Assembly (NCBI RefSeq): GCF_004634425.1
Contig: NZ_SBJL01000001.1
Location: 221,001 to 285,000 of the forward strand
Length of the DNA stretch: 64,000 nt
From: Vitreimonas flagellata
GTDB lineage: Bacteria > Pseudomonadota > Alphaproteobacteria > Caulobacterales > Aquidulcibacteraceae
Direction of reading: 5' to 3'
Shown: in pieces, positions 1 through 64,000 of the stretch
How positions within the stretch are numbered: the first letter of the stretch is position 1
How the letters are laid out: every line of letters begins with the position of its first letter
Made by a program: the position numbers and the translations under genes
The notes under the pieces: generated by a model
Told to the model about the DNA's origin: nothing
What the model saw: the letters and a program-made list of their open reading frames with translations, nothing else
Database searches by the model: none

Positions 1-1
1 G

Positions 2-1222
2 TCACGCGGCGGCCGTGTTGATAGCGGCCAATGCTTGAAGTTCGCGGAAGATGATGACGCTAAGATCGCCGAGAGTCAGTGCTGCGCCTTCCGCGTAAAG
101 ACCGGCGGCCGTGGTGGACGTATTGGCGGCTGCGCGGTTGAGGCCGTGGGTGAGAAAATCCATCGGCTCCACGAGCGCAGGCAAGGCGCTTGCCGCCGCG
201 GCGCGATCGGCGGCGCCGGCGAGGTCGCCGAGCCACTCCGTTGACGTGCGAGCCGAAGCGCCGGCACGCGAGGCAACCACCGAACGTAAGAAAAATTCAA
301 CGCTACGCGGCGAGAGCGTCGGTACCATACGATGCACATCGACGGCTGCGGCGATCGCCATGACCGGCAGCGACATCTGATCGTAGCCGCGATCGATCAC
401 CGGCGAATAGGCGGCTTCCTTCCACCACAGCAGCCGGGTCCGGCGCTGCACGCCCTCCGCGTTCGGCAACCGTTGTTCTAGTGTTTCGAAAACGGCCTTA
501 TCGACGGCGTTGCGACCCTGGAGGGCCACTCCAACCGCGTCGTCTACGGCGTCACCAATCGCGGCCGCAGCGCGGCTTGCATAGTCCCCAGCCCACGCAT
601 CATTTGCGCTCGGCCAATGGGGGTTTGGGTTGGTGCCTGGTTTGCTTTCGGGCCCGTGTTGGCCGGCGGCGCCAAGCATGGCCAATTGAAGTTTGTTGCG
701 GTCGACCTTGGCTTGCTTCTCGACGGGCTTCTTCAGCATCGAAGCCGGCGGCCCGCGGAAATTGTCGGCCCATGCTTCGGCGGCGGCCTGCTCATACCTG
801 GCGTCGAGACCATCGAGCAATTCGCGCCAAAGTTCGTTTTCGCTACCGAAATCGCGGCGTGGCACGATGTTGCGCAGCAGTTGTGTGGCGCCGGCGGCGT
901 AACCAGCGTTCTTCTCAGCCGCCCCAAAGGCCGCTTGCGCAAGCATCGCCCGAAACAATGCAACGGGCGGTGATGCGAAGATGTTCATGTAGCTATTCCA
1001 CTCGGTCTCGAGCGCGCTGGCGGCCGCCTGAAGCGCCGGCGTCGTGATCGGCGCGTTTGGATCGGCCGCAGCGAGAAGGGCGCGCAGGAACTGCGTACTA
1101 TCGGCGAGCAGCGCCGTTTCGAGCGCCGTCGTCGCCGCGCGAATTTTTTCAAGGCGCGCATCTTCGCCTTGGACCGAGAACAGCTGAAGGTTCAAGAACC
1201 GCTGAAGAATATCCACGCTCAC
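2..1222 (-). CDS. GASH-like all-helical protein of a GTPase-associated conflict system
   Basis: A 406-residue protein, predicted almost entirely alpha-helical, with no signal peptide or membrane segment. The central stretch RTRLLWWKEAAYSP (about residues 263-276) and the following VDVHRMVPTLSPRSVEFFLR match what I recall of the GASH domain. That domain accompanies TRAFAC-type GTPases in NTP-dependent bacterial conflict systems. Its partner GTPase genes would lie downstream, beyond the left edge of the window. The start is GTG at 1222; a second GTG at 1216 has better spacing (9 nt) from the AGGTGA Shine-Dalgarno-like sequence. The gene is complete, with its stop at 2-4. Its immediate upstream region carries a perfect inverted repeat. 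The family call rests on memory of the motif and is moderate; a generic helical protein of unknown function is the alternative. Confidence 0.55.
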   Translation of the reverse strand: MSVDILQRFLNLQLFSVQGEDARLEKIRAATTALETALLADSTQFLRALLAAADPNAPITTPALQAAASALETEWNSYMNIFASPPVALFRAMLAQAAFGAAEKNAGYAAGATQLLRNIVPRRDFGSENELWRELLDGLDARYEQAAAEAWADNFRGPPASMLKKPVEKQAKVDRNKLQLAMLGAAGQHGPESKPGTNPNPHWPSANDAWAGDYASRAAAAIGDAVDDAVGVALQGRNAVDKAVFETLEQRLPNAEGVQRRTRLLWWKEAAYSPVIDRGYDQMSLPVMAIAAAVDVHRMVPTLSPRSVEFFLRSVVASRAGASARTSTEWLGDLAGAADRAAAASALPALVEPMDFLTHGLNRAAANTSTTAAGLYAEGAALTLGDLSVIIFRELQALAAINTAAA

Positions 1223-1226
1223 GACT

Positions 1227-1258
1227 CACCTATGACCGTTGCGGTTATGTCATAGGTG
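1227..1258. promoter_or_regulatory. Inverted repeat overlapping the SD of the GASH-like gene
   Basis: The arms CACCTATGAC (1227-1236) and GTCATAGGTG (1249-1258) are perfect 10-bp complements around a 12-nt spacer. On the minus strand the gene-proximal arm contains AGGTG, the likely Shine-Dalgarno of the gene starting at 1222 or 1216. The element could be a dimeric repressor operator, or an RNA hairpin that hides the ribosome binding site. The sequence alone does not separate these. Confidence 0.5.
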
Positions 1259-1412
1259 GCCGGGCGCGAGCTACCATTTCGGGTCCGCGTGCGCGGCTCG
1301 TACCGAAGCCGAAATTGTCAGGTCGGCTTGGATACCCGCTTGCGCGATTCGGCGCCCAAATGCACGCGGCCCGATCCAGGAAGAACACATAGCCGGCGCC
1401 CGGCTGGTTCCC

Positions 1413-2554
1413 TCACGCTCCGGCTAGGTTGCTGGGAGGCCGCATTCCGAACAAGCGCCAGAAACTCTTCAAGAATGGAACGAGGTCCTCGTGGGTGAGC
1501 CGCTCCGACACGACTTCGCCCAGCGATGCTTGGTCTCGCCATGCAGGCGCAGAATAGTGATCATTGTCGATCAACAGAATGTAGTCCTTGATCCCGATGA
1601 CTGTCGTCAGCACAACCCACGGCCCGTCGATCGAGTATCGTTGAAGCCACCCAACTCCAGACAGGGCCCCGTCGATGAGTCCCTCCTTAAATCGCACATA
1701 GGGGGACGACGCCACACTCATCATCCCGCGTCGGATTCATGAGGTAGCCCATCGTCCAAACCATGTCGGTTCGTCCGCGACGATGCGTGACGGCATATGA
1801 GTCCATTCGACTCTGTCCGCCCCCATCGGTGTGCAGAAGAACGCCTTCCAACATTTCGACGGCCTCCATGTGTCCGCCAGGCTTGAAGGGAGCGAGTGCG
1901 TTCTCTGGTGTGATGTCGAGATCGAGCCGTTCACGAAAGTAGTTCATCGGTATTACAGACACGATGGCTCTTGGACCTTCGCCGAGGCCGGCCGGCAGTT
2001 CGTCTCGCGCGGCTGCATCCACGGCCTCCAAGTGGAGCGCTCGAAGGCGCGCCGGCAGCGCCTCTGTCGCCGTGAAGGCCTCACGCAATTCCTGCGTATC
2101 CATCTCGTATTTGCCGTTGCTCTTGCGGCCATGGAACTTGCTACTGGTTGGCGAAGATGACCCGATGCGGAGCGATCGTGCTCGCTGGGATCCTGATGAG
2201 CAGGAGGCGCTTGCCGTCGGCTGCTATGATCCACTTCATGCGGAGGCCCGGTAGGCGCGGCTCCACTCTATCCAGAATGCGATCCTCGATGCCGCGCAGC
2301 GCGGCGTCGGCGTCCAACACTTCGAGACCATGCACGCTTGAAGGGGTGCCGTGGGCTTCAGCCAATCCATAGATGATGTCGCCGCCGTGCGCGTTCGCAA
2401 ACGAAGTGACGTCGGCGAGAAATTCCTTTCGCTCGTCTCTGGTGTCACCCGGAAGATCACGCTTGAACTCAAGCGTACGGCGCTCAGCGACCTGATTGTC
2501 GATCAGCCGTTGGATGTCGGAGATGTCGACGTCGCCGAAACTTCTCGGAATCAT
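1413..2554 (-). pseudogene. AlbA_2/Schlafen-type ATP-binding domain protein, frame broken twice
   Basis: Reading three minus-strand frames in turn gives one continuous protein of about 380 residues. The N-terminal part (from ATG 2554) has the AlbA_2 signature: LEFKRDLPG, then FANAHGGDIIYGL, then LLLIRIPAS. The AlbA_2 core should continue as HRVIFA..SSKFHGRKSNGKYEMD, but the reading frame hits a stop. Removing one C of the CC pair (plus-strand GG at 2146-2147) restores it. A second shift sits at the five-G run 1701-1705; removing one base joins GYLMNP to YVRFKEGLIDG. AlbA_2 proteins are often DNA-linked regulators or defence-island members. Two single-base insertions mean either a decayed gene or sequence error. 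The C-terminal half has no domain I recognise. Confidence 0.6.
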
Positions 2555-2764
2555 GGACAGCACCTTAGCTTCGGATCGGAATATCGGTCCGTCATCCGCG
2601 CACGACGATGGGGATATGGGCAGAGGCGGAGATTTCTCGGAGAAACGACAGCCGGACTGGTCAAGAGCCGCAGGTTCCAAGCCAGATTTTTGGCTCGGTA
2701 ACGCGTCAGGCCCGAACAAAAAGCACAACAAATACAATAGGTAATGGATTCAGGGGAATTGTCT

Positions 2765-2791
2765 GTAAAGTATCATACTTCGATACTTTAC
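2765..2791. promoter_or_regulatory. AbiEi operator candidate 1
   Basis: A perfect inverted repeat with arms GTAAAGTATC (2765-2774) and GATACTTTAC (2782-2791) and a 7-nt spacer, lying 68-94 bp upstream of the abiEi start. AbiEi antitoxins are known to repress their own promoter by binding two inverted repeats. The half-site AAGTATCA recurs in the second repeat. Confidence 0.6.
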
Positions 2792-2830
2792 GAGCGTTTG
2801 GCTGGCATTGTTCAGGAAATTAAGTTCTCT

Positions 2831-2852
2831 AAGTATCACTTTGTGATACCTT
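2831..2852. promoter_or_regulatory. AbiEi operator candidate 2
   Basis: The arms GTATCAC (2833-2839) and GTGATAC (2843-2849) flank a TTT centre, with near-symmetric AA/TT flanks. It ends only 7 bp before the GTG start of abiEi. The AAGTATCA half-site starts at 2831, exactly 63 bp (about six helical turns) from its copy at 2768. Both operators would therefore face the same side of the helix. Confidence 0.6.
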
Positions 2853-2858
2853 GCGTAC

Positions 2859-3662
2859 GTGAAGTCGGACCACCAGCCCCCGCACGCCCGTGCCTACGTG
2901 GACGGCCTGGCAGCCTCTGGTCGCCACCACTTCACGTCCGCGGAGGCCCAGAACGCATTAGGTGTGTCGCCGGCGGCAGCAAAGCTCGCGCTGGGCCGCC
3001 TCGCCAAGCAGAAGCTCGTGGCCTCTCCGGCGCGTGGCTTCTACGTGATCGTGCCCCCCGAGTATCGTGCGCTCGGTTGCCTACCAGGCGACCAATTCAT
3101 CCCGGCGCTTATGCAATGGCAGGGGCTCTCATATTATGCCGGCCTCTTGTCGGCGGCTCAGTATTACGGCGCGGCGCACCACGCGCCGCAGGTTTTCCAA
3201 GTGCTGCTGCCGCGGCGGCGTCTCAACATTGCGTGCGGCGCCGTGCGCGTCGCCTTTTACTCTCGCCGCAACCTCTCTGCCGTCGCGACGCGCATGTTCA
3301 ATACGCCCCGCGGTACGATCGCCGTCTCAACGCCTGAGGCGACGGCGATCGATCTCGTGGGGTATCATCATCATGTCGGCGGCTTCGAAAATGTCGCCAC
3401 GGTCCTTGCCGAACTTGCAGAACAGATCGATGCGGCCAAGCTCGTCGATGCCGCGCAGACGGCGCCGCTGCCGTGGGCGCAGCGTCTGGGCTATTTGCTG
3501 GATCACATCGGCGTGGGCGATCGGGCAGGGCCGTTGCGCGACTATGTGAAAGCACTCGCACACGACTACGCACCACTTCTGTCGTCGGCGGACTCGGTCG
3601 AAGCTGAACGCAACACGGACTGGAAGCTCTTGGTCAATGAGCGCGTGGAGGCCGAAGTTTGA
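2859..3662 (+). CDS. abiEi: AbiEi family antitoxin/autorepressor (type IV toxin-antitoxin)
   Basis: 267 residues. The N-terminus is a winged-helix domain (about 1-75: FTSAEAQNALGVSPAAAKLALGRLAKQKLV, then GFYVIVPPEY), as in AbiEi antitoxins. The larger C-terminal domain includes LPGDQFIPALMQWQGLSYYAGLLSAAQYYG, typical of the family. It should bind the two inverted repeats just upstream and counter the adjacent nucleotidyltransferase toxin without direct protein contact. The start is GTG at 2859. Its stop codon overlaps the TTG start of abiEii (TTGA), a tightly coupled bicistron. The pair sits in an accessory segment next to other defence-like genes. Confidence 0.88.
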   Translation: MKSDHQPPHARAYVDGLAASGRHHFTSAEAQNALGVSPAAAKLALGRLAKQKLVASPARGFYVIVPPEYRALGCLPGDQFIPALMQWQGLSYYAGLLSAAQYYGAAHHAPQVFQVLLPRRRLNIACGAVRVAFYSRRNLSAVATRMFNTPRGTIAVSTPEATAIDLVGYHHHVGGFENVATVLAELAEQIDAAKLVDAAQTAPLPWAQRLGYLLDHIGVGDRAGPLRDYVKALAHDYAPLLSSADSVEAERNTDWKLLVNERVEAEV

Positions 3663-4486
3663 TCCCGCGCGACTACATCACAGCTTGGCGCAAGAACGCG
3701 CCATGGGTGCAAGACATCCAGGTCGAGCAGGATCTTGTCATCTGTCGCGCGCTTGTCGCCATCTTCTCCCATCCGCTCTTGTCGAAGGCGCTTGCGTTCC
3801 GCGGTGGCACTGCGCTCTACAAGCTCTTCCTGAAGCCGGCTGCGCGTTATTCTGAGGACATCGATCTGGTGCAGGTCGAGGCAGCACCCGCCGGGCCCAT
3901 AATGGACGCGCTGCACGAAGTGCTTGATCCATGGCTAGGCAAGCCGACCTTCAAGCAAAGCGAAGGCCGTGTCACCTTCTTCTATCGCTTTGAGTCAGAA
4001 GGCCAGCCGCCGATCAAGCTCCGGCTCAAGGTCGAGATCAACACACGAGAGCACTTCACTGTCTATGGTCTGGCGACGCAGCCCTTCGCCGTAGACTCGC
4101 CCTGGTTCAAGGGCAAGTGCGCAATTCTCACGTACGAGTTGGACGAACTGCTCGGCACCAAGATGCGCGCACTGCACCAACGCCGGAAGGGACGCGATCT
4201 TCTGGACCTTCATCTCGCCCTGAAAAGCGACGCCGCCGATCCTGCGCGCATTGTCGAGGTGTTTCGTCGTTACATGGACGAGGAAGGCCATCCGACGACG
4301 CGCGCGATGTTCGAGAAGACCTTCGCTGGCAAGCTCGACGATCCGGTGTTTCGCGCCGATATCGCCCCGCTCCTGGCGCCGGGCTACGAGTGGGACATAG
4401 ATGCGGCCGCCGACAATGTGCGCACGCGACTGATCGAAATCTTGCCAGGCGATCCCTGGAAGGGAGACGGCAAGCCGAAGGCGTGA
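3659..4486 (+). CDS. abiEii: AbiEii nucleotidyltransferase toxin (type IV toxin-antitoxin)
   Basis: 275 residues, starting with TTG inside the abiEi stop. The nucleotidyltransferase fold is marked by FRGGTALYKL (about residues 49-58) followed by RYSEDIDLV (about 67-75), which gives the paired acidic residues of the DNA polymerase beta-like active site. Further on is KLRLKVEINTRE, then LDELLGTKMRALHQRRKGRDLLDL, which is also characteristic of AbiEii. Family members transfer nucleotides to RNA targets, including tRNA acceptor ends in characterised homologues, and stop growth during phage infection. No truncation is visible; the length fits the family. Confidence 0.88.
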   Translation: MIPRDYITAWRKNAPWVQDIQVEQDLVICRALVAIFSHPLLSKALAFRGGTALYKLFLKPAARYSEDIDLVQVEAAPAGPIMDALHEVLDPWLGKPTFKQSEGRVTFFYRFESEGQPPIKLRLKVEINTREHFTVYGLATQPFAVDSPWFKGKCAILTYELDELLGTKMRALHQRRKGRDLLDLHLALKSDAADPARIVEVFRRYMDEEGHPTTRAMFEKTFAGKLDDPVFRADIAPLLAPGYEWDIDAAADNVRTRLIEILPGDPWKGDGKPKA

Positions 4487-5067
4487 CGAGCCGTTGCAGT
4501 TTTCCGCGCGGGAAACGTCGGGAAACGGCGGGAAATCATCGCCTCGACGACGCGACGCATCGACATGGTGGTTGGAGCCATGCGCCGTGGAGTGCATCTT
4601 GGACGTGGACTTCGAGGCATTCGCCACACTGCGTTGGATGCAGGCTGCGGAGCGCGACGACTGGTAAGAGCATGAAGAGGCCAACTTGAACTCCGTTCAC
4701 GGTTGCTTGTCGGTGCGGCGCTGAAACTCCTCGCGCGCCAGCTGCCTGCCCACCAGCTGGGCGAGCTCCTTCAGTTTCTCGTAAGCCTCCGGCGCGCGTG
4801 CCGCGAGGTCTGAGGTCTTCGGAAGCACCGAGGGCTCGGGCTCCCCGCGATCTCGATCAGTCGCCAGCCACACGCCGGAAATGTCCGGAAAGGCGTTTGA
4901 GCCTTCAGGGCCCGTCCTTAGGTGGCTCCTGGGCGACCAAGCTTCGATTCCAGTCCTGAAGCACGCCAAACACCCGGTCCCAGGCCCGGAATTCGGCCAA
5001 TTCGGGGTTCAAACAATTATCGTCGTGGCCCACCATTCCACACTGAAAATGAGCGGCGATAGTGCCG
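4487..5067. other. Gene-poor scar between the AbiE pair and the XRE regulator
   Basis: There is no convincing full-length gene here. Three tandem 10-bp copies of CGGGAAACGN lie at 4509-4538. A short plus-strand frame ending near 4665 (ILDVDFEAFATLRWMQAAERDDW) and a minus frame at 4905-5036 (MVGHDDNCLNPELAEFRAWDRVF) look protein-like but have no proper gene context. They may be remnants of genes lost from the accessory segment. Confidence 0.35.
4697..4969 (-). CDS. Small hypothetical protein, possible remnant
   Basis: 90 codons. The C-terminal third (PEAYEKLKELAQLVGRQLAREEFQRR) reads like a real amphipathic helix and resembles tails of small proteins found near mobile DNA. The N-terminal half looks like noise, and no clear ribosome binding site precedes the ATG at 4969. 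It may be a short gene with an internal start or the end of a decayed gene. No function can be assigned. Confidence 0.25.
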   Translation of the reverse strand: MACFRTGIEAWSPRSHLRTGPEGSNAFPDISGVWLATDRDRGEPEPSVLPKTSDLAARAPEAYEKLKELAQLVGRQLAREEFQRRTDKQP

Positions 5068-5760
5068 CTATTCCCAGCGCGGGTCGGTGATGCTGAAGAA
5101 GACGCGGGCGGATTTTTTGCCGCCGGCGAGCACGGCGTGTGGCGTCGTGGAGTCGAACTGCAGGCTGTCGCCAACGTCGAGGATCAGCGGCGCGTAATAT
5201 TCGGTTTCGACGATCACGCTGCCTTCCACCACCATCAGAAATTCCTCGCCGGGGTGGGTGACGAAGGGGCCGTGCTCTTCAAGCGAGTGCGCCGTGACTT
5301 CCGCAATCCCCGCCACCATGCGGCGATACAGAAAGTCGGTGCAGAGATATTCGTACTCGCCATTGTTCTGCGACACGCGATGGCCTTCGCCGCGCCGCGT
5401 GACCGTACGCCAGCCGCTGGCGTTCACGGGTTGCTGCGTGCGCGTCTCATCGGAGCGCACCATGCGATTGACGATCTGGCTGAAATCCGCGTCGAGCGCG
5501 CGCGCCAGCGCGTGTGCACGATCGAAGGAGAGCGTGATCTGCCCCGTCTCCACCCGCGAGAGCGCCGATTGCGAAATCTTCGAGCGTTCGCTCAGATCTT
5601 TCAGCGTCCAACCGCGATCGGCGCGCAATTTGCGCACGGCCGCGCCAAAGCTGGCTTGATCGAATGGCGTGTCTTCGCTTGATGTCTCGCGCGCCTCGGG
5701 GCGCGGCTCGGCATTGCCCGTGCTCAGGATCAGATGATTGCGAAGATCACGGACGTCCAT
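5068..5760 (-). CDS. XRE-family regulator with C-terminal cupin (likely D-Glu/peptide island regulator 1)
   Basis: 230 residues. A Cro/C1-type helix-turn-helix occupies about residues 36-95 (VRKLRADRGWTLKDLSERSKISQSALSRVETG). A cupin fold follows at about 155-225, with HPGEEF (169-174) and TPH (206-208) as likely metal or ligand contacts. Such proteins usually bind a small catabolic substrate in the cupin and control an adjacent operon. The start ATG 5760 was chosen over a longer frame because it follows the dgcA stop by 7 nt, which also suggests one transcript with dgcA. It shares its domain order and the HPGEEF motif with the regulator at 15572. Confidence 0.85.
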   Translation of the reverse strand: MDVRDLRNHLILSTGNAEPRPEARETSSEDTPFDQASFGAAVRKLRADRGWTLKDLSERSKISQSALSRVETGQITLSFDRAHALARALDADFSQIVNRMVRSDETRTQQPVNASGWRTVTRRGEGHRVSQNNGEYEYLCTDFLYRRMVAGIAEVTAHSLEEHGPFVTHPGEEFLMVVEGSVIVETEYYAPLILDVGDSLQFDSTTPHAVLAGGKKSARVFFSITDPRWE

Positions 5761-5767
5761 GAATTGC

Positions 5768-6757
5768 CTAGCCCCATAGGTCGCTCGTAAACGGCCCGAC
5801 CACGCCATTCCTGTACGTCATAGCGCCGATGCGGTCAGCCTTCAGTGCGAGCGGGCCGTCCAAATCAGCGATACGCGCCTTCTGCGATACGACAAAAGCG
5901 GGGGCCATAGCTAGAGACGTGCCCAGCATGTTGCCGACCATATAGTCCAGGCCGCGATCCAGAACCGCATCGGCGAGCAGCAGCGCCTCGGTCAGGCCGC
6001 CGGTCTTGTCGAGTTTGATATTGATCATGTCGTAGCGGCGGGCGGCGGCTTCGAACTCGCCGCGATGCAGGCAGCTTTCGTCGGCGCAGAGCGGCACTTC
6101 GCGCGGCATGCCTTCGAGTGCTGCATCCTCGCCGCGCGGCAGCGGTTGCTCGATCATTTCGACTTCGGACTTGGCGAACTCAGGCAGGCATTCCTGCAGC
6201 AGCGCCAACGTCAGGCCTTGGTTAGCGTCCACAATCAGCCGCGCATCCGGGCGCGCGGCGCGCACAGCTCGAACGCGTTCGATCGGACGGTCGCCATTGA
6301 GCTTCAGCTTCAGCAATTTGAAGCTTGAGAGTGCGGCTGCGGCTTTGCCCGTGTCTTCCGGAGTATCCAGCACGCCGATGGTTTGGCAGGTCGTTAGCGG
6401 CCGGCTGTTCAACCCCGTTTGCGCCCATACGCTCTTGCCTGCGCGCTTGCATTCCAAATCCCAGAGCGCGCAATCGACGGCGTTGCGTGCGCCGCCGGGC
6501 GCCAGGAGCGTTTGTAGCGCTTCGCGATCCAGACCGGCTTCAAGCTCGGTGCGAATGGCGTGGATTTGCTCGAATGCCTTGTCGGGCGTGTCTTGCAGAT
6601 AATAGACGCCCGCCGCTTCGCCGCGGCCGATCTGCGGGCCCTCCGCGATCTCCACCACGACGCAATCGAGCGCCGTGAACAAATGGCCCGTAATGCGGAA
6701 GGGGGCCAGCATCGGCCAATGCTCGATATGGATCGAGACCTGTCGTTTCCCGCCCAA
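5768..6757 (-). CDS. dgcA: Enolase-superfamily racemase, N-acetyl-D-glutamate racemase / dipeptide epimerase type
   Basis: 329 residues. The muconate-cycloisomerase/epimerase barrel shows the acid-base Lys in KLK (150-152), metal ligands Asp177 (VDANQG), Glu203 (IEQPLP) and Asp226 (CADES), and the second catalytic Lys248 (NIKLDK). This is the DgcA/L-Ala-D/L-Glu epimerase group. DgcA turns N-acetyl-D-Glu into N-acetyl-L-Glu after DgcN acetylates D-Glu. A DgcN homologue at 16261 favours that reading over dipeptide epimerase. I chose TTG 6757 because GGGAGG lies 5 nt upstream; a longer frame to 6958 adds only low-complexity sequence. It is probably cotranscribed with the XRE-cupin gene downstream. 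Confidence 0.78.
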   Translation of the reverse strand: MGGKRQVSIHIEHWPMLAPFRITGHLFTALDCVVVEIAEGPQIGRGEAAGVYYLQDTPDKAFEQIHAIRTELEAGLDREALQTLLAPGGARNAVDCALWDLECKRAGKSVWAQTGLNSRPLTTCQTIGVLDTPEDTGKAAAALSSFKLLKLKLNGDRPIERVRAVRAARPDARLIVDANQGLTLALLQECLPEFAKSEVEMIEQPLPRGEDAALEGMPREVPLCADESCLHRGEFEAAARRYDMINIKLDKTGGLTEALLLADAVLDRGLDYMVGNMLGTSLAMAPAFVVSQKARIADLDGPLALKADRIGAMTYRNGVVGPFTSDLWG

Positions 6758-7027
6758 GGCGTCCTCCCGCGATCGCGCCGCCGTCCGATGATTTTCGGAG
6801 GTTTGCGCAAATGCAATTACGCACAAAAGGCGGGCAAAATCTACTGTCCGTCGCAAATTATGAAAGCGTTTACGGCGGAGAATGACACTAATAGCATTGA
6901 AAAAACAGGAAAAAAGACAAATTGGCCCGATAATGCAAATATGCAAAAGAACTTGCAAATTCTGAATTGGCAGGCAATCTGGCGGTCTCGGGCGAGCTAG
7001 ACCCCGAGTGGGGAGAGGGTCGACATC
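6758..7027. promoter_or_regulatory. Divergent promoter region, dgcA / serine hydrolase
   Basis: 270 bp without a gene, clearly more AT-rich than its surroundings between about 6800 and 6965. It contains the palindrome TTTGCGCAAA (6802-6811) and several GCAAAT-like words. It lies between two divergent transcripts of the same island, so a shared operator for the XRE-cupin regulators is plausible. No exact promoter boxes can be assigned. Confidence 0.45.
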
Positions 7028-9019
7028 ATGTTGAGCAAGCTGAAAGGCTGGGCAGCGCCCGTTGCCGCGCTAACGCTATTGAGCCTGGGCGCCCTTCAGG
7101 CCAGCGGCCAAGTCGCGCCGACGCCGGAGCAAATTCAGGAAACGGCGGTCGATCCCGCAGCCGCACCTCCGCAAGTGACCAGCGCGGACGTGAACGCTTG
7201 GCTCGACGGCTTCATGCCGTACGCGCTTTCCAACGCTGACATCGTTGGCGCGGTGGTGACTGTGGTGCGCGACGGCCAGGTCGTCGCCAATCGCGGCTAT
7301 GGGTTCGCCAATCTCGAAACGCGTACGCCGGTCGATCCGAACACGACGCTCTTCCGCCCCGGCTCGATCTCCAAGCTCTTCACTTGGACTGCCGTGATGC
7401 AGCAGGTCGAAGCAGGCCGCATCGATCTCGACGCCGACATCAACACCTATATCGATTTCGAAATCCCAGACTACGAAGGCCAGCCGATCACGATGCGTCA
7501 GATCATGACGCATACCACGGGCTTCGAAGAAGTTATTCGCGATCTCATCTCGTCGGACCCAGCGGCTGGCGGTCTCACGCTGGGCGATTATCTCAAGCGA
7601 CGCATCCCGGCGCGCATCTATCCGCCGGGCACGATGCCAGCTTACTCAAACTACGCGACTGCATTGGCCGGTTACGTGGTGGAGCGCGTTTCGGGCGAAT
7701 CCTTTGCCGACTACGTGCACGCGCACATTTTTGAACCGCTCGGCATGCAGCATTCCACCTTCGCGCAGCCGCTGCCGGCGGCGATGAATCCCGCGATGTC
7801 CGGCGGCTATAAGAATGTAGCCGACGGCGAAGCGCAGCTGTTCGAGATCATCCCGGCCGCACCGGCAGGCGCCTTGACCACGACCGGCCCGGACATGGCG
7901 CTCTTCATGAATGCGCATCTCAACGATGGCGCAGGCCTCATGAGCCCGGAAACGGCGCGCCTCATGCACGAGACCATCGACCAGCAATTTCCGGCTGTGA
8001 ACTCGATGGCGCTGGGTTTCTATCAAGAGAATTACGGCGGCCAACGCATCCTGGCGCATGGCGGCGACACGCAATGGTTCCACTCGAACCTGTCGCTGCT
8101 GATGGATCAGAATGTCGGCGTTTATATCTCGCTGAATTCCGGCGGCAGCGCGTCGATGGGCGCGCGTTTGCTGCGCTGGGAGTTCATGGAAGCGTTCGTC
8201 AATCGCTATTACCCGACCGAACGCGGCCCCGATCCGGAGCCGCTCGCCACCGCGCTTGAGCACGGCGCCGCTGTCGCCGGAGATTACGACAGCGCGCGTC
8301 GGGCAGAAACGAGCCCATTGGTCGCTGCGTATTTTTTGGGTCAAACCACGGTGACGATGCTGCCGAATGGCGACCTCGTCGGTCCCGGCTTGCCCGATGT
8401 AAACGGCCAACCGAAGCATTGGCGCGAAGTGGAGCCGTGGGTCTGGCAAGCACTCGGCAGCGGCGAGCGCATGAGCGCGCGTGTTGACGAGAATGGCGTC
8501 GTCACCGCGATCGCCTTCGAGCCGCTCTCGTTTGCGATCCCTTCGACGCGTGCGCCTTGGTATCGCTCGAAATCGCTGTTGCTGCCGCTCTTCGGCGTAG
8601 CGCTCGGCGTGCTGCTCATCACGCTGCTCAGCTGGCCGATCCGTGCGCTGGCGCGCCGCGCCTACAAGACGCCTTTCCCGTACGAGGGCGGCCGCGCGCT
8701 GGCGCATCGCGTGGCGCCCGTCGCCTCGCTGCTGGCCGTCGGCTATATCGGCGCCTGGTTTGCGTTCGTGATGTGGCTGATGGAATCGCTCACCAGCAAT
8801 AGCGGCAGCACCGCGCAGACGCTGTTTACGGTGCTCTACATTTGCGGCCTGTTGCCGATCCTCGCTGTGGCGGGTGCGGCGTTCGCGAATGTCTCGCTCT
8901 GGCGTAGCGCATCGACGTGGTTCGCCAAGATTTGGGGGCTGTTCGTGTTGCTCTCGGCGCTCGTCATTCTGTGGTTCGCCGTGGTGATGAACTTCTTCAG
9001 CTTTGCTTACAGCTACTAA
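7028..9019 (+). CDS. Secreted serine hydrolase (beta-lactamase/CubicO fold) with C-terminal membrane domain
   Basis: 663 residues. A signal peptide (about 1-27) leads into a class C beta-lactamase-like domain with the SxxK nucleophile motif Ser113-Lys116 (PGSISK), the YxN motif Tyr206-Asn208 (PAYSNY) and the third-motif equivalent HGG at 344-346. After about residue 515 come four hydrophobic segments, anchoring the enzyme in the inner membrane with the catalytic domain outside. Relatives include D-aminopeptidases, esterases and PBP4-like peptidases. Its place upstream of a peptide transporter and near dgcA/dgcN suggests cleavage of D-amino-acid peptides. Strong GGGGAGAGGG ribosome binding sequence. 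Confidence 0.8.
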   Translation: MLSKLKGWAAPVAALTLLSLGALQASGQVAPTPEQIQETAVDPAAAPPQVTSADVNAWLDGFMPYALSNADIVGAVVTVVRDGQVVANRGYGFANLETRTPVDPNTTLFRPGSISKLFTWTAVMQQVEAGRIDLDADINTYIDFEIPDYEGQPITMRQIMTHTTGFEEVIRDLISSDPAAGGLTLGDYLKRRIPARIYPPGTMPAYSNYATALAGYVVERVSGESFADYVHAHIFEPLGMQHSTFAQPLPAAMNPAMSGGYKNVADGEAQLFEIIPAAPAGALTTTGPDMALFMNAHLNDGAGLMSPETARLMHETIDQQFPAVNSMALGFYQENYGGQRILAHGGDTQWFHSNLSLLMDQNVGVYISLNSGGSASMGARLLRWEFMEAFVNRYYPTERGPDPEPLATALEHGAAVAGDYDSARRAETSPLVAAYFLGQTTVTMLPNGDLVGPGLPDVNGQPKHWREVEPWVWQALGSGERMSARVDENGVVTAIAFEPLSFAIPSTRAPWYRSKSLLLPLFGVALGVLLITLLSWPIRALARRAYKTPFPYEGGRALAHRVAPVASLLAVGYIGAWFAFVMWLMESLTSNSGSTAQTLFTVLYICGLLPILAVAGAAFANVSLWRSASTWFAKIWGLFVLLSALVILWFAVVMNFFSFAYSY

Positions 9020-9030
9020 GGCGACCCCCG

Positions 9031-10326
9031 GTGAGTCAAAGCGAAGCGGGTGCGGTGAGTTCGGGCAAAGGCCTTTTCGGCCATCCACCGGGACTCACCG
9101 TGCTGTTCCTCACGCAAACTTGGGCTGAGTTCTCGTATTTCGGCCTGCAAGCCATGCTGGTTCTTTACATGACCCAGCAGCTTGGTTTGCCGCAGGCGCA
9201 ATCCTCGATCATCTACGGGCTTTACACGGGCTGCGCGTTCTTCAGCCCATTCATCGGCGGCATCATCGCCGATCGCTGGCTCGGCAAGACCACAAGTGTC
9301 GTCATTGGCGGCTCGCTGATGATGCTCGGCCATTTCGCGATGGCGTTTGAATCGCTACTCTTCCCGGCGCTCGCTTTGGTTGCGATCGGCAACGGTCTCT
9401 TCCTGCCGCCGCTCGCGGTGCAAGTCGGTGCGCTCTATCAGCCGGGCGACGCGCGGCGCGATCAGGCGTTCAGCGCCTATTACATGGGCATCAATCTCGG
9501 CGCCTTCGCCGCAATTATTCTGTGCCCGTTACTGGCGCAGCTTTACGGATGGCATTGGGGCTTCGCCGCCGCCGGCTTCGGTATGGCGCTTGGCCTCGTG
9601 CTCTATCTTGGTTTCAAGAAACATCTGCCGCCCGAGTTGCCGCGCGTGAGCGCGCAAGAGAAAACACGTACGCCTCTGTCAAAGGTCGATTGGAAGGCGC
9701 TGACCACGCTGCTCGGCGTTATCGCCGTCGTCATCCTCTTCCGCATCGCTTACGAGCAGAGCGGCAACACGATCACGCTGTGGCTGAGCGATCGCACCGA
9801 GCGTTCGCTTGGCGGCTTCGAGATTCCCGCGCCCTGGTTCACTTCACTCAACCCGCTACTGATCATCGCGCTGACGCCGCTGCTTATGATCTATTGGCGC
9901 AAGCGCAAAGAGGCGGGGCACGAGCAGAATCTGTTTCGCCGTATGGCGCTGGGCTGTGCGCTCGCAGGGCTTGCGTGCCTTGTCATGGTGGGCGCTGCTT
10001 TGGCCTACAGCGCGGGCGGCGGCGGCGCCGTCAGTTCGCTTTGGGTGATCGCCTATTTCGTGTTGCTGACGCTCGGCGAGCTGTTGGTGCTGCCCGTTGG
10101 CCTCGCGCTCTTCGGCACGCTATCTCCAGTGCAAGTCGCGTCGATGATGATGGGCGCATGGTACATCGCCAAATTCGTCGGCAGCCTCTCGGCCGGCTTC
10201 ATCGGCACGCTCTGGCTGACGATCCCGACCGAATTCTTCTTCGCCATCGGCGCGGGCGCCACGTTCCTGGCCGCGCTCATCCTCTTCTGGATGGGCCGCG
10301 AACGCCTAGCCGCGAACGCGAGCTAA
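9031..10326 (+). CDS. POT/PTR2-family proton-dependent oligopeptide transporter
   Basis: 431 residues from GTG 9031 (AAGG 9 nt upstream; GTG 9055 is an alternative). The frame extends further upstream but overlaps the previous gene. About 12 membrane segments. Family signatures include WAEFSYFGLQAMLVLYM in helix 1, GGIIADRWLGK between helices 2 and 3, and FSAYYMGINLGAF in helix 5. POT carriers import di- and tripeptides with protons. It begins 11 nt after the serine hydrolase stop, so the hydrolase and importer are probably one functional unit: cut the peptide outside, import the fragments. Confidence 0.82.
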   Translation: MSQSEAGAVSSGKGLFGHPPGLTVLFLTQTWAEFSYFGLQAMLVLYMTQQLGLPQAQSSIIYGLYTGCAFFSPFIGGIIADRWLGKTTSVVIGGSLMMLGHFAMAFESLLFPALALVAIGNGLFLPPLAVQVGALYQPGDARRDQAFSAYYMGINLGAFAAIILCPLLAQLYGWHWGFAAAGFGMALGLVLYLGFKKHLPPELPRVSAQEKTRTPLSKVDWKALTTLLGVIAVVILFRIAYEQSGNTITLWLSDRTERSLGGFEIPAPWFTSLNPLLIIALTPLLMIYWRKRKEAGHEQNLFRRMALGCALAGLACLVMVGAALAYSAGGGGAVSSLWVIAYFVLLTLGELLVLPVGLALFGTLSPVQVASMMMGAWYIAKFVGSLSAGFIGTLWLTIPTEFFFAIGAGATFLAALILFWMGRERLAANAS

Positions 10327-10329
10327 GCC

Positions 10330-11454
10330 ATGAGCAACGAGCAGGGCGCGCCGACCTGGTTTCAGCGTTACCTGCTGCCGGGCTTTGCGTTCAAGGGTGT
10401 CGTCATCGGCGGCGGCTACGCGACGGGCCGCGAGCTGGCGGAGTTCTTTCTGCCGCATGGGCCCATTGGCGGCATGCTCGCGATCCTACTCGCCATGCTC
10501 GTCTGGAGCGTCATTTGTGCGCTGACATTCCTGTTGGCGCAGAAGCTCCGCGCGTTCGACTATCGCGCCTTCTTTCGCGGTCTGCTCGGCCGGGCGTGGT
10601 TTCTGTTCGAGATCGCCTACGTGCCGTTCCTCATCTTGTTGCTCGCCGTGTTTGGCGCTGCCGCAGGTGAAATTGGCGCCGCGACCTTCGGCGCGCCTGT
10701 CGTCGTGGGATCACTGACCTTTGTCGCCGCCGTGGCCGCCGTAACCACGTTCGGCAATGACTCGGTCGAAGGTCTGTTCAAGTGGATGACGCTCTTTTTG
10801 TACGCCGTGTACGCCGTCTTCGGCGTGCTCGCGCTAACCTCGTTCGGTAACGACGCGCTGCGCAATCTGACGGGGTCGACACCGGCCGAAGGCTGGGTGT
10901 TGGGCGGGCTCACCTATGGCGGCTACAATCTTATCGGTGCGATCGCGATCCTGCCGATGCTGCGCCATCTGACGACGAAGCGAGATGCGGTTGTGGCCGG
11001 CGCGCTCGCTGGGCCGTTGGCGATCTGGCCGGCGTTCGTGTTCTTTTTCTGCATGCTGGCGTTCTATCCCCAGATCGGCGCCGAGACGCTGCCGTCCGAA
11101 TTCCTGCTGCGCCAACTCGACCTGCCGCTCTTCCACGTCGTGTTCCAGATCATGATCCTGGTTGCGCTGCTCGAGAGCGGCGTTGGCATAGTGCATGGGC
11201 TGAATGAGCGCATCGCCGGCGCCTACAAGGCGCGGCGCGGCAAGACGTTGTCGATGCGCGCGCGCCTCATCATAGGTACGCTCGTTCTGCTTGGATCCGT
11301 GTTCATCGCCGACCGGATCGGCCTCGTGACCTTGATTGCGCAGGGATATCGCGCGCTCGCGTTGACGCTGTTGATTGTGTTCGTCGCGCCATTGCTGACG
11401 CTTGGAATCTGGCGCCTCAGGCGCGCGCCGCAAACAGACACACAGACTGCATAG
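10330..11454 (+). CDS. YkvI-like multi-pass membrane protein (LeuT-fold permease)
   Basis: 374 residues, about ten hydrophobic segments, no signal peptide. The start MSNEQGAPTWFQRYLLPGFAFKGVVIGGGYATGRELAEFF resembles YkvI-type proteins, a poorly characterised relative of LeuT-fold amino-acid transporters, with the glycine-rich break in helix 1. It begins 3 nt after the POT transporter stop, so the two are translationally coupled. From context it could move free amino acids released from imported or externally cut peptides; the direction and substrate are not visible. Confidence 0.65.
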   Translation: MSNEQGAPTWFQRYLLPGFAFKGVVIGGGYATGRELAEFFLPHGPIGGMLAILLAMLVWSVICALTFLLAQKLRAFDYRAFFRGLLGRAWFLFEIAYVPFLILLLAVFGAAAGEIGAATFGAPVVVGSLTFVAAVAAVTTFGNDSVEGLFKWMTLFLYAVYAVFGVLALTSFGNDALRNLTGSTPAEGWVLGGLTYGGYNLIGAIAILPMLRHLTTKRDAVVAGALAGPLAIWPAFVFFFCMLAFYPQIGAETLPSEFLLRQLDLPLFHVVFQIMILVALLESGVGIVHGLNERIAGAYKARRGKTLSMRARLIIGTLVLLGSVFIADRIGLVTLIAQGYRALALTLLIVFVAPLLTLGIWRLRRAPQTDTQTA

Positions 11455-11482
11455 AGGCCAAATGGCCTATGGGAGGTGCGAT

Positions 11483-13081
11483 ATGGGGCGAACCTTGAGA
11501 GCGAGCGTGATCGCGCTGGCGTTTTGTCTTGGCGGGACGGCATGGGCCGACCCACCGGCGAATTTCGACGCGCGCGTCGAAGAAATCCGCAGCCAAGTCG
11601 GCGTGCCGGGTATGGCGGTCACCATCGTTGAGAATGGCCGGGTGACGCTCGCGCATGGCTATGGCGTGCGCCGCTTGAACACCAATGAACGCGTCGATGC
11701 CGACACGATCTTCCAGCTCGGCTCCGTCGGCAAAGCCTTCACGTCCGCAGCACTCGCCGTGCTTGTGGATCGCGGTCAAATTTCCTGGGACGATCGTGTG
11801 ATTGATCACATCCCATATTTCCAAATGTACGATCCATGGGTCACGCGCGAGATGACGGTGCGCGATCTGCTCGTGCATCGCAGCGGCTTGGGGCTCGGTG
11901 CGGGCGATCTCATGTTCGTGCCGCGCTCGTCCCGCTCGCGCGAAGATACGGTGCGGGCGCTGCGCCACATTCGGCCGGCCACGAGTTTCCGCAGTGGTTA
12001 CGCCTACGACAACGTGCTCTACGCTGTCGCCGGCCAACTCGTTGAAGAGGTCTCCGGCAAAACCTGGGAGCGTTTCATGCGCGAAGACGTGCTCGTGCCC
12101 GCCGGCATGCGCACCGCGACCTCCGATCGTGTCGAACGTCGCCGCACGCGCAATCGCGCTTGGCCGCATGGCCGCCGCGACGGGCCGATGGCCGGCATGG
12201 GCACGCAGGAGATGATGGACGATAGCGGCCGCGCCGAATTCGATCCCGAACTCGGCGCCAACGCAGCGCCGGCCGGCGGTGTCGCGGCCAGCGCCAACGA
12301 TCTCGGCCGCTGGATTGCGATCCAACTTGCACACGGCGCCACGCCTGAGGGCGGGCGCCTGTTCAGCGAAGCGCAATCGCGCGAGATGTGGCGCCCGCAA
12401 GTGCACGTGCCGTTCGGCCAGGCGCCTGAGCCTGTCGCGGCCTCAACGCCGCAGTTCAATTCGTACGCGTTGGGCTGGATGGAGCGCGATTACCAAGGCC
12501 ATCGCCTAATCATGCACACGGGCGCGGTGTTCGGCGCGCAATCGATCCTGATTCTGATCCCGGAGCGCAATGTCGGCTTCTCCATCGCCATCAACAGCGA
12601 GGACGGCGAAGCCGCCCTTGGTCTCGCGTATGAGCTGCTCGATCACTATCTCGGCCGGCCGTACTACGATTGGGGCGCAGCGTGGCAGAGCTTCGTGCAA
12701 CAGCGCGATCAACGCGCGGTCGCGACGCTGCAACAGCAGCAGGCGTCACCTGTGCCGTCGCAGCCATCGCTGCCGTTGCAGCGCTATGCCGGCCGCTACC
12801 AAGATGCTTGGTACGGCCCGATGACCATCACCGGCACCGCCGACGGCAAGCTGATGATGGATTTCACGTTGACTGCCGGCATGACCGGCGAACTCACGCA
12901 TTGGCAGTACGACACATTCCGCGTCGACTTCCGCGATCGCCTGATCGAGCCTGCCTACGTTACGTTCGCGCTGAACGCCGAAGGTGCGGTCGATCGTATC
13001 AGCCTCCGCCCGGTCTCGCCGCTCGCGGATTTCAGCTTCGACTATCAGGATCTGAACTTCACGCCGGTCGCTGCCGAATAG
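11483..13081 (+). CDS. Secreted serine hydrolase (CubicO/beta-lactamase family) with C-terminal DUF3471-like domain
   Basis: 532 residues from ATG 11483, chosen for the GGGAGG 6 nt upstream; the open frame continues back into the previous gene. Signal peptide about 1-22, cleaved after GTAWA. Catalytic SxxK is Ser81-Lys84 (LGSVGKAF) and YxN is Tyr175-Asn177 (AYDNVLY). HTGAVFG stands in for the third motif. The last about 100 residues (RYAGRYQDAWYGPMTITG and on) resemble DUF3471, a lipocalin-like add-on seen in CubicO-group peptidases. Second member of its family in this operon, suggesting two different D-peptide or ester substrates. A terminator follows. Confidence 0.78.
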   Translation: MGRTLRASVIALAFCLGGTAWADPPANFDARVEEIRSQVGVPGMAVTIVENGRVTLAHGYGVRRLNTNERVDADTIFQLGSVGKAFTSAALAVLVDRGQISWDDRVIDHIPYFQMYDPWVTREMTVRDLLVHRSGLGLGAGDLMFVPRSSRSREDTVRALRHIRPATSFRSGYAYDNVLYAVAGQLVEEVSGKTWERFMREDVLVPAGMRTATSDRVERRRTRNRAWPHGRRDGPMAGMGTQEMMDDSGRAEFDPELGANAAPAGGVAASANDLGRWIAIQLAHGATPEGGRLFSEAQSREMWRPQVHVPFGQAPEPVAASTPQFNSYALGWMERDYQGHRLIMHTGAVFGAQSILILIPERNVGFSIAINSEDGEAALGLAYELLDHYLGRPYYDWGAAWQSFVQQRDQRAVATLQQQQASPVPSQPSLPLQRYAGRYQDAWYGPMTITGTADGKLMMDFTLTAGMTGELTHWQYDTFRVDFRDRLIEPAYVTFALNAEGAVDRISLRPVSPLADFSFDYQDLNFTPVAAE

Positions 13082-13121
13082 AAGAGAGTCGGGCGCTACG
13101 CTCGGCTCGCGTCAAACAATC

Positions 13122-13155
13122 AAAGCGCGCTCCTCATCGGGGCGCGCTTCTCTTT
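13122..13155 (+). terminator. Rho-independent terminator after the serine hydrolase operon
   Basis: The stem AAGCGCGC (13123-13130) / GCGCGCTT (13142-13149) with an 11-nt loop is followed by CTCTTT. It closes the plus-strand operon that starts at 7028. Confidence 0.7.
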
Positions 13156-13177
13156 GTGCCGCACGCAGGCAATCGCG

Positions 13178-13213
13178 CATAAAGAAGGGGCGGCTGCTTT
13201 CGCAACCGCCCCT
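13178..13213 (-). terminator. Rho-independent terminator after the minus-strand TonB receptor
   Basis: Stem arms AGGGGCGG (13186-13193) and CCGCCCCT (13206-13213). Read on the minus strand the hairpin is followed by TTCTTTAT. It lies 39 bp downstream of the receptor stop and is back to back with the plus-strand terminator. Confidence 0.7.
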
Positions 13214-13251
13214 CGTGCTCCAGGTCAGCCCCCTGACCCTAGAGCATTGTC

Positions 13252-15396
13252 TTAGAAGTTCGCCGTCAGACTTACGCCAATTGTACGCGGGCGCACAAGC
13301 ACCGCGCCGCCGTTCGGCTCGCCAAGCGCATCCGGCAAAGTTTCGCCGAAGCCGCCGAATTGCGTGATCGCACGTTCGTCGGTCACGTTCTTGGCGAACA
13401 GGGCCACCGTAAACGCTTCGAAATCAACGCCGGCGCGCAGATCAAGCAGATTGTAGCTGGGCAATTCGATTTGCTCGGCGCCATAGAGGAAGCCGCCGAC
13501 GCCTGGGAAACCTGTGGATTGCTCGCCCACATAGCGCCATGCGCCGCCGACATAGGCCAACGCATCGCCAAACACCGGCCACTCATATGTGACATCGACC
13601 GTGCTCGCCCATTCCGGCGCGTACGGCAACGGATCGCCCGCAGCGCCGCCCACGACGATCGGGTCGGTGTCGTCGGTGAGTTGCGTATCGGTGTACGCGC
13701 CTGACCAGGCAATCGTCAGCGCGTCCGATGGCGTAAACGTCGCCGCCCATTCCACACCTTGGCTTTCGGCGCCGCCGCCATTGGCGTTGCCGGAGACTGC
13801 GCCGTCGAACACCAGCAACTGAATGTCGCTCCACTCGATGTGGAACGCGGCTGCATCCAAACGCAGAATGCCGTCGACGAGATCGGTCTTGACGCCAACT
13901 TCGTAATTGACGGTCTCGTCCGGATCGAACGTGGTGGGAATGACGCTCGGTGCGCCGAGAATGTTCGGGCCGCCGGGGCGATAACCGCTAGCGATGCGGG
14001 CATAGATGGTCGTCTGATCATTCGGGCGCCAACGCGGCGCGATCGAATAGGTGATCGCATCGTCGCTGGAGGTTTCGCCACCATTGCTCACTGCGGTGCC
14101 GCCTTGGGTCATCCGTTGCTCGTTCTCGGCGTAGCGTGCGCCCACGGCGACGTCGAATTGCGGTGTGAAATGATAGGTGACGCCGCCGAACACAGCGCGT
14201 TCTGTGTATTCGGAATCGATGGTGGCGGTGAGGCCGCTCACCGTTCCTGGCGGCGTGCCGAAGAAAATCTCCTGATCGAGCAGGGCGTTTTCGTTCGTGT
14301 AGAAAGCGCCGATCAGCCATTCGAGTGATCCTTCGCCGTTCGAGGCGAGGCGGACTTCCTGCGTGAACTTGTCTTGCGGAATATCCTCGTCGAGGAACGA
14401 CGGTAGACCAAACGCCAGCGTGCCGTCCTCAAGGTGCGCTTGCTCAAGTTCGCTGTAGCTCGTGGACGAGATCAACGAAACCCCGCCCAGATCCCAATCG
14501 ATCGTGCCGTTCAGAATGCGGTAGGTAACGTCTGACGATACGGAGAACGGGCTGAACTGATCGGTGTCGCCAGCGACGGGATCAAGTGTTTGGAAATAGG
14601 CGACTGAATCAGTGCCTTCGCTTTCGATGTCTTGCTGCTGCGCCGACAGGCGAATGGTGAGGTTTTCGGTGGCGTTCAACAGGAACGCCGCGCGCCAGCC
14701 AGTGGTTTCCACGCCATTGACGTCTTCGATGCCGCGATCCGGATCGTCGACATAACCGCCTTCCGAGCGGCGCAGCGCGCTCAGGCGCAACGCCGCCTGA
14801 TCGCCAAGCGGAATGTTGACCATCGCGCGCGTCGCCCAGGTAGAATCGCCGCCTTCGGTGGCTTCCACCGTGCCGCTGGCGCGGCCGAAGAATTCGCCCG
14901 GCTCCGGCGCTGCGGTCACGAACTTCAGGATGCCGCCCAGGGTGTTAGCGCCATAGAGCGTGCCTTGCGGGCCACGCAATACTTCGATGCGCGCCACATC
15001 ATAAGGATCAAGGTCGAGCGCGAGGACGGCGGCGTTGGCGAGTGACGTGCTCGAGCCGAACGGCGTTTCATCGACATAGATGCCGACGGTGGACGCCACA
15101 CCGCCCGTATTCAGGCCGCGCAGCGTGACGCGCGAATTGCCCGGCTGACCGCCCGTGACGGCAAGGCCCGGCACCTGACCCGCATAATCGTTGAAGTCGC
15201 TCGCCTGCAAACGCTCCAGCGTTTCATCGGTGATCGCCGTAATCGATTGCGGCACGTCGCGCAGACGTTCCTCGCGCTTTTGCGCCGTGACGACAATTTC
15301 TTCGTGCGCGTTGTCTTGCGTTTGTGCCTGCGCTTCAGCCGCCAGAGGCAGCAAGGATGCCGACGCCGCGAGTGCGATGGCCAATCGGACGAACAT
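13252..15396 (-). CDS. TonB-dependent outer-membrane receptor
   Basis: 714 residues from ATG 15396 (GGGGAG upstream). Signal peptide about 1-23 ending AEAQA, then a TonB-box-like EEIVVTAQKREE. A plug domain follows (VPQSITAITDETL, and later VEVLRGPQGTLYGANTLGG in the usual form RIEVLRGPQGTLYG), then a beta-barrel ending in the terminal aromatic residue (LTANF). It imports a bulky or scarce substrate across the outer membrane using TonB energy. It is divergent from the XRE-cupin/dgcN operon, so its ligand may be a D-Glu-containing peptide or muropeptide. That link is inferred from position only. Confidence 0.88.
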   Translation of the reverse strand: MFVRLAIALAASASLLPLAAEAQAQTQDNAHEEIVVTAQKREERLRDVPQSITAITDETLERLQASDFNDYAGQVPGLAVTGGQPGNSRVTLRGLNTGGVASTVGIYVDETPFGSSTSLANAAVLALDLDPYDVARIEVLRGPQGTLYGANTLGGILKFVTAAPEPGEFFGRASGTVEATEGGDSTWATRAMVNIPLGDQAALRLSALRRSEGGYVDDPDRGIEDVNGVETTGWRAAFLLNATENLTIRLSAQQQDIESEGTDSVAYFQTLDPVAGDTDQFSPFSVSSDVTYRILNGTIDWDLGGVSLISSTSYSELEQAHLEDGTLAFGLPSFLDEDIPQDKFTQEVRLASNGEGSLEWLIGAFYTNENALLDQEIFFGTPPGTVSGLTATIDSEYTERAVFGGVTYHFTPQFDVAVGARYAENEQRMTQGGTAVSNGGETSSDDAITYSIAPRWRPNDQTTIYARIASGYRPGGPNILGAPSVIPTTFDPDETVNYEVGVKTDLVDGILRLDAAAFHIEWSDIQLLVFDGAVSGNANGGGAESQGVEWAATFTPSDALTIAWSGAYTDTQLTDDTDPIVVGGAAGDPLPYAPEWASTVDVTYEWPVFGDALAYVGGAWRYVGEQSTGFPGVGGFLYGAEQIELPSYNLLDLRAGVDFEAFTVALFAKNVTDERAITQFGGFGETLPDALGEPNGGAVLVRPRTIGVSLTANF

Positions 15397-15571
15397 GGAA
15401 ACTTCTCCCCCTGATACGGAGCGGGTGAGGTCGCCCGGACCCGCCTTCAGGCTAACAGACACCACAATTTCCACTTACGCAATAGTTTTGCGAAAACGCA
15501 GAAAATTCGCGCAACACTGTGGTGTTGATGTAAACTCGCGGTTACGCTTGGGCCAACGGGAGGAATCCGAG
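15397..15571. promoter_or_regulatory. Divergent promoter region, TonB receptor / XRE-cupin-dgcN
   Basis: The region holds TTTTGCGAAAA (15486-15496), TTCGCGCAA (15506-15514) and the dyad CAACAC-TGTG-GTGTTG (15512-15527). The TTTGCG core is also present in the dgcA/serine-hydrolase divergent region. These are candidate operators for the paired XRE-cupin regulators. GGGAGGAA at 15559-15566 is the ribosome binding site of the regulator gene. Confidence 0.45.
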
Positions 15572-16252
15572 ATGTCCGACACAAGTGGTGTCAGCCAGGC
15601 GCGGCCGGGGGCTGTGATCAAGGAGCAGCGCTTGCAGCGCGGCTGGACCTTGGCCGAAGCCAGTGAGCGGACCGGCATTCCCATTTCGACCTTGTCTCGC
15701 GTTGAAAACGACAAGATTTCATTGGGTTATGATAAGCTCGTCAAGCTCAGCCAAGGCTTGGATATCGACATTTCCCGGCTCTTCGGCGGCGCCGACGCGC
15801 CCGTGCAGCGCGCCGTCACCGGCCGGCGCAGCGTCACCCGCAAGCACGAAGGCCGCGCCATCGAGACCCCAAATTACAGCCACCGTTACGTCGCCGCCGA
15901 TTTGCTCAACAAGAGCTTCATTCCGGTCGTGGCCGAACTCCGCGCCCGCAGCCTTGAAGAATTTGGCGAGCTGGTGAGCCATCCCGGCGAGGAATTTGCC
16001 TATGTCGTGGAAGGCACGGTCGACCTCTACACCGCGCTCTACGCGCCGGTGCGCCTCAATGTCGGGGACTCGATCTATTTCGACAGCGGCATGGCGCATG
16101 CCTACATCGCAGTCGGCGAGGGCGTGTGCCGTGTGCTTTCGATCTGCACCGGCGCCGAGGCGCAATTGGTGGCCGCCACGGAGCGCCAAACTCCGAAGGC
16201 TGAACCCGTTGTCGTGCCCGCGTCGCCGCGCCGCATCAAGGCGGCTGGCTGA
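15572..16252 (+). CDS. XRE-family regulator with C-terminal cupin (likely regulator of dgcN and the TonB receptor)
   Basis: 226 residues from ATG 15572. Helix-turn-helix at about 10-70 (IKEQRLQRGWTLAEASERTGIPISTLSRVEN), then a cupin domain at about 120-190 with HPGEEF (137-142) and the second motif around GMAHAYIA. Same architecture as the protein at 5068 but only partly similar in sequence, so an old paralogue. It precedes dgcN by 8 nt, so the two share a transcript. The conserved cupin histidine and glutamates suggest ligand sensing, plausibly of D-Glu or an N-acetylated derivative. Confidence 0.85.
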   Translation: MSDTSGVSQARPGAVIKEQRLQRGWTLAEASERTGIPISTLSRVENDKISLGYDKLVKLSQGLDIDISRLFGGADAPVQRAVTGRRSVTRKHEGRAIETPNYSHRYVAADLLNKSFIPVVAELRARSLEEFGELVSHPGEEFAYVVEGTVDLYTALYAPVRLNVGDSIYFDSGMAHAYIAVGEGVCRVLSICTGAEAQLVAATERQTPKAEPVVVPASPRRIKAAG

Positions 16253-16260
16253 TCTCCTCC

Positions 16261-17268
16261 ATGCTCGATCTCCCGCGTCCGTACCTTCTCTTCCTCGGCG
16301 ACATCGCTGAGCGCGGTTACGCCAAGACCGCGCTCGGGCTGCGCGATTGGGCGCCCGAGCATTGCATCGGCGAGTGGACTTTGCCCGGCGGCGTCAGCAT
16401 CGACCTGCCGCGTCTCTCACCCGCCGAAGCGAAAGCGGCCGGCGCGCGCGCTCTCGTGATCGGCGTCGCCACGCCTGGTGGCGCAATCCCCGCGCATTGG
16501 CTGCCCGTCTTGATCGAAGCGCTCCAAGCGGGCCTCGACATTGTCGCGGGCATGCATGCGAAGCTCAACGACATGCCAGATCTGCGCGCCGCCGCAGCGC
16601 GTCTCGGTCGTCAACTCATCGATATCCGCACGCCGCCGCCGAACATTCCGATCGGCGACGGAAAAAAGCGCAGCGGCAAACGCCTGCTTACCGTCGGCAC
16701 CGATTGCGCGCTGGGGAAGAAATACACAGCGCTCGCGCTCACGCGGGCGTTCGTGGCACGCGGCGTACGTGCAGATTTTCGCGCCAGCGGCCAGACCGGC
16801 ATCATGATCGCGGGTGGCGGCATGCCGATGGACGCGGTGGTCGCGGACTTTGCCGCGGGTGCGGCAGAAATGCTCAGCCCCGCCAACGATGCCAATCATT
16901 GGGACGTCATCGAAGGGCAGGGCGCGCTGCATCATCCCGCTTACGCCGGTGTGTCGCTCGCGTTGCTGCACGGATCTCAGCCCGACGTGATCGTGCTCTG
17001 CCACGATCCATCGCGCCAATACGTGCTCGGCTATACCGACTACGCTCTGCCGGATCTGCGCGAAGCCATCGATCTCACGCTCCGCCTCGGCGCCCGCACC
17101 AATCCCAACATCCGCTGCGCGGGCGTCAGCATGAACACGTCCGCGCTCAGCGAAGCCGAAGCACTAAAGCTCTGCGCGCAAACCGCCGCCCAGCTCGCGC
17201 TCCCCGTCGCCGACCCCATCCGCGGCGGCGCGGCGTTTGAAGCGCTGGTGGAGGCTTGCCTCGCCTAG
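16261..17268 (+). CDS. dgcN: DUF1611-family protein, D-glutamate N-acetyltransferase DgcN type
   Basis: 335 residues, usual length for the family. An N-terminal domain (about 1-130) is followed by a P-loop-like GTDCALGKK (146-154), then ASGQTGIMIAGGGMPMD and a VIEGQGALHHPAYAGVSLALLHGSQPD block, all typical of DUF1611. In Pseudoalteromonas this family member, DgcN, acetylates D-glutamate, and DgcA then racemises the product. That lets bacteria use D-Glu from peptidoglycan or from marine D-amino acids. Here dgcN and dgcA are about 9.5 kb apart rather than adjacent, but each has an XRE-cupin gene beside it. The last step, deacetylation to L-Glu, has no candidate gene in this window. Confidence 0.75.
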   Translation: MLDLPRPYLLFLGDIAERGYAKTALGLRDWAPEHCIGEWTLPGGVSIDLPRLSPAEAKAAGARALVIGVATPGGAIPAHWLPVLIEALQAGLDIVAGMHAKLNDMPDLRAAAARLGRQLIDIRTPPPNIPIGDGKKRSGKRLLTVGTDCALGKKYTALALTRAFVARGVRADFRASGQTGIMIAGGGMPMDAVVADFAAGAAEMLSPANDANHWDVIEGQGALHHPAYAGVSLALLHGSQPDVIVLCHDPSRQYVLGYTDYALPDLREAIDLTLRLGARTNPNIRCAGVSMNTSALSEAEALKLCAQTAAQLALPVADPIRGGAAFEALVEACLA

Positions 17269-17323
17269 CGCGCCCAGTGGCCGAGTCCGAAAGAGGGATA
17301 GAGGCACCGCTATCCCACACGTC

Positions 17324-17347
17324 GGACCGCCGGCTTCCAGCCGGCAT
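17324..17347 (+). repeat. REP-like palindromic repeat, copy 1
   Basis: A 24-bp unit beginning GGACC that contains the hairpin GCCGGCTTCCAGCCGGC. The same unit recurs inverted at 17385 and direct at 17986, all between genes. Confidence 0.7.
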
Positions 17348-17384
17348 TCATTGAAGCCGCTTGATAGTTGGCGTGTTTCCACCA

Positions 17385-17408
17385 ATGCCGGCTGGAAGCC
17401 GGCGGTCC
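17385..17408 (-). repeat. REP-like palindromic repeat, copy 2 (inverted)
   Basis: An exact inverted copy of the unit at 17324. With copy 1 it forms a large inverted pair separated by 37 bp, able to fold into a long hairpin just downstream of dgcN. It could act as a terminator or an mRNA-stabilising structure. Confidence 0.7.
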
Positions 17409-17458
17409 GATGGAAAAATCTATCCGACCCACATGCGCACGCCCGCACACTCCCGCGC

Positions 17459-17983
17459 ATGAAACACATCCCCGCAACCCCACTGACGACGCATCGCTGC
17501 GCCAGGCTCGTCGCCTGGGGCCGGCTGATGCTCGTGTGGTTGAGCGCGGTGATGTTCGCGGATCGCCGCGGCTCGCGCCGTCACATGCGCGCGCGCTACC
17601 CGATGTGCGATTCCAATCGCTTCGCACGCTACATCGGCAATTTTATTTTGGTGCGTGCGCTTGCCGACAAGCCGCATCTGCGCGCATCGGGGCTCCTGCA
17701 GCAAGATCCACGCCCAGGCCTGCACACCAAAGCGCGCCCACAACGCGCGCTCCGCGCCGCGCGTGGTTCTGTGTTGCGCAAATGCCTCCGCCATCGCGAC
17801 CTGCGCACGCGCTTCGGCATTTTCATGTACGCGCTCGACAATCTCGACGCGCTCGCGCGCGTCTTGAGCCCACAACTCGCGCGTCGCCTCACACGGCTGC
17901 AACCGATCCTGATGCGTCCCCGCGCCGCCGATGCGCTGCGCACGCTCACGACGCCAGAAGTGCTCAGCGCGGATTCCAGCTAA
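17459..17983 (+). CDS. Hypothetical Arg-rich protein enclosed by REP-like repeats
   Basis: 174 residues if it starts at ATG 17459. It has one N-terminal hydrophobic stretch (about 17-31, LVAWGRLMLVWLSAV) and is otherwise basic (RRGSRRHMRARY, many Arg and His). I recognise no domain; in particular the HUH motif of REP-associated Y1 transposases is absent. The frame extends upstream through repeat copies 1 and 2, but that part is repeat sequence, so the short form is used. Repeats lie 50 bp before it and 2 bp after its stop, as if the gene travelled with them. The open frame could also be chance in GC-rich DNA. Confidence 0.45.
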   Translation: MKHIPATPLTTHRCARLVAWGRLMLVWLSAVMFADRRGSRRHMRARYPMCDSNRFARYIGNFILVRALADKPHLRASGLLQQDPRPGLHTKARPQRALRAARGSVLRKCLRHRDLRTRFGIFMYALDNLDALARVLSPQLARRLTRLQPILMRPRAADALRTLTTPEVLSADSS

Positions 17984-17985
17984 TT

Positions 17986-18009
17986 GGACCGCCGGCTTCC
18001 AGCCGGCAT
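17986..18009 (+). repeat. REP-like palindromic repeat, copy 3
   Basis: An exact direct copy of the unit at 17324, starting 2 bp after the stop of the small gene at 17459. Confidence 0.7.
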
Positions 18010-18236
18010 CTCCAACACAACCGCAAACCGCGTAGAGCTCCGCTCCACGCGGGCGCCGGCGCATGTCCGCATTCTAAACACGTCAAACTGCCCCGATCCC
18101 ATTTCCCACCCCCAAAGCGCTCTCAAAAAGATATTCACGCACGCGATAGTGAATGTTGACAGCGCCTCTGTTTGGTGGCTCACTCGCGTTCAGTGGAGCG
18201 ACCGGCGGTTATGATCGGCGCCCAGGGGAGGAAAAG
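18010..18236 (+). promoter_or_regulatory. Promoter region of the TonB receptor-esterase operon
   Basis: The region contains an inverted repeat ATTCAC (18133-18138) / GTGAAT (18149-18154) with a 10-nt spacer, immediately before a TTGACA box (18156-18161). The TetR protein encoded at the end of the operon is a candidate binder. GGGGAGG just before 18237 is the ribosome binding site. Confidence 0.4.
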
Positions 18237-20384
18237 ATGAGGGCGATACTTCTCGCGTCGGCTTGCGCCGCCGCACAGATCGCGGCTGCCTTGCCGGCCT
18301 TTGCGCAAAACGCGAGCGATCAGAGCGATACCGACAACGAGATCGTCGTCACGGCCGAGCGCCGCAGCACTAATATTCAAACCACGCCGCTCGCCGTCAC
18401 CGTGCTGAGTGGTGAGGATTTGGAAAACCGCGGCGTCACCACGGTCGACCAGCTGCAATTCGTGGCCCCAGGCGCCACGGTCAACAATTTTGGCCAAGGC
18501 ATCGATTTCAACATTCGCGGCATCGGCAAAGCCGAGCACAACACGCAGACGACGACGGGCGTCATCACCTATCGCGACGGCGTCGCCACCTTCCCAGGCT
18601 ATTTCACCGCCGAACCGTATTACGACATCTCGCGCGTTGAAATTCTACGCGGGCCGCAAGGCACGTTCGTCGGCCAGAATGCCACGGGCGGCGCCGTGTT
18701 CGTCACCTCGCGCGATCCGGTGATCGACGGCGGTTATCACGGCTACATTCAGGGCCAAGTCGGCAATTACAATTTGGTCGGCGCGCAGGGCGCGATCAAT
18801 CTGCCGCTGACGGATACGCTGGCCGCACGCGTCGCCTTCAATACGGATTCACGCGATAGCTTCTACGACATCACCGGGCCATATAGCGGCGATGACGGTA
18901 TCTTCACCGCGAGCGGGCGGTTCAGCTTACTCTGGGAGCCCAGCTCAAATCTCTCCGTCTTGTTCAAGACCGATCTGAACTATCTCGACCTCAGCGCTTA
19001 TCCGGCAGAGCCCATCTTCTACGACGACGAGCCATTCGACATTACCTCGAACGCCGATTGGGCCGCGCTCGATCGCTTCGTGCGCTCAACGCTCCGCGTG
19101 GATTATGAATTCGGCAACGGAATCACGCTGCGTTCGGTGAGCGGCTACCAGGAGGGCAACACGATCTATCGCGCCGATCTCGACGGCACGAGTATCGGCG
19201 TCAACACCTTCCGCGACGACGTCGATGAGACGATCTATTCGCAGGAATTCAACCTGATCTCGCCGGATGACGGCGCGATCACCTGGATCCTCGGCGCCTA
19301 TTATCAGCACGACGAATACAATTTCCTCCCGGGCGAATTCGTTATCGGTCTGCCGGAAGGCAGCCCGTTCAGCGAATACGTGCTCGACGGCACGAACCCG
19401 AAGGAGACTTCGGCGCTGTTCGGTCAAGTGACGTTCGATCTCAGCGATAGCCTCGAACTGCAAATCGGTGCGCGTTACGCCGAAAGCAGCACCGAGAACT
19501 TCATCAATGTCAGTCAATACGGCATTCCGATCGTTCAGAACCAGCAAGCGGATTGGTCGAACCTCTCCGGCAAGGTCGCGCTGAATTGGACGATCGACGA
19601 CCACAATTTCGTTTACGGTTATGTGGCGACGGGCTTCCGCCCCGGCGGTCTCAACGTGCCGGTCAGCCTATTCGGCTCTACCATTACGCTCGAACCATTC
19701 GACGAGGAATTGGTCACGAACTACGAGATCGGCTGGAAGGCCGGTTGGTTCGATGGCCGCCTGCGTACGCAGATCAACGCGTACTACAATGATTACGAGA
19801 ACTTCCAGGTCATCATCGGCTATCCGAACTTCCCCGTTTTCGGCCAGGAAGTTAACGTGCCGAACACGACCGAGATGTACGGCTTCGAAGCGCAGCTTGA
19901 AGCCGTGTTCGGCGCATTCTCGGTCGATGCGGGTCTGGGCTGGATGCACAGTGAGCTCGGTGAGTTTTACGCCACCGATGGCCGCGCTATCTCAGTCACG
20001 CCGTGCGATATTGAGACGGGCCCGTCGAGCGTCTCGTGCATCGCGCTCGCGGGTCGTGAGCAGACCTACGCGCCGGAATTCACCTTCAATATCGGCGCGC
20101 AATATGTGTTCTCGCTGCCGGGCGGCGACACGCTGACGCCGCGTCTGAATTACGGCCACGTCTCCGAACAATGGGCGACGTTGTTCCAAAACGAAGCCCG
20201 CGGCGACCACATCGAAGCGCGCAACATTTTTAATGGTCAGCTCGCGTGGACGCACGGCGACTTCATCGCCACGCTCTGGGCGACCAATCTGACCAACCAG
20301 GAATATGTGGCCGCGCTCAATTCGGGCATGCACTTCTACGGCCCGCCGCGTCAGGTCGGCCTGCGCGTCACGCGGGTGTTCTGA
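18237..20384 (+). CDS. TonB-dependent outer-membrane receptor
   Basis: 715 residues from ATG 18237. Signal peptide about 1-24 ending LPAFA, then a TonB-box-like NEIVVTAERRS. The plug domain includes DFNIRGIGKAE and RVEILRGPQGTFVGQNATGG. The barrel ends in LRVTRVF with a C-terminal Phe. It heads a run of plus-strand genes (MFS carrier, esterase, acyl-CoA synthetase, TetR) with short gaps. The ligand is therefore probably an ester-containing hydrophobic compound that the operon goes on to hydrolyse and activate. Confidence 0.88.
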   Translation: MRAILLASACAAAQIAAALPAFAQNASDQSDTDNEIVVTAERRSTNIQTTPLAVTVLSGEDLENRGVTTVDQLQFVAPGATVNNFGQGIDFNIRGIGKAEHNTQTTTGVITYRDGVATFPGYFTAEPYYDISRVEILRGPQGTFVGQNATGGAVFVTSRDPVIDGGYHGYIQGQVGNYNLVGAQGAINLPLTDTLAARVAFNTDSRDSFYDITGPYSGDDGIFTASGRFSLLWEPSSNLSVLFKTDLNYLDLSAYPAEPIFYDDEPFDITSNADWAALDRFVRSTLRVDYEFGNGITLRSVSGYQEGNTIYRADLDGTSIGVNTFRDDVDETIYSQEFNLISPDDGAITWILGAYYQHDEYNFLPGEFVIGLPEGSPFSEYVLDGTNPKETSALFGQVTFDLSDSLELQIGARYAESSTENFINVSQYGIPIVQNQQADWSNLSGKVALNWTIDDHNFVYGYVATGFRPGGLNVPVSLFGSTITLEPFDEELVTNYEIGWKAGWFDGRLRTQINAYYNDYENFQVIIGYPNFPVFGQEVNVPNTTEMYGFEAQLEAVFGAFSVDAGLGWMHSELGEFYATDGRAISVTPCDIETGPSSVSCIALAGREQTYAPEFTFNIGAQYVFSLPGGDTLTPRLNYGHVSEQWATLFQNEARGDHIEARNIFNGQLAWTHGDFIATLWATNLTNQEYVAALNSGMHFYGPPRQVGLRVTRVF

Positions 20385-20436
20385 TGGCTGGCCAAACGCG
20401 CGCAATCAGCGTTTGCTCATGCGAGGGGAGCTTCGC

Positions 20437-21762
20437 ATGAGCGTTGGCCAAGACACGTTGAATGTGAACCCGGCCGCGTTATCCGCGCGGCCGGGCGCGC
20501 GGGCTTGGTCGGCGCTCGTTATTCTCACGTTCGTTTACGTGCTGAACTTTCTGGATCGGCAATTGCTGTCGATCCTAGCCAAACCGATTCAAGACGAATT
20601 GGGCGTCACTGATACGCAACTCGGCCTCATCAGCGGGCTCTATTTTGCCGTGTTCTATTGCGTGCTGGCGATCCCGGTGGGATGGCTCGCCGATCGCACC
20701 AATCGCACCAAGGTGCTCGCGTTCGCGTGCGGGCTTTGGAGTGCGGCGACGGCGGCGTGTGGCTTGGCGGCGAACTACCCGCAGCTCGCGGCGGCGCGCA
20801 TGGCGGTGGGCGTTGGCGAGGCGGGCGGTGTGCCGCCGTCCTACGCCATCATCTCGGATTATTTCCCATCCGGCTCGCGCGGCACGGCGCTGAGTTTGTT
20901 CAATCTCGGCCCGCCGATCGGGCAGGCGTTGGGCATCGCGTTTGGCGCGTCGATCGCCGCCGCGTATTCATGGCGCTCCGCCTTTATCGTGGTCGGCATA
21001 ATTGGCGTCGCTACGGCGTTGATCGTGTGGGTGTTCGTGCGCGAACCGAAGCGCGGCGGGCTCGATGCGCCAGCGGCGGCGCCCATCAACAAAGCGCCGG
21101 CGGAGAAGTCCAGCTTCTGGGCCACGTTCGCGATGTTCTTCAAGCATCCGGTGCTTCTGCGTGTTGCGCTCGCGTGCGGCGCGACCCAATTCGTCACCTA
21201 CGCCGTGCTCAATTTCACCACGCTCTTCCTGATGCGTGAGAAGGGCATGACGTTGAATGAGGTGGCGGTCTATTACGCGCTGCTGATCGCGATCTTCGTC
21301 AGCGCCGGCATGTATGTGTCCGGGCGCTTGATTGATCATTTCGCGCCGCGCGCCAAGACCGCGTTTGCGTATATTCCGACGATTGGCTTAGCGCTGGCGC
21401 TACCGCTGTTCGTGGGTTTCGTCTGGGCGCCGAGCTGGCCGCTCGCGCTGCTCTTCCTCGCGTTGCCGACCGGGCTCAATTATTTCTATCTCTCGCCGGC
21501 GGTGACGCTTGTGCAGGAAGAGGTTCGCCCGGATCAGCGTGTGCTTTCGGGCGCGCTACTGTTGCTGGTGATGAATTTGATCGGCCTCGGCCTGGGTCCA
21601 ACCTATCTCGGCGCCGTCAGCGATTATTTCCGCCCCACGCATCCGGACAATTCCTTGCAGATGGCGTTCTACACTTTGGCGCCGTTCTACCTGCTGGCCA
21701 TCGCGCTCTTCTTCTGGCTGGCCGCGGCGATTAAGCGCGAAGCGAAGACGAGGGCTGCGTGA
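20437..21762 (+). CDS. Spinster-type MFS transporter
   Basis: 441 residues from ATG 20437 (GAGGGGAG 6 nt upstream); the frame also extends into the receptor gene, which I discount. Twelve membrane segments. NFLDRQLLSILAKPIQDELGV at helix 1 and GWLADRTNRTKVL between helices 2 and 3 are typical of the Spinster/glucarate-like group of the major facilitator superfamily common in alpha-proteobacteria beside TonB receptors. It probably carries the compound that enters through the preceding receptor across the inner membrane. The stop overlaps the esterase start. Confidence 0.82.
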   Translation: MSVGQDTLNVNPAALSARPGARAWSALVILTFVYVLNFLDRQLLSILAKPIQDELGVTDTQLGLISGLYFAVFYCVLAIPVGWLADRTNRTKVLAFACGLWSAATAACGLAANYPQLAAARMAVGVGEAGGVPPSYAIISDYFPSGSRGTALSLFNLGPPIGQALGIAFGASIAAAYSWRSAFIVVGIIGVATALIVWVFVREPKRGGLDAPAAAPINKAPAEKSSFWATFAMFFKHPVLLRVALACGATQFVTYAVLNFTTLFLMREKGMTLNEVAVYYALLIAIFVSAGMYVSGRLIDHFAPRAKTAFAYIPTIGLALALPLFVGFVWAPSWPLALLFLALPTGLNYFYLSPAVTLVQEEVRPDQRVLSGALLLLVMNLIGLGLGPTYLGAVSDYFRPTHPDNSLQMAFYTLAPFYLLAIALFFWLAAAIKREAKTRAA

Positions 21763-23402
21763 TGAAGATGATCATCCGGCTCTTCGTCCTAATCGCAGCG
21801 CTCTGCACCGCCGCGCCAAGCCTTGCGCAAACCGCGCCCGTCATTGACACGCCGGCGGGGCGCTTGCGTGGCGCGGCGCTTGCCGACGGCGTCAACGCCT
21901 TCAAAGGCGTGCCGTACGCGCGGGCGCCGATCGGAAACCTGCGCTGGCGCGCGCCGGCGCAAATGCGCCGTTGGCGCGGTGAGCGTGACGCCACCCAATT
22001 CGGCGCTGCGTGCGTGCAGCCGCCATCGCGCGGCGGCAGCATCTATCACAATACGCATGCAGCCATGAGCGAGGATTGCCTCTTCCTCAATGTCTGGGCG
22101 CCGGCGAACGCGCACAACGCGCCCGTGCTGGTCTGGATTCACGGCGGCTCGTTGATGACGGGCGCCGGCAGCGAAGAAATATACGACGGCGCGCGCATGG
22201 CGGCGCGTCATGGCGTGATCGTCGTGTCGATCAATTATCGCCTCGGCATCCTCGGTTATTTGGCGCACCCCGAACTCAGTTTCGAAAACGGCGGCGTCTC
22301 CGGCAATTACGGCCTGCTTGACCAGATCGCGGCGCTGCGCTGGATCAACCGAAACATCGGCGCGTTTGGCGGCGATACGTCGAACGTGACGATCGCGGGT
22401 GAGTCCGCGGGCGCGCTGAGCGTCATGTATCTGATGGCCGCGCCCGATGCGCGCGGGCTGTTCTCCAAGGCCATCGCGCAGAGCGCCTACATGATCTCCG
22501 CGCCGGAGTTGCGTGGCTCGCGCTTCGGCGACATTCCAGCAGAAGGCATTGGCCTTTGGCTCACCGGCCAAGTGGGTGGCAGCGACATCGCCTCGATGCG
22601 TGCGATGGAGGCGTCCGCCCTGGTCGAAGCGGCAGGTCGCTCCGGCTATTTCCCGTTCTTGACCGTGGACGGTCGCGTTGTGCCGCGCCAGCTGGTCGAT
22701 ACATTCGATCGCGGCGAACAAGCGCCCGTGCCGATCCTCGCCGGTTTCAATGAAGGCGAAATCCGTTCGCTACGTTTCCTCGCGCCGCCGCCACCGGCCG
22801 ATGCGGCAACGTATGAAGCCGAAATCCGCACACGCTACGGCGATCTCGCCGAAGAATTCCTGCGTCTCTATCCATCGACCAATCTCGCCGAGACCATGCT
22901 GCTGACGCCCCGCGACGCGCTCTATGGCTGGACGGCGGAGCGGCTTGTCGCAAAGCAAACCGCACAAGGCCACCCGTCTTTCCTCTATCTATTCAACCAC
23001 GGCTATCCCGCCGCGGACGAACTCGGCCTGCACGCCTTTCATGCTGCCGAAATTCCCTACGTCTTCGGCTCGATGGATCGCACGCCCCCTCGTTGGCCGC
23101 GTGCGCCGGAGACGGCCGAGGAGATGGCGCTCTCGGATGCGATGATGAGCTATTGGGCGAGTTTTGCGCGGGACGGTGCGCCGAGCGCGGAGGGCGCGTC
23201 GCAATGGCAAGCCTACGGCGCCGAGCAGCACTATATGTCGTTCGACGAAGCGCCTACGCCAAGCGTGAACGTGATGCCCGGTATGTATGAGCTGAACGAG
23301 GCCGTCGTCTGCCGCCGTCGCGCGCAAGGCGGGATCGCGTGGAATTGGAACGTCGGCATACTCTCGCCACCGCTGCCGCCCGAGAGTGCGCAATGCAGAT
23401 GA
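21762..23402 (+). CDS. Type B carboxylesterase, exported
   Basis: 546 residues from ATG 21762, which overlaps the MFS stop. Signal peptide about 1-22 (ends APSLAQ). The alpha/beta hydrolase core shows SEDCLFLNVW (103-112), the oxyanion hole HGGS (127-130), and the nucleophile elbow GESAG with Ser215. The His near HAFHAAEIPYVFG completes the triad. Such enzymes split carboxylic esters in the periplasm. The following acyl-CoA synthetase would activate the released acid, which makes this a coherent ester-degradation operon. Confidence 0.87.
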   Translation: MKMIIRLFVLIAALCTAAPSLAQTAPVIDTPAGRLRGAALADGVNAFKGVPYARAPIGNLRWRAPAQMRRWRGERDATQFGAACVQPPSRGGSIYHNTHAAMSEDCLFLNVWAPANAHNAPVLVWIHGGSLMTGAGSEEIYDGARMAARHGVIVVSINYRLGILGYLAHPELSFENGGVSGNYGLLDQIAALRWINRNIGAFGGDTSNVTIAGESAGALSVMYLMAAPDARGLFSKAIAQSAYMISAPELRGSRFGDIPAEGIGLWLTGQVGGSDIASMRAMEASALVEAAGRSGYFPFLTVDGRVVPRQLVDTFDRGEQAPVPILAGFNEGEIRSLRFLAPPPPADAATYEAEIRTRYGDLAEEFLRLYPSTNLAETMLLTPRDALYGWTAERLVAKQTAQGHPSFLYLFNHGYPAADELGLHAFHAAEIPYVFGSMDRTPPRWPRAPETAEEMALSDAMMSYWASFARDGAPSAEGASQWQAYGAEQHYMSFDEAPTPSVNVMPGMYELNEAVVCRRRAQGGIAWNWNVGILSPPLPPESAQCR

Positions 23403-24988
23403 TCGACGGCGCAATGCAGTCGTTTCCGCTGACGCTCGATAAATTCCTGGAGCACGCCGCGAAATGGCATCCGAAAGCGGAGGTCGTCACCGGCCGTGAG
23501 GCTGGCGCGATGGATCGCATCGGCTACGCGGATATGAAGGCGCGTGCGTTACAGGTGTCTTCGGTGTTGCGCAGTCTAGGTGTGCGCCGCGGGGAGCGCG
23601 TGGCGACACTCGCATGGAATACTCAAGCGCACGTCGAAGCTTGGTACGCGATCATGGGCATGGGCGCGGTCTGCCACACGCTCAATCTCCGGCTCACCGC
23701 GGCGCAATTGGGCGACATGCTGGTGCAATCGCAGGCGCGCGTATTGATCGCGAGCGCTGATCTGCTGCTCCTCGCGCGCAGCATCGCCGAGCACGCACCC
23801 AACCTTGAGCGTATCCTGCTGATCGATGGCGACGGCCGTGGCGAAGAGCAGGGCGCAGCACCGATCGTCTCCGCGCTCGAAGCGCTCATCGCCAGCGCGC
23901 GCGGCGATGTGCTCTGGGGCGAGTTTGACGAGACCGCGCCGTCCGGGCTCTGCTTCACCTCAGGCACCACGGGCGCGCCTAAGGGCGTCACCTACACGCA
24001 TCGTTCGAGCTTCTTGCACACGCTGCGCGTCCTACAAGCCGACGTCCTGGCGCTGCGCGCGACCGACAGCGTGCTCGCCGTCGTGCCGATGTTCCACGCC
24101 AACGCATGGGGCTTGCCGTTCGCCGTGCCCGCTGTCGGCGCCAAGCTCGTTCTGCCTGGGCGCCAAACTGATGGCGCGCATCTGGCGAAACTCATCAACA
24201 GCGAAGCCGTTACGATCGGTGTCGGCATCGCGACGGTGTGGTTGGGGCTGGTCGAGCATCTCGAAGCGCATGGCGGTGAAACGCCGACTTTGCAGCGTGT
24301 TGTGGTCGGCGGTGCGCCTTTGGCGCCGGCGCTTATGCAGCGCATCGAGAAGCGTCTCGGCGTCACAGTGCAAACCTCGTGGGGTATGACCGAGCTTTCG
24401 CCCGGCGGCACGTTTGCGCCGCCCCACGATCCCGCGCGCACAGCGAGCGTCTCGGGGCGGCCAGCGATCGGCGTCGACATGGTGCTCACGGACGCGGACG
24501 GCGAGCCGCTCGCGGAGCAGCGCAACGTCGAAGGCCATTTGCGCGTGCGGGGTGCAGCCATTGTTGAGCGCTATTTCGGTGAGGGAAAAAGCGCGACCGA
24601 TGCGAATGGTTGGTTCGCAACGGGCGATCTCGCCAAGATCGACGCTGGCGGCAATCTCACCATCACCGGTCGCGCCAAGGATCTGATCAAATCGGGTGGC
24701 GAATGGATCAATCCGGTGGAGATCGAATCGCATGTGAGCGCGTTGCCGGAAGTTTCCCTTGCGGCGGTGATCGGCAGAACTGACCCCAAATGGGGCGAGC
24801 GGCCCATTCTTTTGGTGCAAACGCGCGACGCTGACGAAATCAGCGATGACCAATTGCTTGCCCCATTGCGCGGCAAGGTGGCGCCGTGGTGGATTCCGGA
24901 TGCGGTGATACGTTTGCCGCGCATGCCGTTGGCCTCCACCGGCAAAATCGACAAGATGCGTTTGAGAGCTGAGTATGGCGGCGCCTAG
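23399..24988 (+). CDS. Acyl-CoA synthetase (AMP-forming), fatty/aromatic acid activating
   Basis: 529 residues from ATG 23399, in a classic ATGA overlap with the esterase (ATG 23393 is possible). AMP-binding motif SGLCFTSGTTGAPKGVTYTH near residue 190, then PMFHANAWG, a TSWGMTELSP gate, the WFATGDLAKID hinge with GRAKDLIKSGGEWI, and the C-terminal catalytic Lys in PLASTGKIDK. It joins a carboxylic acid to CoA using ATP. The sequence is closest to medium/long-chain ligases, but the substrate is not fixed by motif. It follows the esterase in one operon. Confidence 0.88.
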   Translation: MIDGAMQSFPLTLDKFLEHAAKWHPKAEVVTGREAGAMDRIGYADMKARALQVSSVLRSLGVRRGERVATLAWNTQAHVEAWYAIMGMGAVCHTLNLRLTAAQLGDMLVQSQARVLIASADLLLLARSIAEHAPNLERILLIDGDGRGEEQGAAPIVSALEALIASARGDVLWGEFDETAPSGLCFTSGTTGAPKGVTYTHRSSFLHTLRVLQADVLALRATDSVLAVVPMFHANAWGLPFAVPAVGAKLVLPGRQTDGAHLAKLINSEAVTIGVGIATVWLGLVEHLEAHGGETPTLQRVVVGGAPLAPALMQRIEKRLGVTVQTSWGMTELSPGGTFAPPHDPARTASVSGRPAIGVDMVLTDADGEPLAEQRNVEGHLRVRGAAIVERYFGEGKSATDANGWFATGDLAKIDAGGNLTITGRAKDLIKSGGEWINPVEIESHVSALPEVSLAAVIGRTDPKWGERPILLVQTRDADEISDDQLLAPLRGKVAPWWIPDAVIRLPRMPLASTGKIDKMRLRAEYGGA

Positions 24989-25721
24989 ACCTAAGACGAG
25001 CACACGCGCCGCGGCGCCGAAAGCGCGAGCCAAGAAGGCCGCGGCCAAGTCGCGCCGGCCGCCGACGAAAGTGCAACAGCGCGAAGAGAAGATGGAGCAG
25101 ATCCTCGACGCGGCCGAGTATCTCTTCTCCAAGCATGGCTTGCACGGTGTGACGTTGAAGGACGTCGCGCACCGCGTCGGCGCGCACCACACGCTGGTGA
25201 ACTATTATTTCGAGGACAAGAAGACGCTGTTTGACGCTGTCTTTGCGCGCCGCGCCGAGATCACGAGCACGCGCCGCCTCGAAGCGCTCGATGCGTACGA
25301 CAAAGCCTCAAAGGGCAAGCCCACAGTCGAAGGCGCCTTGCGCGCGTTCCTCGACACCGACCTCGACCTCTACAGCCAAGGCGGCGAGGGCTGGAAAAAT
25401 TACGGCGCCTTCGGCGCGCAAGTGTCAAACACCCCGGAAGGCGCTGAGCTGATGGATCAGCACTTCGACCCAGTCGTGCTACGCTTGCTTGGCTTGCTCA
25501 AGAAAGCGCTGCCCAATTGCGCGGAAGCCGACATTTTCTGGGGCTACCATTTCGTCACTGGCGCGCTGATGCTCACGCTCGCCCGCACTGGCCGCATCGA
25601 CCGCCTCTCCGGCGGCCTCTGCAAATCCGACGATTTCGCCGCCATCAAGGACCGCATGGCCAGCTTCATGGCCGCGGGTTTTCTTGAGATTTGCGACCAG
25701 CGCAAATCGGATCGTCGCTGA
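24975..25721 (+). CDS. TetR-family regulator with Lys/Ala-rich N-terminal tail
   Basis: 248 residues. The first about 35 (KTSTRAAAPKARAKKAAAKSRRPPTK) form a basic tail, then a TetR DNA-binding domain (EQILDAAEYLFSKHGLHGVTLKDVAHRVGAHHTLVNYYF). The rest is the ligand-binding region, close to the TetR_C_33 type. The start overlaps the end of the acyl-CoA synthetase by 14 nt. It is the last gene of the TonB-MFS-esterase operon and probably regulates it, perhaps sensing an acyl-CoA. The basic tail is unusual for TetR proteins and may add nonspecific DNA contacts. Confidence 0.85.
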   Translation: MAAPRPKTSTRAAAPKARAKKAAAKSRRPPTKVQQREEKMEQILDAAEYLFSKHGLHGVTLKDVAHRVGAHHTLVNYYFEDKKTLFDAVFARRAEITSTRRLEALDAYDKASKGKPTVEGALRAFLDTDLDLYSQGGEGWKNYGAFGAQVSNTPEGAELMDQHFDPVVLRLLGLLKKALPNCAEADIFWGYHFVTGALMLTLARTGRIDRLSGGLCKSDDFAAIKDRMASFMAAGFLEICDQRKSDRR

Positions 25722-25819
25722 TCCGCAATTGATCTCGCGCAAGGACGGCGGCGCGATCTGGTTGGTGCAATGATGTGCGAACGCTTTGGGTTCGCTGTCG
25801 TTGCGGCAGGGATCGCGTT

Positions 25820-27286
25820 ATGGGTCATCACGAGCATTTTGACGTTCTGATCGTCGGCGCCGGGATTTCAGGCGTGGGTGCGGCGTATCACCTGCAGCAT
25901 CAATGTCCGGACAAGAGCTTTGTCGTGCTCGAAGCCTTGGAGAGCTTCGGCGGCACATGGCTGATGCACACCTATCCGGGTGTGCGCTCCGATAGCGACC
26001 TCTACACCTTTGGCTATCGCTTCAAGCCATGGCTGGGCGCGCCGATCGCGACGGCCGACGAGATACTCACCTACATGGGCGAGGTGATCGAAGAGAACGA
26101 TCTCGCGCCGCACATTCGCTATCAGCACAAGATCGTCTCAGCCGTGTTCTCACGTAAAACCAATCTTTGGACTCTGGAGGTTGACCGCACGGATACCGGC
26201 GAGCGCCGCGTCTTCACCTGCAACTTCCTCTGGATGTGCCAGGGCTATTATCGCCACGCCGAAGGCTACACGCCGGATTGGCCAGGATTGAAGGACTACA
26301 AAGGCCAGATCATCCATCCGCAGACCTGGCCCAAAGATGCGGACCTCTCCGGCAAAGAGGTTCTGGTGATCGGCTCGGGCGCCACGACCGCGACCGTCGT
26401 TCCGGCCATCGCGCCGCACTGCAAGCACGTCACCGTGCTGCAGCGCTCGCCGACCTATTTCATCCCCGGGCGCAACATCAATGAACTCGTGGACATGTTG
26501 CGTCAGATTGATGTGGACGAGCATTGGATCCACGAGATCGCGCGCAAGAAGATATTGTTCGATCAGGATCAATTCACGCGCCGCGCCCTTGGGGAGCCGG
26601 AAGCGCTGAAGGAAGAATTGCTGACGGGCGTGCGTGCCTTCCTTGGTCCTGATTACGATATGACGCACTTCACGCCGCATTACCGGCCGTGGCGGCAGCG
26701 CATCGCCTTCGTGCCGGATGGCGATCTCTTCCAAGGCATCGCCGCTGGAAAAGCCTCGATGGTGACGGATGAGATTGACCGCTTCACCGAGAGCGGCGTG
26801 CTGCTGAAGAGCGGCAAGGCGTTGAACGCCGATGTCATCGTGACAGCGACAGGGTTCAATCTCAGCGTCCTCGGCGACATCCCTTTCAGCGTCGATGGCG
26901 CGGCGGTGAACTTTGCCGACACGGTCACCTATCGCGGCATGATGTTTACGGGCGTGCCCAATATGGTCTGGGTGTTCGGCTATTTCCGCGCCAGCTGGAC
27001 GTTGCGCGTCGATCTGCTTGGCGATTTCGTTTGCCGATTGTTGAAGCACATGGATGAGAAGGGCGTGCGCCGCGTCGAGCCCGTGATCCCTGCGGGTGAC
27101 GCAGGCATGGCGACGGCGCCGTGGATCGATCCGGAGAATTTCAACCCGGGCTACCTGATGCGCAGCATGCACCTTCTGCCCAAGCGCGGCGCCAAACACG
27201 AATGGCAGCACACGCAGGATTATTGGCGCGAAAAGGATGAGATTCCCGCCATCGATCTCGACAGCGCGGAATTCAGCTACGCCTAG
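25820..27286 (+). CDS. Flavin-containing monooxygenase, Baeyer-Villiger type
   Basis: 488 residues from ATG 25820. FAD Rossmann motif GAGISG (13-18) followed by EALESFGGTW; BVMO fingerprint YKGQIIHPQTWP (160-171); NADPH Rossmann motif GSGATT (about 185-190). Such enzymes insert oxygen next to a ketone, giving esters or lactones. That would feed the neighbouring esterase if both act on the same compound, an attractive but unproven link. The C-terminus ends against the convergent TetR gene, whose stop codon shares bases with its own. Confidence 0.83.
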   Translation: MGHHEHFDVLIVGAGISGVGAAYHLQHQCPDKSFVVLEALESFGGTWLMHTYPGVRSDSDLYTFGYRFKPWLGAPIATADEILTYMGEVIEENDLAPHIRYQHKIVSAVFSRKTNLWTLEVDRTDTGERRVFTCNFLWMCQGYYRHAEGYTPDWPGLKDYKGQIIHPQTWPKDADLSGKEVLVIGSGATTATVVPAIAPHCKHVTVLQRSPTYFIPGRNINELVDMLRQIDVDEHWIHEIARKKILFDQDQFTRRALGEPEALKEELLTGVRAFLGPDYDMTHFTPHYRPWRQRIAFVPDGDLFQGIAAGKASMVTDEIDRFTESGVLLKSGKALNADVIVTATGFNLSVLGDIPFSVDGAAVNFADTVTYRGMMFTGVPNMVWVFGYFRASWTLRVDLLGDFVCRLLKHMDEKGVRRVEPVIPAGDAGMATAPWIDPENFNPGYLMRSMHLLPKRGAKHEWQHTQDYWREKDEIPAIDLDSAEFSYA

Positions 27287-27882
27287 TCCGCGGCGCGCTT
27301 GGCGGCGTGCTCGGCCAGCATAGCCATCGCCAAGGCGCGGGTGTGCCCGGCCGGCTTGCCCATCAGCTTGGAGAAAGCGCGGCCGAACAGGCCAACGCCC
27401 ATGGCCAGCACGACGCTCGCCATGATCAGGTCTTCGGCCTCCGCTGGCGCCATGTCGGCGCGCTCGGACAATCGGACCACGACCTTCTGCACGGCGCTGC
27501 GCACCATCGTCATGCGTTTAGCTTCGCCGGTCATTTCCAGCCACGCGGCCAAGCGCGCCACGCCGGGCGCTTCGAACGCGTCGAAGAGTGCTTGCGCGCC
27601 AGCGGGAGAGGGCTCGGCGCTGACTTCGCTGATCGCCAGGATGCGGGCGACGAGCTCCGCCACCATCCGCTCCATCAGTGCGGTCTGCACTTCGTCGATC
27701 GAGCCGAAATGGTGGAGCACGGACGCGTTGGCGACGCCGGCTTCGGCGGCGACGTCCGCGAGTTTCAGCGCCTGCGGGCCTTGCGCCACGAGGAGGCGCT
27801 CGGCGGCGGCGAGGATGTTCTCGCGCGCGGCCTCGGGAGACCGGCGCACCCGAGGAACCTTACCAGTTTCTGTTATTGACAT
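27283..27882 (-). CDS. TetR-family regulator
   Basis: 199 residues from ATG 27882. The DNA-binding domain (ARENILAAAERLLVAQGPQALKLADVAAEAGVANASVLHHFGS) is standard. The C-terminal region (MASVVLAMGVGLFGRAFSKLMG) is helical. The start was chosen because the longer version (to 27930) adds no family sequence; no strong ribosome binding site is present at either. Divergent from the metal-hydrolase gene, which it probably controls. Confidence 0.82.
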   Translation of the reverse strand: MSITETGKVPRVRRSPEAARENILAAAERLLVAQGPQALKLADVAAEAGVANASVLHHFGSIDEVQTALMERMVAELVARILAISEVSAEPSPAGAQALFDAFEAPGVARLAAWLEMTGEAKRMTMVRSAVQKVVVRLSERADMAPAEAEDLIMASVVLAMGVGLFGRAFSKLMGKPAGHTRALAMAMLAEHAAKRAAD

Positions 27883-27948
27883 TTTTATCAGTAAAGCCGA
27901 TTTGTGAGCGCAGAGCAAATCAAGAGCCAAAGGCTAGGGAAGCTCGCC

Positions 27949-28794
27949 ATGACCGACAAGCGCACACCCGAAACCGTCACCATAGCGCCGCGCGATATTC
28001 GCTTTGACGTCGATGCGGCAGAGCAAGGCCATTGGCTCGGCGGCGATCCGGTCGGCACTGCTGTGTTCAACGCGCTCTCGCTGACCTTTCCGGATGGCGA
28101 GCGCCTCTTCATGGATGCGGTGAAGAATTATCGCGGCCAGCTCAGCGGAAAGCTTTTCGACGACGTGCGCGGCTTCATCGCCCAAGAGGCGATCCATTCG
28201 CGCGAGCACCACACCCTCAATCAGTTGATCGATCGCAATAAGTATCCGGTCCACGAAATCGAGGCGGAAATTCAGGAGCGCATCGCGTTCTCGCGCTCGC
28301 GCGGGCCGATGCGCATGCTGATCGCGACCATCGCGCTCGAGCACTTCACGGCGATGATGGCCGAGATGCACGCGCTGCATCAGGATTTGTTCGAAGAGGT
28401 CGAGCCCGGCATCGAACGCATGTGGCGCTGGCACGCCATGGAAGAGACCGAGCACAAGGCGGTCGCCTACGACGTGTTCATGGAGGTGACCAAGCATTGG
28501 TCGCCGCTGCAGCGCTATTTCCGCCGCACCATCTCCATGGCGATCATCACCTTCTTCTTCACGCGCAATATCAGCCGTTACGCTGCGCGCCTGCTGGAAG
28601 CCGACGGCTATGCGCCCGACGCTGCACTGAAGGCGGTGAAGAATTTCGTCTGGAAGAAGCCGGGCATCTTCAGTCGCGGCTGGAAGACGTATCTGGCTTG
28701 GTATCGCCCTGGCTTCCATCCGTGGGATCAGGACACGCGCGCGCTCGTCGCCGATTGGAAAGCCGAATTCGACGCGTCGCCCGTCGCGGCTTAG
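27949..28794 (+). CDS. PF10118-type predicted metal-dependent hydrolase
   Basis: 281 residues from ATG 27949 (AGGGAAG upstream; a GTG at 27904 is possible). A helical four-helix-type metal site is suggested by IAQEAIHSREHH, ALEHFTAMMAEMH and WHAMEETEHKAV, with Glu and His spaced like ferritin-like or diiron folds. The family is often found beside TetR regulators, BVMOs and oxygenases in sterol- and lipid-degrading actinobacteria and alpha-proteobacteria, but its reaction is unknown. It ends 4 nt from the convergent MpaB gene. Confidence 0.8.
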   Translation: MTDKRTPETVTIAPRDIRFDVDAAEQGHWLGGDPVGTAVFNALSLTFPDGERLFMDAVKNYRGQLSGKLFDDVRGFIAQEAIHSREHHTLNQLIDRNKYPVHEIEAEIQERIAFSRSRGPMRMLIATIALEHFTAMMAEMHALHQDLFEEVEPGIERMWRWHAMEETEHKAVAYDVFMEVTKHWSPLQRYFRRTISMAIITFFFTRNISRYAARLLEADGYAPDAALKAVKNFVWKKPGIFSRGWKTYLAWYRPGFHPWDQDTRALVADWKAEFDASPVAA

Positions 28795-30113
28795 GCCGCT
28801 TCGGCGACGCCGTGCGTTGGCTTGTACTTTGACGCGTCGGATGTGAATTCCGCGTGGCCGTAGCGCTTCAGCAGGCCACGTACCCGCTTCACCAACACTT
28901 TGTCTGCCACATCGCGCAAGCCGGGCACTTGATCGGCCAGCTTATACGCGGTCATGCGCGTCGTGATGCCGAGCGCGCCGAGTACGAAAATCGCCTGATC
29001 GCGCGGCGTGATTTCGACGCCCATTTGTTCGGCGATCTTGCGGTCGCCTTTCAGGAATTCCTTGAGGAAGAAGGTTTTCGCGAAGCTGCGTTCGATCGAG
29101 TTATGCAGCCGGTTCGCGAATGATTTGTCCGGCGGCAGATAGGCGGAGAGCGTGGCGCGCACGAGTTCGCCGCAAGTTGAATCATCATAGCCGCGCCGCA
29201 GCGTTGAATTGCGCGCCGTCATCATACGCACGACGCCCTCTGGCGTGTCGGCGAGCAGATCTTCCGGTAGCCCCAGCAAGAAGCAGCGATAGCGGCTGAC
29301 CTCGACACGCGCGCGTTCTTCTGCGTTGAAGGTGCGCCGGCCTTCCTTGATCATTTTGAACGCCATCAGAAATACAGGGATTAGCCCGGCCGGCATTTGA
29401 TCCACTTGCGGGATCGGCACGCCATAGACTTTCGCATCCCAACGGCCCGAACGGATGGCGTTGAAGCGCACCATCGAGTGCATCAGCCGCACCATCGCCG
29501 CGGCCTTGAAGCCCTCGCCGTGGCGCTCCAGCGCGCCGGGCAACGTCGTCGTCGCAAAGAAGGTCGCCGTCTCGTTCACGCGGCGCGCAGCACTCTCGTT
29601 GCTGAGCGTGCCTGTGAGGGCCATCGGCAGCGCCGAATATTTGTTGAGGAAGGTCGCGATGAAGGCGCCGCGCACGGCGTAGGGCGCCAAGTGGGCGGTC
29701 GCGTTGCGCTCAAGCCGTGCGCCCTCGCGCACCAGATCCATATCGACCCAGGCCGGTGTTTGCTCCATGGCGCGGATCAGCGCGACCAGCTCCGGCGGCG
29801 CATCGGCGACATGCTCGACACCGTGGTCGCACGCCTCCTGCAACATCGAGATCAGTTTGCGGAAACCGTATTTCGGCATCAGCATCGCGTACGCGTCAGC
29901 GACGACGTCGCCGAGCATCGTGTAAGCGCGGACACGCTCCAGGTCTTCTTCAGTTACGGCGACGCCATTCGGCGTGCGATCCTGCACGACGGCCGCCTTC
30001 GGATCGTGCGTGAAGCGCTCAGGGTCGCGGTCGAAATCGATGCCGCCGTAAATCGCGGGCAGCTGGGTCTTCTGCGACGCCACTTTGGCCCGGACCTGCT
30101 CGATCGAATTCAT
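28791..30113 (-). CDS. MpaB/DUF2236-family oxygenase (Lcp-like)
   Basis: 440 residues. The central helical DUF2236 region contains RLMHSMVRF, with the His expected to bind haem or metal, and nearby FATTTLPGALERHG and PIPQVDQ. The family includes fungal MpaB and the rubber oxygenase Lcp, which cleave C=C bonds of terpenoids. The gene begins at ATG 30113 with AAGGAAG upstream, which overlaps a CTTACA half-site. It sits with a BVMO, a metal hydrolase and TetR genes, consistent with breakdown of an isoprenoid or steroid compound. No signal peptide is visible. Confidence 0.78.
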   Translation of the reverse strand: MNSIEQVRAKVASQKTQLPAIYGGIDFDRDPERFTHDPKAAVVQDRTPNGVAVTEEDLERVRAYTMLGDVVADAYAMLMPKYGFRKLISMLQEACDHGVEHVADAPPELVALIRAMEQTPAWVDMDLVREGARLERNATAHLAPYAVRGAFIATFLNKYSALPMALTGTLSNESAARRVNETATFFATTTLPGALERHGEGFKAAAMVRLMHSMVRFNAIRSGRWDAKVYGVPIPQVDQMPAGLIPVFLMAFKMIKEGRRTFNAEERARVEVSRYRCFLLGLPEDLLADTPEGVVRMMTARNSTLRRGYDDSTCGELVRATLSAYLPPDKSFANRLHNSIERSFAKTFFLKEFLKGDRKIAEQMGVEITPRDQAIFVLGALGITTRMTAYKLADQVPGLRDVADKVLVKRVRGLLKRYGHAEFTSDASKYKPTHGVAEAA

Positions 30114-30139
30114 GACGCTTCCTTACATTCGCTCGCCCG

Positions 30140-30152
30140 CTTACAATGTAAG
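30140..30152. promoter_or_regulatory. TetR-type operator in the mpaB-like / tetR divergent region
   Basis: A 13-bp perfect dyad, CTTACA-A-TGTAAG. The half-site CTTACA recurs at 30122-30127, 18 bp away, overlapping the ribosome binding site of the MpaB-like gene. Probably the binding site of the adjacent TetR protein. Confidence 0.55.
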
Positions 30153-30217
30153 TAAAGCTCACATTTGGGCTACTCGCTTTGCCTAGCGCGTCGAGCGCGC
30201 GCGGAGGAGGCCCGTAA

Positions 30218-30818
30218 GTGTCTGAGAAATCACGTAGAACACCTCGCCAGAGGCGGGCTGAGGGCACCCTCAACGCCATTCTCGACGCGGCCTTTCAACT
30301 TCTGGAAGCCGACGGTGTCGAGAAAGCTGACGACCAATCACGTTGCCGCCCGCGCCGGCGTCAGCATCGGCACGCTCTACCAATATTTCGCCAGCAAGCA
30401 GGACATCCTGGCGGCCCTTGCCCAGCGGCGCGCCGGCGCCGTGCGCGACGCGATCGCTGAGACCATCATCCGCAAGCCGGACGTCAGCAGTGTCCGCCCC
30501 ATCGTGCAGGCGCTGATGAACGGCTTCGAAGGTTCCCCCGCCACGCGACAAACTTTGCTCGACGCCATGTTCCTGCGCGGTGGCGATAGCGTGCTCGCGC
30601 AACACCATGAGGCGTTTCTCGCTGCAATCGCAGGTCGAGCGCGGCTGCAAGTCGAACTGACACCGGAATCCGCGTTCGTGCTGACGCACGCGCCGATCGC
30701 GCTTTTGCGCGCCGCGGCCGCGGAACCGGAACTCGGTCTCGATCCCGCACGCTTGGAAGATGAACTGGTCCGGCTGATGGAGAGCTACATCGGCGCATTG
30801 GTTGCCGCGCGGCGCTGA
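30218..30818 (+). pseudogene. TetR-family regulator, one-base frameshift
   Basis: The gene starts at GTG 30218 with GGAGGAGG 7 nt upstream. The N-terminus (RQRRAEGTLNAILDAAFQLLEADGVEK) reads in one frame. The rest (LTTNHVAARAGVSIGTLYQYFASKQDIL and a helical ligand domain ending VAARR) reads in another. Removing one A from the AAA at 30323-30325 joins them exactly inside the helix-turn-helix. Without that base the protein is intact at 199 residues, so it is either a recent mutation or a sequence error. It would regulate the divergent MpaB-like gene through the dyad at 30140. Confidence 0.8.
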
Positions 30819-30995
30819 GTTCCGACGCCTCCCGCGCGCGCATAGCTCGACCCAAATCCTGCAAGCTCGGCCTATTTCGCGTGTTTTAGGCCACACCAAG
30901 CAGGCATTGATTACGCTTCGATTTCCCCAATCCACCGCCATCGAAACGCCGCCCTTGACCCAGGCCCGGCGCGACACATCGTTCAGGAAGACGTG

Positions 30996-31169
30996 ATGAA
31001 GACGCGAAGTCGATTGCGAGGCCGCCGCGACCTCGCCATATCGGCGCCTCGCTTGATGGAGAAGCTGGGCTCTGAAGGCGGCGCGTTAGTGGGGCTGACG
31101 CAAGGCGCGGAGCGGTTATTCGCGCGAAAGAAGGCCCGGACCGAGCATCCGGACCCACAGAGACTCTGA
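30996..31169 (+). CDS. Possible small basic protein
   Basis: 57 residues from ATG 30996, Arg/Lys-rich (MKTRSRLRGRRDLAISAPRL; LFARKKARTEHPDPQRL). It lies 12 bp before the next small gene, so they may share a transcript. AGGAAG 5 nt upstream supports translation. No known family. The preceding 177 bp (30819-30995) show no gene; only a weak GGCCTA..TAGGCC hairpin-like sequence is visible there. Confidence 0.35.
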   Translation: MKTRSRLRGRRDLAISAPRLMEKLGSEGGALVGLTQGAERLFARKKARTEHPDPQRL

Positions 31170-31181
31170 GGTAGAAGCGGA

Positions 31182-31424
31182 ATGGATCACGATTTCTGCA
31201 ATGTTGACGGCGCGCGGCGCATCAAACAGCGGATCGAGGAATATTGGCGTGAGCGCGGCTTCAACGTCGAAGTGAAGCTCGTCGACGCGGGTTTTGTTGC
31301 GGCCATGCGCTCAGCGCGCACAGACGTGCGTAGCGACATGGTCAATGGCTTCCCCACGAAGCGCGCGGACAATGACGACGATCGCTCGTCCCCTAGCCGT
31401 CGCGGCTTGGTGGGCGCCGCGTAA
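31182..31424 (+). CDS. Small conserved hypothetical protein
   Basis: 80 residues. It resembles a small alpha-proteobacterial family I have seen of the pattern ARRIKQRIEEYWRERGFNVEV...GFVAAMRSARTDVRSDMVNGFP, which is cytoplasmic and has no known function. The last 20 residues (DNDDDRSSPSRRG) look disordered. GAGG precedes the start. It lies 21 bp before the convergent gph gene. Confidence 0.6.
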   Translation: MDHDFCNVDGARRIKQRIEEYWRERGFNVEVKLVDAGFVAAMRSARTDVRSDMVNGFPTKRADNDDDRSSPSRRGLVGAA

Positions 31425-31445
31425 GCGCCGCGAGCCTGCTGTGAT

Positions 31446-32138
31446 TCAGGGGCGCGCCGCCAAAAGGCGGCGGCAGGCCGGCGTAAGTTCTGAATATCGA
31501 TCTAAGACGACGTCGGCGCCGAGTTTATCGGCGTCGGCGTCGCAATATCCAAAACTCACGATGATGACCGGCGCGCCAGCTGCGCGCGCCGCGCCGACGT
31601 CTATGGACGTATCGCCGATCATCACTGATCGCCGCACCGTGCCGCCCGCACGCTCAACGGCGGCGCGATAATGCTCTGGATGCGGCTTCTTATCGGTGAC
31701 CGCATCCGCACCGATGACGGCTGAAAACCATTTGCTGAGATCGAGCGCGTCGAGCAGCTGGTTCGAGAGCTCGGTGCGCTTGTTCGTGCAGACGGAGAGC
31801 TTCGCGCCCATATTGGCGAGCTGACCGAGCGCCTCGAGGATACCGGGATAGGGCCGCGAATCCGTTGCGATGTCGGCGCGGTAAATCTCGATGAACGCGG
31901 CCCAGAGCTGATCGAGCCGCTCCGGCCCAAAAGTCACGCCGTGGAATTCCGCCGCGCGTTCGATCATCGCCCGTGCGCCGCGGCCCACCATCCGGCGAAC
32001 GTTCTCCAGTTTCGTATGCGGCAGCCCTTCGAGGTCCAACGTGGCGTTGAGCGCGCGCACCAAATCCGGCGCGCTGTCCACCAGCGTGCCGTCCAGGTCG
32101 AAAACAATGGTGGCGTCGGCCAATTCGCCGATGGTCAT
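31446..32138 (-). CDS. gph: Phosphoglycolate phosphatase (HAD family)
   Basis: 230 residues from ATG 32138; a much longer upstream frame overlaps the divergent glmU and is rejected. HAD motif 1 VFDLDGTLVDSAPDL (about 12-26), motif 2 SVCTNKR, motif 3 KPHPEHY and motif 4 MIGDTSIDVGAARAAG are all present. It removes phosphate from 2-phosphoglycolate made by DNA repair or oxygenation reactions. Divergent from glmU, 66 bp apart. Confidence 0.85.
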   Translation of the reverse strand: MTIGELADATIVFDLDGTLVDSAPDLVRALNATLDLEGLPHTKLENVRRMVGRGARAMIERAAEFHGVTFGPERLDQLWAAFIEIYRADIATDSRPYPGILEALGQLANMGAKLSVCTNKRTELSNQLLDALDLSKWFSAVIGADAVTDKKPHPEHYRAAVERAGGTVRRSVMIGDTSIDVGAARAAGAPVIIVSFGYCDADADKLGADVVLDRYSELTPACRRLLAARP

Positions 32139-32204
32139 GGATGGCCCCAAACTGAGTGTTCGGGCTAAAACCCCCACTGGATTCGAGCAATTGGGTAAAA
32201 GCAG

Positions 32205-33557
32205 ATGAGCCGAGCGCGGGCGGCGGTGATTTTGGCGGCGGGCCAGGGCACGCGGATGAAGTCCGACTTGCCCAAAGTGCTGCATCAGGTCGGCGGGCGG
32301 CCAATGCTGGATTGGGCGATTGCGTCGGCTCGAGGCTTGGGCGCGGAGCGGGTGATTGTCGTCACCGGCGTGCACTCGCCGCAAGTGCGCGAGCACGCGG
32401 CCAAGCTCGTCGGTGAAGGTGCCGTTGCGACACAGGATCCGCCGCTTGGCACCGCGCACGCCGTGCGCGCGGCCGAACAAGCGCTCGCCGGCTTCGACGG
32501 CGATGTTGTCGTGCTCTATGCCGATGCGCCTTTGGTGAAATCGGAAAGCCTGGCGGCGATGTTTGCGCTGCGCGAAGCGAAGGGCGGCATGGCCGTGTTG
32601 GGCTTCACCGCGCCGAACCCGTTCGGCTACGGTCGTCTTATCACCGACTCCGAAGGCCGCTTGCAGCGCATCGTCGAAGAAAAAGACGCAACGCCGGAGG
32701 AGCGCGCCATTACGCTCTGCAATTCCGGCGTGCTCTGCGCGGACGCCAAGGCGCTCTTCCAATTGCTCTCGATGGTGAAGAACGAAAACGCCAAGGGCGA
32801 ATACTATCTAACTGATGTGGTTGGACTCGGCCGCTCCGCCGGCTTCTTCACGCACATCGTCGAGGGCGAGGAAGCCGAAGTGCTCGGCGTCAACTCACGC
32901 GTCGAGCTCGCGGAGGCGGAAGCCGCGTTCCAGCGTCGCCGCCGTCGCGCTGCGATGGAATCCGGCGTGACGATGATTGATCCGAACAGTGTGTTCTTCA
33001 GCCACGACACCGAGATCGCGAACGACGTGGTGATTGAGCCGAACGTCTATTTCGGCGCGGGCGTTAAAATCGGCAAAGGCGCGCGCATCAAAGCGTTCTG
33101 CCACATCGAAGGCGCGGATATCGGTGAGGGCGCACAGATTGGCCCGTCCGCCCGCTTGCGCCCCGGCACAAAGCTCGGCGCTCAGGTGAAGATCGGCAAC
33201 TTCGTAGAGATCAAGAATTCCACGTTTGGCCCGAAAGCGCAGGCGAGCCATCTCACGTACGTGGGCGACGCCGACGTTGGCGCGCGCGCCAATCTCGGCT
33301 GCGGCGCGATCACCTGCAATTACGACGGCTTCGACAAATATCGCACCACGATCGGCGAAGGCGCCTTCATCGGCTCGGACACGGCCCTCGTCGCGCCCGT
33401 CACCATCGGCAAAGGCGCCTATACCGGCACGGGCAGCGTCATCACCAAGGACGTTCCCGACGGCGCGCTTGGCGTTGGCCGCGCCCGGCAAGTGAATATC
33501 GACGGCTGGGCCGATAAGAACCGCGCGAAGAAGCAGAAGGCGAAGGATGTGAAATGA
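32205..33557 (+). CDS. glmU: Bifunctional UDP-GlcNAc pyrophosphorylase / GlcN-1-P acetyltransferase
   Basis: 450 residues, normal length. N-terminal pyrophosphorylase starts LAAGQGTRMKSDLPKVLH, with DVVVLYADAPLV; a left-handed beta-helix acetyltransferase with many hexapeptide repeats (IGKGARIKAFCHIEG and on) makes up the C-terminal half. Makes UDP-N-acetylglucosamine for peptidoglycan and LPS. Its stop overlaps the rpiA start (ATGA), and rpiA, the MDR gene and the flavoprotein follow with almost no gaps. Confidence 0.95.
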   Translation: MSRARAAVILAAGQGTRMKSDLPKVLHQVGGRPMLDWAIASARGLGAERVIVVTGVHSPQVREHAAKLVGEGAVATQDPPLGTAHAVRAAEQALAGFDGDVVVLYADAPLVKSESLAAMFALREAKGGMAVLGFTAPNPFGYGRLITDSEGRLQRIVEEKDATPEERAITLCNSGVLCADAKALFQLLSMVKNENAKGEYYLTDVVGLGRSAGFFTHIVEGEEAEVLGVNSRVELAEAEAAFQRRRRRAAMESGVTMIDPNSVFFSHDTEIANDVVIEPNVYFGAGVKIGKGARIKAFCHIEGADIGEGAQIGPSARLRPGTKLGAQVKIGNFVEIKNSTFGPKAQASHLTYVGDADVGARANLGCGAITCNYDGFDKYRTTIGEGAFIGSDTALVAPVTIGKGAYTGTGSVITKDVPDGALGVGRARQVNIDGWADKNRAKKQKAKDVK

Positions 33558-34258
33558 GCGATTCAGACCTCGCCAAATTCAACGCTGCACAAGCGGCGCT
33601 TGCGTACATCAAGGACGGCATGGTGGTCGGTCTCGGCACCGGCTCGACGTCAGCGCATTTCGTGCGGTTGCTGGGCGACAAGGTGCGCCAGGGCTTGCGC
33701 GTAAAGGGCGTGCCGACGTCGGAAGCGACGCGCAATCTGGCTGAGCAGGTGGGCGTGCCGCTGCTGGAGATCAGTCAAGTCACCTCGATCGATGTCGATG
33801 TGGACGGCGCCGATGAAATCGATCCGCAATTCCGCTTGGTCAAGGGCGGCGGCGGGGCGTTGCTTCGCGAGAAGATCGTGGCGGCGGCGTCCAAGCGCGT
33901 GGTAGTGATCGCCGACGCGAGCAAATGGGTCGAAACGCTTGGGGCATTTCCGCTGCCCGTGGAAGTCACCCGCTTCGGCTTTGCGCTGACAGCGCAGCGT
34001 ATCAAGGAAGCGCTGCAAGCAACGGGCTGCGAGGGCGTTGAAGTCGCGCTCCGCGTTTCCGGCAAGGCCAACGAGCCGGTGATCACGGATGGCGGCAATT
34101 ACATCATCGACGCGCACGCCAAGCGCATCCCCGACGCCAACGTGCTCGCCGCAGCGCTTCAGCAGATCGCCGGCGTGGTCGAGCACGGTATTTTCATTGG
34201 CCTCGCGCATGTCGTTATCCTCGGCAAAGCCAAAGGTGCAGAGGTGAAGGAGCTCTGA
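33554..34258 (+). CDS. rpiA: Ribose-5-phosphate isomerase A
   Basis: 234 residues. Family motifs GLGTGSTSAHFV, VDVDGADEIDPQFRLVKGGGGALLREK (catalytic Asp, Glu and Lys) and GNYIIDAHAKRIPD. Interconverts ribose-5-P and ribulose-5-P in the pentose phosphate path. It starts in the glmU stop and its own stop overlaps the next ATG, so the four genes from glmU on are probably one operon. Confidence 0.94.
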   Translation: MSDSDLAKFNAAQAALAYIKDGMVVGLGTGSTSAHFVRLLGDKVRQGLRVKGVPTSEATRNLAEQVGVPLLEISQVTSIDVDVDGADEIDPQFRLVKGGGGALLREKIVAAASKRVVVIADASKWVETLGAFPLPVEVTRFGFALTAQRIKEALQATGCEGVEVALRVSGKANEPVITDGGNYIIDAHAKRIPDANVLAAALQQIAGVVEHGIFIGLAHVVILGKAKGAEVKEL

Positions 34259-35286
34259 TGGCGCGCAGTACGCGACGTATTGTTCTGGCCGCGCCCGCGC
34301 GCGGATTGCCGACGGCCGAGACTTTCCGGCTGGAAAGCGCGGACCTGCCGGACACGCTTGCGCCCGGACAAGTGCTGACGCGCACGATCTATTGCTCCGC
34401 CGATCCCGGCACACGCGCGCGCCTCTCCGATGGCCCGAGCTACGCGCCGCCGCTGCGCGCGGGGGACACGATCGACGGTTTCTGCGTCGGTGAAGTGATC
34501 GAAAGCGCCAATGAGAAATTTGCGCCGGGCGAGGTCGTGGCGCTTGGCGGCGGCTGGGCCGAGCATGTGCTCTTCCCCGGTCGCGGCTACATTCAGAAGA
34601 TTCCGCACCGCCGCGTGCCGCTCTCCTATTGGATCGGCGTGCTCGGCGTGCCGGGCATGACGGCGTGGTTCGGCTTGAAGCGGGTCGCTGCGATCAAGCC
34701 GGGCGATCGTGTGCTGGTGACGTCAGCCGCTGGGCCGGTTGGCGCAACAGCTGGGCAGATCGCGAAAGCGTCCGGCGCCACGCGCGTCGTTGGTGTCGCA
34801 TCAGGCGCGGATAAAGCGGCGTGGCTGCGCGAAGCCGGGTTTGACGACGTGGTCGACTACAAAGCCGTGAGCGATCTTGGCGCAGCGCTCCGCGCCGCGT
34901 CACCTGACGGCCACGACATCCTGTTCGACAATGTCGGCAACGCGATGATTGATGCGGTGCTGCCGCTGATGCGCATGGGTGGGCGTGTCGTCGTGTCGGG
35001 GCAGACTGCGGACTACAACACGCCCTACGATCAAGCGCCGGCGCTGCACAATACGCGCTATTTCATCGCCAGCCGCCTCCGCATGGAAGGCCTCGTCGTG
35101 TTCGATGATCTGCGCGCGTTTCCGGCGGCGCAGGAAGAATTGTGCGGCATGATTGAAGCGGGCGCCGTCAAGGTGCGCGAGCACAAATACCAAGGCCTCA
35201 AAGTAGCGCCGGGTGCATTCATCGATCTTTTCCAAGGTTCGGCGTTCGGCCGGCGCATTATTCAAGTGGGCGAAGAACCACGTTAG
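34258..35286 (+). CDS. MDR-family NADP-dependent oxidoreductase (prostaglandin/curcumin reductase type)
   Basis: 342 residues. The N-terminal GroES-like domain has CSADPGTRARL rather than the zinc ligands of alcohol dehydrogenases. The cofactor domain has VLVTSAAGPVGATAGQIAK and GVASGADKAAWLREAGFDDVVDYK. It should reduce alkenals or enones with NADPH. Overlaps the rpiA stop by 1 nt. The substrate is unknown; the link to rpiA may be only co-expression. Confidence 0.82.
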   Translation: MARSTRRIVLAAPARGLPTAETFRLESADLPDTLAPGQVLTRTIYCSADPGTRARLSDGPSYAPPLRAGDTIDGFCVGEVIESANEKFAPGEVVALGGGWAEHVLFPGRGYIQKIPHRRVPLSYWIGVLGVPGMTAWFGLKRVAAIKPGDRVLVTSAAGPVGATAGQIAKASGATRVVGVASGADKAAWLREAGFDDVVDYKAVSDLGAALRAASPDGHDILFDNVGNAMIDAVLPLMRMGGRVVVSGQTADYNTPYDQAPALHNTRYFIASRLRMEGLVVFDDLRAFPAAQEELCGMIEAGAVKVREHKYQGLKVAPGAFIDLFQGSAFGRRIIQVGEEPR

Positions 35287-35296
35287 GGAGCAGCGC

Positions 35297-36445
35297 ATGA
35301 GCGAGTGGGTGGAGCGTGCGCGCGCGCTCAAAGGCGAGATCGAAGGCGCACGCGCCGCGATGGATTCTGCACGGCGCTTGCCGGATGACCTCGCCGCCGC
35401 GTTCGCGAAAGCTGGACTCTACAAACTCTGTGTACCGAAGGCCTTCGGCGGCGGCGAAGTGGCGCCACAGGAATTGGCTGAAACCTTGGAAGCGCTCGCC
35501 GAGGTCGACGCATCGGCCGCGTGGTGTGTGATGATCGGCGCGACGACGGGCGCACTTGCCGCCTATCTCGCTCACGATGTCGCGCAAGAAATCTTCGGTC
35601 CCGCCGATGCGATCGTCACCGGCGCTTACGCGCCAATGGGCCGTGCTGTGCGCGACGGCGAGACCTATCGTGTCAGTGGTCAATGGAAATGGAATAGCGG
35701 TGGCCAGAATTCGACTTGGCTGCTTGGCGGTTGCCTGCTGATGGAAAACGGCGCGCCACAGAAGGGTGCGGACGGTGTGCCGCTGATGCGCATGATGCTG
35801 ACACCGGCGCGCAATGTGAGCTTTATCGATACGTGGCACACGGGCGGTCTTTGGGGCACGGGCAGTGGCGACATGGCAATGAAGGATGTCGCCATCCCTG
35901 CTGCGCACACCGTCTCGCTGACGGATGACAAGCCGCACGTCGCCTCGCCGCTTTACGCGTTCCCTGTGTTTGGCTTGCTCGCTCTCGGCATCGCGGCCGT
36001 GGCGAGCGGCAACGCGAAGGGCGCGCTCGCCGAATTCGCGGCTGTCGCGTCAGGCAAGCGCATGCCGAACGGCCGCACGCTCGCCGAGCGTGGCGTGACG
36101 CAGGCGATGTATGCGCAAGCTTATGCGGACTACAGCGCGGCGCGCGCGTTCTTGTTTGCGGAGATTGCGTCCGCCTGGAGCGAAGCCCAGCAGGGCGCGA
36201 CGATCGGCCTGGCGCAGCGCGCCCGCTTACGTCTCGCCGCCACGCATTTGGTGCGCACATCGGCGGACGTCGTGCGTCAGGTTCAGGATTTCGCTGGTGG
36301 CGCCAGCGTATTCTTGAGCGACCCGCTGCACCGCCGTGTGCGCGATGCACAAACCGCCACCGCGCACATCATGATCGCGCCGCCCACCTACGAACTCAGC
36401 GGCCGCGTATTGCTCGGCGGTGACGCGACGACAGCGGAGCTTTAG
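35297..36445 (+). CDS. Acyl-CoA dehydrogenase-family flavoprotein (HsaA-like hydroxylase group)
   Basis: 382 residues from ATG 35297 (AGGGAG upstream). N-terminal helical domain with LYKLCVPKAFGGGE; middle beta domain with WKWNSGGQNSTW and GLWGTGSGDMAM; C-terminal domain of the type 2 group (VRQVQDFAGGASVF, then DPLHRRVRDAQTATAH). This group includes two-component FMNH2-using hydroxylases and sulfur-acquisition monooxygenases as well as true dehydrogenases. The typical catalytic Glu of acyl-CoA dehydrogenases is not obvious, which favours the hydroxylase side. Its 3' end overlaps the convergent SET gene by 4 nt. Confidence 0.75.
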   Translation: MSEWVERARALKGEIEGARAAMDSARRLPDDLAAAFAKAGLYKLCVPKAFGGGEVAPQELAETLEALAEVDASAAWCVMIGATTGALAAYLAHDVAQEIFGPADAIVTGAYAPMGRAVRDGETYRVSGQWKWNSGGQNSTWLLGGCLLMENGAPQKGADGVPLMRMMLTPARNVSFIDTWHTGGLWGTGSGDMAMKDVAIPAAHTVSLTDDKPHVASPLYAFPVFGLLALGIAAVASGNAKGALAEFAAVASGKRMPNGRTLAERGVTQAMYAQAYADYSAARAFLFAEIASAWSEAQQGATIGLAQRARLRLAATHLVRTSADVVRQVQDFAGGASVFLSDPLHRRVRDAQTATAHIMIAPPTYELSGRVLLGGDATTAEL

Positions 36446-36978
36446 GCTCGCTTCGTCGCGGCCTTCTTTTTCGTGGTTGTCGCTTTGGCTTTCTTGTTGG
36501 CGGCCTTCTTGGTCGTGGTTTTCTTTTTCACGACTTTTTTCACCGAAGCTTTCGCGGCCGCTGCGGCCGTGCGCTTGGCCGCGCATTTCGGGCAGGCGCA
36601 GATGTCCTTCAGGTACTGATTGAAATAATTCTTGCCGTAATCGTAGTTGAGCTCTTCGCCCGGCTTGATGTTGCGCAGCGCGTGGATGAACACACGGCCC
36701 TTGTGAATGTTGGGCTCGCAATTAGCGCGGCACGAATGATTGATGTAGCGCGCGGTGTTCCAACGCGGCGCGCCGTCGATCGTCTTCTTGGAGTTAATCT
36801 CGAAGAGATATTTGGAGCGGCTCTTCTCTTCCTGCTGCTTGGTGATCTCTACGCCCGTGTATTCAATTATGCAGGCGCCCTTCGGGATTGGCCCGTCGGC
36901 GTAGAGGCCGAGCCCCGTGGCCGACCGGCCCACGCGCAATTTGAAATCACCGGGGATGTAAGACTTTCTAGTCGTCAT
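36442..36978 (-). CDS. SET-domain lysine methyltransferase with Lys/Ala-rich histone-like tail
   Basis: 178 residues. SET core: GLGLYADGPIPKGACIIEY (about 23-41), the pseudoknot motif RYINHSCRANCEPN (about 77-90), then GEELNYDYGKNY (about 107-118). A post-SET-like CxCxxC (CACPKC) follows. The last 40 or so residues are almost only Lys, Ala and Thr, like histone H1 or Hc1 tails, and could bind DNA. SET enzymes methylate lysines using S-adenosylmethionine; bacterial targets are mostly unknown. The tail may be a substrate or localise the enzyme on the nucleoid. Stand-alone gene between an operon end and the tRNA genes. Confidence 0.88.
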   Translation of the reverse strand: MTTRKSYIPGDFKLRVGRSATGLGLYADGPIPKGACIIEYTGVEITKQQEEKSRSKYLFEINSKKTIDGAPRWNTARYINHSCRANCEPNIHKGRVFIHALRNIKPGEELNYDYGKNYFNQYLKDICACPKCAAKRTAAAAAKASVKKVVKKKTTTKKAANKKAKATTTKKKAATKRA

Positions 36979-37123
36979 CGATTCTTCGCTCCGTGAGCTT
37001 TAGAGCCGCAAACGCAGGGCGCTTGGCAAGCGACTTAGTGTGACGCGCGCGGACATGCGCCAACCTGCCGCGAAACTCAGCGCTGTAAGTGGGTTCCGGG
37101 AGGCAGCCTTCGCAAGCGTAGGC

Positions 37124-37198
37124 TGGCTGGGGTGCTAGGGATCGAACCTAGGAATGGCGGTACCAAAAACCGCTGCCTTACCGCTTGGCGACACCCCA
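37124..37198 (-). tRNA. tRNA-Gln (anticodon TTG)
   Basis: A 75-nt cloverleaf on the minus strand: 7-bp acceptor stem TGGGGTG/CACCCCA, anticodon stem GCGGT/ACCGC around loop TTTTGGT (anticodon TTG), T-arm CTAGG-TTCGATC-CCTAG, discriminator G, and an encoded CCA. Confidence 0.95.
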
Positions 37199-37335
37199 AA
37201 ACCGGCGAAGCGGCTAGATAGAGGCGCCCGGTCGCCGATGCAATGGGGGCCCGGCAGGGCGGCGAACTTTGTTCAGGTCCGGCGGGGCGGGCGGCGTTGC
37301 GTTGGTCGAAACCTGCCGCTATAAGCCCGCCTCCT

Positions 37336-37412
37336 CGGAGTATAGCTCAGCCTGGTAGAGCACCACGTTCGGGACGTGGGGGTCGTAAGTTCGAATCTTG
37401 CTACTCCGACCA
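37336..37412 (+). tRNA. tRNA-Pro (anticodon CGG)
   Basis: A 77-nt cloverleaf: acceptor stem CGGAGTA/TACTCCG, anticodon stem CCACG/CGTGG with loop TTCGGGA (anticodon CGG), T-loop TTCGAAT, discriminator A, and an encoded CCA. TTTTT follows at 37415-37419. Confidence 0.95.
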
Positions 37413-37432
37413 TCTTTTTGCGGCGAATCCCG

Positions 37433-37828
37433 ATGACGCTGCCCACTTCAAAGCTTCAGCGTAGAAACGTGTTGGCGGCCGGTTTCGGCCTCTGCGCGAG
37501 TTATGCGCTCGCGGCCTGCGCTTCGGAGGACGGCATGTACGGCCTGATCGGCAAGATGATCGCCAAGCCTGGCCAACGTGAGGCGCTCGCGCGTCTGTTG
37601 CTGGGGGGCACGCAATCCATGCCGGGCTGCCGCTCCTACATCATTGCGGCCGATCCAAGCGACGAAACCGCGATCTGGATCACCGAGGTCTGGGACAGCG
37701 AAGCCGATCACAACGCCTCATTGCAATTGCCGGAGGTGCAGGCCGCCATGCGTGAGGCGCGGCCTCTGATCGACGGCTTCGGCGAGCGCTTCGTCACCAC
37801 GCCGCTCGGAGGCGTTGGCCTTGGCTGA
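37433..37828 (+). CDS. Tat-exported lipoprotein with antibiotic-biosynthesis-monooxygenase (ABM) fold
   Basis: 131 residues from ATG 37433, only 20 nt after tRNA-Pro. The twin-arginine start LQRRNVLAAGFGLCASYALAAC combines a Tat motif with a lipobox (LAAC). The rest is an ABM/dimeric alpha-beta barrel domain: MYGLIGKMIAKPGQREALARLLL, CRSYIIAAD, ITEVWDSEADHNAS. Such small monooxygenases act on quinones or haem-like substrates, but export suggests a folded periplasmic role here. Overlaps the next gene. Confidence 0.78.
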   Translation: MTLPTSKLQRRNVLAAGFGLCASYALAACASEDGMYGLIGKMIAKPGQREALARLLLGGTQSMPGCRSYIIAADPSDETAIWITEVWDSEADHNASLQLPEVQAAMREARPLIDGFGERFVTTPLGGVGLG

Positions 37829-38648
37829 ACACCCAAGCCAGCGCTTCAACGCGCAAGTGTTTACCCAAGTCATCAACCTCGATCGCAGCACCGATCGGTT
37901 GGAGACGGTGTCCGCTTATCTCAAAGCGGCGGGGCTTGAGTACACGCGCTTCTCAGCCGTCGAAGGTCGCAAGCTCGATATGAACGAGCCGGGGATGCGC
38001 CAGCTGGTCGACGTGAAGAAGTGGATGCGCCGCCACCACCGCAACCCGACGCCCGCCGACATCGGTTGCTATCTAAGTCATTATTACGCGATCCAAGCGT
38101 TTCTCGCGCAGGACAAACCGTACGGCTTGATCTTCGAAGACGACGCCGCCTTTGGCCCGGATTTCATCCCGTTCGTCACGCATGCGCTGAATGACCCAAA
38201 TGAATGGGATATTCTGAAGTTGCACGCGCGCCACCCCGGCCCGATGGTGACACGCCGTGACTATGGCGACGGTGTAAAACTCTGCTCGTTCGTCGCCCGG
38301 CACGCCGGCACCACCTGTTACATGATCAATCGCCGCGCCGGCGAGCGGATGCTGAAGCACCTCATTCCGGCCGTGCGCATGATCGATTGGGCCTGCGATC
38401 AGGGCCATCTCATGCATGTGCGCGTGCGTACGCTGGCGCCGATGATCGTTGGCCTGCAGGCTGTAGCGACGACGCGCGACACCGGCGTGTCGCGCAAGCG
38501 CTCATGGATCGAGAAGCAGACCGATCGCCCGATCCTGCCGCGTTGGCAGCTGCCGTTCCGCCGCGTGTGGGACGAGCTGCATCGCGTCAGCTACACGCTG
38601 TTCGCCGACGGTGGTTTGGCTGCGATGCTGTTCGGGCCGAAGCGCTAA
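37821..38648 (+). CDS. Glycosyltransferase family 25 (LPS-type)
   Basis: 275 residues from TTG 37821, which has GGAGG 8 nt upstream (TTG 37815 is too close to it). N-terminal VFTQVINLDRSTDRLETV and GCYLSHYYAIQAFL, followed by the acidic triplet FEDDAAFGPDF, fit GT25 enzymes that add hexoses to lipooligosaccharide. Another possible role is glycosylation of surface proteins. Overlaps the previous gene by 8 nt and ends against the convergent membrane protein. Confidence 0.83.
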   Translation: MAEHPSQRFNAQVFTQVINLDRSTDRLETVSAYLKAAGLEYTRFSAVEGRKLDMNEPGMRQLVDVKKWMRRHHRNPTPADIGCYLSHYYAIQAFLAQDKPYGLIFEDDAAFGPDFIPFVTHALNDPNEWDILKLHARHPGPMVTRRDYGDGVKLCSFVARHAGTTCYMINRRAGERMLKHLIPAVRMIDWACDQGHLMHVRVRTLAPMIVGLQAVATTRDTGVSRKRSWIEKQTDRPILPRWQLPFRRVWDELHRVSYTLFADGGLAAMLFGPKR

Positions 38649-39088
38649 GCGCTGAGTTGGAAGGCCATCCAGAGGCCGGCGACGCCAAGCGCCACGACCA
38701 GCACCCAACGCATCGTCTCGGCCAACGCATGCACCGCCCCGCGCAGCGGGCTGAACATTGAGAGCGCCAGCGTCACGATGAAAGCCGCGCCCACGGCGAG
38801 CCATGCTTCGAACTCACCCAATTGGCTGTCGAGTGCGGCGATGAAGGCAAGGTACGAGGCCGCAGCGCCCATGCAGAAGCGCACCAGCGCCTTAAGGATT
38901 GTGCTGCCGGTGCGATGGGGATTGGCGATGGTCTGCGCTGGCGCCGGCGCGGCGACAGCCTGTGGCGCAGGTTGGCGCGTCTGCTCACGCAGCCGCCGCC
39001 AGGCTTCGGCTTCCAGTTCGGCGCGGACCTGCTGCTCGAACATCCAGTCGTCGGTTGCGAAGGCAGGCGATCTGCGGGAATCGGACAT
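38645..39088 (-). CDS. Three-segment hypothetical membrane protein
   Basis: 147 residues from ATG 39088. About 60 cytoplasmic residues with a helix (DDWMFEQQVRAELEAEAWRRLREQ) and a Pro/Ala linker, then three hydrophobic segments. No recognised domain. Its stop shares bases with the glycosyltransferase stop. Confidence 0.6.
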   Translation of the reverse strand: MSDSRRSPAFATDDWMFEQQVRAELEAEAWRRLREQTRQPAPQAVAAPAPAQTIANPHRTGSTILKALVRFCMGAAASYLAFIAALDSQLGEFEAWLAVGAAFIVTLALSMFSPLRGAVHALAETMRWVLVVALGVAGLWMAFQLSA

Positions 39089-39195
39089 CGGACGCACCCT
39101 CTCCAGGCGAACATCATGCAGCAGGGCGCGGCCGGGGAAAATAACCAGCGGCAGCAATCGGATAGAATTTCGACCTGTGGTATGCCAAGGTGCCG

Positions 39196-39258
39196 TTTAT
39201 CATTTTTCGATAAAATGTAGCTTGCCTTATGCGCGCGCCCATATCATTTATCGATAAA
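39196..39258. promoter_or_regulatory. AT-rich double palindrome upstream of sppA
   Basis: TTTATC/GATAAA arms occur twice: with a 7-nt gap (39196-39214) and with no gap as the perfect 12-mer TTTATCGATAAA (39247-39258). They sit 14-77 bp before sppA in otherwise GC-rich DNA. Likely operator sites for an unknown regulator. Confidence 0.45.
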
Positions 39259-39272
39259 CCCGGACCTTCGGG

Positions 39273-41048
39273 ATGGAGTGGCGTCTCGTGAAGCAATTTC
39301 TGATCACCGTCGGCGGCGTACTCGTCGGCCTTCTGCTCTTCCTGTTCATCGGCCCGATCATTTTGATCGGTGCGCTGTCCTCGATGGCGCAGCCGCCCGC
39401 GCAGCCCTCGCACATGGTGCTCTCACTCGATCTTCGCGAAGAGATGACCGACCAGCGTCCCGCCAGCCCGTTTGCAGCACTCGGCGGCGGCAACGCGTTG
39501 CTCGACATCCTTGCCCGCATCGAATCCGCCCGTACGGACGATGCAGTGAAGGGCCTCTTCATCCGCGGCAACACTGCGGGCATGTCGGCCTCGCAAGCTG
39601 AAGAACTGCGCGCAGCGATCGCCAGTTTCCGCCAATCCGGCAAGTTCGTGGTCGCGCACTTGCAGACGGACGGCGTGCGCATGTCGATGCCGGGCTACAT
39701 GGCCGTCGCCGACGCCGACGAAGTCTGGCTGCAGGAAGCCAGCGAATTCATGCCGATGGGTTTGTCGGCCGAAGTCACGTTCCTCGCCGGCACGCTGCAG
39801 CGCTATCACATGCAAGCGCAGTTCGAGCAGCGCGAAGATTATAAGAACGCACCGAACACGATCACGCAGCGCACGTTCACGCCCGCGCACCGCGAAGCCA
39901 CGCTCTCGCTGATGAACGGCATCTACGATAACATGCTGGTCAACATCGCGGCGGACCGTGGCATCACGCCAGCGCAAGCGCGCGCGGCGGTCGAATCCAC
40001 ACCATTCACGGCGCAGCGCGCACGTGAGCTGAACCTAGTCGATCAATTCGGTCGCCCGGAAGAAGCCGAGCGCGCCGCTCTGGCCCGCGCGGAAAACGAG
40101 GACGCAGAAATCGTCGACATCCACGAATATCGGCCGCGCCCGCAAACCAGCGGCCGTGTGATCGCCGTGGTTCAAGGCGAGGGCGCGATCGTCTCAGGCC
40201 CGCCGGAAGACGCCTTCTTCGGCGACGACGAAACCATGAACAGCGACCGCATCGCGCGCGCATTGCTCGACGCCTCGGATGACGAAGACGTCGCAGCGAT
40301 CGTCTTCCGCGTCTCGAGCCCCGGCGGTTCGGTGGTCGCGTCGGATCAGATCCTTGCGGCGCTGCGCACTGCGCAGGAGCGCGGCAAGCGCGTCGTCATC
40401 TCGATGGGCGATGTGGCGGCGTCAGGCGGCTATTACGTCTCCACGCACGCCGATGAAATCGTCGCCTCGCCCTCGACCATCACGGGCTCGATCGGCGTGT
40501 TCGGCGGCAAGCTCATCATTGGCCCTGCACTGGAGCACTATCTCTCCACCAACACCGAGACGATTACGGTCGGATCGCCGATGGTGGAGATGTTCACCAG
40601 TGAGCGTCCATTCAACCAGGCCGAACGCGCCGCCTTCGCCGGCTTTATCGACCGGACCTACGCGACCTTCATAGGTCTCGTCGCCGAAGGCCGCGAGATG
40701 ACGCCGGAGCAAGCGCGCGCCGTCGCCGGTGGTCGTGTCTGGACGGGCCAACAAGCGCGGGAGCGCGGCCTCGTCGATCACCTTGGCGGCTTCTCGGTGG
40801 CTGTGGCGCGTGCGCGTGCGCTGGCCGGCATCGGCGAAGATGAGCAGGTGCAGCTGCGCTACTTCCCGGTGGCGGAAGATCCGTTCAAGTCGCTCGGGCG
40901 CTTGTTCGGCGCGTCGTCAGAGAGCGTTGAGACGCTGGTCGCCATCAACGCGCTACTCTCTGACCCGCGCATGCAGCGCACGCTGGCCGCTGTGCGTGAG
41001 GAAGACGCCAACGTCCGCGCGGAAGCGGACGCCATGACGATCCGCTGA
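39273..41048 (+). CDS. sppA: Signal peptide peptidase SppA, 67-kDa type
   Basis: 591 residues. One N-terminal membrane anchor (about 6-32), then the tandem ClpP-like domains of the long SppA type. The catalytic Lys lies in QREDYKNAPNT and the catalytic Ser in GDVAASGGYYVSTHADEI. It degrades leftover signal peptides in the membrane. GTG 39288 is a possible shorter start, with GGAG 9 nt upstream. A good terminator follows. Confidence 0.9.
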   Translation: MEWRLVKQFLITVGGVLVGLLLFLFIGPIILIGALSSMAQPPAQPSHMVLSLDLREEMTDQRPASPFAALGGGNALLDILARIESARTDDAVKGLFIRGNTAGMSASQAEELRAAIASFRQSGKFVVAHLQTDGVRMSMPGYMAVADADEVWLQEASEFMPMGLSAEVTFLAGTLQRYHMQAQFEQREDYKNAPNTITQRTFTPAHREATLSLMNGIYDNMLVNIAADRGITPAQARAAVESTPFTAQRARELNLVDQFGRPEEAERAALARAENEDAEIVDIHEYRPRPQTSGRVIAVVQGEGAIVSGPPEDAFFGDDETMNSDRIARALLDASDDEDVAAIVFRVSSPGGSVVASDQILAALRTAQERGKRVVISMGDVAASGGYYVSTHADEIVASPSTITGSIGVFGGKLIIGPALEHYLSTNTETITVGSPMVEMFTSERPFNQAERAAFAGFIDRTYATFIGLVAEGREMTPEQARAVAGGRVWTGQQARERGLVDHLGGFSVAVARARALAGIGEDEQVQLRYFPVAEDPFKSLGRLFGASSESVETLVAINALLSDPRMQRTLAAVREEDANVRAEADAMTIR

Positions 41049-41069
41049 TCAAAACTCCATAGCCCCTCG

Positions 41070-41105
41070 AAGGCCCTTCGCGGAAACGCGGAGGGCCTTT
41101 CTTTA
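41070..41105 (+). terminator. Rho-independent terminator after sppA
   Basis: Stem AAGGCCCT (41070-41077) / AGGGCCTT (41092-41099) with an inner CGCG/CGCG and GAAA loop, followed by TCTTT. Strong. Confidence 0.85.
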
Positions 41106-41122
41106 TGCGCCGCTTGGCTGGA

Positions 41123-41527
41123 CTAGCGTTTGTGTTCGACTTCGTACTTGGGAAGATCGGCGCGCAGGGTTTCGTAGAGGCGCTCGACGAAGCGCTCGGC
41201 GTCGTCATCGACGAAATCGTCGAAATAGTCCGGATGATTGGACTCGAAGACGTATTCGCCTTCGTCCGCGAAAATGAAACCAAGCTCTTCGTCTGTCTCT
41301 ACGTGGATGACGGCGATCTGAGTTTCCTCGTCATCCTCTTCGCCGAGCGTGAATGCGAGGCGACGCGAGGAGATTTTCTCTTCGAGGATGGGCGCGAGCG
41401 CTTGGAGCGCGGCGAGATCATCGAAGCCTTCGTCCTGGTTCAACGCAGATTCAAGGCGCTTGCGCGCGGCGTCAACCTCGGCGTCGAAGCCCGACGCCGG
41501 GGCGGCTGGCGGCTTTTTCGTACTCAT
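41123..41527 (-). CDS. Acidic hypothetical protein cotranscribed with purQ
   Basis: 134 residues, strongly acidic ([19 protein letters not shown]). No signal peptide or membrane segment, no recognised domain. Its ATG overlaps the purQ stop (ATGA), so it is translated from the same message; a role in purine metabolism cannot be inferred from that alone. Confidence 0.65.
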
Positions 41528-42186
41528 GCCGCTTCCATCAGGCTTTCAAACACAGCACGGCCGCCGATGCGGCCGAGCACCGGGTCGGAGGCGCGTTCCG
41601 GGTGGGGCATCATGCCCATGACATTGCCGCGATCATTGATGATGCCGGCGATGTCGCGCGCCGAGCCATTCGGATTGTCGATGTAACGGAAAACGACGCG
41701 GCCCTCGCCCTCGATACGGTCGAGCGTTGCATCGTCAGCAACGAAGCGGCCGTCGCCGTGCGCGATCGGGATTTCGGTCTCGCGCGTTTCGCGATAGGCG
41801 CGTGTGAAGGCCGTGTTGCAATTGTCGATGGCGAGCGGCACGTCCTTGCAGGCAAACTTGAGGCCTGCATTGCGAGCGAGAGCACCTGGCAGCAGGCGCG
41901 TTTCGGTCAGCACTTGGAAGCCGTTGCAGATGCCGAGCACCAAACCGCCGCGCTCAGCGTGCGCGATCACTTCGCGCATCACTGGGCTCTTTGCCGCCAT
42001 CGCGCCGGAGCGGAGATAGTCGCCGTAAGAGAAGCCGCCCGGCAGTACAACGAGATCGAGCCCTTCGGGCAACGCTGTGTCCTTGTGCCAGACCATGGAG
42101 GCGGGCTTGCCGGTAATGCGCTCCAGAGCGCGTGCGGCGTCGCGGTCGCAATTGGACCCCGGAAACACGATGACAGCTGATTTCAT
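41524..42186 (-). CDS. purQ: Phosphoribosylformylglycinamidine synthase subunit PurQ (glutaminase)
   Basis: 220 residues. Class I glutamine amidotransferase: nucleophile Cys86 in [10 protein letters not shown], with the His-Glu pair in [10 protein letters not shown] near the C-terminus. N-terminus [14 protein letters not shown] is typical of PurQ. It feeds ammonia to PurL, helped by PurS. PurS is 3.7 kb upstream on the same strand, with other genes between. PurL is not in the window. Confidence 0.95.
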
Positions 42187-42310
42187 GAGGGCTTCAATAA
42201 GCTGCGTCGCTTCGGTTTTCTAGGCGTAAGGCCGGCTTTGGACCGCTGGTTTGCGGTTTCGGCGGCTCAGTTTGCCGTGATTTCGGCCGCCGCCGTGGTA
42301 AGTGAGGGTC

Positions 42311-42535
42311 ATGGGCGCTTGGTTACTCATCGCAATATTCGCCACCGTCGCCGTGACGGCCGGGCTCGTCGCCATTCTCCAGCGGGTCAATGGCCAAGGC
42401 CCGCGTCGCCGAAACGATTCAGGCGACCGCGGCGGGCATGTTTATGCGGACGGTGGGTCGCGGCGAGATTCGGACTCCTCGGATTCAAACGATAGCGGTT
42501 CCGATGGCGGCGGCGATGGCGGGGGCGGCGATTGA
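42311..42535 (+). CDS. Small single-pass membrane protein with Asp/Ser/Gly tail
   Basis: 74 residues from ATG 42311. One membrane segment (about 3-23), a short basic stretch (GPRRRND), then a low-complexity Asp/Ser/Gly tail (DSSDSNDSGSDGGGDGGGG). The C-terminus is probably disordered. No known family; composition makes chance translation possible, but the start has GTGAGGG upstream. Confidence 0.45.
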   Translation: MGAWLLIAIFATVAVTAGLVAILQRVNGQGPRRRNDSGDRGGHVYADGGSRRDSDSSDSNDSGSDGGGDGGGGD

Positions 42536-42620
42536 GCGCGGCGATAGGGCGCGATTGGCGCAACGTAAGTGTCACAAAATCCGGCCAGAACGGCGCATCG
42601 ATTGAGGAAGGGATTCTGAG

Positions 42621-43646
42621 ATGAGAAAGCAATTTTTCCTGACCGCGGCGCTCGCGGCCTGCGCCGTTGCGCTCACGGCATGCGGCAGCGGCGAACAAGT
42701 CCCAGCGTCATCCGGCGGCTCCTCGTCCGAGTCGATCCAGGTTGACGGCTCGTCCACGGTCTTTCCGCTCTCCGAGGCTGCAGCAGAAGCGTTCACAGCA
42801 AGTCAAACAGGCGGCGCGCGCGTCACTGTAGGCGAAAGCGGCACTGGCGGCGGATTCCGCAAATTCTGCCGCGGCGAAACGCAGGTGCAAGGCGCCTCCC
42901 GTCCGATCTTGGCTGAGGAAATGGCTGCATGCGCCGCCGCCGGCGTCACTTATGTCGAAGTGCCGATCGCGTTTGACGGTCTCACCGTTGTCGTGCACCC
43001 ATCAAATTCGGTGCGCGCGGTCACAATTGATGAATTGCGTCGCATCTGGGAGCCGGCCGCGGAGCGCACTGTCACGAACTGGCGCCAAGTGAATCCACGT
43101 TGGCCGGATATGGCGATGCCGCTGTTTGGCGCCGGCACCGCGTCCGGCACGTTTGACTTCTTCACGGAAGCGGTCGTCGGCACTGCGAAGGCGTCGCGCA
43201 CCGATTACACGCCAACAGAAGACGATAACGTCACCGTCCAAGGTGTTCTCGGCAACCCGGGCGGCATGGGCTATTTCGGCTACGCTTATTACGAGCAAAA
43301 TCGCGAACGCCTGGCGGCTCTCTCCATCAATGGCGTATCGCCAAGCCCGGAGACGATCGCGAACGGCACATACCCGCTTGCGCGCCCGGTCTTCGTTTAC
43401 TTCAACGCCGAAGCGCTGCGTCGTCCGCAGGTGCGCCGCTTTGCGCAATATTTTGTCGCCAACGCGGGTCGCTTGGCGCCGGAAGTCGGCTACGTCGCCC
43501 TGCCGGAAGCGGCCTACGCGACCTTTGCGGAGCGCGTGACCAACGCTACCGTCGGCACCGCTTTCGGCGGCCACCAGGAAGTCGGCGCGAGTATCGAAGA
43601 GGTGATCACGCGTCCTCTCGTCAGCGCCGCACCAGGCGCCGAATAA
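42621..43646 (+). CDS. PstS-family phosphate-binding lipoprotein
   Basis: 341 residues. Lipoprotein signal with lipobox ALTAC. The phosphate-binding fold shows GSSTVFPLSEAAAEAF, GESGTGGGFRKFCRGETQVQGASRPI and AFDGLTVVVHPSN, as in PstS/SphX. No pstC, pstA or pstB lies next to it, so it probably serves a transporter encoded elsewhere or a phosphate-scavenging role. Preceded by AGGAAGGG. Confidence 0.85.
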   Translation: MRKQFFLTAALAACAVALTACGSGEQVPASSGGSSSESIQVDGSSTVFPLSEAAAEAFTASQTGGARVTVGESGTGGGFRKFCRGETQVQGASRPILAEEMAACAAAGVTYVEVPIAFDGLTVVVHPSNSVRAVTIDELRRIWEPAAERTVTNWRQVNPRWPDMAMPLFGAGTASGTFDFFTEAVVGTAKASRTDYTPTEDDNVTVQGVLGNPGGMGYFGYAYYEQNRERLAALSINGVSPSPETIANGTYPLARPVFVYFNAEALRRPQVRRFAQYFVANAGRLAPEVGYVALPEAAYATFAERVTNATVGTAFGGHQEVGASIEEVITRPLVSAAPGAE

Positions 43647-43659
43647 TTGCTCGCTTAAA

Positions 43660-43692
43660 CCGGGCGCTGCTGAAGAGCGGCGCCCGGCGTTT
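43660..43692 (+). terminator. Possible terminator after the PstS-type gene
   Basis: Hairpin CCGGGCGC (43660-43667) / GCGCCCGG (43680-43687) with a 12-nt loop. The following T-run is weak (CGTTTGCG), so confidence is moderate. It also lies just beyond the stop of the minus-strand kinase. Confidence 0.5.
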
Positions 43693-43698
43693 GCGTGA

Positions 43699-44745
43699 CT
43701 AGATCAGCGCCAAACTATCCAGATGCAGCGCCTGCCGCGCCGGTCGCTCGAACATAACGGCGAACATTTCATCGCCGCGCTCCGTCCGCTCCACGTTCAT
43801 CGACGCAATGATCGCCATGATCACGCCGGCGAACGCGTAGAGCCGATACTCGCGCCAAACCTCGGCCGCATCCGCATCCGCGCCGAGCGCACGCAATTCA
43901 TCGACATAGAAGCGCACCAGCCGCTCCTCTTCTTGCGCGCGAACCTCAGCATCTGCGACACTCGTGCCGATGAGATAGGCGACGTCGGACGCGCCAGCGC
44001 CGAGGCCTAGCGTCTGCCAGTCCACCACATGCGCCGTACCGCCATCGGCTGAGAACAGAATGTTGTCGATGCGCAGATCGCGGTGCTGGATGGTGCGCGC
44101 CTTCGGCATTGTTTGGAAATAGTCGCCTGTGCGCGCGATCAGCTCGCCGCCCAAATCCAATAGGTCCGCCGCAATGCGTGTCGCGTAGCGTTCGCGGAAT
44201 TGCGCAAACAAGGGCGCCAGCATCTGGCGCACCATGGCGTCGACCTGCGGACGCGGTTGCAGCCATTCAATTCTGTCCAGCCGAGCATTGCCCCAATATG
44301 GCGCGTGCAGGCGCGCGGCCTGCTTCAACGCGGCTTCGATCTGCGCGACGGACGCGCCAGCAAGCTGATCGCCTTGTTGCGCCGGCGCCAAATCCTGCAA
44401 CAGCAACACGAACTCGCTTTCGTCTGCGTTGGCCTCAAGATGCAGACATTTCGGACAGGCGACGCCAATCTTCTCGGCCAGCTCGCGATACCAGCCCAGC
44501 TCAAGCGCATACGAACCAAGTGCGGCCGCGATCGCGCGCGTGCCGGGATCAGCGGAGGGGCATTTGGCGACGATGGAAGCGGGGCCTTCGCCGCCTCTCC
44601 AGTCGAGCTTCACGCGAAAGCTCAAACTCATCTGCCCGGTGCCAATAGACTTGGCGCTGAAGCCCGCAAGCGAGCCGGCGGGCGCGCCAAGTTGCTGCTC
44701 GAGCCAAGCATTGGTGAAGGCGTCGGGATGCGAGGGCGTGCTCAT
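43699..44745 (-). CDS. Aminoglycoside phosphotransferase-like kinase
   Basis: 348 residues. Kinase motifs: TIQHRDLRIDNILF (catalytic Asp and Asn) and HVVDWQTLGLG (metal-binding Asp). The N-terminal lobe includes SLSFRVKLDW and IVAKCPSAD. This is the broad APH/choline kinase-like or EcKL-type group that phosphorylates small molecules; resistance function is not implied. It overlaps the upstream DUF7064-like gene by 4 nt, so the two probably act on the same metabolite. Confidence 0.78.
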   Translation of the reverse strand: MSTPSHPDAFTNAWLEQQLGAPAGSLAGFSAKSIGTGQMSLSFRVKLDWRGGEGPASIVAKCPSADPGTRAIAAALGSYALELGWYRELAEKIGVACPKCLHLEANADESEFVLLLQDLAPAQQGDQLAGASVAQIEAALKQAARLHAPYWGNARLDRIEWLQPRPQVDAMVRQMLAPLFAQFRERYATRIAADLLDLGGELIARTGDYFQTMPKARTIQHRDLRIDNILFSADGGTAHVVDWQTLGLGAGASDVAYLIGTSVADAEVRAQEEERLVRFYVDELRALGADADAAEVWREYRLYAFAGVIMAIIASMNVERTERGDEMFAVMFERPARQALHLDSLALI

Positions 44746-45824
44746 GATGCGCCATCCAACATGCCGGTGAAGCCGCTTGGCGCATGCGGGCCTATCAGGA
44801 ATTGCTCCAGCACGCCCGCGCCACTGTAACTCTTGGCGCCGTCAGTCAGCGTCGCCCGCGCGAGCGCCTGAATGTGTATCTGCCCCGGCGCGCTATCGTC
44901 GATGTCGCTCGTATCAATCACGTCATACGCGGTTTCAAACTCGCCATGATCGCGGCCATGCCCCCAAGTCGGGTGCGTGTAGCCCAGGCCGCTCATGTAG
45001 AAATGCGCACCGGTCGGCTCGATGCTTAGCTCTGGCCCGTTCTCGGCCAATCGCACGCGTGTTTTCTGCAAACGCCGTGAGCCCGGGCGGTAGATCAACT
45101 CAGTCTGCGGCGCTTCGAACTCCGTGCGCGATGCGCCGATCACATAGACGACGCCGCGCCTATTCCACGCGCGACCCGTTTCATCATCGTTCGTGTGAAA
45201 GAATACTGCCCGGTCGCCAAAATTGAACGGCGCCCAGAGCCAGAAGAATTGGAATGGCGCGGGCGCCGGCTGGGAGTCCGCCGCGCCCACAGGCCGAATG
45301 CCCCACGAGCGATCGCGTGTGCCGAGCGCGCCGCCGACGTCCAGCTTTTGGCCCTTCAGCCAAAGCTCGCCGCTCCATGCGCCGTTCTGCGTCATGCGCG
45401 TGTAATCCATGAACATGCGCGGGCCGACCCGGCGGGTGAAGCGCGGCTCCTCGATTGGCTGGTGGCGGGCGTCGAAGACGAGATCGGCACGCACACCGCC
45501 GTCATTGTCGCCGACGCGCAGGCCGAGCTTTTGCAGCGGCTCGATGACACGCACTTCGATCGGGCCGACGCGCAAATCCATGCGCTCGCTGTTCAGCCGC
45601 CGCGACGCGCGCACATTGTGCTGCTTGCCATCCACGAGCAGGCAGAACGCCGCGTCGATCACATCGAGATGCGGATAAACGCCGAGTGCTGCCGCAAAGA
45701 ACACCGAGCCGTCGGCGCTATAGCCATTGAAGAAATAGCGATCGTAGAAATTGCGATCGCTGCCGGAGAACGCGATGGGCTCCGGGGTCTGGTGGATCGG
45801 ATAATCGTCACCCCAGGTCAGCAT
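44742..45824 (-). CDS. DUF7064/7065-like (AttH/CrtC lipocalin-type) protein
   Basis: 360 residues. Beta-rich with conserved-looking QNGAWSGELW, GTRDRSWGIRPVG and FQFFWLWAPFNFGDRAVFFHTN blocks. The pattern fits the AttH/hydroxyneurosporene-synthase-like double-lipocalin fold seen in DUF7064/DUF7065 proteins, which often stand beside APH-like kinases in sphingomonads and related bacteria. No signal peptide. The function is unknown; binding or hydrating a lipid or terpenoid is plausible. It begins 75 bp downstream of purS on the same strand. Confidence 0.5.
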   Translation of the reverse strand: MLTWGDDYPIHQTPEPIAFSGSDRNFYDRYFFNGYSADGSVFFAAALGVYPHLDVIDAAFCLLVDGKQHNVRASRRLNSERMDLRVGPIEVRVIEPLQKLGLRVGDNDGGVRADLVFDARHQPIEEPRFTRRVGPRMFMDYTRMTQNGAWSGELWLKGQKLDVGGALGTRDRSWGIRPVGAADSQPAPAPFQFFWLWAPFNFGDRAVFFHTNDDETGRAWNRRGVVYVIGASRTEFEAPQTELIYRPGSRRLQKTRVRLAENGPELSIEPTGAHFYMSGLGYTHPTWGHGRDHGEFETAYDVIDTSDIDDSAPGQIHIQALARATLTDGAKSYSGAGVLEQFLIGPHAPSGFTGMLDGAS

Positions 45825-45898
45825 TGGCGTTTCCTCTTATGCTTTGAGGAAAGCCTAGAGCTTCATTGTTCGCTTACAAGCTTGCCGTGGCGGGAGCC

Positions 45899-46144
45899 TT
45901 AGCGCGCGATTTCCACGCGGTAGCTTTCGATTACCGTGTTGGCGAGCAGCTTTTCGCACATCTCTTTGACCTGGGCTTCGGCGGTGGCGGGGTCGAGGTC
46001 GCCGCTAAGTTCGATCTCGATGCGCTTGCCGACCCGCGCGTCGTGTACGCCGCCAAAGCCCAAATCCTTCAGCGCGCCCGCAACGGCTTTGCCTTGCACG
46101 TCCAGCACACCCGGCTTCAGGCCGACGGTGACGATCGCTTTCAT
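45899..46144 (-). CDS. purS: Phosphoribosylformylglycinamidine synthase subunit PurS
   Basis: 81 residues from ATG 46144 (a longer frame to 46204 has no support). Typical PurS: KAIVTVGLKPGVLDVQGKAV then LGFGGVHDARVGKRIEIEL. Structural subunit of the PurLQS complex. 70 bp downstream of purC. Confidence 0.93.
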   Translation of the reverse strand: MKAIVTVGLKPGVLDVQGKAVAGALKDLGFGGVHDARVGKRIEIELSGDLDPATAEAQVKEMCEKLLANTVIESYRVEIAR

Positions 46145-46214
46145 TGTAGTCCCCCTCGCTCCGCTCTCGCCGGCATAGCAAACCGGCGAGGCGGGTTCGT
46201 TCAATTCTTCAAAT

Positions 46215-46967
46215 TCAGTGGACGCTCTCGCCGCCCGCGGCCGCTTGCTTCACGATGCCCAAGCGACGGGCGACTTCGACATACGCTTCGGTGACGTTGC
46301 CGAGATCGCGACGGAAGCGGTCCTTGTCCATCTTCTCGTTGGTCTGCACGTCCCAGAGGCGCGCGCTGTCCGGGCTGATTTCGTCAGCGACGACGGTGCG
46401 CACCATGTCACCTTCGTAGAGGCGGCCGAACTCAAGCTTGAAATCGACAAGCTTGATGCCGACGGCGCCGAACATGCCGAACAGGTAGTCATTGATGCGC
46501 AGCGTCAGCGCCATGATGTCGTCGATCTCTTGGGTGGAGGCCCAATTGAACGCGGTGATGTGCTCTTCGGCCACCATCGGATCGCCGAGCTCATCCTTCT
46601 TGTAATAGAATTCGATGATCGAGCGCGGCAGCGGCGTGCCCTCCTCGATGCCGAGGCGCGTTGAGAGCGACCCCGCCGCCACGTTGCGGCAGACCACTTC
46701 GAGCGGGATGATCTCAACGTCGCGAATGAGCTGCTCGCGCATGTTGAGCGTCTTGATGTAATGGGTGGGCACGCCGATCGCGTTCAGGTTCTGCATGATG
46801 AACCCGGAGATCTGGTTGTTGATGACGCCCTTGCCCTCCAGGATCGCTTTTTTTTGCGCGTTGAAGGCCGTCGCGTCGTCTTTGAAATATTGGATCAGGG
46901 TGCCCGGCTCGGGGCCCTCGAACAGAATTTTGGCTTTGCCTTCGTAAATCTTCTTGCGACGGGACAT
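46215..46967 (-). CDS. purC: Phosphoribosylaminoimidazole-succinocarboxamide synthase
   Basis: 250 residues from ATG 46967 (GGAGGG upstream). SAICAR synthetase motifs: [43 protein letters not shown], and [11 protein letters not shown] near 180. Joins aspartate to CAIR in purine synthesis. First gene of the purC-purS group. Confidence 0.96.
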
Positions 46968-47162
46968 GTGCTCGCCCTCCTGAGGCGGTAACCGGATATT
47001 TTCCGGAAATGCCTCCAAGGCCGCGGAATCGCCCGGCGGCCTCTAAAGTCCAGAACTTAAGGGCAAAGCCGGGCGCCCACAATTGGCGCAGGCGCCTAGA
47101 TGCGGTTGATTGGCCGCGCCGGGCTCACTATTCATGCCACGAACCACCCTGAAAGGCGGAAA

Positions 47163-47486
47163 ATGAGCCAATTCAACGATCGTGAGCGCGCGGAAGAAAA
47201 GAAGTTCCAGCTCGATGCGGAGCAGGAATTCAAGGCGCAAGCGCGTCGGGCGAAAATCGTCGGCCTGTGGACGGCCAATCTGATCGGCCTCAGCGGCGAA
47301 GAGGCGGATGCCTACGCCAAGTCCGTCGTCATGGCCGACCTTGAGGAAGCGGGCGTGGAAGACCTCTTCCGCAAGATCCGCGCAGATCTCGACCTGCACG
47401 CGGTCCAGCTCTCGGACCACCAAGTCCGGGCCAAGATGGAAGAGGCGCTGAACGAAGCGCGCGCATCGGTGAAAGCCGGGCAGTGA
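47163..47486 (+). CDS. F1-ATPase inhibitor, zeta subunit type (DUF1476)
   Basis: 107 residues from ATG 47163. Starts MSQFNDRERAEEKKFQLDAE, the helical N-terminus that inserts in F1-ATPase in Paracoccus zeta. The remaining four-helix part (YAKSVVMADLEEAGVEDLFRKI) matches DUF1476. It blocks ATP hydrolysis by the ATP synthase. Its stop overlaps the next gene. Taxonomic marker for alpha-proteobacteria. Confidence 0.9.
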   Translation: MSQFNDRERAEEKKFQLDAEQEFKAQARRAKIVGLWTANLIGLSGEEADAYAKSVVMADLEEAGVEDLFRKIRADLDLHAVQLSDHQVRAKMEEALNEARASVKAGQ

Positions 47487-47848
47487 GCGCGGACGCGGGG
47501 CGGGCTTCCGTCCTGCTGACGTTCTGGCGGGGCGTGCGTTTGCGCTGCCCCGCATGCCGCGCGCGGACCTTGTTTCGCGCCTACCTGAAACTCAACGAGA
47601 CATGTCCGGCGTGCGGGGCTGACTTCTCGCGCTCGGAGACGGCCGACGTCGCGCCATATGTCACGGTGATGCTGATCGGCTTGATCGGGATGCCGCCGAT
47701 CCTCGCGCTGGCGATGCACGCAGGCGACTATGCCGAACTGATGCTCGCGCCGGCTTTGCTCTTTGCATTGGTGCTGGCGCTGGTCTTGCTGCCGCGCGTG
47801 AAGGGCGTTCTCGCCGCGCTGCTTTGGCGCGCGCGGCGAGAGATGTAA
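47483..47848 (+). CDS. DUF983 membrane protein with zinc-ribbon-like Cys pairs
   Basis: 121 residues from GTG 47483. N-terminal CPACRARTLF and TCPACGADF (two CxxC pairs, about 22-45) likely bind zinc, followed by two hydrophobic segments. DUF983 proteins are common beside haem/cytochrome oxidase genes in alpha-proteobacteria but have no proven function. Coupled to the zeta gene by a GTGA overlap. Confidence 0.85.
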   Translation: MSADAGRASVLLTFWRGVRLRCPACRARTLFRAYLKLNETCPACGADFSRSETADVAPYVTVMLIGLIGMPPILALAMHAGDYAELMLAPALLFALVLALVLLPRVKGVLAALLWRARREM

Positions 47849-47962
47849 TGCAGCTTAACCTATGTTGGTGAGATAGAAGCCGCGGCTACGCCAAAAGGCA
47901 TAAGCGGAAAGCGCCCGTTAACCGCGCCGCCGTGACGTTGTCGCGTCCGGGAGGGTTGCGTC

Positions 47963-48511
47963 ATGTATGGGCTGATCCACTCCGCTGCGCGTCAGATGGT
48001 GCTCGATCAATTGGGCGCGGAGGCTTGGCGGCGCGTGCTCCAACGCGCGGGCTTTGACGATCTGCACTTCATCAACGGCGAAGTGTACAGCGACGAGGCG
48101 ACGTTCGCGCTGATCGGCGCGATCGTGGATGAGAACGGCATCGCGTCGGATACGCTACTCTTCGAGTTCGGGCGCTATTGGATTGGCTTTGTGGCCACCT
48201 CGGCGTTCGCCAACGCGATGGCCGCGACCGGGGATGACTTCGTCAGCTTTGTCGACGGCCTCGACCGCCTGCACCGCAGCGTACGTACGGCCATGCCGCA
48301 AGCGCGCATGCCGAGCTTCGAAGTGCTCAGCGCCATCGGTGGAAACGTCGAAATTCTCTACGTCTCCGAGCGCGCGGGCTTGGACAATTTCGTCGCCGGC
48401 TTGTTGCAGGGCCTGCTCGAAAAGTTCGGCGCCCGTGGCGCGATTTCCTACGCGCGGGCTGACGATGGCGTGGTGTTCTCCATCGCGCTCGAAGCGCGCG
48501 CGGCGGCGTAG
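47963..48511 (+). CDS. H-NOX haem nitric oxide/oxygen sensor
   Basis: 182 residues, exact H-NOX length. It begins MYGLIHSAARQMV. Proximal haem ligand His104 (LDRLHRSVRT), conserved Pro117 nearby, and the YxSxR haem-propionate motif Tyr133-Ser135-Arg137 (LYVSERAGL). Family members bind NO (and in some cases O2) through ferrous haem and control a partner kinase or cyclase. The partner is the kinase that begins 5 nt after its stop. GGGAGGG ribosome binding sequence. Confidence 0.93.
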   Translation: MYGLIHSAARQMVLDQLGAEAWRRVLQRAGFDDLHFINGEVYSDEATFALIGAIVDENGIASDTLLFEFGRYWIGFVATSAFANAMAATGDDFVSFVDGLDRLHRSVRTAMPQARMPSFEVLSAIGGNVEILYVSERAGLDNFVAGLLQGLLEKFGARGAISYARADDGVVFSIALEARAAA

Positions 48512-48516
48512 AACGC

Positions 48517-49689
48517 ATGTCGCTTCTGCTGAGTGATATGGACCTCGATCGACTCTACCCGGCGCGTCTCGAAACGTGGCCGGACGGGCGCATCATTGCG
48601 ATCGGCCCCTCGCTAAAGAAGTTCTTGGGGTCAGACACGATCGGCGCCCCTTTGCTCGATGTTTTCGCAGTCGAGCGCCCCAAACGCATTCGCGGCTTCG
48701 ACGATCTCTTGGCGCGCGGCGTGCCGGTGATTTTGCGCCTTCGGGCGGATGATCGCGTGCATCTGCAGGGTACGGCGCGCGTCGATGGCGGCGTGGTGCA
48801 TCTTTTGTTGGGCCACACCTTGAATTTGAGCGCGGCGCCAGGCGCCTCCGTGCTGACCCATCGCGATTTTTCACCGGCCGATTGTTCGTCGGACGCATTC
48901 CTGGCCGCCGCGGTTCATGCGCAATTCGCCCAGGACGCGCGTCGTATCGCGCACGAGCTGGAGCGGGCGCGCCGCTGCGCGGAAGCCGCCAACAGCGCCA
49001 AGAGTGCGTTCATGGCGAACGTCACGCACGAATTGCGCACGCCGCTCAATGCCGTGATCGGTTATTCCGAGTTGATGCGCGACGCCGCCGCCGACGAAGG
49101 CCGCGACGATGACGTGCAAGATCATGAGCAGGTGCTCGGCGCCGCGCGCGGCCTGTTGTCACTCATCAATGATGTTCTGGATTATTCGCGCCTTGGTGCG
49201 CAGCGGCTCGATCTGGACGTGGAGCCGTTCGATATTCGCTTGATGATGACGGCGCTCTGCGAGGAGATGCGCCCGCTCGCCGCAGCGAACGGGAACACGA
49301 TTTCCTTTGCTTGCGCTGACGACGTACCGGTCTGCCATGGCGACGCGGCGGTTATCGAGCGTTGCCTGCGGCAACTTGTTTCCAATGCGGTCAAATTCAC
49401 AGTGCGCGGCGAAGTGAAGTTGCACGCCGGAATCGAGGGCGACGTCCTCGTTGTCAATGTGGAGGACACGGGCGCCGGTATTGCCGAAGAGGCGCTGGGC
49501 GACCTCTTTACCGCGTTCCGAAAGCCGCACAGCGAAGGCGGCGGCGCAGGGCTTGGTCTTGCGCTGACGCAGCGTCTTGCGGAATCGCTGGCGGGCGAGG
49601 TGATCGCGTCGAGCACGCTTGGCGCGGGCTCGACGTTCACATTGCGTCTGCCGGGACTGTTCGCCGCGACGGCCAACGCCGCCGCTTAA
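48517..49689 (+). CDS. H-NOX-associated histidine kinase (HNOBA N-terminus)
   Basis: 390 residues. N-terminal about 1-130 resembles the HNOBA domain (LDRLYPARLETWPDGRIIAIGPSLKKFLG, then LLGHTLN). A coiled linker follows (LERARRCAEAANSAKS), then HisKA with His in FMANVTHELRTPLNAVIGYSE, and HATPase_c with NAVKF, DTGAGI and GGGAGLGLAL. No receiver domain in the protein, so phosphate goes to a separate response regulator. None is adjacent; DivK and PleD lie 5-7 kb away but are likely unrelated. Confidence 0.9.
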   Translation: MSLLLSDMDLDRLYPARLETWPDGRIIAIGPSLKKFLGSDTIGAPLLDVFAVERPKRIRGFDDLLARGVPVILRLRADDRVHLQGTARVDGGVVHLLLGHTLNLSAAPGASVLTHRDFSPADCSSDAFLAAAVHAQFAQDARRIAHELERARRCAEAANSAKSAFMANVTHELRTPLNAVIGYSELMRDAAADEGRDDDVQDHEQVLGAARGLLSLINDVLDYSRLGAQRLDLDVEPFDIRLMMTALCEEMRPLAAANGNTISFACADDVPVCHGDAAVIERCLRQLVSNAVKFTVRGEVKLHAGIEGDVLVVNVEDTGAGIAEEALGDLFTAFRKPHSEGGGAGLGLALTQRLAESLAGEVIASSTLGAGSTFTLRLPGLFAATANAAA

Positions 49690-49871
49690 GGATTCAGGTG
49701 CCCGATCGTGTAATTCACGATGCGGTCGGCGTCCTTGAAGACTTCGCCGAGATCGACCTTCGTATCGCGCTTGTGGACGTGCGCGGTTAGCGCTTGTTCA
49801 AAAGCAAAGCGGCGGAGGTCCAACATGACCTCTTCATCCCATTCGTCAGTATCCGGCTCGAATTCGCTCAT
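49686..49871 (-). CDS. Small hypothetical protein downstream of purB
   Basis: 61 residues from ATG 49871 (the longer frame to 50030 overlaps purB sequence). Acidic N-terminus (SEFEPDTDEWDEEV), then a helical part ending DRIVNYTIGHLNP. No domain known. It lies 95 bp beyond the purB stop on the same strand, and its end overlaps the convergent kinase by 4 nt. Confidence 0.55.
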   Translation of the reverse strand: MSEFEPDTDEWDEEVMLDLRRFAFEQALTAHVHKRDTKVDLGEVFKDADRIVNYTIGHLNP

Positions 49872-49966
49872 CGCCCATCCCCTTCTGGAATCTGGTTGCG
49901 CCAAGGCTTCCAGTGCTTCGCGCAAACGCGCAAGCGGGGACGATGAGCGTTGAAGCGCCGGAACAA

Positions 49967-51274
49967 TTAGCCGAAGACGCGCTGGAAGATCATATCGACG
50001 CGCGCGAAATGGTGAGCGTCGTCGAAGCACCCATCAATCGTTTTCGAGTCGAGCTTGGCGGTGACGTCGGCGTCGGCTTTCAAACGCTCAATGAGCGAGT
50101 TGGCAGGGCGCGGCGGCGGGCTTTGCCACACCGACATCGCGTTACGCTGCACGAGACGATAGGCGTCCTCGCGCGTCACGCCTGCTTGCGTCAGCGCAAG
50201 CATGACGCGCTGCGAGTTGTGCAGACCGCCGAGCAGCGCCAGATTGCGCGCCATGTTGTCGGGATAAACGACGAGCTTTTCGATCACCATCGCCATGCGA
50301 TGAAACGCGAAATCGAGATGGATCGTGGCGTCGGGTCCGATGCCGCGCTCGACCGACGAGTGCGAAATATCGCGCTCATGCCAAAGCGCCACGTTCTCCA
50401 TGGCCGGCGTCACCGCGCTGCGCACGAGGCGCGCGAGGCCGCAGAGATTTTCCGTGAGCACCGGGTTGCGCTTATGCGGCATCGCCGACGAGCCCTTCTG
50501 GCCGGGCTCGAAGAACTCTTCCGCTTCCAAGACTTCCGTGCGTTGCAGATGACGCACTTCCGTAGCCAAGCGCTCAATGCCCGAGGCTACAACGCCGAGC
50601 GTTGCAAAGAACGCCGCGTGGCGGTCGCGCGGGATGACTTGCGTCGAAACAGGCTCGACCTCTAGGCCAAGCTTCTCCGCCACATAAGCCTCAACGCGCG
50701 GATCGATCTGCGCGAACGTGCCAACAGCGCCAGAGATCGCGCAGGTGGCGATCTCTGCCTTTGCCGCTTTCAAGCGCTCCAGATTGCGGGCGAACTCGGC
50801 GTAGTGCCCGGCAAGCTTCAGACCGAACGTCGTTGGCTCGGCATGGATGCCATGCGACCGCCCGATCGTCGGAGTCATCTTGTGCTCGTAGGCGCGCTTC
50901 TTCAGCGCCGCCATCACGCGCTCGCAGCCCGCAATCAGCAGATCGCTCGCGCGCGCCATCTGCACCGCCAAGCATGTGTCCAGCACATCGCTCGACGTCA
51001 TGCCTTGGTGCGCAAAGCGGCTCTCGGGCCCAACGTGTTCGGCGACGCTGGTGAGGAAGGCGATCACGTCGTGCTTCACCTCGCGCTCGATCTCATCGAT
51101 GCGCGCGACGTCAAACTTGCCCTTGGCGCGGTATTCCTCGGCTGCACTCTTCGGAATGGCGCCGAGTTCGGCCATCGCCTCCATGGCGAGGGTTTCGATC
51201 TCGAGCCAGATGCCGTAGCGGCTCTCGGGCTCCCAAATGGCCACCATGTCGGGGCGGGCGTAACGCGGAATCAT
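49967..51274 (-). CDS. purB: Adenylosuccinate lyase
   Basis: 435 residues. Fumarase/aspartase superfamily signature GSSAMPHKRNP (around 270), N-terminal MIPRYARPDMVAIWEPESRYGIW. Catalyses two steps, on SAICAR and on adenylosuccinate. Fully intact. Confidence 0.96.
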   Translation of the reverse strand: MIPRYARPDMVAIWEPESRYGIWLEIETLAMEAMAELGAIPKSAAEEYRAKGKFDVARIDEIEREVKHDVIAFLTSVAEHVGPESRFAHQGMTSSDVLDTCLAVQMARASDLLIAGCERVMAALKKRAYEHKMTPTIGRSHGIHAEPTTFGLKLAGHYAEFARNLERLKAAKAEIATCAISGAVGTFAQIDPRVEAYVAEKLGLEVEPVSTQVIPRDRHAAFFATLGVVASGIERLATEVRHLQRTEVLEAEEFFEPGQKGSSAMPHKRNPVLTENLCGLARLVRSAVTPAMENVALWHERDISHSSVERGIGPDATIHLDFAFHRMAMVIEKLVVYPDNMARNLALLGGLHNSQRVMLALTQAGVTREDAYRLVQRNAMSVWQSPPPRPANSLIERLKADADVTAKLDSKTIDGCFDDAHHFARVDMIFQRVFG

Positions 51275-51305
51275 GGGCGCCTTCTAACGCCCAAGCGCTG
51301 TCCCG

Positions 51306-52643
51306 TCACGCCACCCAGTCGCGGCGCAAGGTCCGGGCTGACAGCAGGAAATGCAGCGCCGCCCAGAGGTACCCGCAAACCCCGATCATCATCGCCCAGC
51401 GCAGGCCGACTTCGACAGCGGCCGTGCAAGTGGCGTTTCCTGTGAGCTCCGCACAGGCCTCCGTGGTGAGGCCGGCGCCGGCCAATTGGCCGTTGGCCAG
51501 GAAATCCGAGAGCGCGCCAATCACGGGCGGACCCATGCCGTAGCCGATTAAGTTCACAACGAAGAGCAACACCGCGACGGCAGTGGCGCGCATGCGTGGC
51601 TCCACCACGCCTTGGGTCACGGCGTACATTGGGCCGAGATAGAAATAGTGTGCGATCGCGGCGATCATCAAAGCCGGCATCGCCACCCAGATGTTCGGTA
51701 GCACGAACGAAAGCAGATAGAGCGGCGTGGCGATGAAGAAGCCGAGCGCCGGCAGCCAGGAGAGCGCATTCGGGTGACGCTTGGAGATTCGGTCGGCAAG
51801 GAAGCCGCTGGTGAACGTGCCGATCGCGGCGCAGAGGCCGAGAACAACGCCGATGATGGTGGCGGCTTCAAACAGCGAGAAGCCGTGCGTGCGGATCATA
51901 AAGCTGGTGAGGTATTGGCCGACGCCGTAGCCGACAAAGCTCGCTAACGCCGAACCAAAGGCGACATGCCAGAAGGTCGGCTTCTTCGCGAGCGCGGCGA
52001 CGGCTGAGAAGAAGCTCGGCGCATCCGCCTTTGCCGTCGCGCGCGGCGGCTCTTTCACCGTGAGCTTCACGATTACGGCCAGCAGCACGCCCGGTACGCC
52101 CAGCCAGATGAACGCCTCACGCCAGCCCACATGCGTGGCAATCCAGCCGCCGCCGACCGCAGCGATCATCGAGCCGATCGGAATGCCAAGCGCATAGATC
52201 GACAGCGCCGATGCGCGACGATCCGATGGAAAATAATCTGAGATGACGGAGTTCGCCGGCGGCGTGCAGCCAGCTTCGCCGATCGATACGCCGACGCGCG
52301 CGGCAAACAAAGTCGCGTAATTGATGGCGAAGCCGCATGCGGCCGTCATCGCGCTCCACACGCCGAGGCAGACGGCGAGAATTGTCATGCGGTTGTGGCG
52401 TTCGGCGAAGCGCGCGATTGGAATGCCAAGCAATGTGTAGAGGATGGCAAAGGCGGGGCCGCCAAGCAGGCCGAGTTCGAAATCGCTCAGGCCGAACTCC
52501 GCTTTGATGGGCTCTTGGATGATGCCGATGACCACGCGGTCGATGAAGTTGAAGGTATAAACCACCAACAGGGCGCCCAAAACGTAGGCGCGATAGCCCT
52601 TGGTGGCGTAACCCTGAAAGGCCGGCGCGGTGGCGTCGGTCAT
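51306..52643 (-). CDS. MFS transporter (Spinster-type)
   Basis: 445 residues from ATG 52643 (GGGAGGG upstream; the longer frame is not supported). Twelve membrane segments. FNFIDRVVIGIIQEPIKAEFGL at helix 1 and ARFAERHNRMTIL in the helix 2-3 loop put it in the same group as the carrier at 20437. Its extended loop near the C-terminus holds TTEACAELTGNATCTAAVE, with two Cys that may form a disulfide in the periplasm. No neighbouring catabolic genes, so the substrate is unknown. Confidence 0.82.
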   Translation of the reverse strand: MTDATAPAFQGYATKGYRAYVLGALLVVYTFNFIDRVVIGIIQEPIKAEFGLSDFELGLLGGPAFAILYTLLGIPIARFAERHNRMTILAVCLGVWSAMTAACGFAINYATLFAARVGVSIGEAGCTPPANSVISDYFPSDRRASALSIYALGIPIGSMIAAVGGGWIATHVGWREAFIWLGVPGVLLAVIVKLTVKEPPRATAKADAPSFFSAVAALAKKPTFWHVAFGSALASFVGYGVGQYLTSFMIRTHGFSLFEAATIIGVVLGLCAAIGTFTSGFLADRISKRHPNALSWLPALGFFIATPLYLLSFVLPNIWVAMPALMIAAIAHYFYLGPMYAVTQGVVEPRMRATAVAVLLFVVNLIGYGMGPPVIGALSDFLANGQLAGAGLTTEACAELTGNATCTAAVEVGLRWAMMIGVCGYLWAALHFLLSARTLRRDWVA

Positions 52644-52734
52644 GCATTTCCCTCCCTCGGCGGGGCGTTCGCCCTCGTTCCAAACAGCACTGTATGGACG
52701 GCGCGCCGGGCCGCAAGCGCTGAATTGCGAACGG

Positions 52735-53449
52735 CTAGAGCAGGCCGAGGGTCTTGAAGCTCGAAACACCGTCGCGGCCTATCACGAGGTGATCGTGGAC
52801 GCGCACGCTGATCGCTTCGGCCGCCGCCACGATCTCGCGTGTGATCGCGAGGTCAGCAGCGGAAGGTTTGGGATCGCCGCTCGCATGATTGTGCACGAGG
52901 ATCGCCGACGCTGCGGAAAGCTCCAACGACCGCCGCGCCACCTCGCGCGGATAGACCGGCGCGTGATCCACGGCGCCTTCGTTCATGACCTCGTCGGAGA
53001 TGAGTTGGTTCTTGGCGTCGAGGAAGAGAACGCGGAATTGCTCGCGCGGCTCGTGCGCCATGCTCATGCGGCAATAATTCACGAGTTGCGACCAAGACGT
53101 GATCAACGTGCGCTTGGCCAGTTCGCTCCTTGCCGCGCGCTCCATGATCGCTTGCGCGATCTTCAAATCTTGCGCGCCGGATGGCCCCGCGCCCTTCACT
53201 TCGGCGATACGTTGCACGGGCGCTGCGAGCACAGCGCTCAGGCTGCCGAACTTCGCGAGCAACGCCTTGCGAGCGGCTTGGTGTCTTGACGCGGAATGGT
53301 GCGAAAAGCATGAGCTCCAACAGCTCATAGTCGGCAAGAGCGGCCGCGCCCGCTTCATCAAAGCGCTGGCGCAATCGCGCGCGGTGGTCGTGAAAGTGCG
53401 GCTTCTCCGGCGCGGGCTTGGCCTTTGCAGCAGGCGCACGCGCCATCAC
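52735..53449 (-). pseudogene. radC: RadC/JAB-family DNA repair protein, two one-base deletions
   Basis: The N-terminal helix-hairpin part (HDHRARLRQRFDEAGAAALADYELLELMLF) is in one frame and the main part (KALLAKFGSLSAVLAAP..., JAB motif LVHNHASGDPKPS) in another. Between them a third frame reads RTIPRQDTKPLA, exactly what RadC should have. Adding one G near 53303 and one T near 53266 (plus strand) restores an intact protein of about 238 residues. RadC proteins carry a JAMM-type metal site (HNHASGD). Two missing bases in 40 bp, each in a short run, suggest sequence error or very recent loss. Upstream of it lies a gap with no other gene. Confidence 0.85.
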
Positions 53450-53550
53450 GATCGGCGGCGCGCCGTCGAGCTGAAACGGGAAGAGTTCGCTGTCTTCGAC
53501 GGCGCGTAACGCGCATCGGCTTTCGATTTGCCCCCGCGCCCCGCCATTGA

Positions 53551-54381
53551 TCAGGCCGTGAGCGCGTGCGGTTGATCAAGGCCGGCGGGAGATTTGGTGA
53601 AAATCTCAATGCCGTCTTCGGTCACACCAATCGAGTGCTCGTATTGGGCGGAGAGCGACTTATCCTTGGTCACCGCCGTCCAACCATCGCCCAACACTTT
53701 CACGGAGGGCGAACCAAGGTTCAGCATGGGCTCCACGGTGAAGAGCATGCCGGGGCGAATTTCTTCGCCTTGGCCTGGCTTGCCGAAGTGCAGAATGTTC
53801 GGCGCATCGTGGAAGACGCGACCAAGCCCGTGGCCGCAGAACTCGCGCACGATCGAGCAGCGCTCGCTCTCGGCATAAGATTGGATCGCGTGGCCGAGAT
53901 CGCCAAGCTTCATGCCCGGCTTGATGATCGCCAGGCCGCGCATCAGCGAACCGTACGTGACGTCCATCAGCCGCTGTGCTTTGCGCGGCACGTCACCCAC
54001 GCCGTACATGCGGCTCGTATCGCCGTGCCAGCCATCGACGATGACGGTGACGTCGATGTTCAGAATGTCGCCCGAGCGCAGCGTGCGATCGCCGGGGATG
54101 CCGTGGCAGACGACGTGATTGAGTGATGTGCAAACCGTATGGCGATAGCCGCGATAGCCGACGCAGGCCGGCAGCGCGCCATGATCGAGCACGAATTCGC
54201 GGGCGAGATCATCAATACGGGCCGTGGTGACGCCCTCGCGCGTCTCGGCGACAAGCATGTCCAGGCACTCGGCGGCCAAGCGGCCGGCTTTGCGCATGCC
54301 AGCGAACGCGGCGTCGCGGTCGTAAAGTTTGATCTGGCCGATATTGCGCTCAGGGGCCTCGGCGGCGGCTACAAAAGTCAT
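53551..54381 (-). CDS. map: Methionine aminopeptidase, type I
   Basis: 276 residues. Metal ligands Asp in NIDVTVIVDGWHGDTSRMY, His in CGHGLGRVFHDAPN, Glu in FTVEPML and Glu in QYEHSIGVTEDG. Removes N-terminal Met from new proteins. About 25 residues longer at the N-terminus than the shortest forms. Confidence 0.95.
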   Translation of the reverse strand: MTFVAAAEAPERNIGQIKLYDRDAAFAGMRKAGRLAAECLDMLVAETREGVTTARIDDLAREFVLDHGALPACVGYRGYRHTVCTSLNHVVCHGIPGDRTLRSGDILNIDVTVIVDGWHGDTSRMYGVGDVPRKAQRLMDVTYGSLMRGLAIIKPGMKLGDLGHAIQSYAESERCSIVREFCGHGLGRVFHDAPNILHFGKPGQGEEIRPGMLFTVEPMLNLGSPSVKVLGDGWTAVTKDKSLSAQYEHSIGVTEDGIEIFTKSPAGLDQPHALTA

Positions 54382-54501
54382 CTGATCTCCGGTTGGGCCA
54401 ACATAACATAGGCAGCCCGAAAAGGCAGGCGATTGGGGGTGTTTGGACTGGCCTTAACGTGGTGTCATGATGCCGCGCGGGCGGAGCGGAGAGAGACGCA
54501 T

Positions 54502-54954
54502 ATGCTGAAGAGGTTGGTTTTATTCGTTTTCTGCGTGGCCCTTGGTCTGGGCGGCGCACCGGCCGCGTTTGCGCAGAAAGGCGGCGGCGCTGTGGGCGGG
54601 GCGCAGGCGATCACCATCCGGGTCTGCAACAACACCAATGACCCCGCCAACGTCTCGATCTCATACCAGCCCATAAACCAGACCAATTTTTATAACCAGG
54701 GCTGGTTCACGGTGGCGCCCCGCGCCTGCAGCGATCTGGCCGAGACCACCAACGGCTATTTCTACGGCTACGCCGAGGTCGTGAACGACGGCTCGCGCTA
54801 TTGGGGCGGCGATTTCCCGCTTTGCGTGATCTATCCAGGCCCATTCAATTTCTGGAGCGACAATTCCCGCTATTGCGCCAATGGGCAGGAATTGCGGAAT
54901 TTCGTGCAGATGCAGACGCAATCGTTCGGCGTTTACACGTGGAATTTGGACTGA
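54502..54954 (+). CDS. Secreted DUF1036 protein
   Basis: 150 residues from ATG 54502. Signal peptide about 1-24 (ends PAAFAQ), then a small beta-rich domain with IRVCNNTNDPANVSISY and CSDLAETTNGYFYGYAE, four Cys, likely disulfide-bonded. DUF1036 proteins are exported and common in alpha-proteobacteria; function unknown. Stops 3 nt before the convergent pleD. Confidence 0.82.
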   Translation: MLKRLVLFVFCVALGLGGAPAAFAQKGGGAVGGAQAITIRVCNNTNDPANVSISYQPINQTNFYNQGWFTVAPRACSDLAETTNGYFYGYAEVVNDGSRYWGGDFPLCVIYPGPFNFWSDNSRYCANGQELRNFVQMQTQSFGVYTWNLD

Positions 54955-54957
54955 GCT

Positions 54958-56337
54958 TTAGGCGGCTTGCGCGCCGGTGCGGCCGATGACGCGGTTGCGC
55001 CCGGCGCGTTTGGCTTCGTAGAGCGCCTCGTCCGCACGCTTGATCAAGGTGTCGGCGGTGTCGTCGTTGCGCTCTGCGCAGGCGACGCCGATCGAGACTG
55101 TGATGTCGAGCGGCAGCGGTACGCCTGGCACATTGAACGGGCTTGAGCAGATGTGGCGGCGTAAGCGTTCGGCCGCCAAGCAGGCGATATCGCCTGCTGT
55201 ACGCGGCATGATCACCACGAACTCCTCGCCGCCCATGCGGCAGGCGAAGTCTGACGGGCGCGTATTGGTGGCGAGCCGCACCGCGAACTCGCGCAACACC
55301 GCATCGCCTACGTCATGGCCGTACGTGTCGTTGCATTGTTTGAAGTGGTCGATGTCGATCACCATCACGGACACCGCATCGCCGCCGCATTGCGCGCGTT
55401 GCACCAGTGGGCCGAGCTGCGCGTTCATGAAGCGGCGATTGTAGAGATTGGTCAGCTGGTCGGTGATCGCCAATTCAAGGCTTTGATCGAGCCGTGAGCG
55501 CAGCGCGTCCATATAGCGTTTACGGCGCATCAAGGTACGGCCGCGGGCGATGATCTCGTCCTCGTCGATCGGGCGCGTGATGATGTCGTGCGCGCCAAGT
55601 TCGAGCGCACGCACGGCGCGCTTGCGATCATCGGAATCCACGATGGCGAGGATCGGCAAATGCCGCGTTGGCTCGCCGGAACGCATGCGCGCGATCACCC
55701 GGAAGCCATCAAAGCTTTTCGCGACCACCGAGACCACGACCAAATCCGGCGCGCCAGCGGCGTTTTCACCGCCCAAAACGGTCACGCGATGCTCGATACC
55801 AAGCGCGGCCTGCACGCCCTTGATCTGCGTGGGGTTGTCGTCCACCACGAGCACGTTGCCGGCGCTCAGCCGCAATTGTTCGAGCGGATCGGGGCGCAGC
55901 TCTTCTTCGATCACGCCCAGGCGGCGGCCATTGGCTTCGCGCAGGCGCAATTCGTCGGTGACGACCTTCAAGCTGAGCAGGCTCTTCACCCGCGCCATCA
56001 GCTGCACGTCGTCGATCGGCTTGGTCAGAAATTCTTCCGCACCCGCTTGCAGCCCGCGCACCTTGTTGTCGCGATCATCGAGCGTGGTGAGGATCACAAC
56101 TGGGATGTGCCGCGTTTCTGGCATCGCCTTCAGACGCCGACAGGCTTCATAGCCATCGATGCCGCCGGGCATCATCACGTCGAGCAGGATGAGGTCGGGG
56201 CGCTCGCGCTTGGCCAATTGCACGGCTTCCTCGCCGCGCTGCGCCATCAGCACTTCGTAATAGTCCGCTGTCAGCTTCGCTTCGAGCAAGCGCCGGTTTG
56301 CTTCCAGGTCGTCGACAACAAGGATGCGCGCGCTCAA
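54958..56337 (-). CDS. pleD: Diguanylate cyclase response regulator PleD
   Basis: 459 residues. Receiver domain 1 with phosphoacceptor Asp53 (LILLDVMMPGG), receiver-like domain 2 (adaptor, LVVDDNPTQIK), then GGDEF domain with active-site GGEEF and an inhibitory RxxD (RPSD) eight residues before it. Same plan as Caulobacter PleD: phosphorylation drives dimerisation and c-di-GMP synthesis during the swarmer-to-stalked change. Follows divK by 10 nt, so one operon. Confidence 0.95.
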   Translation of the reverse strand: MSARILVVDDLEANRRLLEAKLTADYYEVLMAQRGEEAVQLAKRERPDLILLDVMMPGGIDGYEACRRLKAMPETRHIPVVILTTLDDRDNKVRGLQAGAEEFLTKPIDDVQLMARVKSLLSLKVVTDELRLREANGRRLGVIEEELRPDPLEQLRLSAGNVLVVDDNPTQIKGVQAALGIEHRVTVLGGENAAGAPDLVVVSVVAKSFDGFRVIARMRSGEPTRHLPILAIVDSDDRKRAVRALELGAHDIITRPIDEDEIIARGRTLMRRKRYMDALRSRLDQSLELAITDQLTNLYNRRFMNAQLGPLVQRAQCGGDAVSVMVIDIDHFKQCNDTYGHDVGDAVLREFAVRLATNTRPSDFACRMGGEEFVVIMPRTAGDIACLAAERLRRHICSSPFNVPGVPLPLDITVSIGVACAERNDDTADTLIKRADEALYEAKRAGRNRVIGRTGAQAA

Positions 56338-56347
56338 GCGTGCCCTC

Positions 56348-56713
56348 CTAGCCGATGAACTTGCGGATGGTTTCGAGGAACGTGGTCACCGAGATCGGCT
56401 TGGAGAGATAGGCGTCGCAGCCGGCGGCGAGGATCTTCTGCTCGTCGCCGCGCATCGCAAACGCCGTCACCGCGACGACCGGGATGTGCTTCAGCGTCTC
56501 GTCTTTCTTCAGTCGATCGGTGATTTCCAGGCCAGAGATTTCCGGCAGCTGGATATCCATGATGATGAGGTCAGGCTTGTGCTCGCGGGCAAGCGGCAAG
56601 GCTTGGCGGCCGTCTTTGGTCTTGACGGTGCGGTAGCCAAAGGCTTCCAGCAAGTCGTTGAACAGCCTCATATTGAGTTCGCTGTCTTCGACGATGAGAA
56701 CCGTTTTGGCCAT
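56348..56713 (-). CDS. divK: Single-domain response regulator DivK
   Basis: 121 residues: one receiver domain with Asp10, phosphoacceptor Asp53 ([10 protein letters not shown]) and the Lys of YLSKPI. In Caulobacter DivK is phosphorylated by DivJ, dephosphorylated by PleC, and sets cell polarity and CtrA activity. The divK-pleD pair is the strongest taxonomic sign in the window. Confidence 0.95.
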
Positions 56714-56847
56714 TTACCCGCTTCGCTTTTGCGGCCCCGAGAGCCCAGATAGGCTGAAGCTCGGCCTTATAACGCCGAGGCCTTAACAACCCATCGCAAT
56801 ACCAGCAATCTCGTCAGTATTGTTAAGAAGACCTTAAGGATTGAAGC

Positions 56848-57735
56848 ATGCGCCTAGGCGTGGATTTCGGGGGCACCAAGATCGAAGCGGCGCTGCTTGA
56901 TTCCAATGGCGAAATCCTCGCGCGCCAGCGTGTGCCAAATCCTGGGAACTATTCGGACGCGGTGCAGGCGGTGGCCCATCTGACGGCGCGAATCGAACAG
57001 CAAACAGGCAAGCGCGCCGGCGCGGTGGGCGTGGCGATGCCCGGCTCACTGTCGCCCGTCACCGGTATGGTGCGCAACGCCAACTCGACGTGGCTCAACG
57101 GCAAACCGTTCTTGGAAGACTTGAAGGTCGCGCTCGCGCGGCCTGTGCGCGTGGAGAACGACGCCAATTGCTTCGCGCTCTCGGAGGCCGTGGACGGCGC
57201 AGCTGCGGGCGGGCGCGTGGTGTTTGGCGCAATCTTCGGGACAGGATGCGGCGGCGGCGTTGTCGTCGATCGCAAGACCATCGAAGGCGTCAACGGCGTT
57301 GGTGGTGAGTGGGGCCACACGCCATTGCCGTGGGCGCGCGCCGACGAAACACCGGTGCGCGATTGGTGCGGACGTTGGCAATGTCTGGAGCAATGGGTCT
57401 CTGGCACCGGCTTCAAGCGCTGGGCCGGCATGAGCGCACGCGAGGCCGACCAAGCCGCCGCCGCTGGCGATGCCAAGGCGATCGTCGCGCTCGATCATCT
57501 CGCCGACAAAATCGCACGCTGCCTCGCGGTGGTGATCGACATCATCGATCCGGACGTGATCGTGTTCGGCGGCGGTGTGTCGAACGTGGAGCGCCTATAT
57601 CCAAGCGTGCACGGCAAGCTGATCGCGCATGTGTTCTCGGACGTGGTGAAAACGAAAGTGGTCAAGAACATGCACGGCGATAGCTCAGGCGTGCGCGGCG
57701 CGGCTTGGCTGTTCACGCCGGAGGAAGCGGCCTGA
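56848..57735 (+). CDS. ROK-family sugar kinase (fructokinase/glucokinase type)
   Basis: 295 residues. ATP-binding DFGGTKIEAALLD (6-18), ENDANCFALSE (phosphate acceptor region), GTGCGGGVVVD and the sugar-binding GEWGHTPLPW. The family zinc motif is CxCGxxGCxE; here it reads DWCGRWQCLE, so the first Cys is Asp. Either zinc binding is changed or another residue substitutes. Phosphorylates a hexose. Followed by dinB after 1 nt. Confidence 0.85.
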   Translation: MRLGVDFGGTKIEAALLDSNGEILARQRVPNPGNYSDAVQAVAHLTARIEQQTGKRAGAVGVAMPGSLSPVTGMVRNANSTWLNGKPFLEDLKVALARPVRVENDANCFALSEAVDGAAAGGRVVFGAIFGTGCGGGVVVDRKTIEGVNGVGGEWGHTPLPWARADETPVRDWCGRWQCLEQWVSGTGFKRWAGMSAREADQAAAAGDAKAIVALDHLADKIARCLAVVIDIIDPDVIVFGGGVSNVERLYPSVHGKLIAHVFSDVVKTKVVKNMHGDSSGVRGAAWLFTPEEAA

Positions 57736-57736
57736 G

Positions 57737-58999
57737 ATGAGGCTCTGCCGCGCCTGCGCGCGCGTCATCGAAGGCGCAGGCTGCGTCTGCGGCGAGGATT
57801 TGCCGGTGGAGCACGTTGAGCTCAACCAGCTCTCCATCGCCCACCTCGATTGCGACGCCTTCTACGCCTCCATCGAAAAACGCGATGATCCAAGCCTGGA
57901 GCCGCATCCGGTCATCGTCGGCGGCGGCAAACGCGGCGTTGTTTCGACCTGCTGCTACGTCGCTCGCGCGTACGGCGTGCGCTCGGCCATGCCGATGTTC
58001 AAAGCGCTGAAGCTCTGCCCGCAAGCCAAAGTCGTGCACGGCGAAATGGGCAAATACGTGGAGGAAGGCCGCACCATCCGCCGCATGATGGAGGATCTGA
58101 CGCCGCAGGTGCAGCCACTCTCCATCGATGAAGCCTTCATGGATTTGAGCGGCACCGAAGCGCTGCACGGCGGCTCGCCGGCGCAATCCTTGATCAAGCT
58201 ACAGAACAAGATCTGGGAAGAACGACGGCTCACCGTTTCCATCGGGCTCAGCTTCAACAAATTCCTGGCCAAGACCGCCAGCGATCTCGACAAGCCGCGC
58301 GGCTTCTCCGTCATCGGTCGCGGCGAAGCGTTGGCCTTCCTTCAAAGCCGCGCCGTCTCCACGCTCCCTGGCGTTGGCCCGGCGGGCGCGACCGCGCTTG
58401 AGGGCAACGGCTTAAAGAAGATCGGCGACATTCGCCTCGTCGGCCCGCAGCGCATGCGCGCGCTCTACGGCGATTGGGGCGCGCATCTGTTCGCGCTGTC
58501 GATGGCCGACGATCCCCGCATCGTCGACCCGAACGGCGAGCGTAAAAGCATTTCGTCGGAGACCACCTTCTTTGCAGACGTCTCCGACATCGAAGCGCTC
58601 GAAGACATTCTCTGGCCGCTCTGCGAGAAGGTCGCCGCCCGCTGCCGCGCCGCTGAGACCGCGGGCCGCACGCTCACGCTGAAGCTTAAGGACACGCGCT
58701 TCAAGATCGTCACGCGCCGGCGCCAATTGCCGGAGCCGACATTGCTCGCGCATCGTATCTTCGAAACCGCGCGCGAGCTGTTGGCCGGCGACGCCGACGG
58801 CCGCACCAAATATCGGCTGATCGGCGTCGGCCTCTCCGATTTCAGCGACCCCGCCGACGCCGATAAAGGCGACATGCTCGACACCGAAACCCCCAAGCGC
58901 GCCGCCGCAGAAGCGGCCATCGCCAAGGCGCGCAGCAAGTTCGGCAAAGACGCGGTGCAAACGGGCCGGGCGCTGAAGGCGGAGTGGGATGACGAGTGA
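57737..58999 (+). CDS. dinB: DNA polymerase IV (Y-family) with N-terminal Cys cluster
   Basis: 420 residues, about 70 longer than E. coli Pol IV. Y-family core: HLDCDAFYASIEKR (metal Asp), LSIDEAFMDLSG (SIDEA motif), then the thumb helix-hairpin-helix (VSTLPGVGPAGATAL) and little-finger domain. The first 20 residues carry LCRACARVIEGAGCVCG, a CxxC plus CxC pair that may bind zinc. Translesion synthesis at stalled forks. The coupling with the ROK kinase is probably incidental. Confidence 0.93.
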   Translation: MRLCRACARVIEGAGCVCGEDLPVEHVELNQLSIAHLDCDAFYASIEKRDDPSLEPHPVIVGGGKRGVVSTCCYVARAYGVRSAMPMFKALKLCPQAKVVHGEMGKYVEEGRTIRRMMEDLTPQVQPLSIDEAFMDLSGTEALHGGSPAQSLIKLQNKIWEERRLTVSIGLSFNKFLAKTASDLDKPRGFSVIGRGEALAFLQSRAVSTLPGVGPAGATALEGNGLKKIGDIRLVGPQRMRALYGDWGAHLFALSMADDPRIVDPNGERKSISSETTFFADVSDIEALEDILWPLCEKVAARCRAAETAGRTLTLKLKDTRFKIVTRRRQLPEPTLLAHRIFETARELLAGDADGRTKYRLIGVGLSDFSDPADADKGDMLDTETPKRAAAEAAIAKARSKFGKDAVQTGRALKAEWDDE

Positions 59000-59044
59000 G
59001 TATTGTGCGGCTAGTAGATGTCCAACACGCTGAGGGAGCATCAG

Positions 59045-59506
59045 ATGGGCCGGGTTGACGCGCGTTTGCAGGAATTGGGCATCACTTTGCCGACGCCGCC
59101 GGCCCCGGTGGCCTCCTACGTGCCGTACGTGGTCTCGGGCAATCTCGTGTACGTTTCCGGTCAAGTTTCGGTGGACGCGAGCGGCGGCATCAAGGGCAAG
59201 CTTGGTGATGCGATTGAGGTCGAGGAAGGCCAGGCAGCCGCACGGCTCTGCGCCCTCAACCTGCTGGCGCAAGTGAAGGCGGCGTGCGGGGGCGATCTGG
59301 ATCGTGTCAAGCGCGTGGTGAAGCTGGGCGGCTTCGTCAATGTGACGGCCGATTTCAGCCCCATCCCCCAAGTCGTAAACGGTTGCTCCGACGTCATGGT
59401 CGCTGTGTTCGGGGAGGCGGGCCGGCACGCGCGCGCGGCAGTAGGCGTCGCGAATTTGCCACTGGATTTCGCAGTCGAAGTCGATGGCGTTTTTGAAATA
59501 GACTAG
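59045..59506 (+). CDS. RidA-family protein
   Basis: 153 residues from ATG 59045, chosen for GAGGGAG 7 nt upstream over ATG 59018. RidA/YjgF fold in the longer-form subgroup: PAPVASYVPYVVSGNLVYVSGQVS, then RVVKLGGFVNVTADF, RAAVGVANLPLDFAVEVDG. The RidA deaminase Arg sits in ARAAVGVANLP as usual. Removes reactive enamines/imines. Followed by the FemAB-like gene after 4 nt. Confidence 0.85.
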   Translation: MGRVDARLQELGITLPTPPAPVASYVPYVVSGNLVYVSGQVSVDASGGIKGKLGDAIEVEEGQAAARLCALNLLAQVKAACGGDLDRVKRVVKLGGFVNVTADFSPIPQVVNGCSDVMVAVFGEAGRHARAAVGVANLPLDFAVEVDGVFEID

Positions 59507-59510
59507 CGCT

Positions 59511-60665
59511 ATGGACGGCACGGACGCGCTCTCGATCTCCGTAATTGGCGACCTCGCCAATATCGAGCGTGATGTGTGGGATGGCTTGGCCAATCCCGCT
59601 GATACGCCGTTTGATCCCTTTCTCTCCTGGGATTTTCTGCAAGCGCTCGAAGAGAGCGGCTGCGCGACCGCCGCCAGCGGTTGGCAAGCCGCGCACCTGG
59701 TCGCGCGCGAAGCCGGCGGCGCAATCGTCGGCGCCATGCCGCTCTACGCCAAGGATCATTCCTACGGCGAATACGTGTTCGATCACGCTTGGGCCGATGC
59801 GTTGCACCGTGCCGGCGGCAATTATTATCCAAAGCTGCAATGCGCCGCACCGTTCACACCCGTGCCCGGCCGTCGGATATTCGCGCGCGACGCCGCTATG
59901 GAAGCGGCTCTCGCACAGGGCGCCATTGGCCTCGCGCAGCGCGCCGGCGCATCCTCGGTGCACGCGACGTTCGCCAGCGAAGAGCAGTGCCAACGCCTCG
60001 CATCGCTCGGCTATCTCACGCGCGTCGGCCTCCAATATCATTGGTTCAACCACGACTATACGAGCTTCGCCGACTTTCTCGCGGATCTCTCATCGCAGAA
60101 GCGCAAAACCATCCGCCGCGAACGTGAGCGCGCCAGTGAAGGGATGCGCATCAAACGCCTGCATGGCGACGACATCAAAGCCCATGACTGGGATTTTTTC
60201 TTCCGATGCTACATGGATACGGGCTCACGCAAATGGGGCTCGCCGTACCTCAATCGCAAATTCTTCGATCTGCTCGGCGAGCGCATGCGCGACAAATGCG
60301 TGTTGTTCATCGCCGAGTGCGATGACACGCCGATCGCCGCCGCGCTCAACATGATTGGCGGCGATGCGCTCTATGGCCGTTATTGGGGCCGCGTCGCGGA
60401 CGTGCCGTTCCTGCACTTCGAGCTTTGCTATTACCAAGCCATCGACGTCGCGATTGAACTCAAGCTGCCGCGCGTGGAAGCCGGCGCGCAGGGCGATCAC
60501 AAGCTCGCGCGCGGTTATGTGCCTGCGCCGACCTATAGCGCTCACTGGATTGCCCATCCGGGTTTGCGCACAGCGATCGCGCGCTATCTGGAAGCAGAGA
60601 CGCCGGCGATCGTGAACGAGGCCGAAGTGCTCGCCGAGCATACACCGTTCAAGAAGTCCGAATAG
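59511..60665 (+). CDS. FemAB-like/DUF482 peptidoglycan-type acyltransferase
   Basis: 384 residues. Two GNAT-like halves: N-terminal WDGLANPADTPFDPFLSWDFLQALEESG and C-terminal FFFRCYMDTGSRKWGSPYLNRKFFDLLGERM, RYWGRVADVPFLHFELCYYQAIDVAIE and VEAGAQGDHKLARGYVPAPTYSAHW. This is the PF04339-type family. It is thought to move an acyl or aminoacyl group in cell-envelope work, but no reaction is established. Overlaps the convergent permease by 17 nt. Confidence 0.83.
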   Translation: MDGTDALSISVIGDLANIERDVWDGLANPADTPFDPFLSWDFLQALEESGCATAASGWQAAHLVAREAGGAIVGAMPLYAKDHSYGEYVFDHAWADALHRAGGNYYPKLQCAAPFTPVPGRRIFARDAAMEAALAQGAIGLAQRAGASSVHATFASEEQCQRLASLGYLTRVGLQYHWFNHDYTSFADFLADLSSQKRKTIRRERERASEGMRIKRLHGDDIKAHDWDFFFRCYMDTGSRKWGSPYLNRKFFDLLGERMRDKCVLFIAECDDTPIAAALNMIGGDALYGRYWGRVADVPFLHFELCYYQAIDVAIELKLPRVEAGAQGDHKLARGYVPAPTYSAHWIAHPGLRTAIARYLEAETPAIVNEAEVLAEHTPFKKSE

Positions 60666-61944
60666 CCGGCGTAGGCTGGCGCAGCAGATAGTGCAGCGGC
60701 ACGCCGACGGCCATCAGCACGACGCCCCAGAATAACACCTCAAGGCCTGACCCAAACGCGGCGAACAGCGAATAGACCAAGCCGATCACAGCGATCGCCG
60801 CCCAAGCCGGCGCTGAGCGCGCGGAGTGCCGTAGCTCCGCCAGCGAGACCACAACGTAATAGATCAGCCCCAGCGCCGTCGCCATCATCAGCAAGAATGT
60901 GAACGCGCCGATGAGGCCGCGCGAATAGTTCAAAAGCAGAAGCAGCGACGCCAGTGTCGACGAAAGCAGCAACGATAGATACGGCGAGCCGCCCTTTGTC
61001 GTCGCCGCAAGCCAACGCGGTGCGAGGTTATCGAGCGCAACGGCCATCGGCATTTGCCCGCATGTGAAAATGAGTCCGTTCAGCGTGCCGGCCGTCGCGA
61101 TCAGTGCGCCCGCGGCGATGAAGTTTGGCCCCCACGCGCCAAACGCGCGGGCGGCTTCGGCGAACGGCGCGGTCGATTGCGCGAGCTGCGCGGGCGGCAC
61201 CAGCAACATCACGGCGGCGGTGGCGCTAAGGTAGATCACGACCACCGTGATCATGCCAGTCACGAGCGCGCGCGGAATGGTGCGTTCGCAATCCTTCACG
61301 TTGGTTGCGGGCAGGGTCACGACCTCGAAGCCGGTGAATGGCCAGAGCGCAATCAGTGCAACGGCCGCGAGCGCGGCGATGACAGGTTCGCCGGATGGAT
61401 TGAAAGCTGGCAGGTTCGCCGGCGTACCGACGGTGAAGCCAAGACCGATGATCGCAACGAGCGGCACGATCTTCAGCACCGTCAACGCGATCTGCGCCGC
61501 GCTCATTTCCTTCAAGCCGCGAATGTTGATGAGCGTGAACACGCCGATCAACGCAAGTGCGCTCAAGGCTTGTCCGACGGGATTGTCGTTCAGCGCCGAC
61601 ACGAAAACGGTCAGATAGCCAACGAACGCGATCGCCACGACGGGGATGCCCATCAGGAAGGAGAGCCAATAGGCCCACCCCATGAGGAAGCCGGTGAGGT
61701 CCCCGAAGGCGGCGCGCGAGTACGCGTACGGCCCGCCATTGCGGCTGGTGCGTGCGGCGAGCTGGCCAAAGATCAACGCCAGCGCGATCGAGCCGCCGCC
61801 GGCGATGATCCAGCCGCCGAAACTGAGCAAGCCATAAGGCGCGAGCAGCGTCGGCAACATGAACACGCCGGAGCCGATCATGCAGCCCACCGTGAGTGAC
61901 CAACACGACCAGAAGCCTAAAGGTTTGCCCGCTTGTTCGCTCAT
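60649..61944 (-). CDS. APC-family amino-acid permease
   Basis: 431 residues from ATG 61944 (ATG 61968 possible). About 12 membrane segments with the APC start GFWSCWSLTVGCMIGSGVFMLPTLLAPYG and NGGPYAYSRAAFGDLTGFLMGWAYWL. Similar in plan to YjeH and AdiC. Carries an amino acid or amine; direction unknown. Separated by 45 bp from rnr on the same strand. Confidence 0.85.
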   Translation of the reverse strand: MSEQAGKPLGFWSCWSLTVGCMIGSGVFMLPTLLAPYGLLSFGGWIIAGGGSIALALIFGQLAARTSRNGGPYAYSRAAFGDLTGFLMGWAYWLSFLMGIPVVAIAFVGYLTVFVSALNDNPVGQALSALALIGVFTLINIRGLKEMSAAQIALTVLKIVPLVAIIGLGFTVGTPANLPAFNPSGEPVIAALAAVALIALWPFTGFEVVTLPATNVKDCERTIPRALVTGMITVVVIYLSATAAVMLLVPPAQLAQSTAPFAEAARAFGAWGPNFIAAGALIATAGTLNGLIFTCGQMPMAVALDNLAPRWLAATTKGGSPYLSLLLSSTLASLLLLLNYSRGLIGAFTFLLMMATALGLIYYVVVSLAELRHSARSAPAWAAIAVIGLVYSLFAAFGSGLEVLFWGVVLMAVGVPLHYLLRQPTPAIRTS

Positions 61945-61989
61945 GCCGCCCCCGTCTTCGGCGAGCATGCACGAAGCCGGTTAGGGGCG

Positions 61990-64000
61990 CTAGCGCCGGC
62001 GTTTGCCGCGTTTCGTATCACGATCGCGAAAGCCGCCGCCGCCGCGGTTTCCTTGGCGGCTCGTGCGCGATTTGCGCCAACCGAGGATCGCTTCGAGCGG
62101 ATCGCTGAGCACGGTGAAGAGTAAGCCGCCGCTGATCGGCGTGGCTTCGTCCAAGCGCACTTCAACACGCATACCGAGCGGGAAGCGTTGGCCGGTTTGT
62201 TCGCCGACGAGCGCGTGCGCGGTTTCATCATGCACCCAGCGTTCGTTGCCGAGCGTGGAGATGGGCGCCAAGCCATCGGCTTGTGTTTCGTCCAAGCGAA
62301 TAAAGAGCCCGAAGCGGGTGACGCCGGTGACGCGGCCTTCGAATGTGTTGCCGACGCGATCGGCCAGGAAGGCGGAGATATAACGCGCCGTGGCGTCGCG
62401 CTCGGCCGCCATCGATTTGCGTTCCATCTCGCTGATGTGCTCGGCGGTTTCGACGTAGCGCTCTTCTTCCTTGTCCGTGGCGCCGTCGTCGCCGAGCTTC
62501 AGCGCGCGGATCAAAGCGCGATGGATGGTGACGTCCGCGTAACGGCGGATCGGTGAGGTGAAGTGCGAATAGCGCGCGAGGTTCAGGCCGAAGTGGCCGA
62601 TATTGTCGGGCGAATACACGGCCTGCGACTGAGTGCGCAACACGACCTCGTTGATGATGTCCTTGTTCGGCGAGGTTTCGGCCAAATGCAGGATGCGATT
62701 GAAGCGCGCCGCAGTGACGTTCTGGCCCTTGGTCCAGGACATATCGACGGTGGGTAGGAAGTCCGAAAGCGAAGCGATCTTCTCATCGCTCGGGCGATCG
62801 TGGACGCGGAAGATTTGCGGGCGGTTCTTCTGCTCCAGCGTTTCCGCCGCGCAGACATTGGCCTGGATCATGAATTCTTCGATGAGCTTGTGCGCGTCGA
62901 AACGCTCGCGCCGCTTCACGCCGGCGACTTTGCCGTCCTTGAAAATGATCTTGTGCTCGGGCGCGTCGATCTCGAGCGGCTGTCGCTTCAAGCGGCCGGC
63001 CCACACGCACGCATAGGCTTCCCAGAGCGGCTTCAGGATCGGCTCCAGCAGCGGCTGGGTTTTTTCGTTCGGCTTGCCGTCGATCGCGGCTTGGGCTTGT
63101 TCGTAGGAGAGCTTGGCCGCCGAGCGCATCAGGCCGCGGACGAATTTGTGGCGGATCTTTTGGCCATCGCGATTGAAGATCATCTCGACCGCCAAGCACG
63201 CGCGCTCTTCGTTCTCGCGCAATGAGCAGAGATCGGCCGAGAGCGATTCCGGCAGCATGGGTGCTACGCGATCCGGGAAGTACGTGGAATTCGACCGCCG
63301 CCAGGCGCCGCGATCGAGCGGCGAGCCGGGTTGCACGTAAGCGGCGACGTCGGCGATGGCGACCCAGACGCGCCAGCCGCCTTGGTTCTTCTCGTCCGTA
63401 TCGGGCGAAGCATAGACGGCGTCGTCGTGATCGCGCGCGTCCTCGGGGTCGATGGTGACGAGCGGCACGTCGCGCAGGTCGGTGCGGCCTTTGAGCGTGG
63501 GCTTTTGCGCGGCGTTGGCTTGCGCTTCTTCTTCCGGCGAAAAGCCTTCGGTGATGCCGTGCGTATGCATCGCCAGGATCGAAGCCGCGCGCGGATCGCT
63601 TTCACGGCCGATTACGTCTTTGACGATGCCGCGCTTAGGGCCATGTGCGGGGCCGCGCTCAGGCGCGAGTTCGACGAAGACGAGATCGCCGTCCTTTGCG
63701 TCGCCGACGTGCTGCGATTCAATGATGAGATCGTGGCGCGCTTTGCGGTCAGCTGGGACGACGCGACCGCCGCCGTACCTCACCACGCGCGGATCTTTGT
63801 TGGCACGATAGACGCCGAGGATGCGATGCGCGCTTTGGCCGAGGCGTTTGACGACGCGGGCTTCGAATGCGCCGTCGTCGCCGCGCGCGATGCGAGCGAG
63901 CACGCGGTCGCCGATCCCGATCGCCGCTTCACCTTTCATGCGCCGCGCCTCGCCGGGGGCGAGGCGGATCGTCGGCCCGAAATAGCCTTCCGGCCCACGC
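61990..64000 (-). CDS. rnr: Ribonuclease R, 5' end outside the window
   Basis: At least 669 residues visible. RNB catalytic motif ITIDPEDARDHDDAVYA-like (VTIDPEDARDHDDAVY), SPLDRGAWRRSNSTYFPDRVAPMLPE, and HFTSPIRRYADVTIHRALI. A C-terminal S1 domain (NTFEGRVTGVTRFGLFIRLDE) and a Gly/Arg/Lys-rich end (GGGGFRDRDTKRGKRRR) follow. An ATG at 63939 is internal: the upstream codons to the right edge read GPEGYFGPTIRLAPGEARR in frame, which is RNase R sequence. It is a 3'-to-5' exonuclease for structured RNA. Confidence 0.95.
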   Translation of the reverse strand, partial: RGPEGYFGPTIRLAPGEARRMKGEAAIGIGDRVLARIARGDDGAFEARVVKRLGQSAHRILGVYRANKDPRVVRYGGGRVVPADRKARHDLIIESQHVGDAKDGDLVFVELAPERGPAHGPKRGIVKDVIGRESDPRAASILAMHTHGITEGFSPEEEAQANAAQKPTLKGRTDLRDVPLVTIDPEDARDHDDAVYASPDTDEKNQGGWRVWVAIADVAAYVQPGSPLDRGAWRRSNSTYFPDRVAPMLPESLSADLCSLRENEERACLAVEMIFNRDGQKIRHKFVRGLMRSAAKLSYEQAQAAIDGKPNEKTQPLLEPILKPLWEAYACVWAGRLKRQPLEIDAPEHKIIFKDGKVAGVKRRERFDAHKLIEEFMIQANVCAAETLEQKNRPQIFRVHDRPSDEKIASLSDFLPTVDMSWTKGQNVTAARFNRILHLAETSPNKDIINEVVLRTQSQAVYSPDNIGHFGLNLARYSHFTSPIRRYADVTIHRALIRALKLGDDGATDKEEERYVETAEHISEMERKSMAAERDATARYISAFLADRVGNTFEGRVTGVTRFGLFIRLDETQADGLAPISTLGNERWVHDETAHALVGEQTGQRFPLGMRVEVRLDEATPISGGLLFTVLSDPLEAILGWRKSRTSRQGNRGGGGFRDRDTKRGKRRR

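Follow-up and report, generated by a model that had tools for sequence, protein, structure and literature searches.

A nine-gene DgcA/DgcN cluster with a probable role in scavenging of D-glutamate-containing peptides

Results

Gene content and conservation of the cluster

The 64-kb stretch of DNA that was analysed (the window) contains, at positions 5068-17268, a cluster of nine genes with open, full-length reading frames, which code for DgcA- and DgcN-family proteins, two exported S12 hydrolases, a POT, a permease, a TonB receptor and two XRE-cupin regulators. The cluster probably serves the regulated scavenging of peptides with D-glutamate or related acidic D-amino acids, and D-Glu-peptide scavenging is well supported when judged from genomic context. 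Gene identities, exported and membrane features, and conserved linkage are established here. The features are as follows.

5068..5760, minus strand: regA, XRE-family HTH and cupin regulator, downstream of dgcA (Pfam HTH_3/HTH_31 and Cupin_2)
5768..6757, minus strand: dgcA, enolase-superfamily DgcA/dipeptide-epimerase-like protein, 329 aa (NCBIfam, PDB relatives, alignment, tree)
6758..7027, no strand: dgcA/SH1 divergent intergenic region with three AT-rich-core TGC-N6-GCA sites (6804, 6812, 6934)
7028..9019, plus strand: SH1, exported S12 serine hydrolase, 663 aa (PF00144, E 1.2e-59)
9055..10326, plus strand: POT, proton-coupled oligopeptide transporter, GTG start inferred (PF00854, E 8.6e-46)
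10330..11454, plus strand: perm, integral membrane protein, candidate D-Glu importer (DgcN association, N-terminal motif)
11483..13081, plus strand: SH2, exported S12 serine hydrolase with C-terminal DUF3471 (PF00144, E 1.2e-65; PF11954, E 6.3e-26)
13252..15396, minus strand: TBDR1, TonB-dependent outer-membrane receptor (PF00593, PF07715)
15397..15571, no strand: TBDR1/regN divergent intergenic region with one AT-core TGC-N6-GCA site (15489)
15572..16252, plus strand: regN, XRE-cupin regulator, 8 bases upstream of dgcN (Pfam HTH and Cupin_2)
16261..17268, plus strand: dgcN, DUF1611, predicted DgcN-family N-acetyltransferase (NCBIfam NF041892, PDB 7xrj)

The genes include two divergent pairs, centred on 6758-7027 and 15397-15571, and dgcA and dgcN, ca. 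9.5 kb apart, belong to one cluster. The same linkage is found in a congener (L113), where order and orientation of the nine genes are unchanged and an amidohydrolase gene is present in addition. The gene identities and functional grouping proposed in an earlier note on this DNA hold, as judged by best Pfam/NCBIfam families and conserved linkage, and the search for the gene set in other Caulobacterales-like genomes that it called for was positive. Since the set recurs in the genus, on sphingomonad plasmids and in named genome loci, the grouping is not due to chance.

Sixty-one named-genome loci, located via the permease, were compared over 20.5 kb. SH1 is present in 60 of them, dgcN and a regulator of the regN/regA type in 55 each and dgcA in 52; further genes are TBDR (47), SH2 (44), AMH (40), M19 (39) and POT (11). 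dgcN was absent from the examined stretch in 13 of 80 named loci. The gene set described earlier as a possible complete island is real, yet it is not a one-off but a widespread operon; to call it complete goes too far, as 59/61 related loci contain an M19 dipeptidase, a D-aminoacylase-like amidohydrolase or both, and the window cluster has neither. The genome's single M19 match lies on a different contig from the window.

DgcN and DgcA

The DgcN-DgcA pathway of D-glutamate catabolism is already known (Yu et al. 2023 ISME J, as cited in PMC12363236). The window proteins have the same two enzyme families as their best NCBIfam models, but each falls slightly short of its curated cut-off. DgcN reaches 447.5 bits against NF041892, its sole NCBIfam match (equivalog cut-off 480, exceeded in just 5 of the 38 order genomes with a DgcN match), and is related to PDB 7xrj with E 3.6e-107; its gene is the only PF07755 match of the genome. 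In the order sample, DgcN was found in 50 places, and the stretches around 48 of these (the 45 strongest and three of five weak or partial ones) were examined. DgcA, whose gene starts with TTG preceded by GGGAGGA, scores 398.2 bits against NF042940, its best family, 1.8 short of the equivalog cut-off of 400. This model matches 97/150 order genomes, 66 of them above cut-off, and DgcN is found in 38; the name DgcA is therefore not specific. The window cluster further differs from the known pathway in the company of its enzyme genes (exported hydrolases, TonB receptor, POT, the unclassified permease and the two regulators) and in DgcA itself, whose GxM motif has Asn instead of Cys.

It is quite possible that the DgcA-like protein is instead an L-Ala-D/L-Glu (dipeptide) epimerase that handles muropeptide dipeptides entering via POT, with DgcN being accessory or part of a second route. 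The DgcA family includes dipeptide epimerases, and the PDB relatives of the window protein are 4gfi and 1jpd, the latter an L-Ala-D/L-Glu epimerase with which it shares family, catalytic residues and a DxD pair; its score against the epimerase model PRK15129 is 253 bits, below the cut-off of 343. Eight catalytic/pocket columns are invariant in 138/138 aligned rows, and so are all six residues (KxK, D, E, D, K) that we take to be the catalytic residues of the enolase superfamily. The DxD pair, through which known epimerases bind the amino group of the dipeptide, occurs in the window protein as DLDG at residue 298, presumably the epimerase site at the eighth strand. Since it is kept in 138/138 rows and in every group, it does not discriminate between racemase and epimerase and was rejected as a marker of either.

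Gene neighbourhoods bear on the epimerase alternative in both directions. The island of L124 has SH1, dgcA, POT, permease, SH2 and amidohydrolase genes with no DgcN match genome-wide, and in the 25 kb of L092, SH1, POT, a regulator and dgcA occur, and dgcN and the permease are both missing. As a DgcN-less island of this type exists, dipeptide epimerisation, which the earlier note gave as a refuting case, is plausible. On the other hand, DgcN is present in 55/61 related loci, the window dgcN lies just 8 bases behind regN, and the window DgcA is partnered with peptide hydrolases as well as DgcN. In a tree of 65 DgcA rows (66 were obtained and one 16-aa piece was excluded), 18 of 20 dgcN-unlinked order proteins form their own branch and all 20 fall outside the window's clade. 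These 20 rows were taken from stronger matches, 14 from DgcN-less genomes and six as second copies away from dgcN in DgcN-bearing genomes; the L092 row is labelled dgcN-linked, although its 25 kb hold no dgcN match. Nine of the 16 class loci with dgcN (L128-L143) contributed DgcA rows longer than 250 aa.

The window DgcA also carries GNM where other sampled DgcA-like proteins, the 1jpd epimerase included, have GCM; the aligned column is Cys in 20/20 dgcN-unlinked rows. With Asn in place of Cys, specificity may differ. The sub-cut-off scores, the epimerases in the family, the DgcN-less island and this replacement all argue against a simple DgcN-DgcA reading.

Transporters

The permease matches no Pfam or NCBIfam model, and PDB holds no credible sequence relative of it. 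We take YkvI to be a name for it; a literature search found no functional account of YkvI. Its N-terminal motif IGGGY-x-TGRE is invariant in 13 rows. Permease matches occur in 16/38 order genomes with DgcN and in 0/112 without (150 genomes; Fisher p = 1.6e-11, with relatedness ignored), and 11 of 17 permease copies lie within ca. 100 bases of dgcN, 14 within 7 kb. All 13 rows of the profile come from the neighbourhood of dgcN, and 10 of the 16 positive order genomes supplied one row each, which biases these linkage counts upward; in a class-wide sample, DgcN was found in only two of five permease-bearing genomes. This association makes the permease a good candidate D-glutamate importer.

POT scores 263.6 bits against TIGR00924, above the cut-off of 130.2. 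The idea that POT and M19 are alternatives was set aside: they show no anti-correlation in the 61 named loci (p = 0.50), and although in 21 further loci M19 was found in 0/7 with POT and in 8/14 without (p = 0.018; pooled p = 0.03), the comparison is confounded by relatedness.

Tentatively, these observations could be combined into a widespread undescribed operon for D-glutamate peptides (regulator, S12 peptidase, DgcA, TonB receptor, DgcN, permease, S12 peptidase and M19 dipeptidase/D-acylase), in which the Pfam-less permease would be a dedicated D-glutamate importer and the Asn-type DgcA would represent a racemase subfamily of its own, adapted to the substrate of the operon. The searchable literature, outside which the founding 2023 DgcN-DgcA paper lies, yielded no description of this operon, of the candidate importer or of the Asn-type DgcA.

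Proposed route and nature of the substrate

From gene content and order we infer all biochemical steps, the substrate and the regulation of the cluster. A D-Glu-containing peptide would cross the outer membrane through the TonB receptor and be cut in the periplasm by the two exported S12 hydrolases, one of them inner-membrane anchored. Free D-Glu might then be imported by the unclassified permease, with POT taking up small peptides. Inside the cell, D-Glu would be acetylated by DgcN and the N-acyl-D-Glu converted to the L form by DgcA, and the resulting N-acetyl-L-Glu could pass into arginine/glutamate metabolism, for which ArgJ, with one match in the genome, is a possible outlet. DgcA may additionally epimerise imported L-Ala-D-Glu, in which case both ways of entry could rely on a single racemase. 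The outside-to-inside route proposed earlier is supported by the strong conserved linkage, and that interpretation as a whole is partly supported. Cell-wall D-Glu belongs to the organic matter that turns over slowly. If D-Glu-peptide scavenging is the true function, the operon would combine uptake across the outer membrane with peptide cleavage, import and conversion; gene markers could then be used to follow D-Glu turnover in bacteria of freshwater, soil and the sea, a permease family with no Pfam or NCBIfam match would gain a function, and GNM versus GCM would become a one-residue marker of DgcA subtype.

Other dgcNA settings point the same way: an Enterobacter plasmid has dgcNA with a glutathione-type ABC transporter and P1 and M55 peptidases, and a gamma-glutamyltranspeptidase-type gene is found near 7 of 16 other class dgcNA loci (one representative was checked by Pfam). 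The latter gene could also mean that the cluster is directed at acidic D-amino acids or amides besides D-Glu (D-Asp, D-Gln, D-Asn), or at gamma-glutamyl peptides, with D-Glu as just one of several substrates; this is rather unlikely, and Pfam identified no gamma-glutamyltranspeptidase among the window's nine genes.

Microcystin contains D-Glu, and the substrate might be a non-ribosomal or cyclic peptide of the microcystin/nodularin type rather than a cell-wall peptide, the cluster being kin to mlr-type degradation. According to PMC6256522 and PMC5852478, the mlr cluster, mlrCADBEF, codes for a putative serine protease and a putative oligopeptide transporter (MlrB and MlrD, respectively) as well as for dipeptidase-like and D-aminoacylase-like proteins. 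By these described classes, MlrB resembles a serine hydrolase and MlrD the oligopeptide transporter, while MlrE resembles M19 and MlrF the amidohydrolase, both of which occur in the window's relatives; islands studied here contain S12 hydrolase, POT, M19 dipeptidase and amidohydrolase genes, and M81/MlrC-family genes lie near dgcN in 7/48 order regions. Nevertheless, M81, S12 and POT are large families, the comparison is by description only, and the window has DgcN, DgcA, permease and TonB receptor as differences. A plasmid search for M81 returned 493 records, all below 60% identity, with the name mlrC on none of the 25 listed, and a family search in five genomes gave two matches, neither over the cut-off. 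We regard this kinship as improbable.

Exported hydrolases

The N-termini of SH1, SH2 and the TonB receptor look like export signals by eye. Motifs that we take to be those of S12 enzymes are retained in both hydrolases (SISK/YSN/HGG in SH1, SVGK/YDN/HTG in SH2). The PDB relatives of SH1 include alkaline D-peptidase, DD-carboxypeptidase and ClbP. ClbP-type S12 membrane peptidases (PDB 7mdc and others) share with SH1 an S12 domain followed by a C-terminal membrane part; ClbP has three C-terminal membrane segments, whereas SH1 has four hydrophobic, predicted membrane segments and a catabolic setting, and ClbP is not its best match (E 1.2e-16).

With SH1 as a single query, 33 matches at E <= 1e-70 were listed in the order. 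Among the 17 best, near full-length ones (E <= 1e-146, our own cut), 15 have a DgcN match no more than 9 kb away (in one of the 15 cases a partial match), one is beside dgcA only and one is beside neither. Although the S12 family is broad with many activities, this proximity and the presence of SH1 in 60/61 permease loci make it very improbable that the S12 proteins are unrelated esterases or beta-lactamases that are mere gene neighbours.

Regulators and candidate operator sites

As the earlier note stated, an XRE-cupin regulator accompanies each dgc gene, regA downstream of dgcA and regN upstream of dgcN. Both are probably sensors of substrate or product. TGC-N6-GCA sites with an AT-rich core (by our own definition, at least four of six A/T) occur four times in 64 kb, all within the two divergent promoters. 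The plain TGC-N6-GCA pattern occurs less often in the window than would be expected, 28 times against 40. In the congener L113, two AT-core sites were found in 19.9 kb, both in the dgcA/SH1 gap and aligning with 6804 and 6934; a counterpart of the site at 15489 ahead of regN was not seen there, and the promoters of L080-L082, L092 and L124 contain no AT-core site. The background is 47 AT-core sites in 934 kb of order regions. The AT-core sites are candidate regulator sites, a lead and not a result. AT-rich gaps favour such sites.

The start of regA was set at the ATG at 5760, its ORF opening at 5808. regA and regN are 41% identical over 198 aligned positions, and the regulators of related islands are closer to regN than to regA.

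Gene organization of the cluster

All the genes named in the earlier note, which had read them as a possible D-glutamate/D-peptide scavenging island, are present in the window at 5068-17268, as judged by sequence and family matches. They are arranged as follows (the start codons of regA, dgcA, POT, SH2, TBDR1 and regN were chosen from upstream sequence):

Genes of the cluster
5068-5760, minus: regA, XRE-cupin regulator
5768-6757, minus: dgcA, enolase-superfamily, dipeptide-epimerase-like
7028-9019, plus: SH1, exported S12 serine hydrolase
9055-10326, plus: POT, oligopeptide transporter
10330-11454, plus: permease, candidate D-Glu importer
11483-13081, plus: SH2, exported S12 serine hydrolase
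13252-15396, minus: TBDR1, TonB-dependent receptor
15572-16252, plus: regN, XRE-cupin regulator
16261-17268, plus: dgcN, DUF1611, DgcN-family N-acetyltransferase

Since the gaps within the co-directional SH1-POT-permease-SH2 run are only 3 to 35 bases long, and the spacing is 7 bases between dgcA and regA and 8 bases between regN and dgcN, four transcription units around two divergent promoters are likely. The two regulators share 41% identity over their aligned part. The best NCBIfam names for the window proteins are DgcA (398.2 bits, under the cut-off of 400) and DgcN (447.5 bits, under the cut-off of 480); dgcN is the single DUF1611 match in the whole genome.

The window's only TGC-N6-GCA sites with at least four A/T in the six-base core lie within the two divergent promoters, three in the dgcA/SH1 gap (6804, 6812 and 6934) and one before regN (15489). 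Sites 6804 and 6934 align with the sole two such sites in the 19.9 kb of the congener locus L113, located in the same gap; site 15489 has no counterpart there, and the corresponding promoters of more distant islands contain no AT-core sites. For this genus, the motif is a candidate operator.

Conservation of the cluster

The cluster is a well-conserved operon around an already known pathway, and we infer the biochemical roles proposed for it. The founding paper of the DgcN-DgcA pathway is Yu et al. 2023 (ISME J), as cited in an excerpt of PMC12363236; the available part of PMC10845958 names the route and lists, for Shewanella, eight candidate genes for D-Glu transport. No description of the operon was found in the literature searched on DgcN/DgcA, the N-acetyl-D-glutamate pathway and DUF1611, a scope outside which the founding paper fell. 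The candidate importer, the hydrolase set and the Asn-type DgcA (see below) appear undescribed in that literature.

The earlier note had proposed looking for the same gene set in other Caulobacterales. All nine genes were found in the congener G122, in identical order and orientation; SH2 and TBDR1 in its locus L113 are separated by an amidohydrolase gene that is missing from the window. The permease, which has no Pfam or NCBIfam match, was found in 16 of 150 order genomes (own genome counted), each time with DgcN (Fisher p = 1.6e-11, ignoring relatedness). DgcN itself matched in 38 of these genomes versus 97 for DgcA (66 above the cut-off), so that a DgcA match on its own has little meaning. 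Eleven of 17 permease copies lie about 100 bases or less from dgcN, three others within 7 kb, and the last three are not close to it: one at a contig end adjoins a TonB receptor, an M19 dipeptidase and SH2, one is accompanied by POT and S12 genes, and one has a regN-type gene nearby. Because the permease profile was built from 13 permeases located close to dgcN, 10 of which come from order genomes with a permease match, absence of the permease from the 112 DgcN-less genomes is more telling than its adjacency to dgcN.

A search with the single window SH1 protein gave, among the matches listed, 33 at E <= 1e-70. For 15 of the best 17 near full-length ones (E <= 1e-146, our cut), a DgcN match, in one case a partial one, lies no more than 9 kb away; one of the remaining two adjoins dgcA only and the other neither gene.

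Beyond the order, a permease-profile scan of named genomes matched at least 594 stretches; among the matches listed were 536 coding relatives, the best 80 of which were kept. They include loci from Sphingopyxis, Sphingomonas, Sphingobium, Lysobacter, Arenimonas, Luteimonas, Steroidobacter and Rudaea. dgcN is present in 67 of the 80, in 60 of those 67 at 200 bases or less from the permease, and was not found within the stretch covered in 13. Loci exceeding 20.5 kb (n = 61) carry SH1 (60), dgcN (55), regN/regA-type genes (55), dgcA (52), TBDR (47), SH2 (44), amidohydrolase (40), M19 (39) and POT (11), with M19 and/or amidohydrolase in 59; the counts over both sets share the bias of a profile built from permeases near dgcN. 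When 385 genomes from across the class were sampled (maximum five candidates scored per genome), the permease was found in five, two of which, including our own, had DgcN.

Fourteen plasmid records match the permease; neighbourhoods were covered for twelve, the other two records being from Paraclostridium. In four sphingomonad records the permease adjoins dgcN; the layout in L080-L082 is regulator-SH1-dgcA-(POT)-TBDR-dgcN-permease-SH2. No annotated DUF1611 gene lies near the match in the Rhodococcus, Haloterrigena and one Paraclostridium records, nor is there a dgcN match near it in the unannotated Halomarina record. One haloarchaeal record has a permease relative divergent from a DUF1611 gene, and in three others, from Haladaptatus, the relative adjoins a maleate cis-trans isomerase.

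An Asn-type DgcA

In a 65-row DgcA tree, all 20 sampled dgcN-unlinked proteins fall outside the window's clade. This clade has Asn (GNM) where others have Cys (GCM), at what we take to be a substrate pocket site of dipeptide epimerases. Asn occurs in 22 of 45 rows labelled dgcN-linked, plus locus L124, and Cys in 23 of 45, in 20/20 unlinked rows and in 9/9 class rows. One Cys row (L092) is labelled linked, yet its stretch has no dgcN; it is nested inside the Asn clade. In the permease loci, Asn is found in 60 of 63 DgcA rows (60 loci), the three Cys rows being second copies. In all 138 rows compared, the residues at the six catalytic positions and at both DxD positions are invariant.

Locus L124 reads regulator-SH1-dgcA(Asn)-POT-permease-SH2-amidohydrolase, with neither a DgcN nor a TonB receptor match in the island. 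Since its 99%-complete genome has no DgcN match at all, an Asn-type DgcA can persist without DgcN, and such retention fits dipeptide epimerisation. We hypothesize that N-acetyl-D-Glu racemase and dipeptide epimerase activities in one DgcA would reconcile L124 with the pathway reading.

Neighbours of dgcN elsewhere

The varied partners of dgcN share one theme, that of importing and cleaving D- or gamma-linked peptides. In 48 order dgcN regions (unnamed groups labelled from one or two representatives each), the recurrent neighbours are TonB receptors (28), S12 hydrolases (25), PRK09061-like amidohydrolases (23, every representative under the model's cut-off), the permease (14), FCD-GntR regulators (10), M19 dipeptidases (9), SDF glutamate/dicarboxylate symporters (7) and M81/MlrC-type peptidases (7), and less often DUF819 proteins (5) and S58 peptidases (5). 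The make-up of the mlr cluster is given in the parts of PMC6256522 and PMC5852478 consulted. At 7 of 16 other class loci, dgcNA has a gamma-glutamyltranspeptidase-type gene nearby, an assignment that Pfam supported for the one representative checked. An Enterobacter plasmid combines dgcN-dgcA with P1 and M55 peptidases and an ABC importer of the glutathione type. The plasmid dgcN search also matched 20 Klebsiella and 12 Pantoea records.

After dgcN, the window encodes a second TonB receptor, an MFS transporter, a carboxylesterase and an AMP-binding enzyme (18153-24988); close relatives of the MFS transporter (69%) and esterase (59%) adjoin dgcA/dgcN in one order genome. Elsewhere in the window, an AbiEi antitoxin/AbiEii toxin pair (2859-4486; PF09407, PF08843; PADLOC AbiEi and AbiEii) adjoins a Schlafen AlbA_2 protein (2141-2737).
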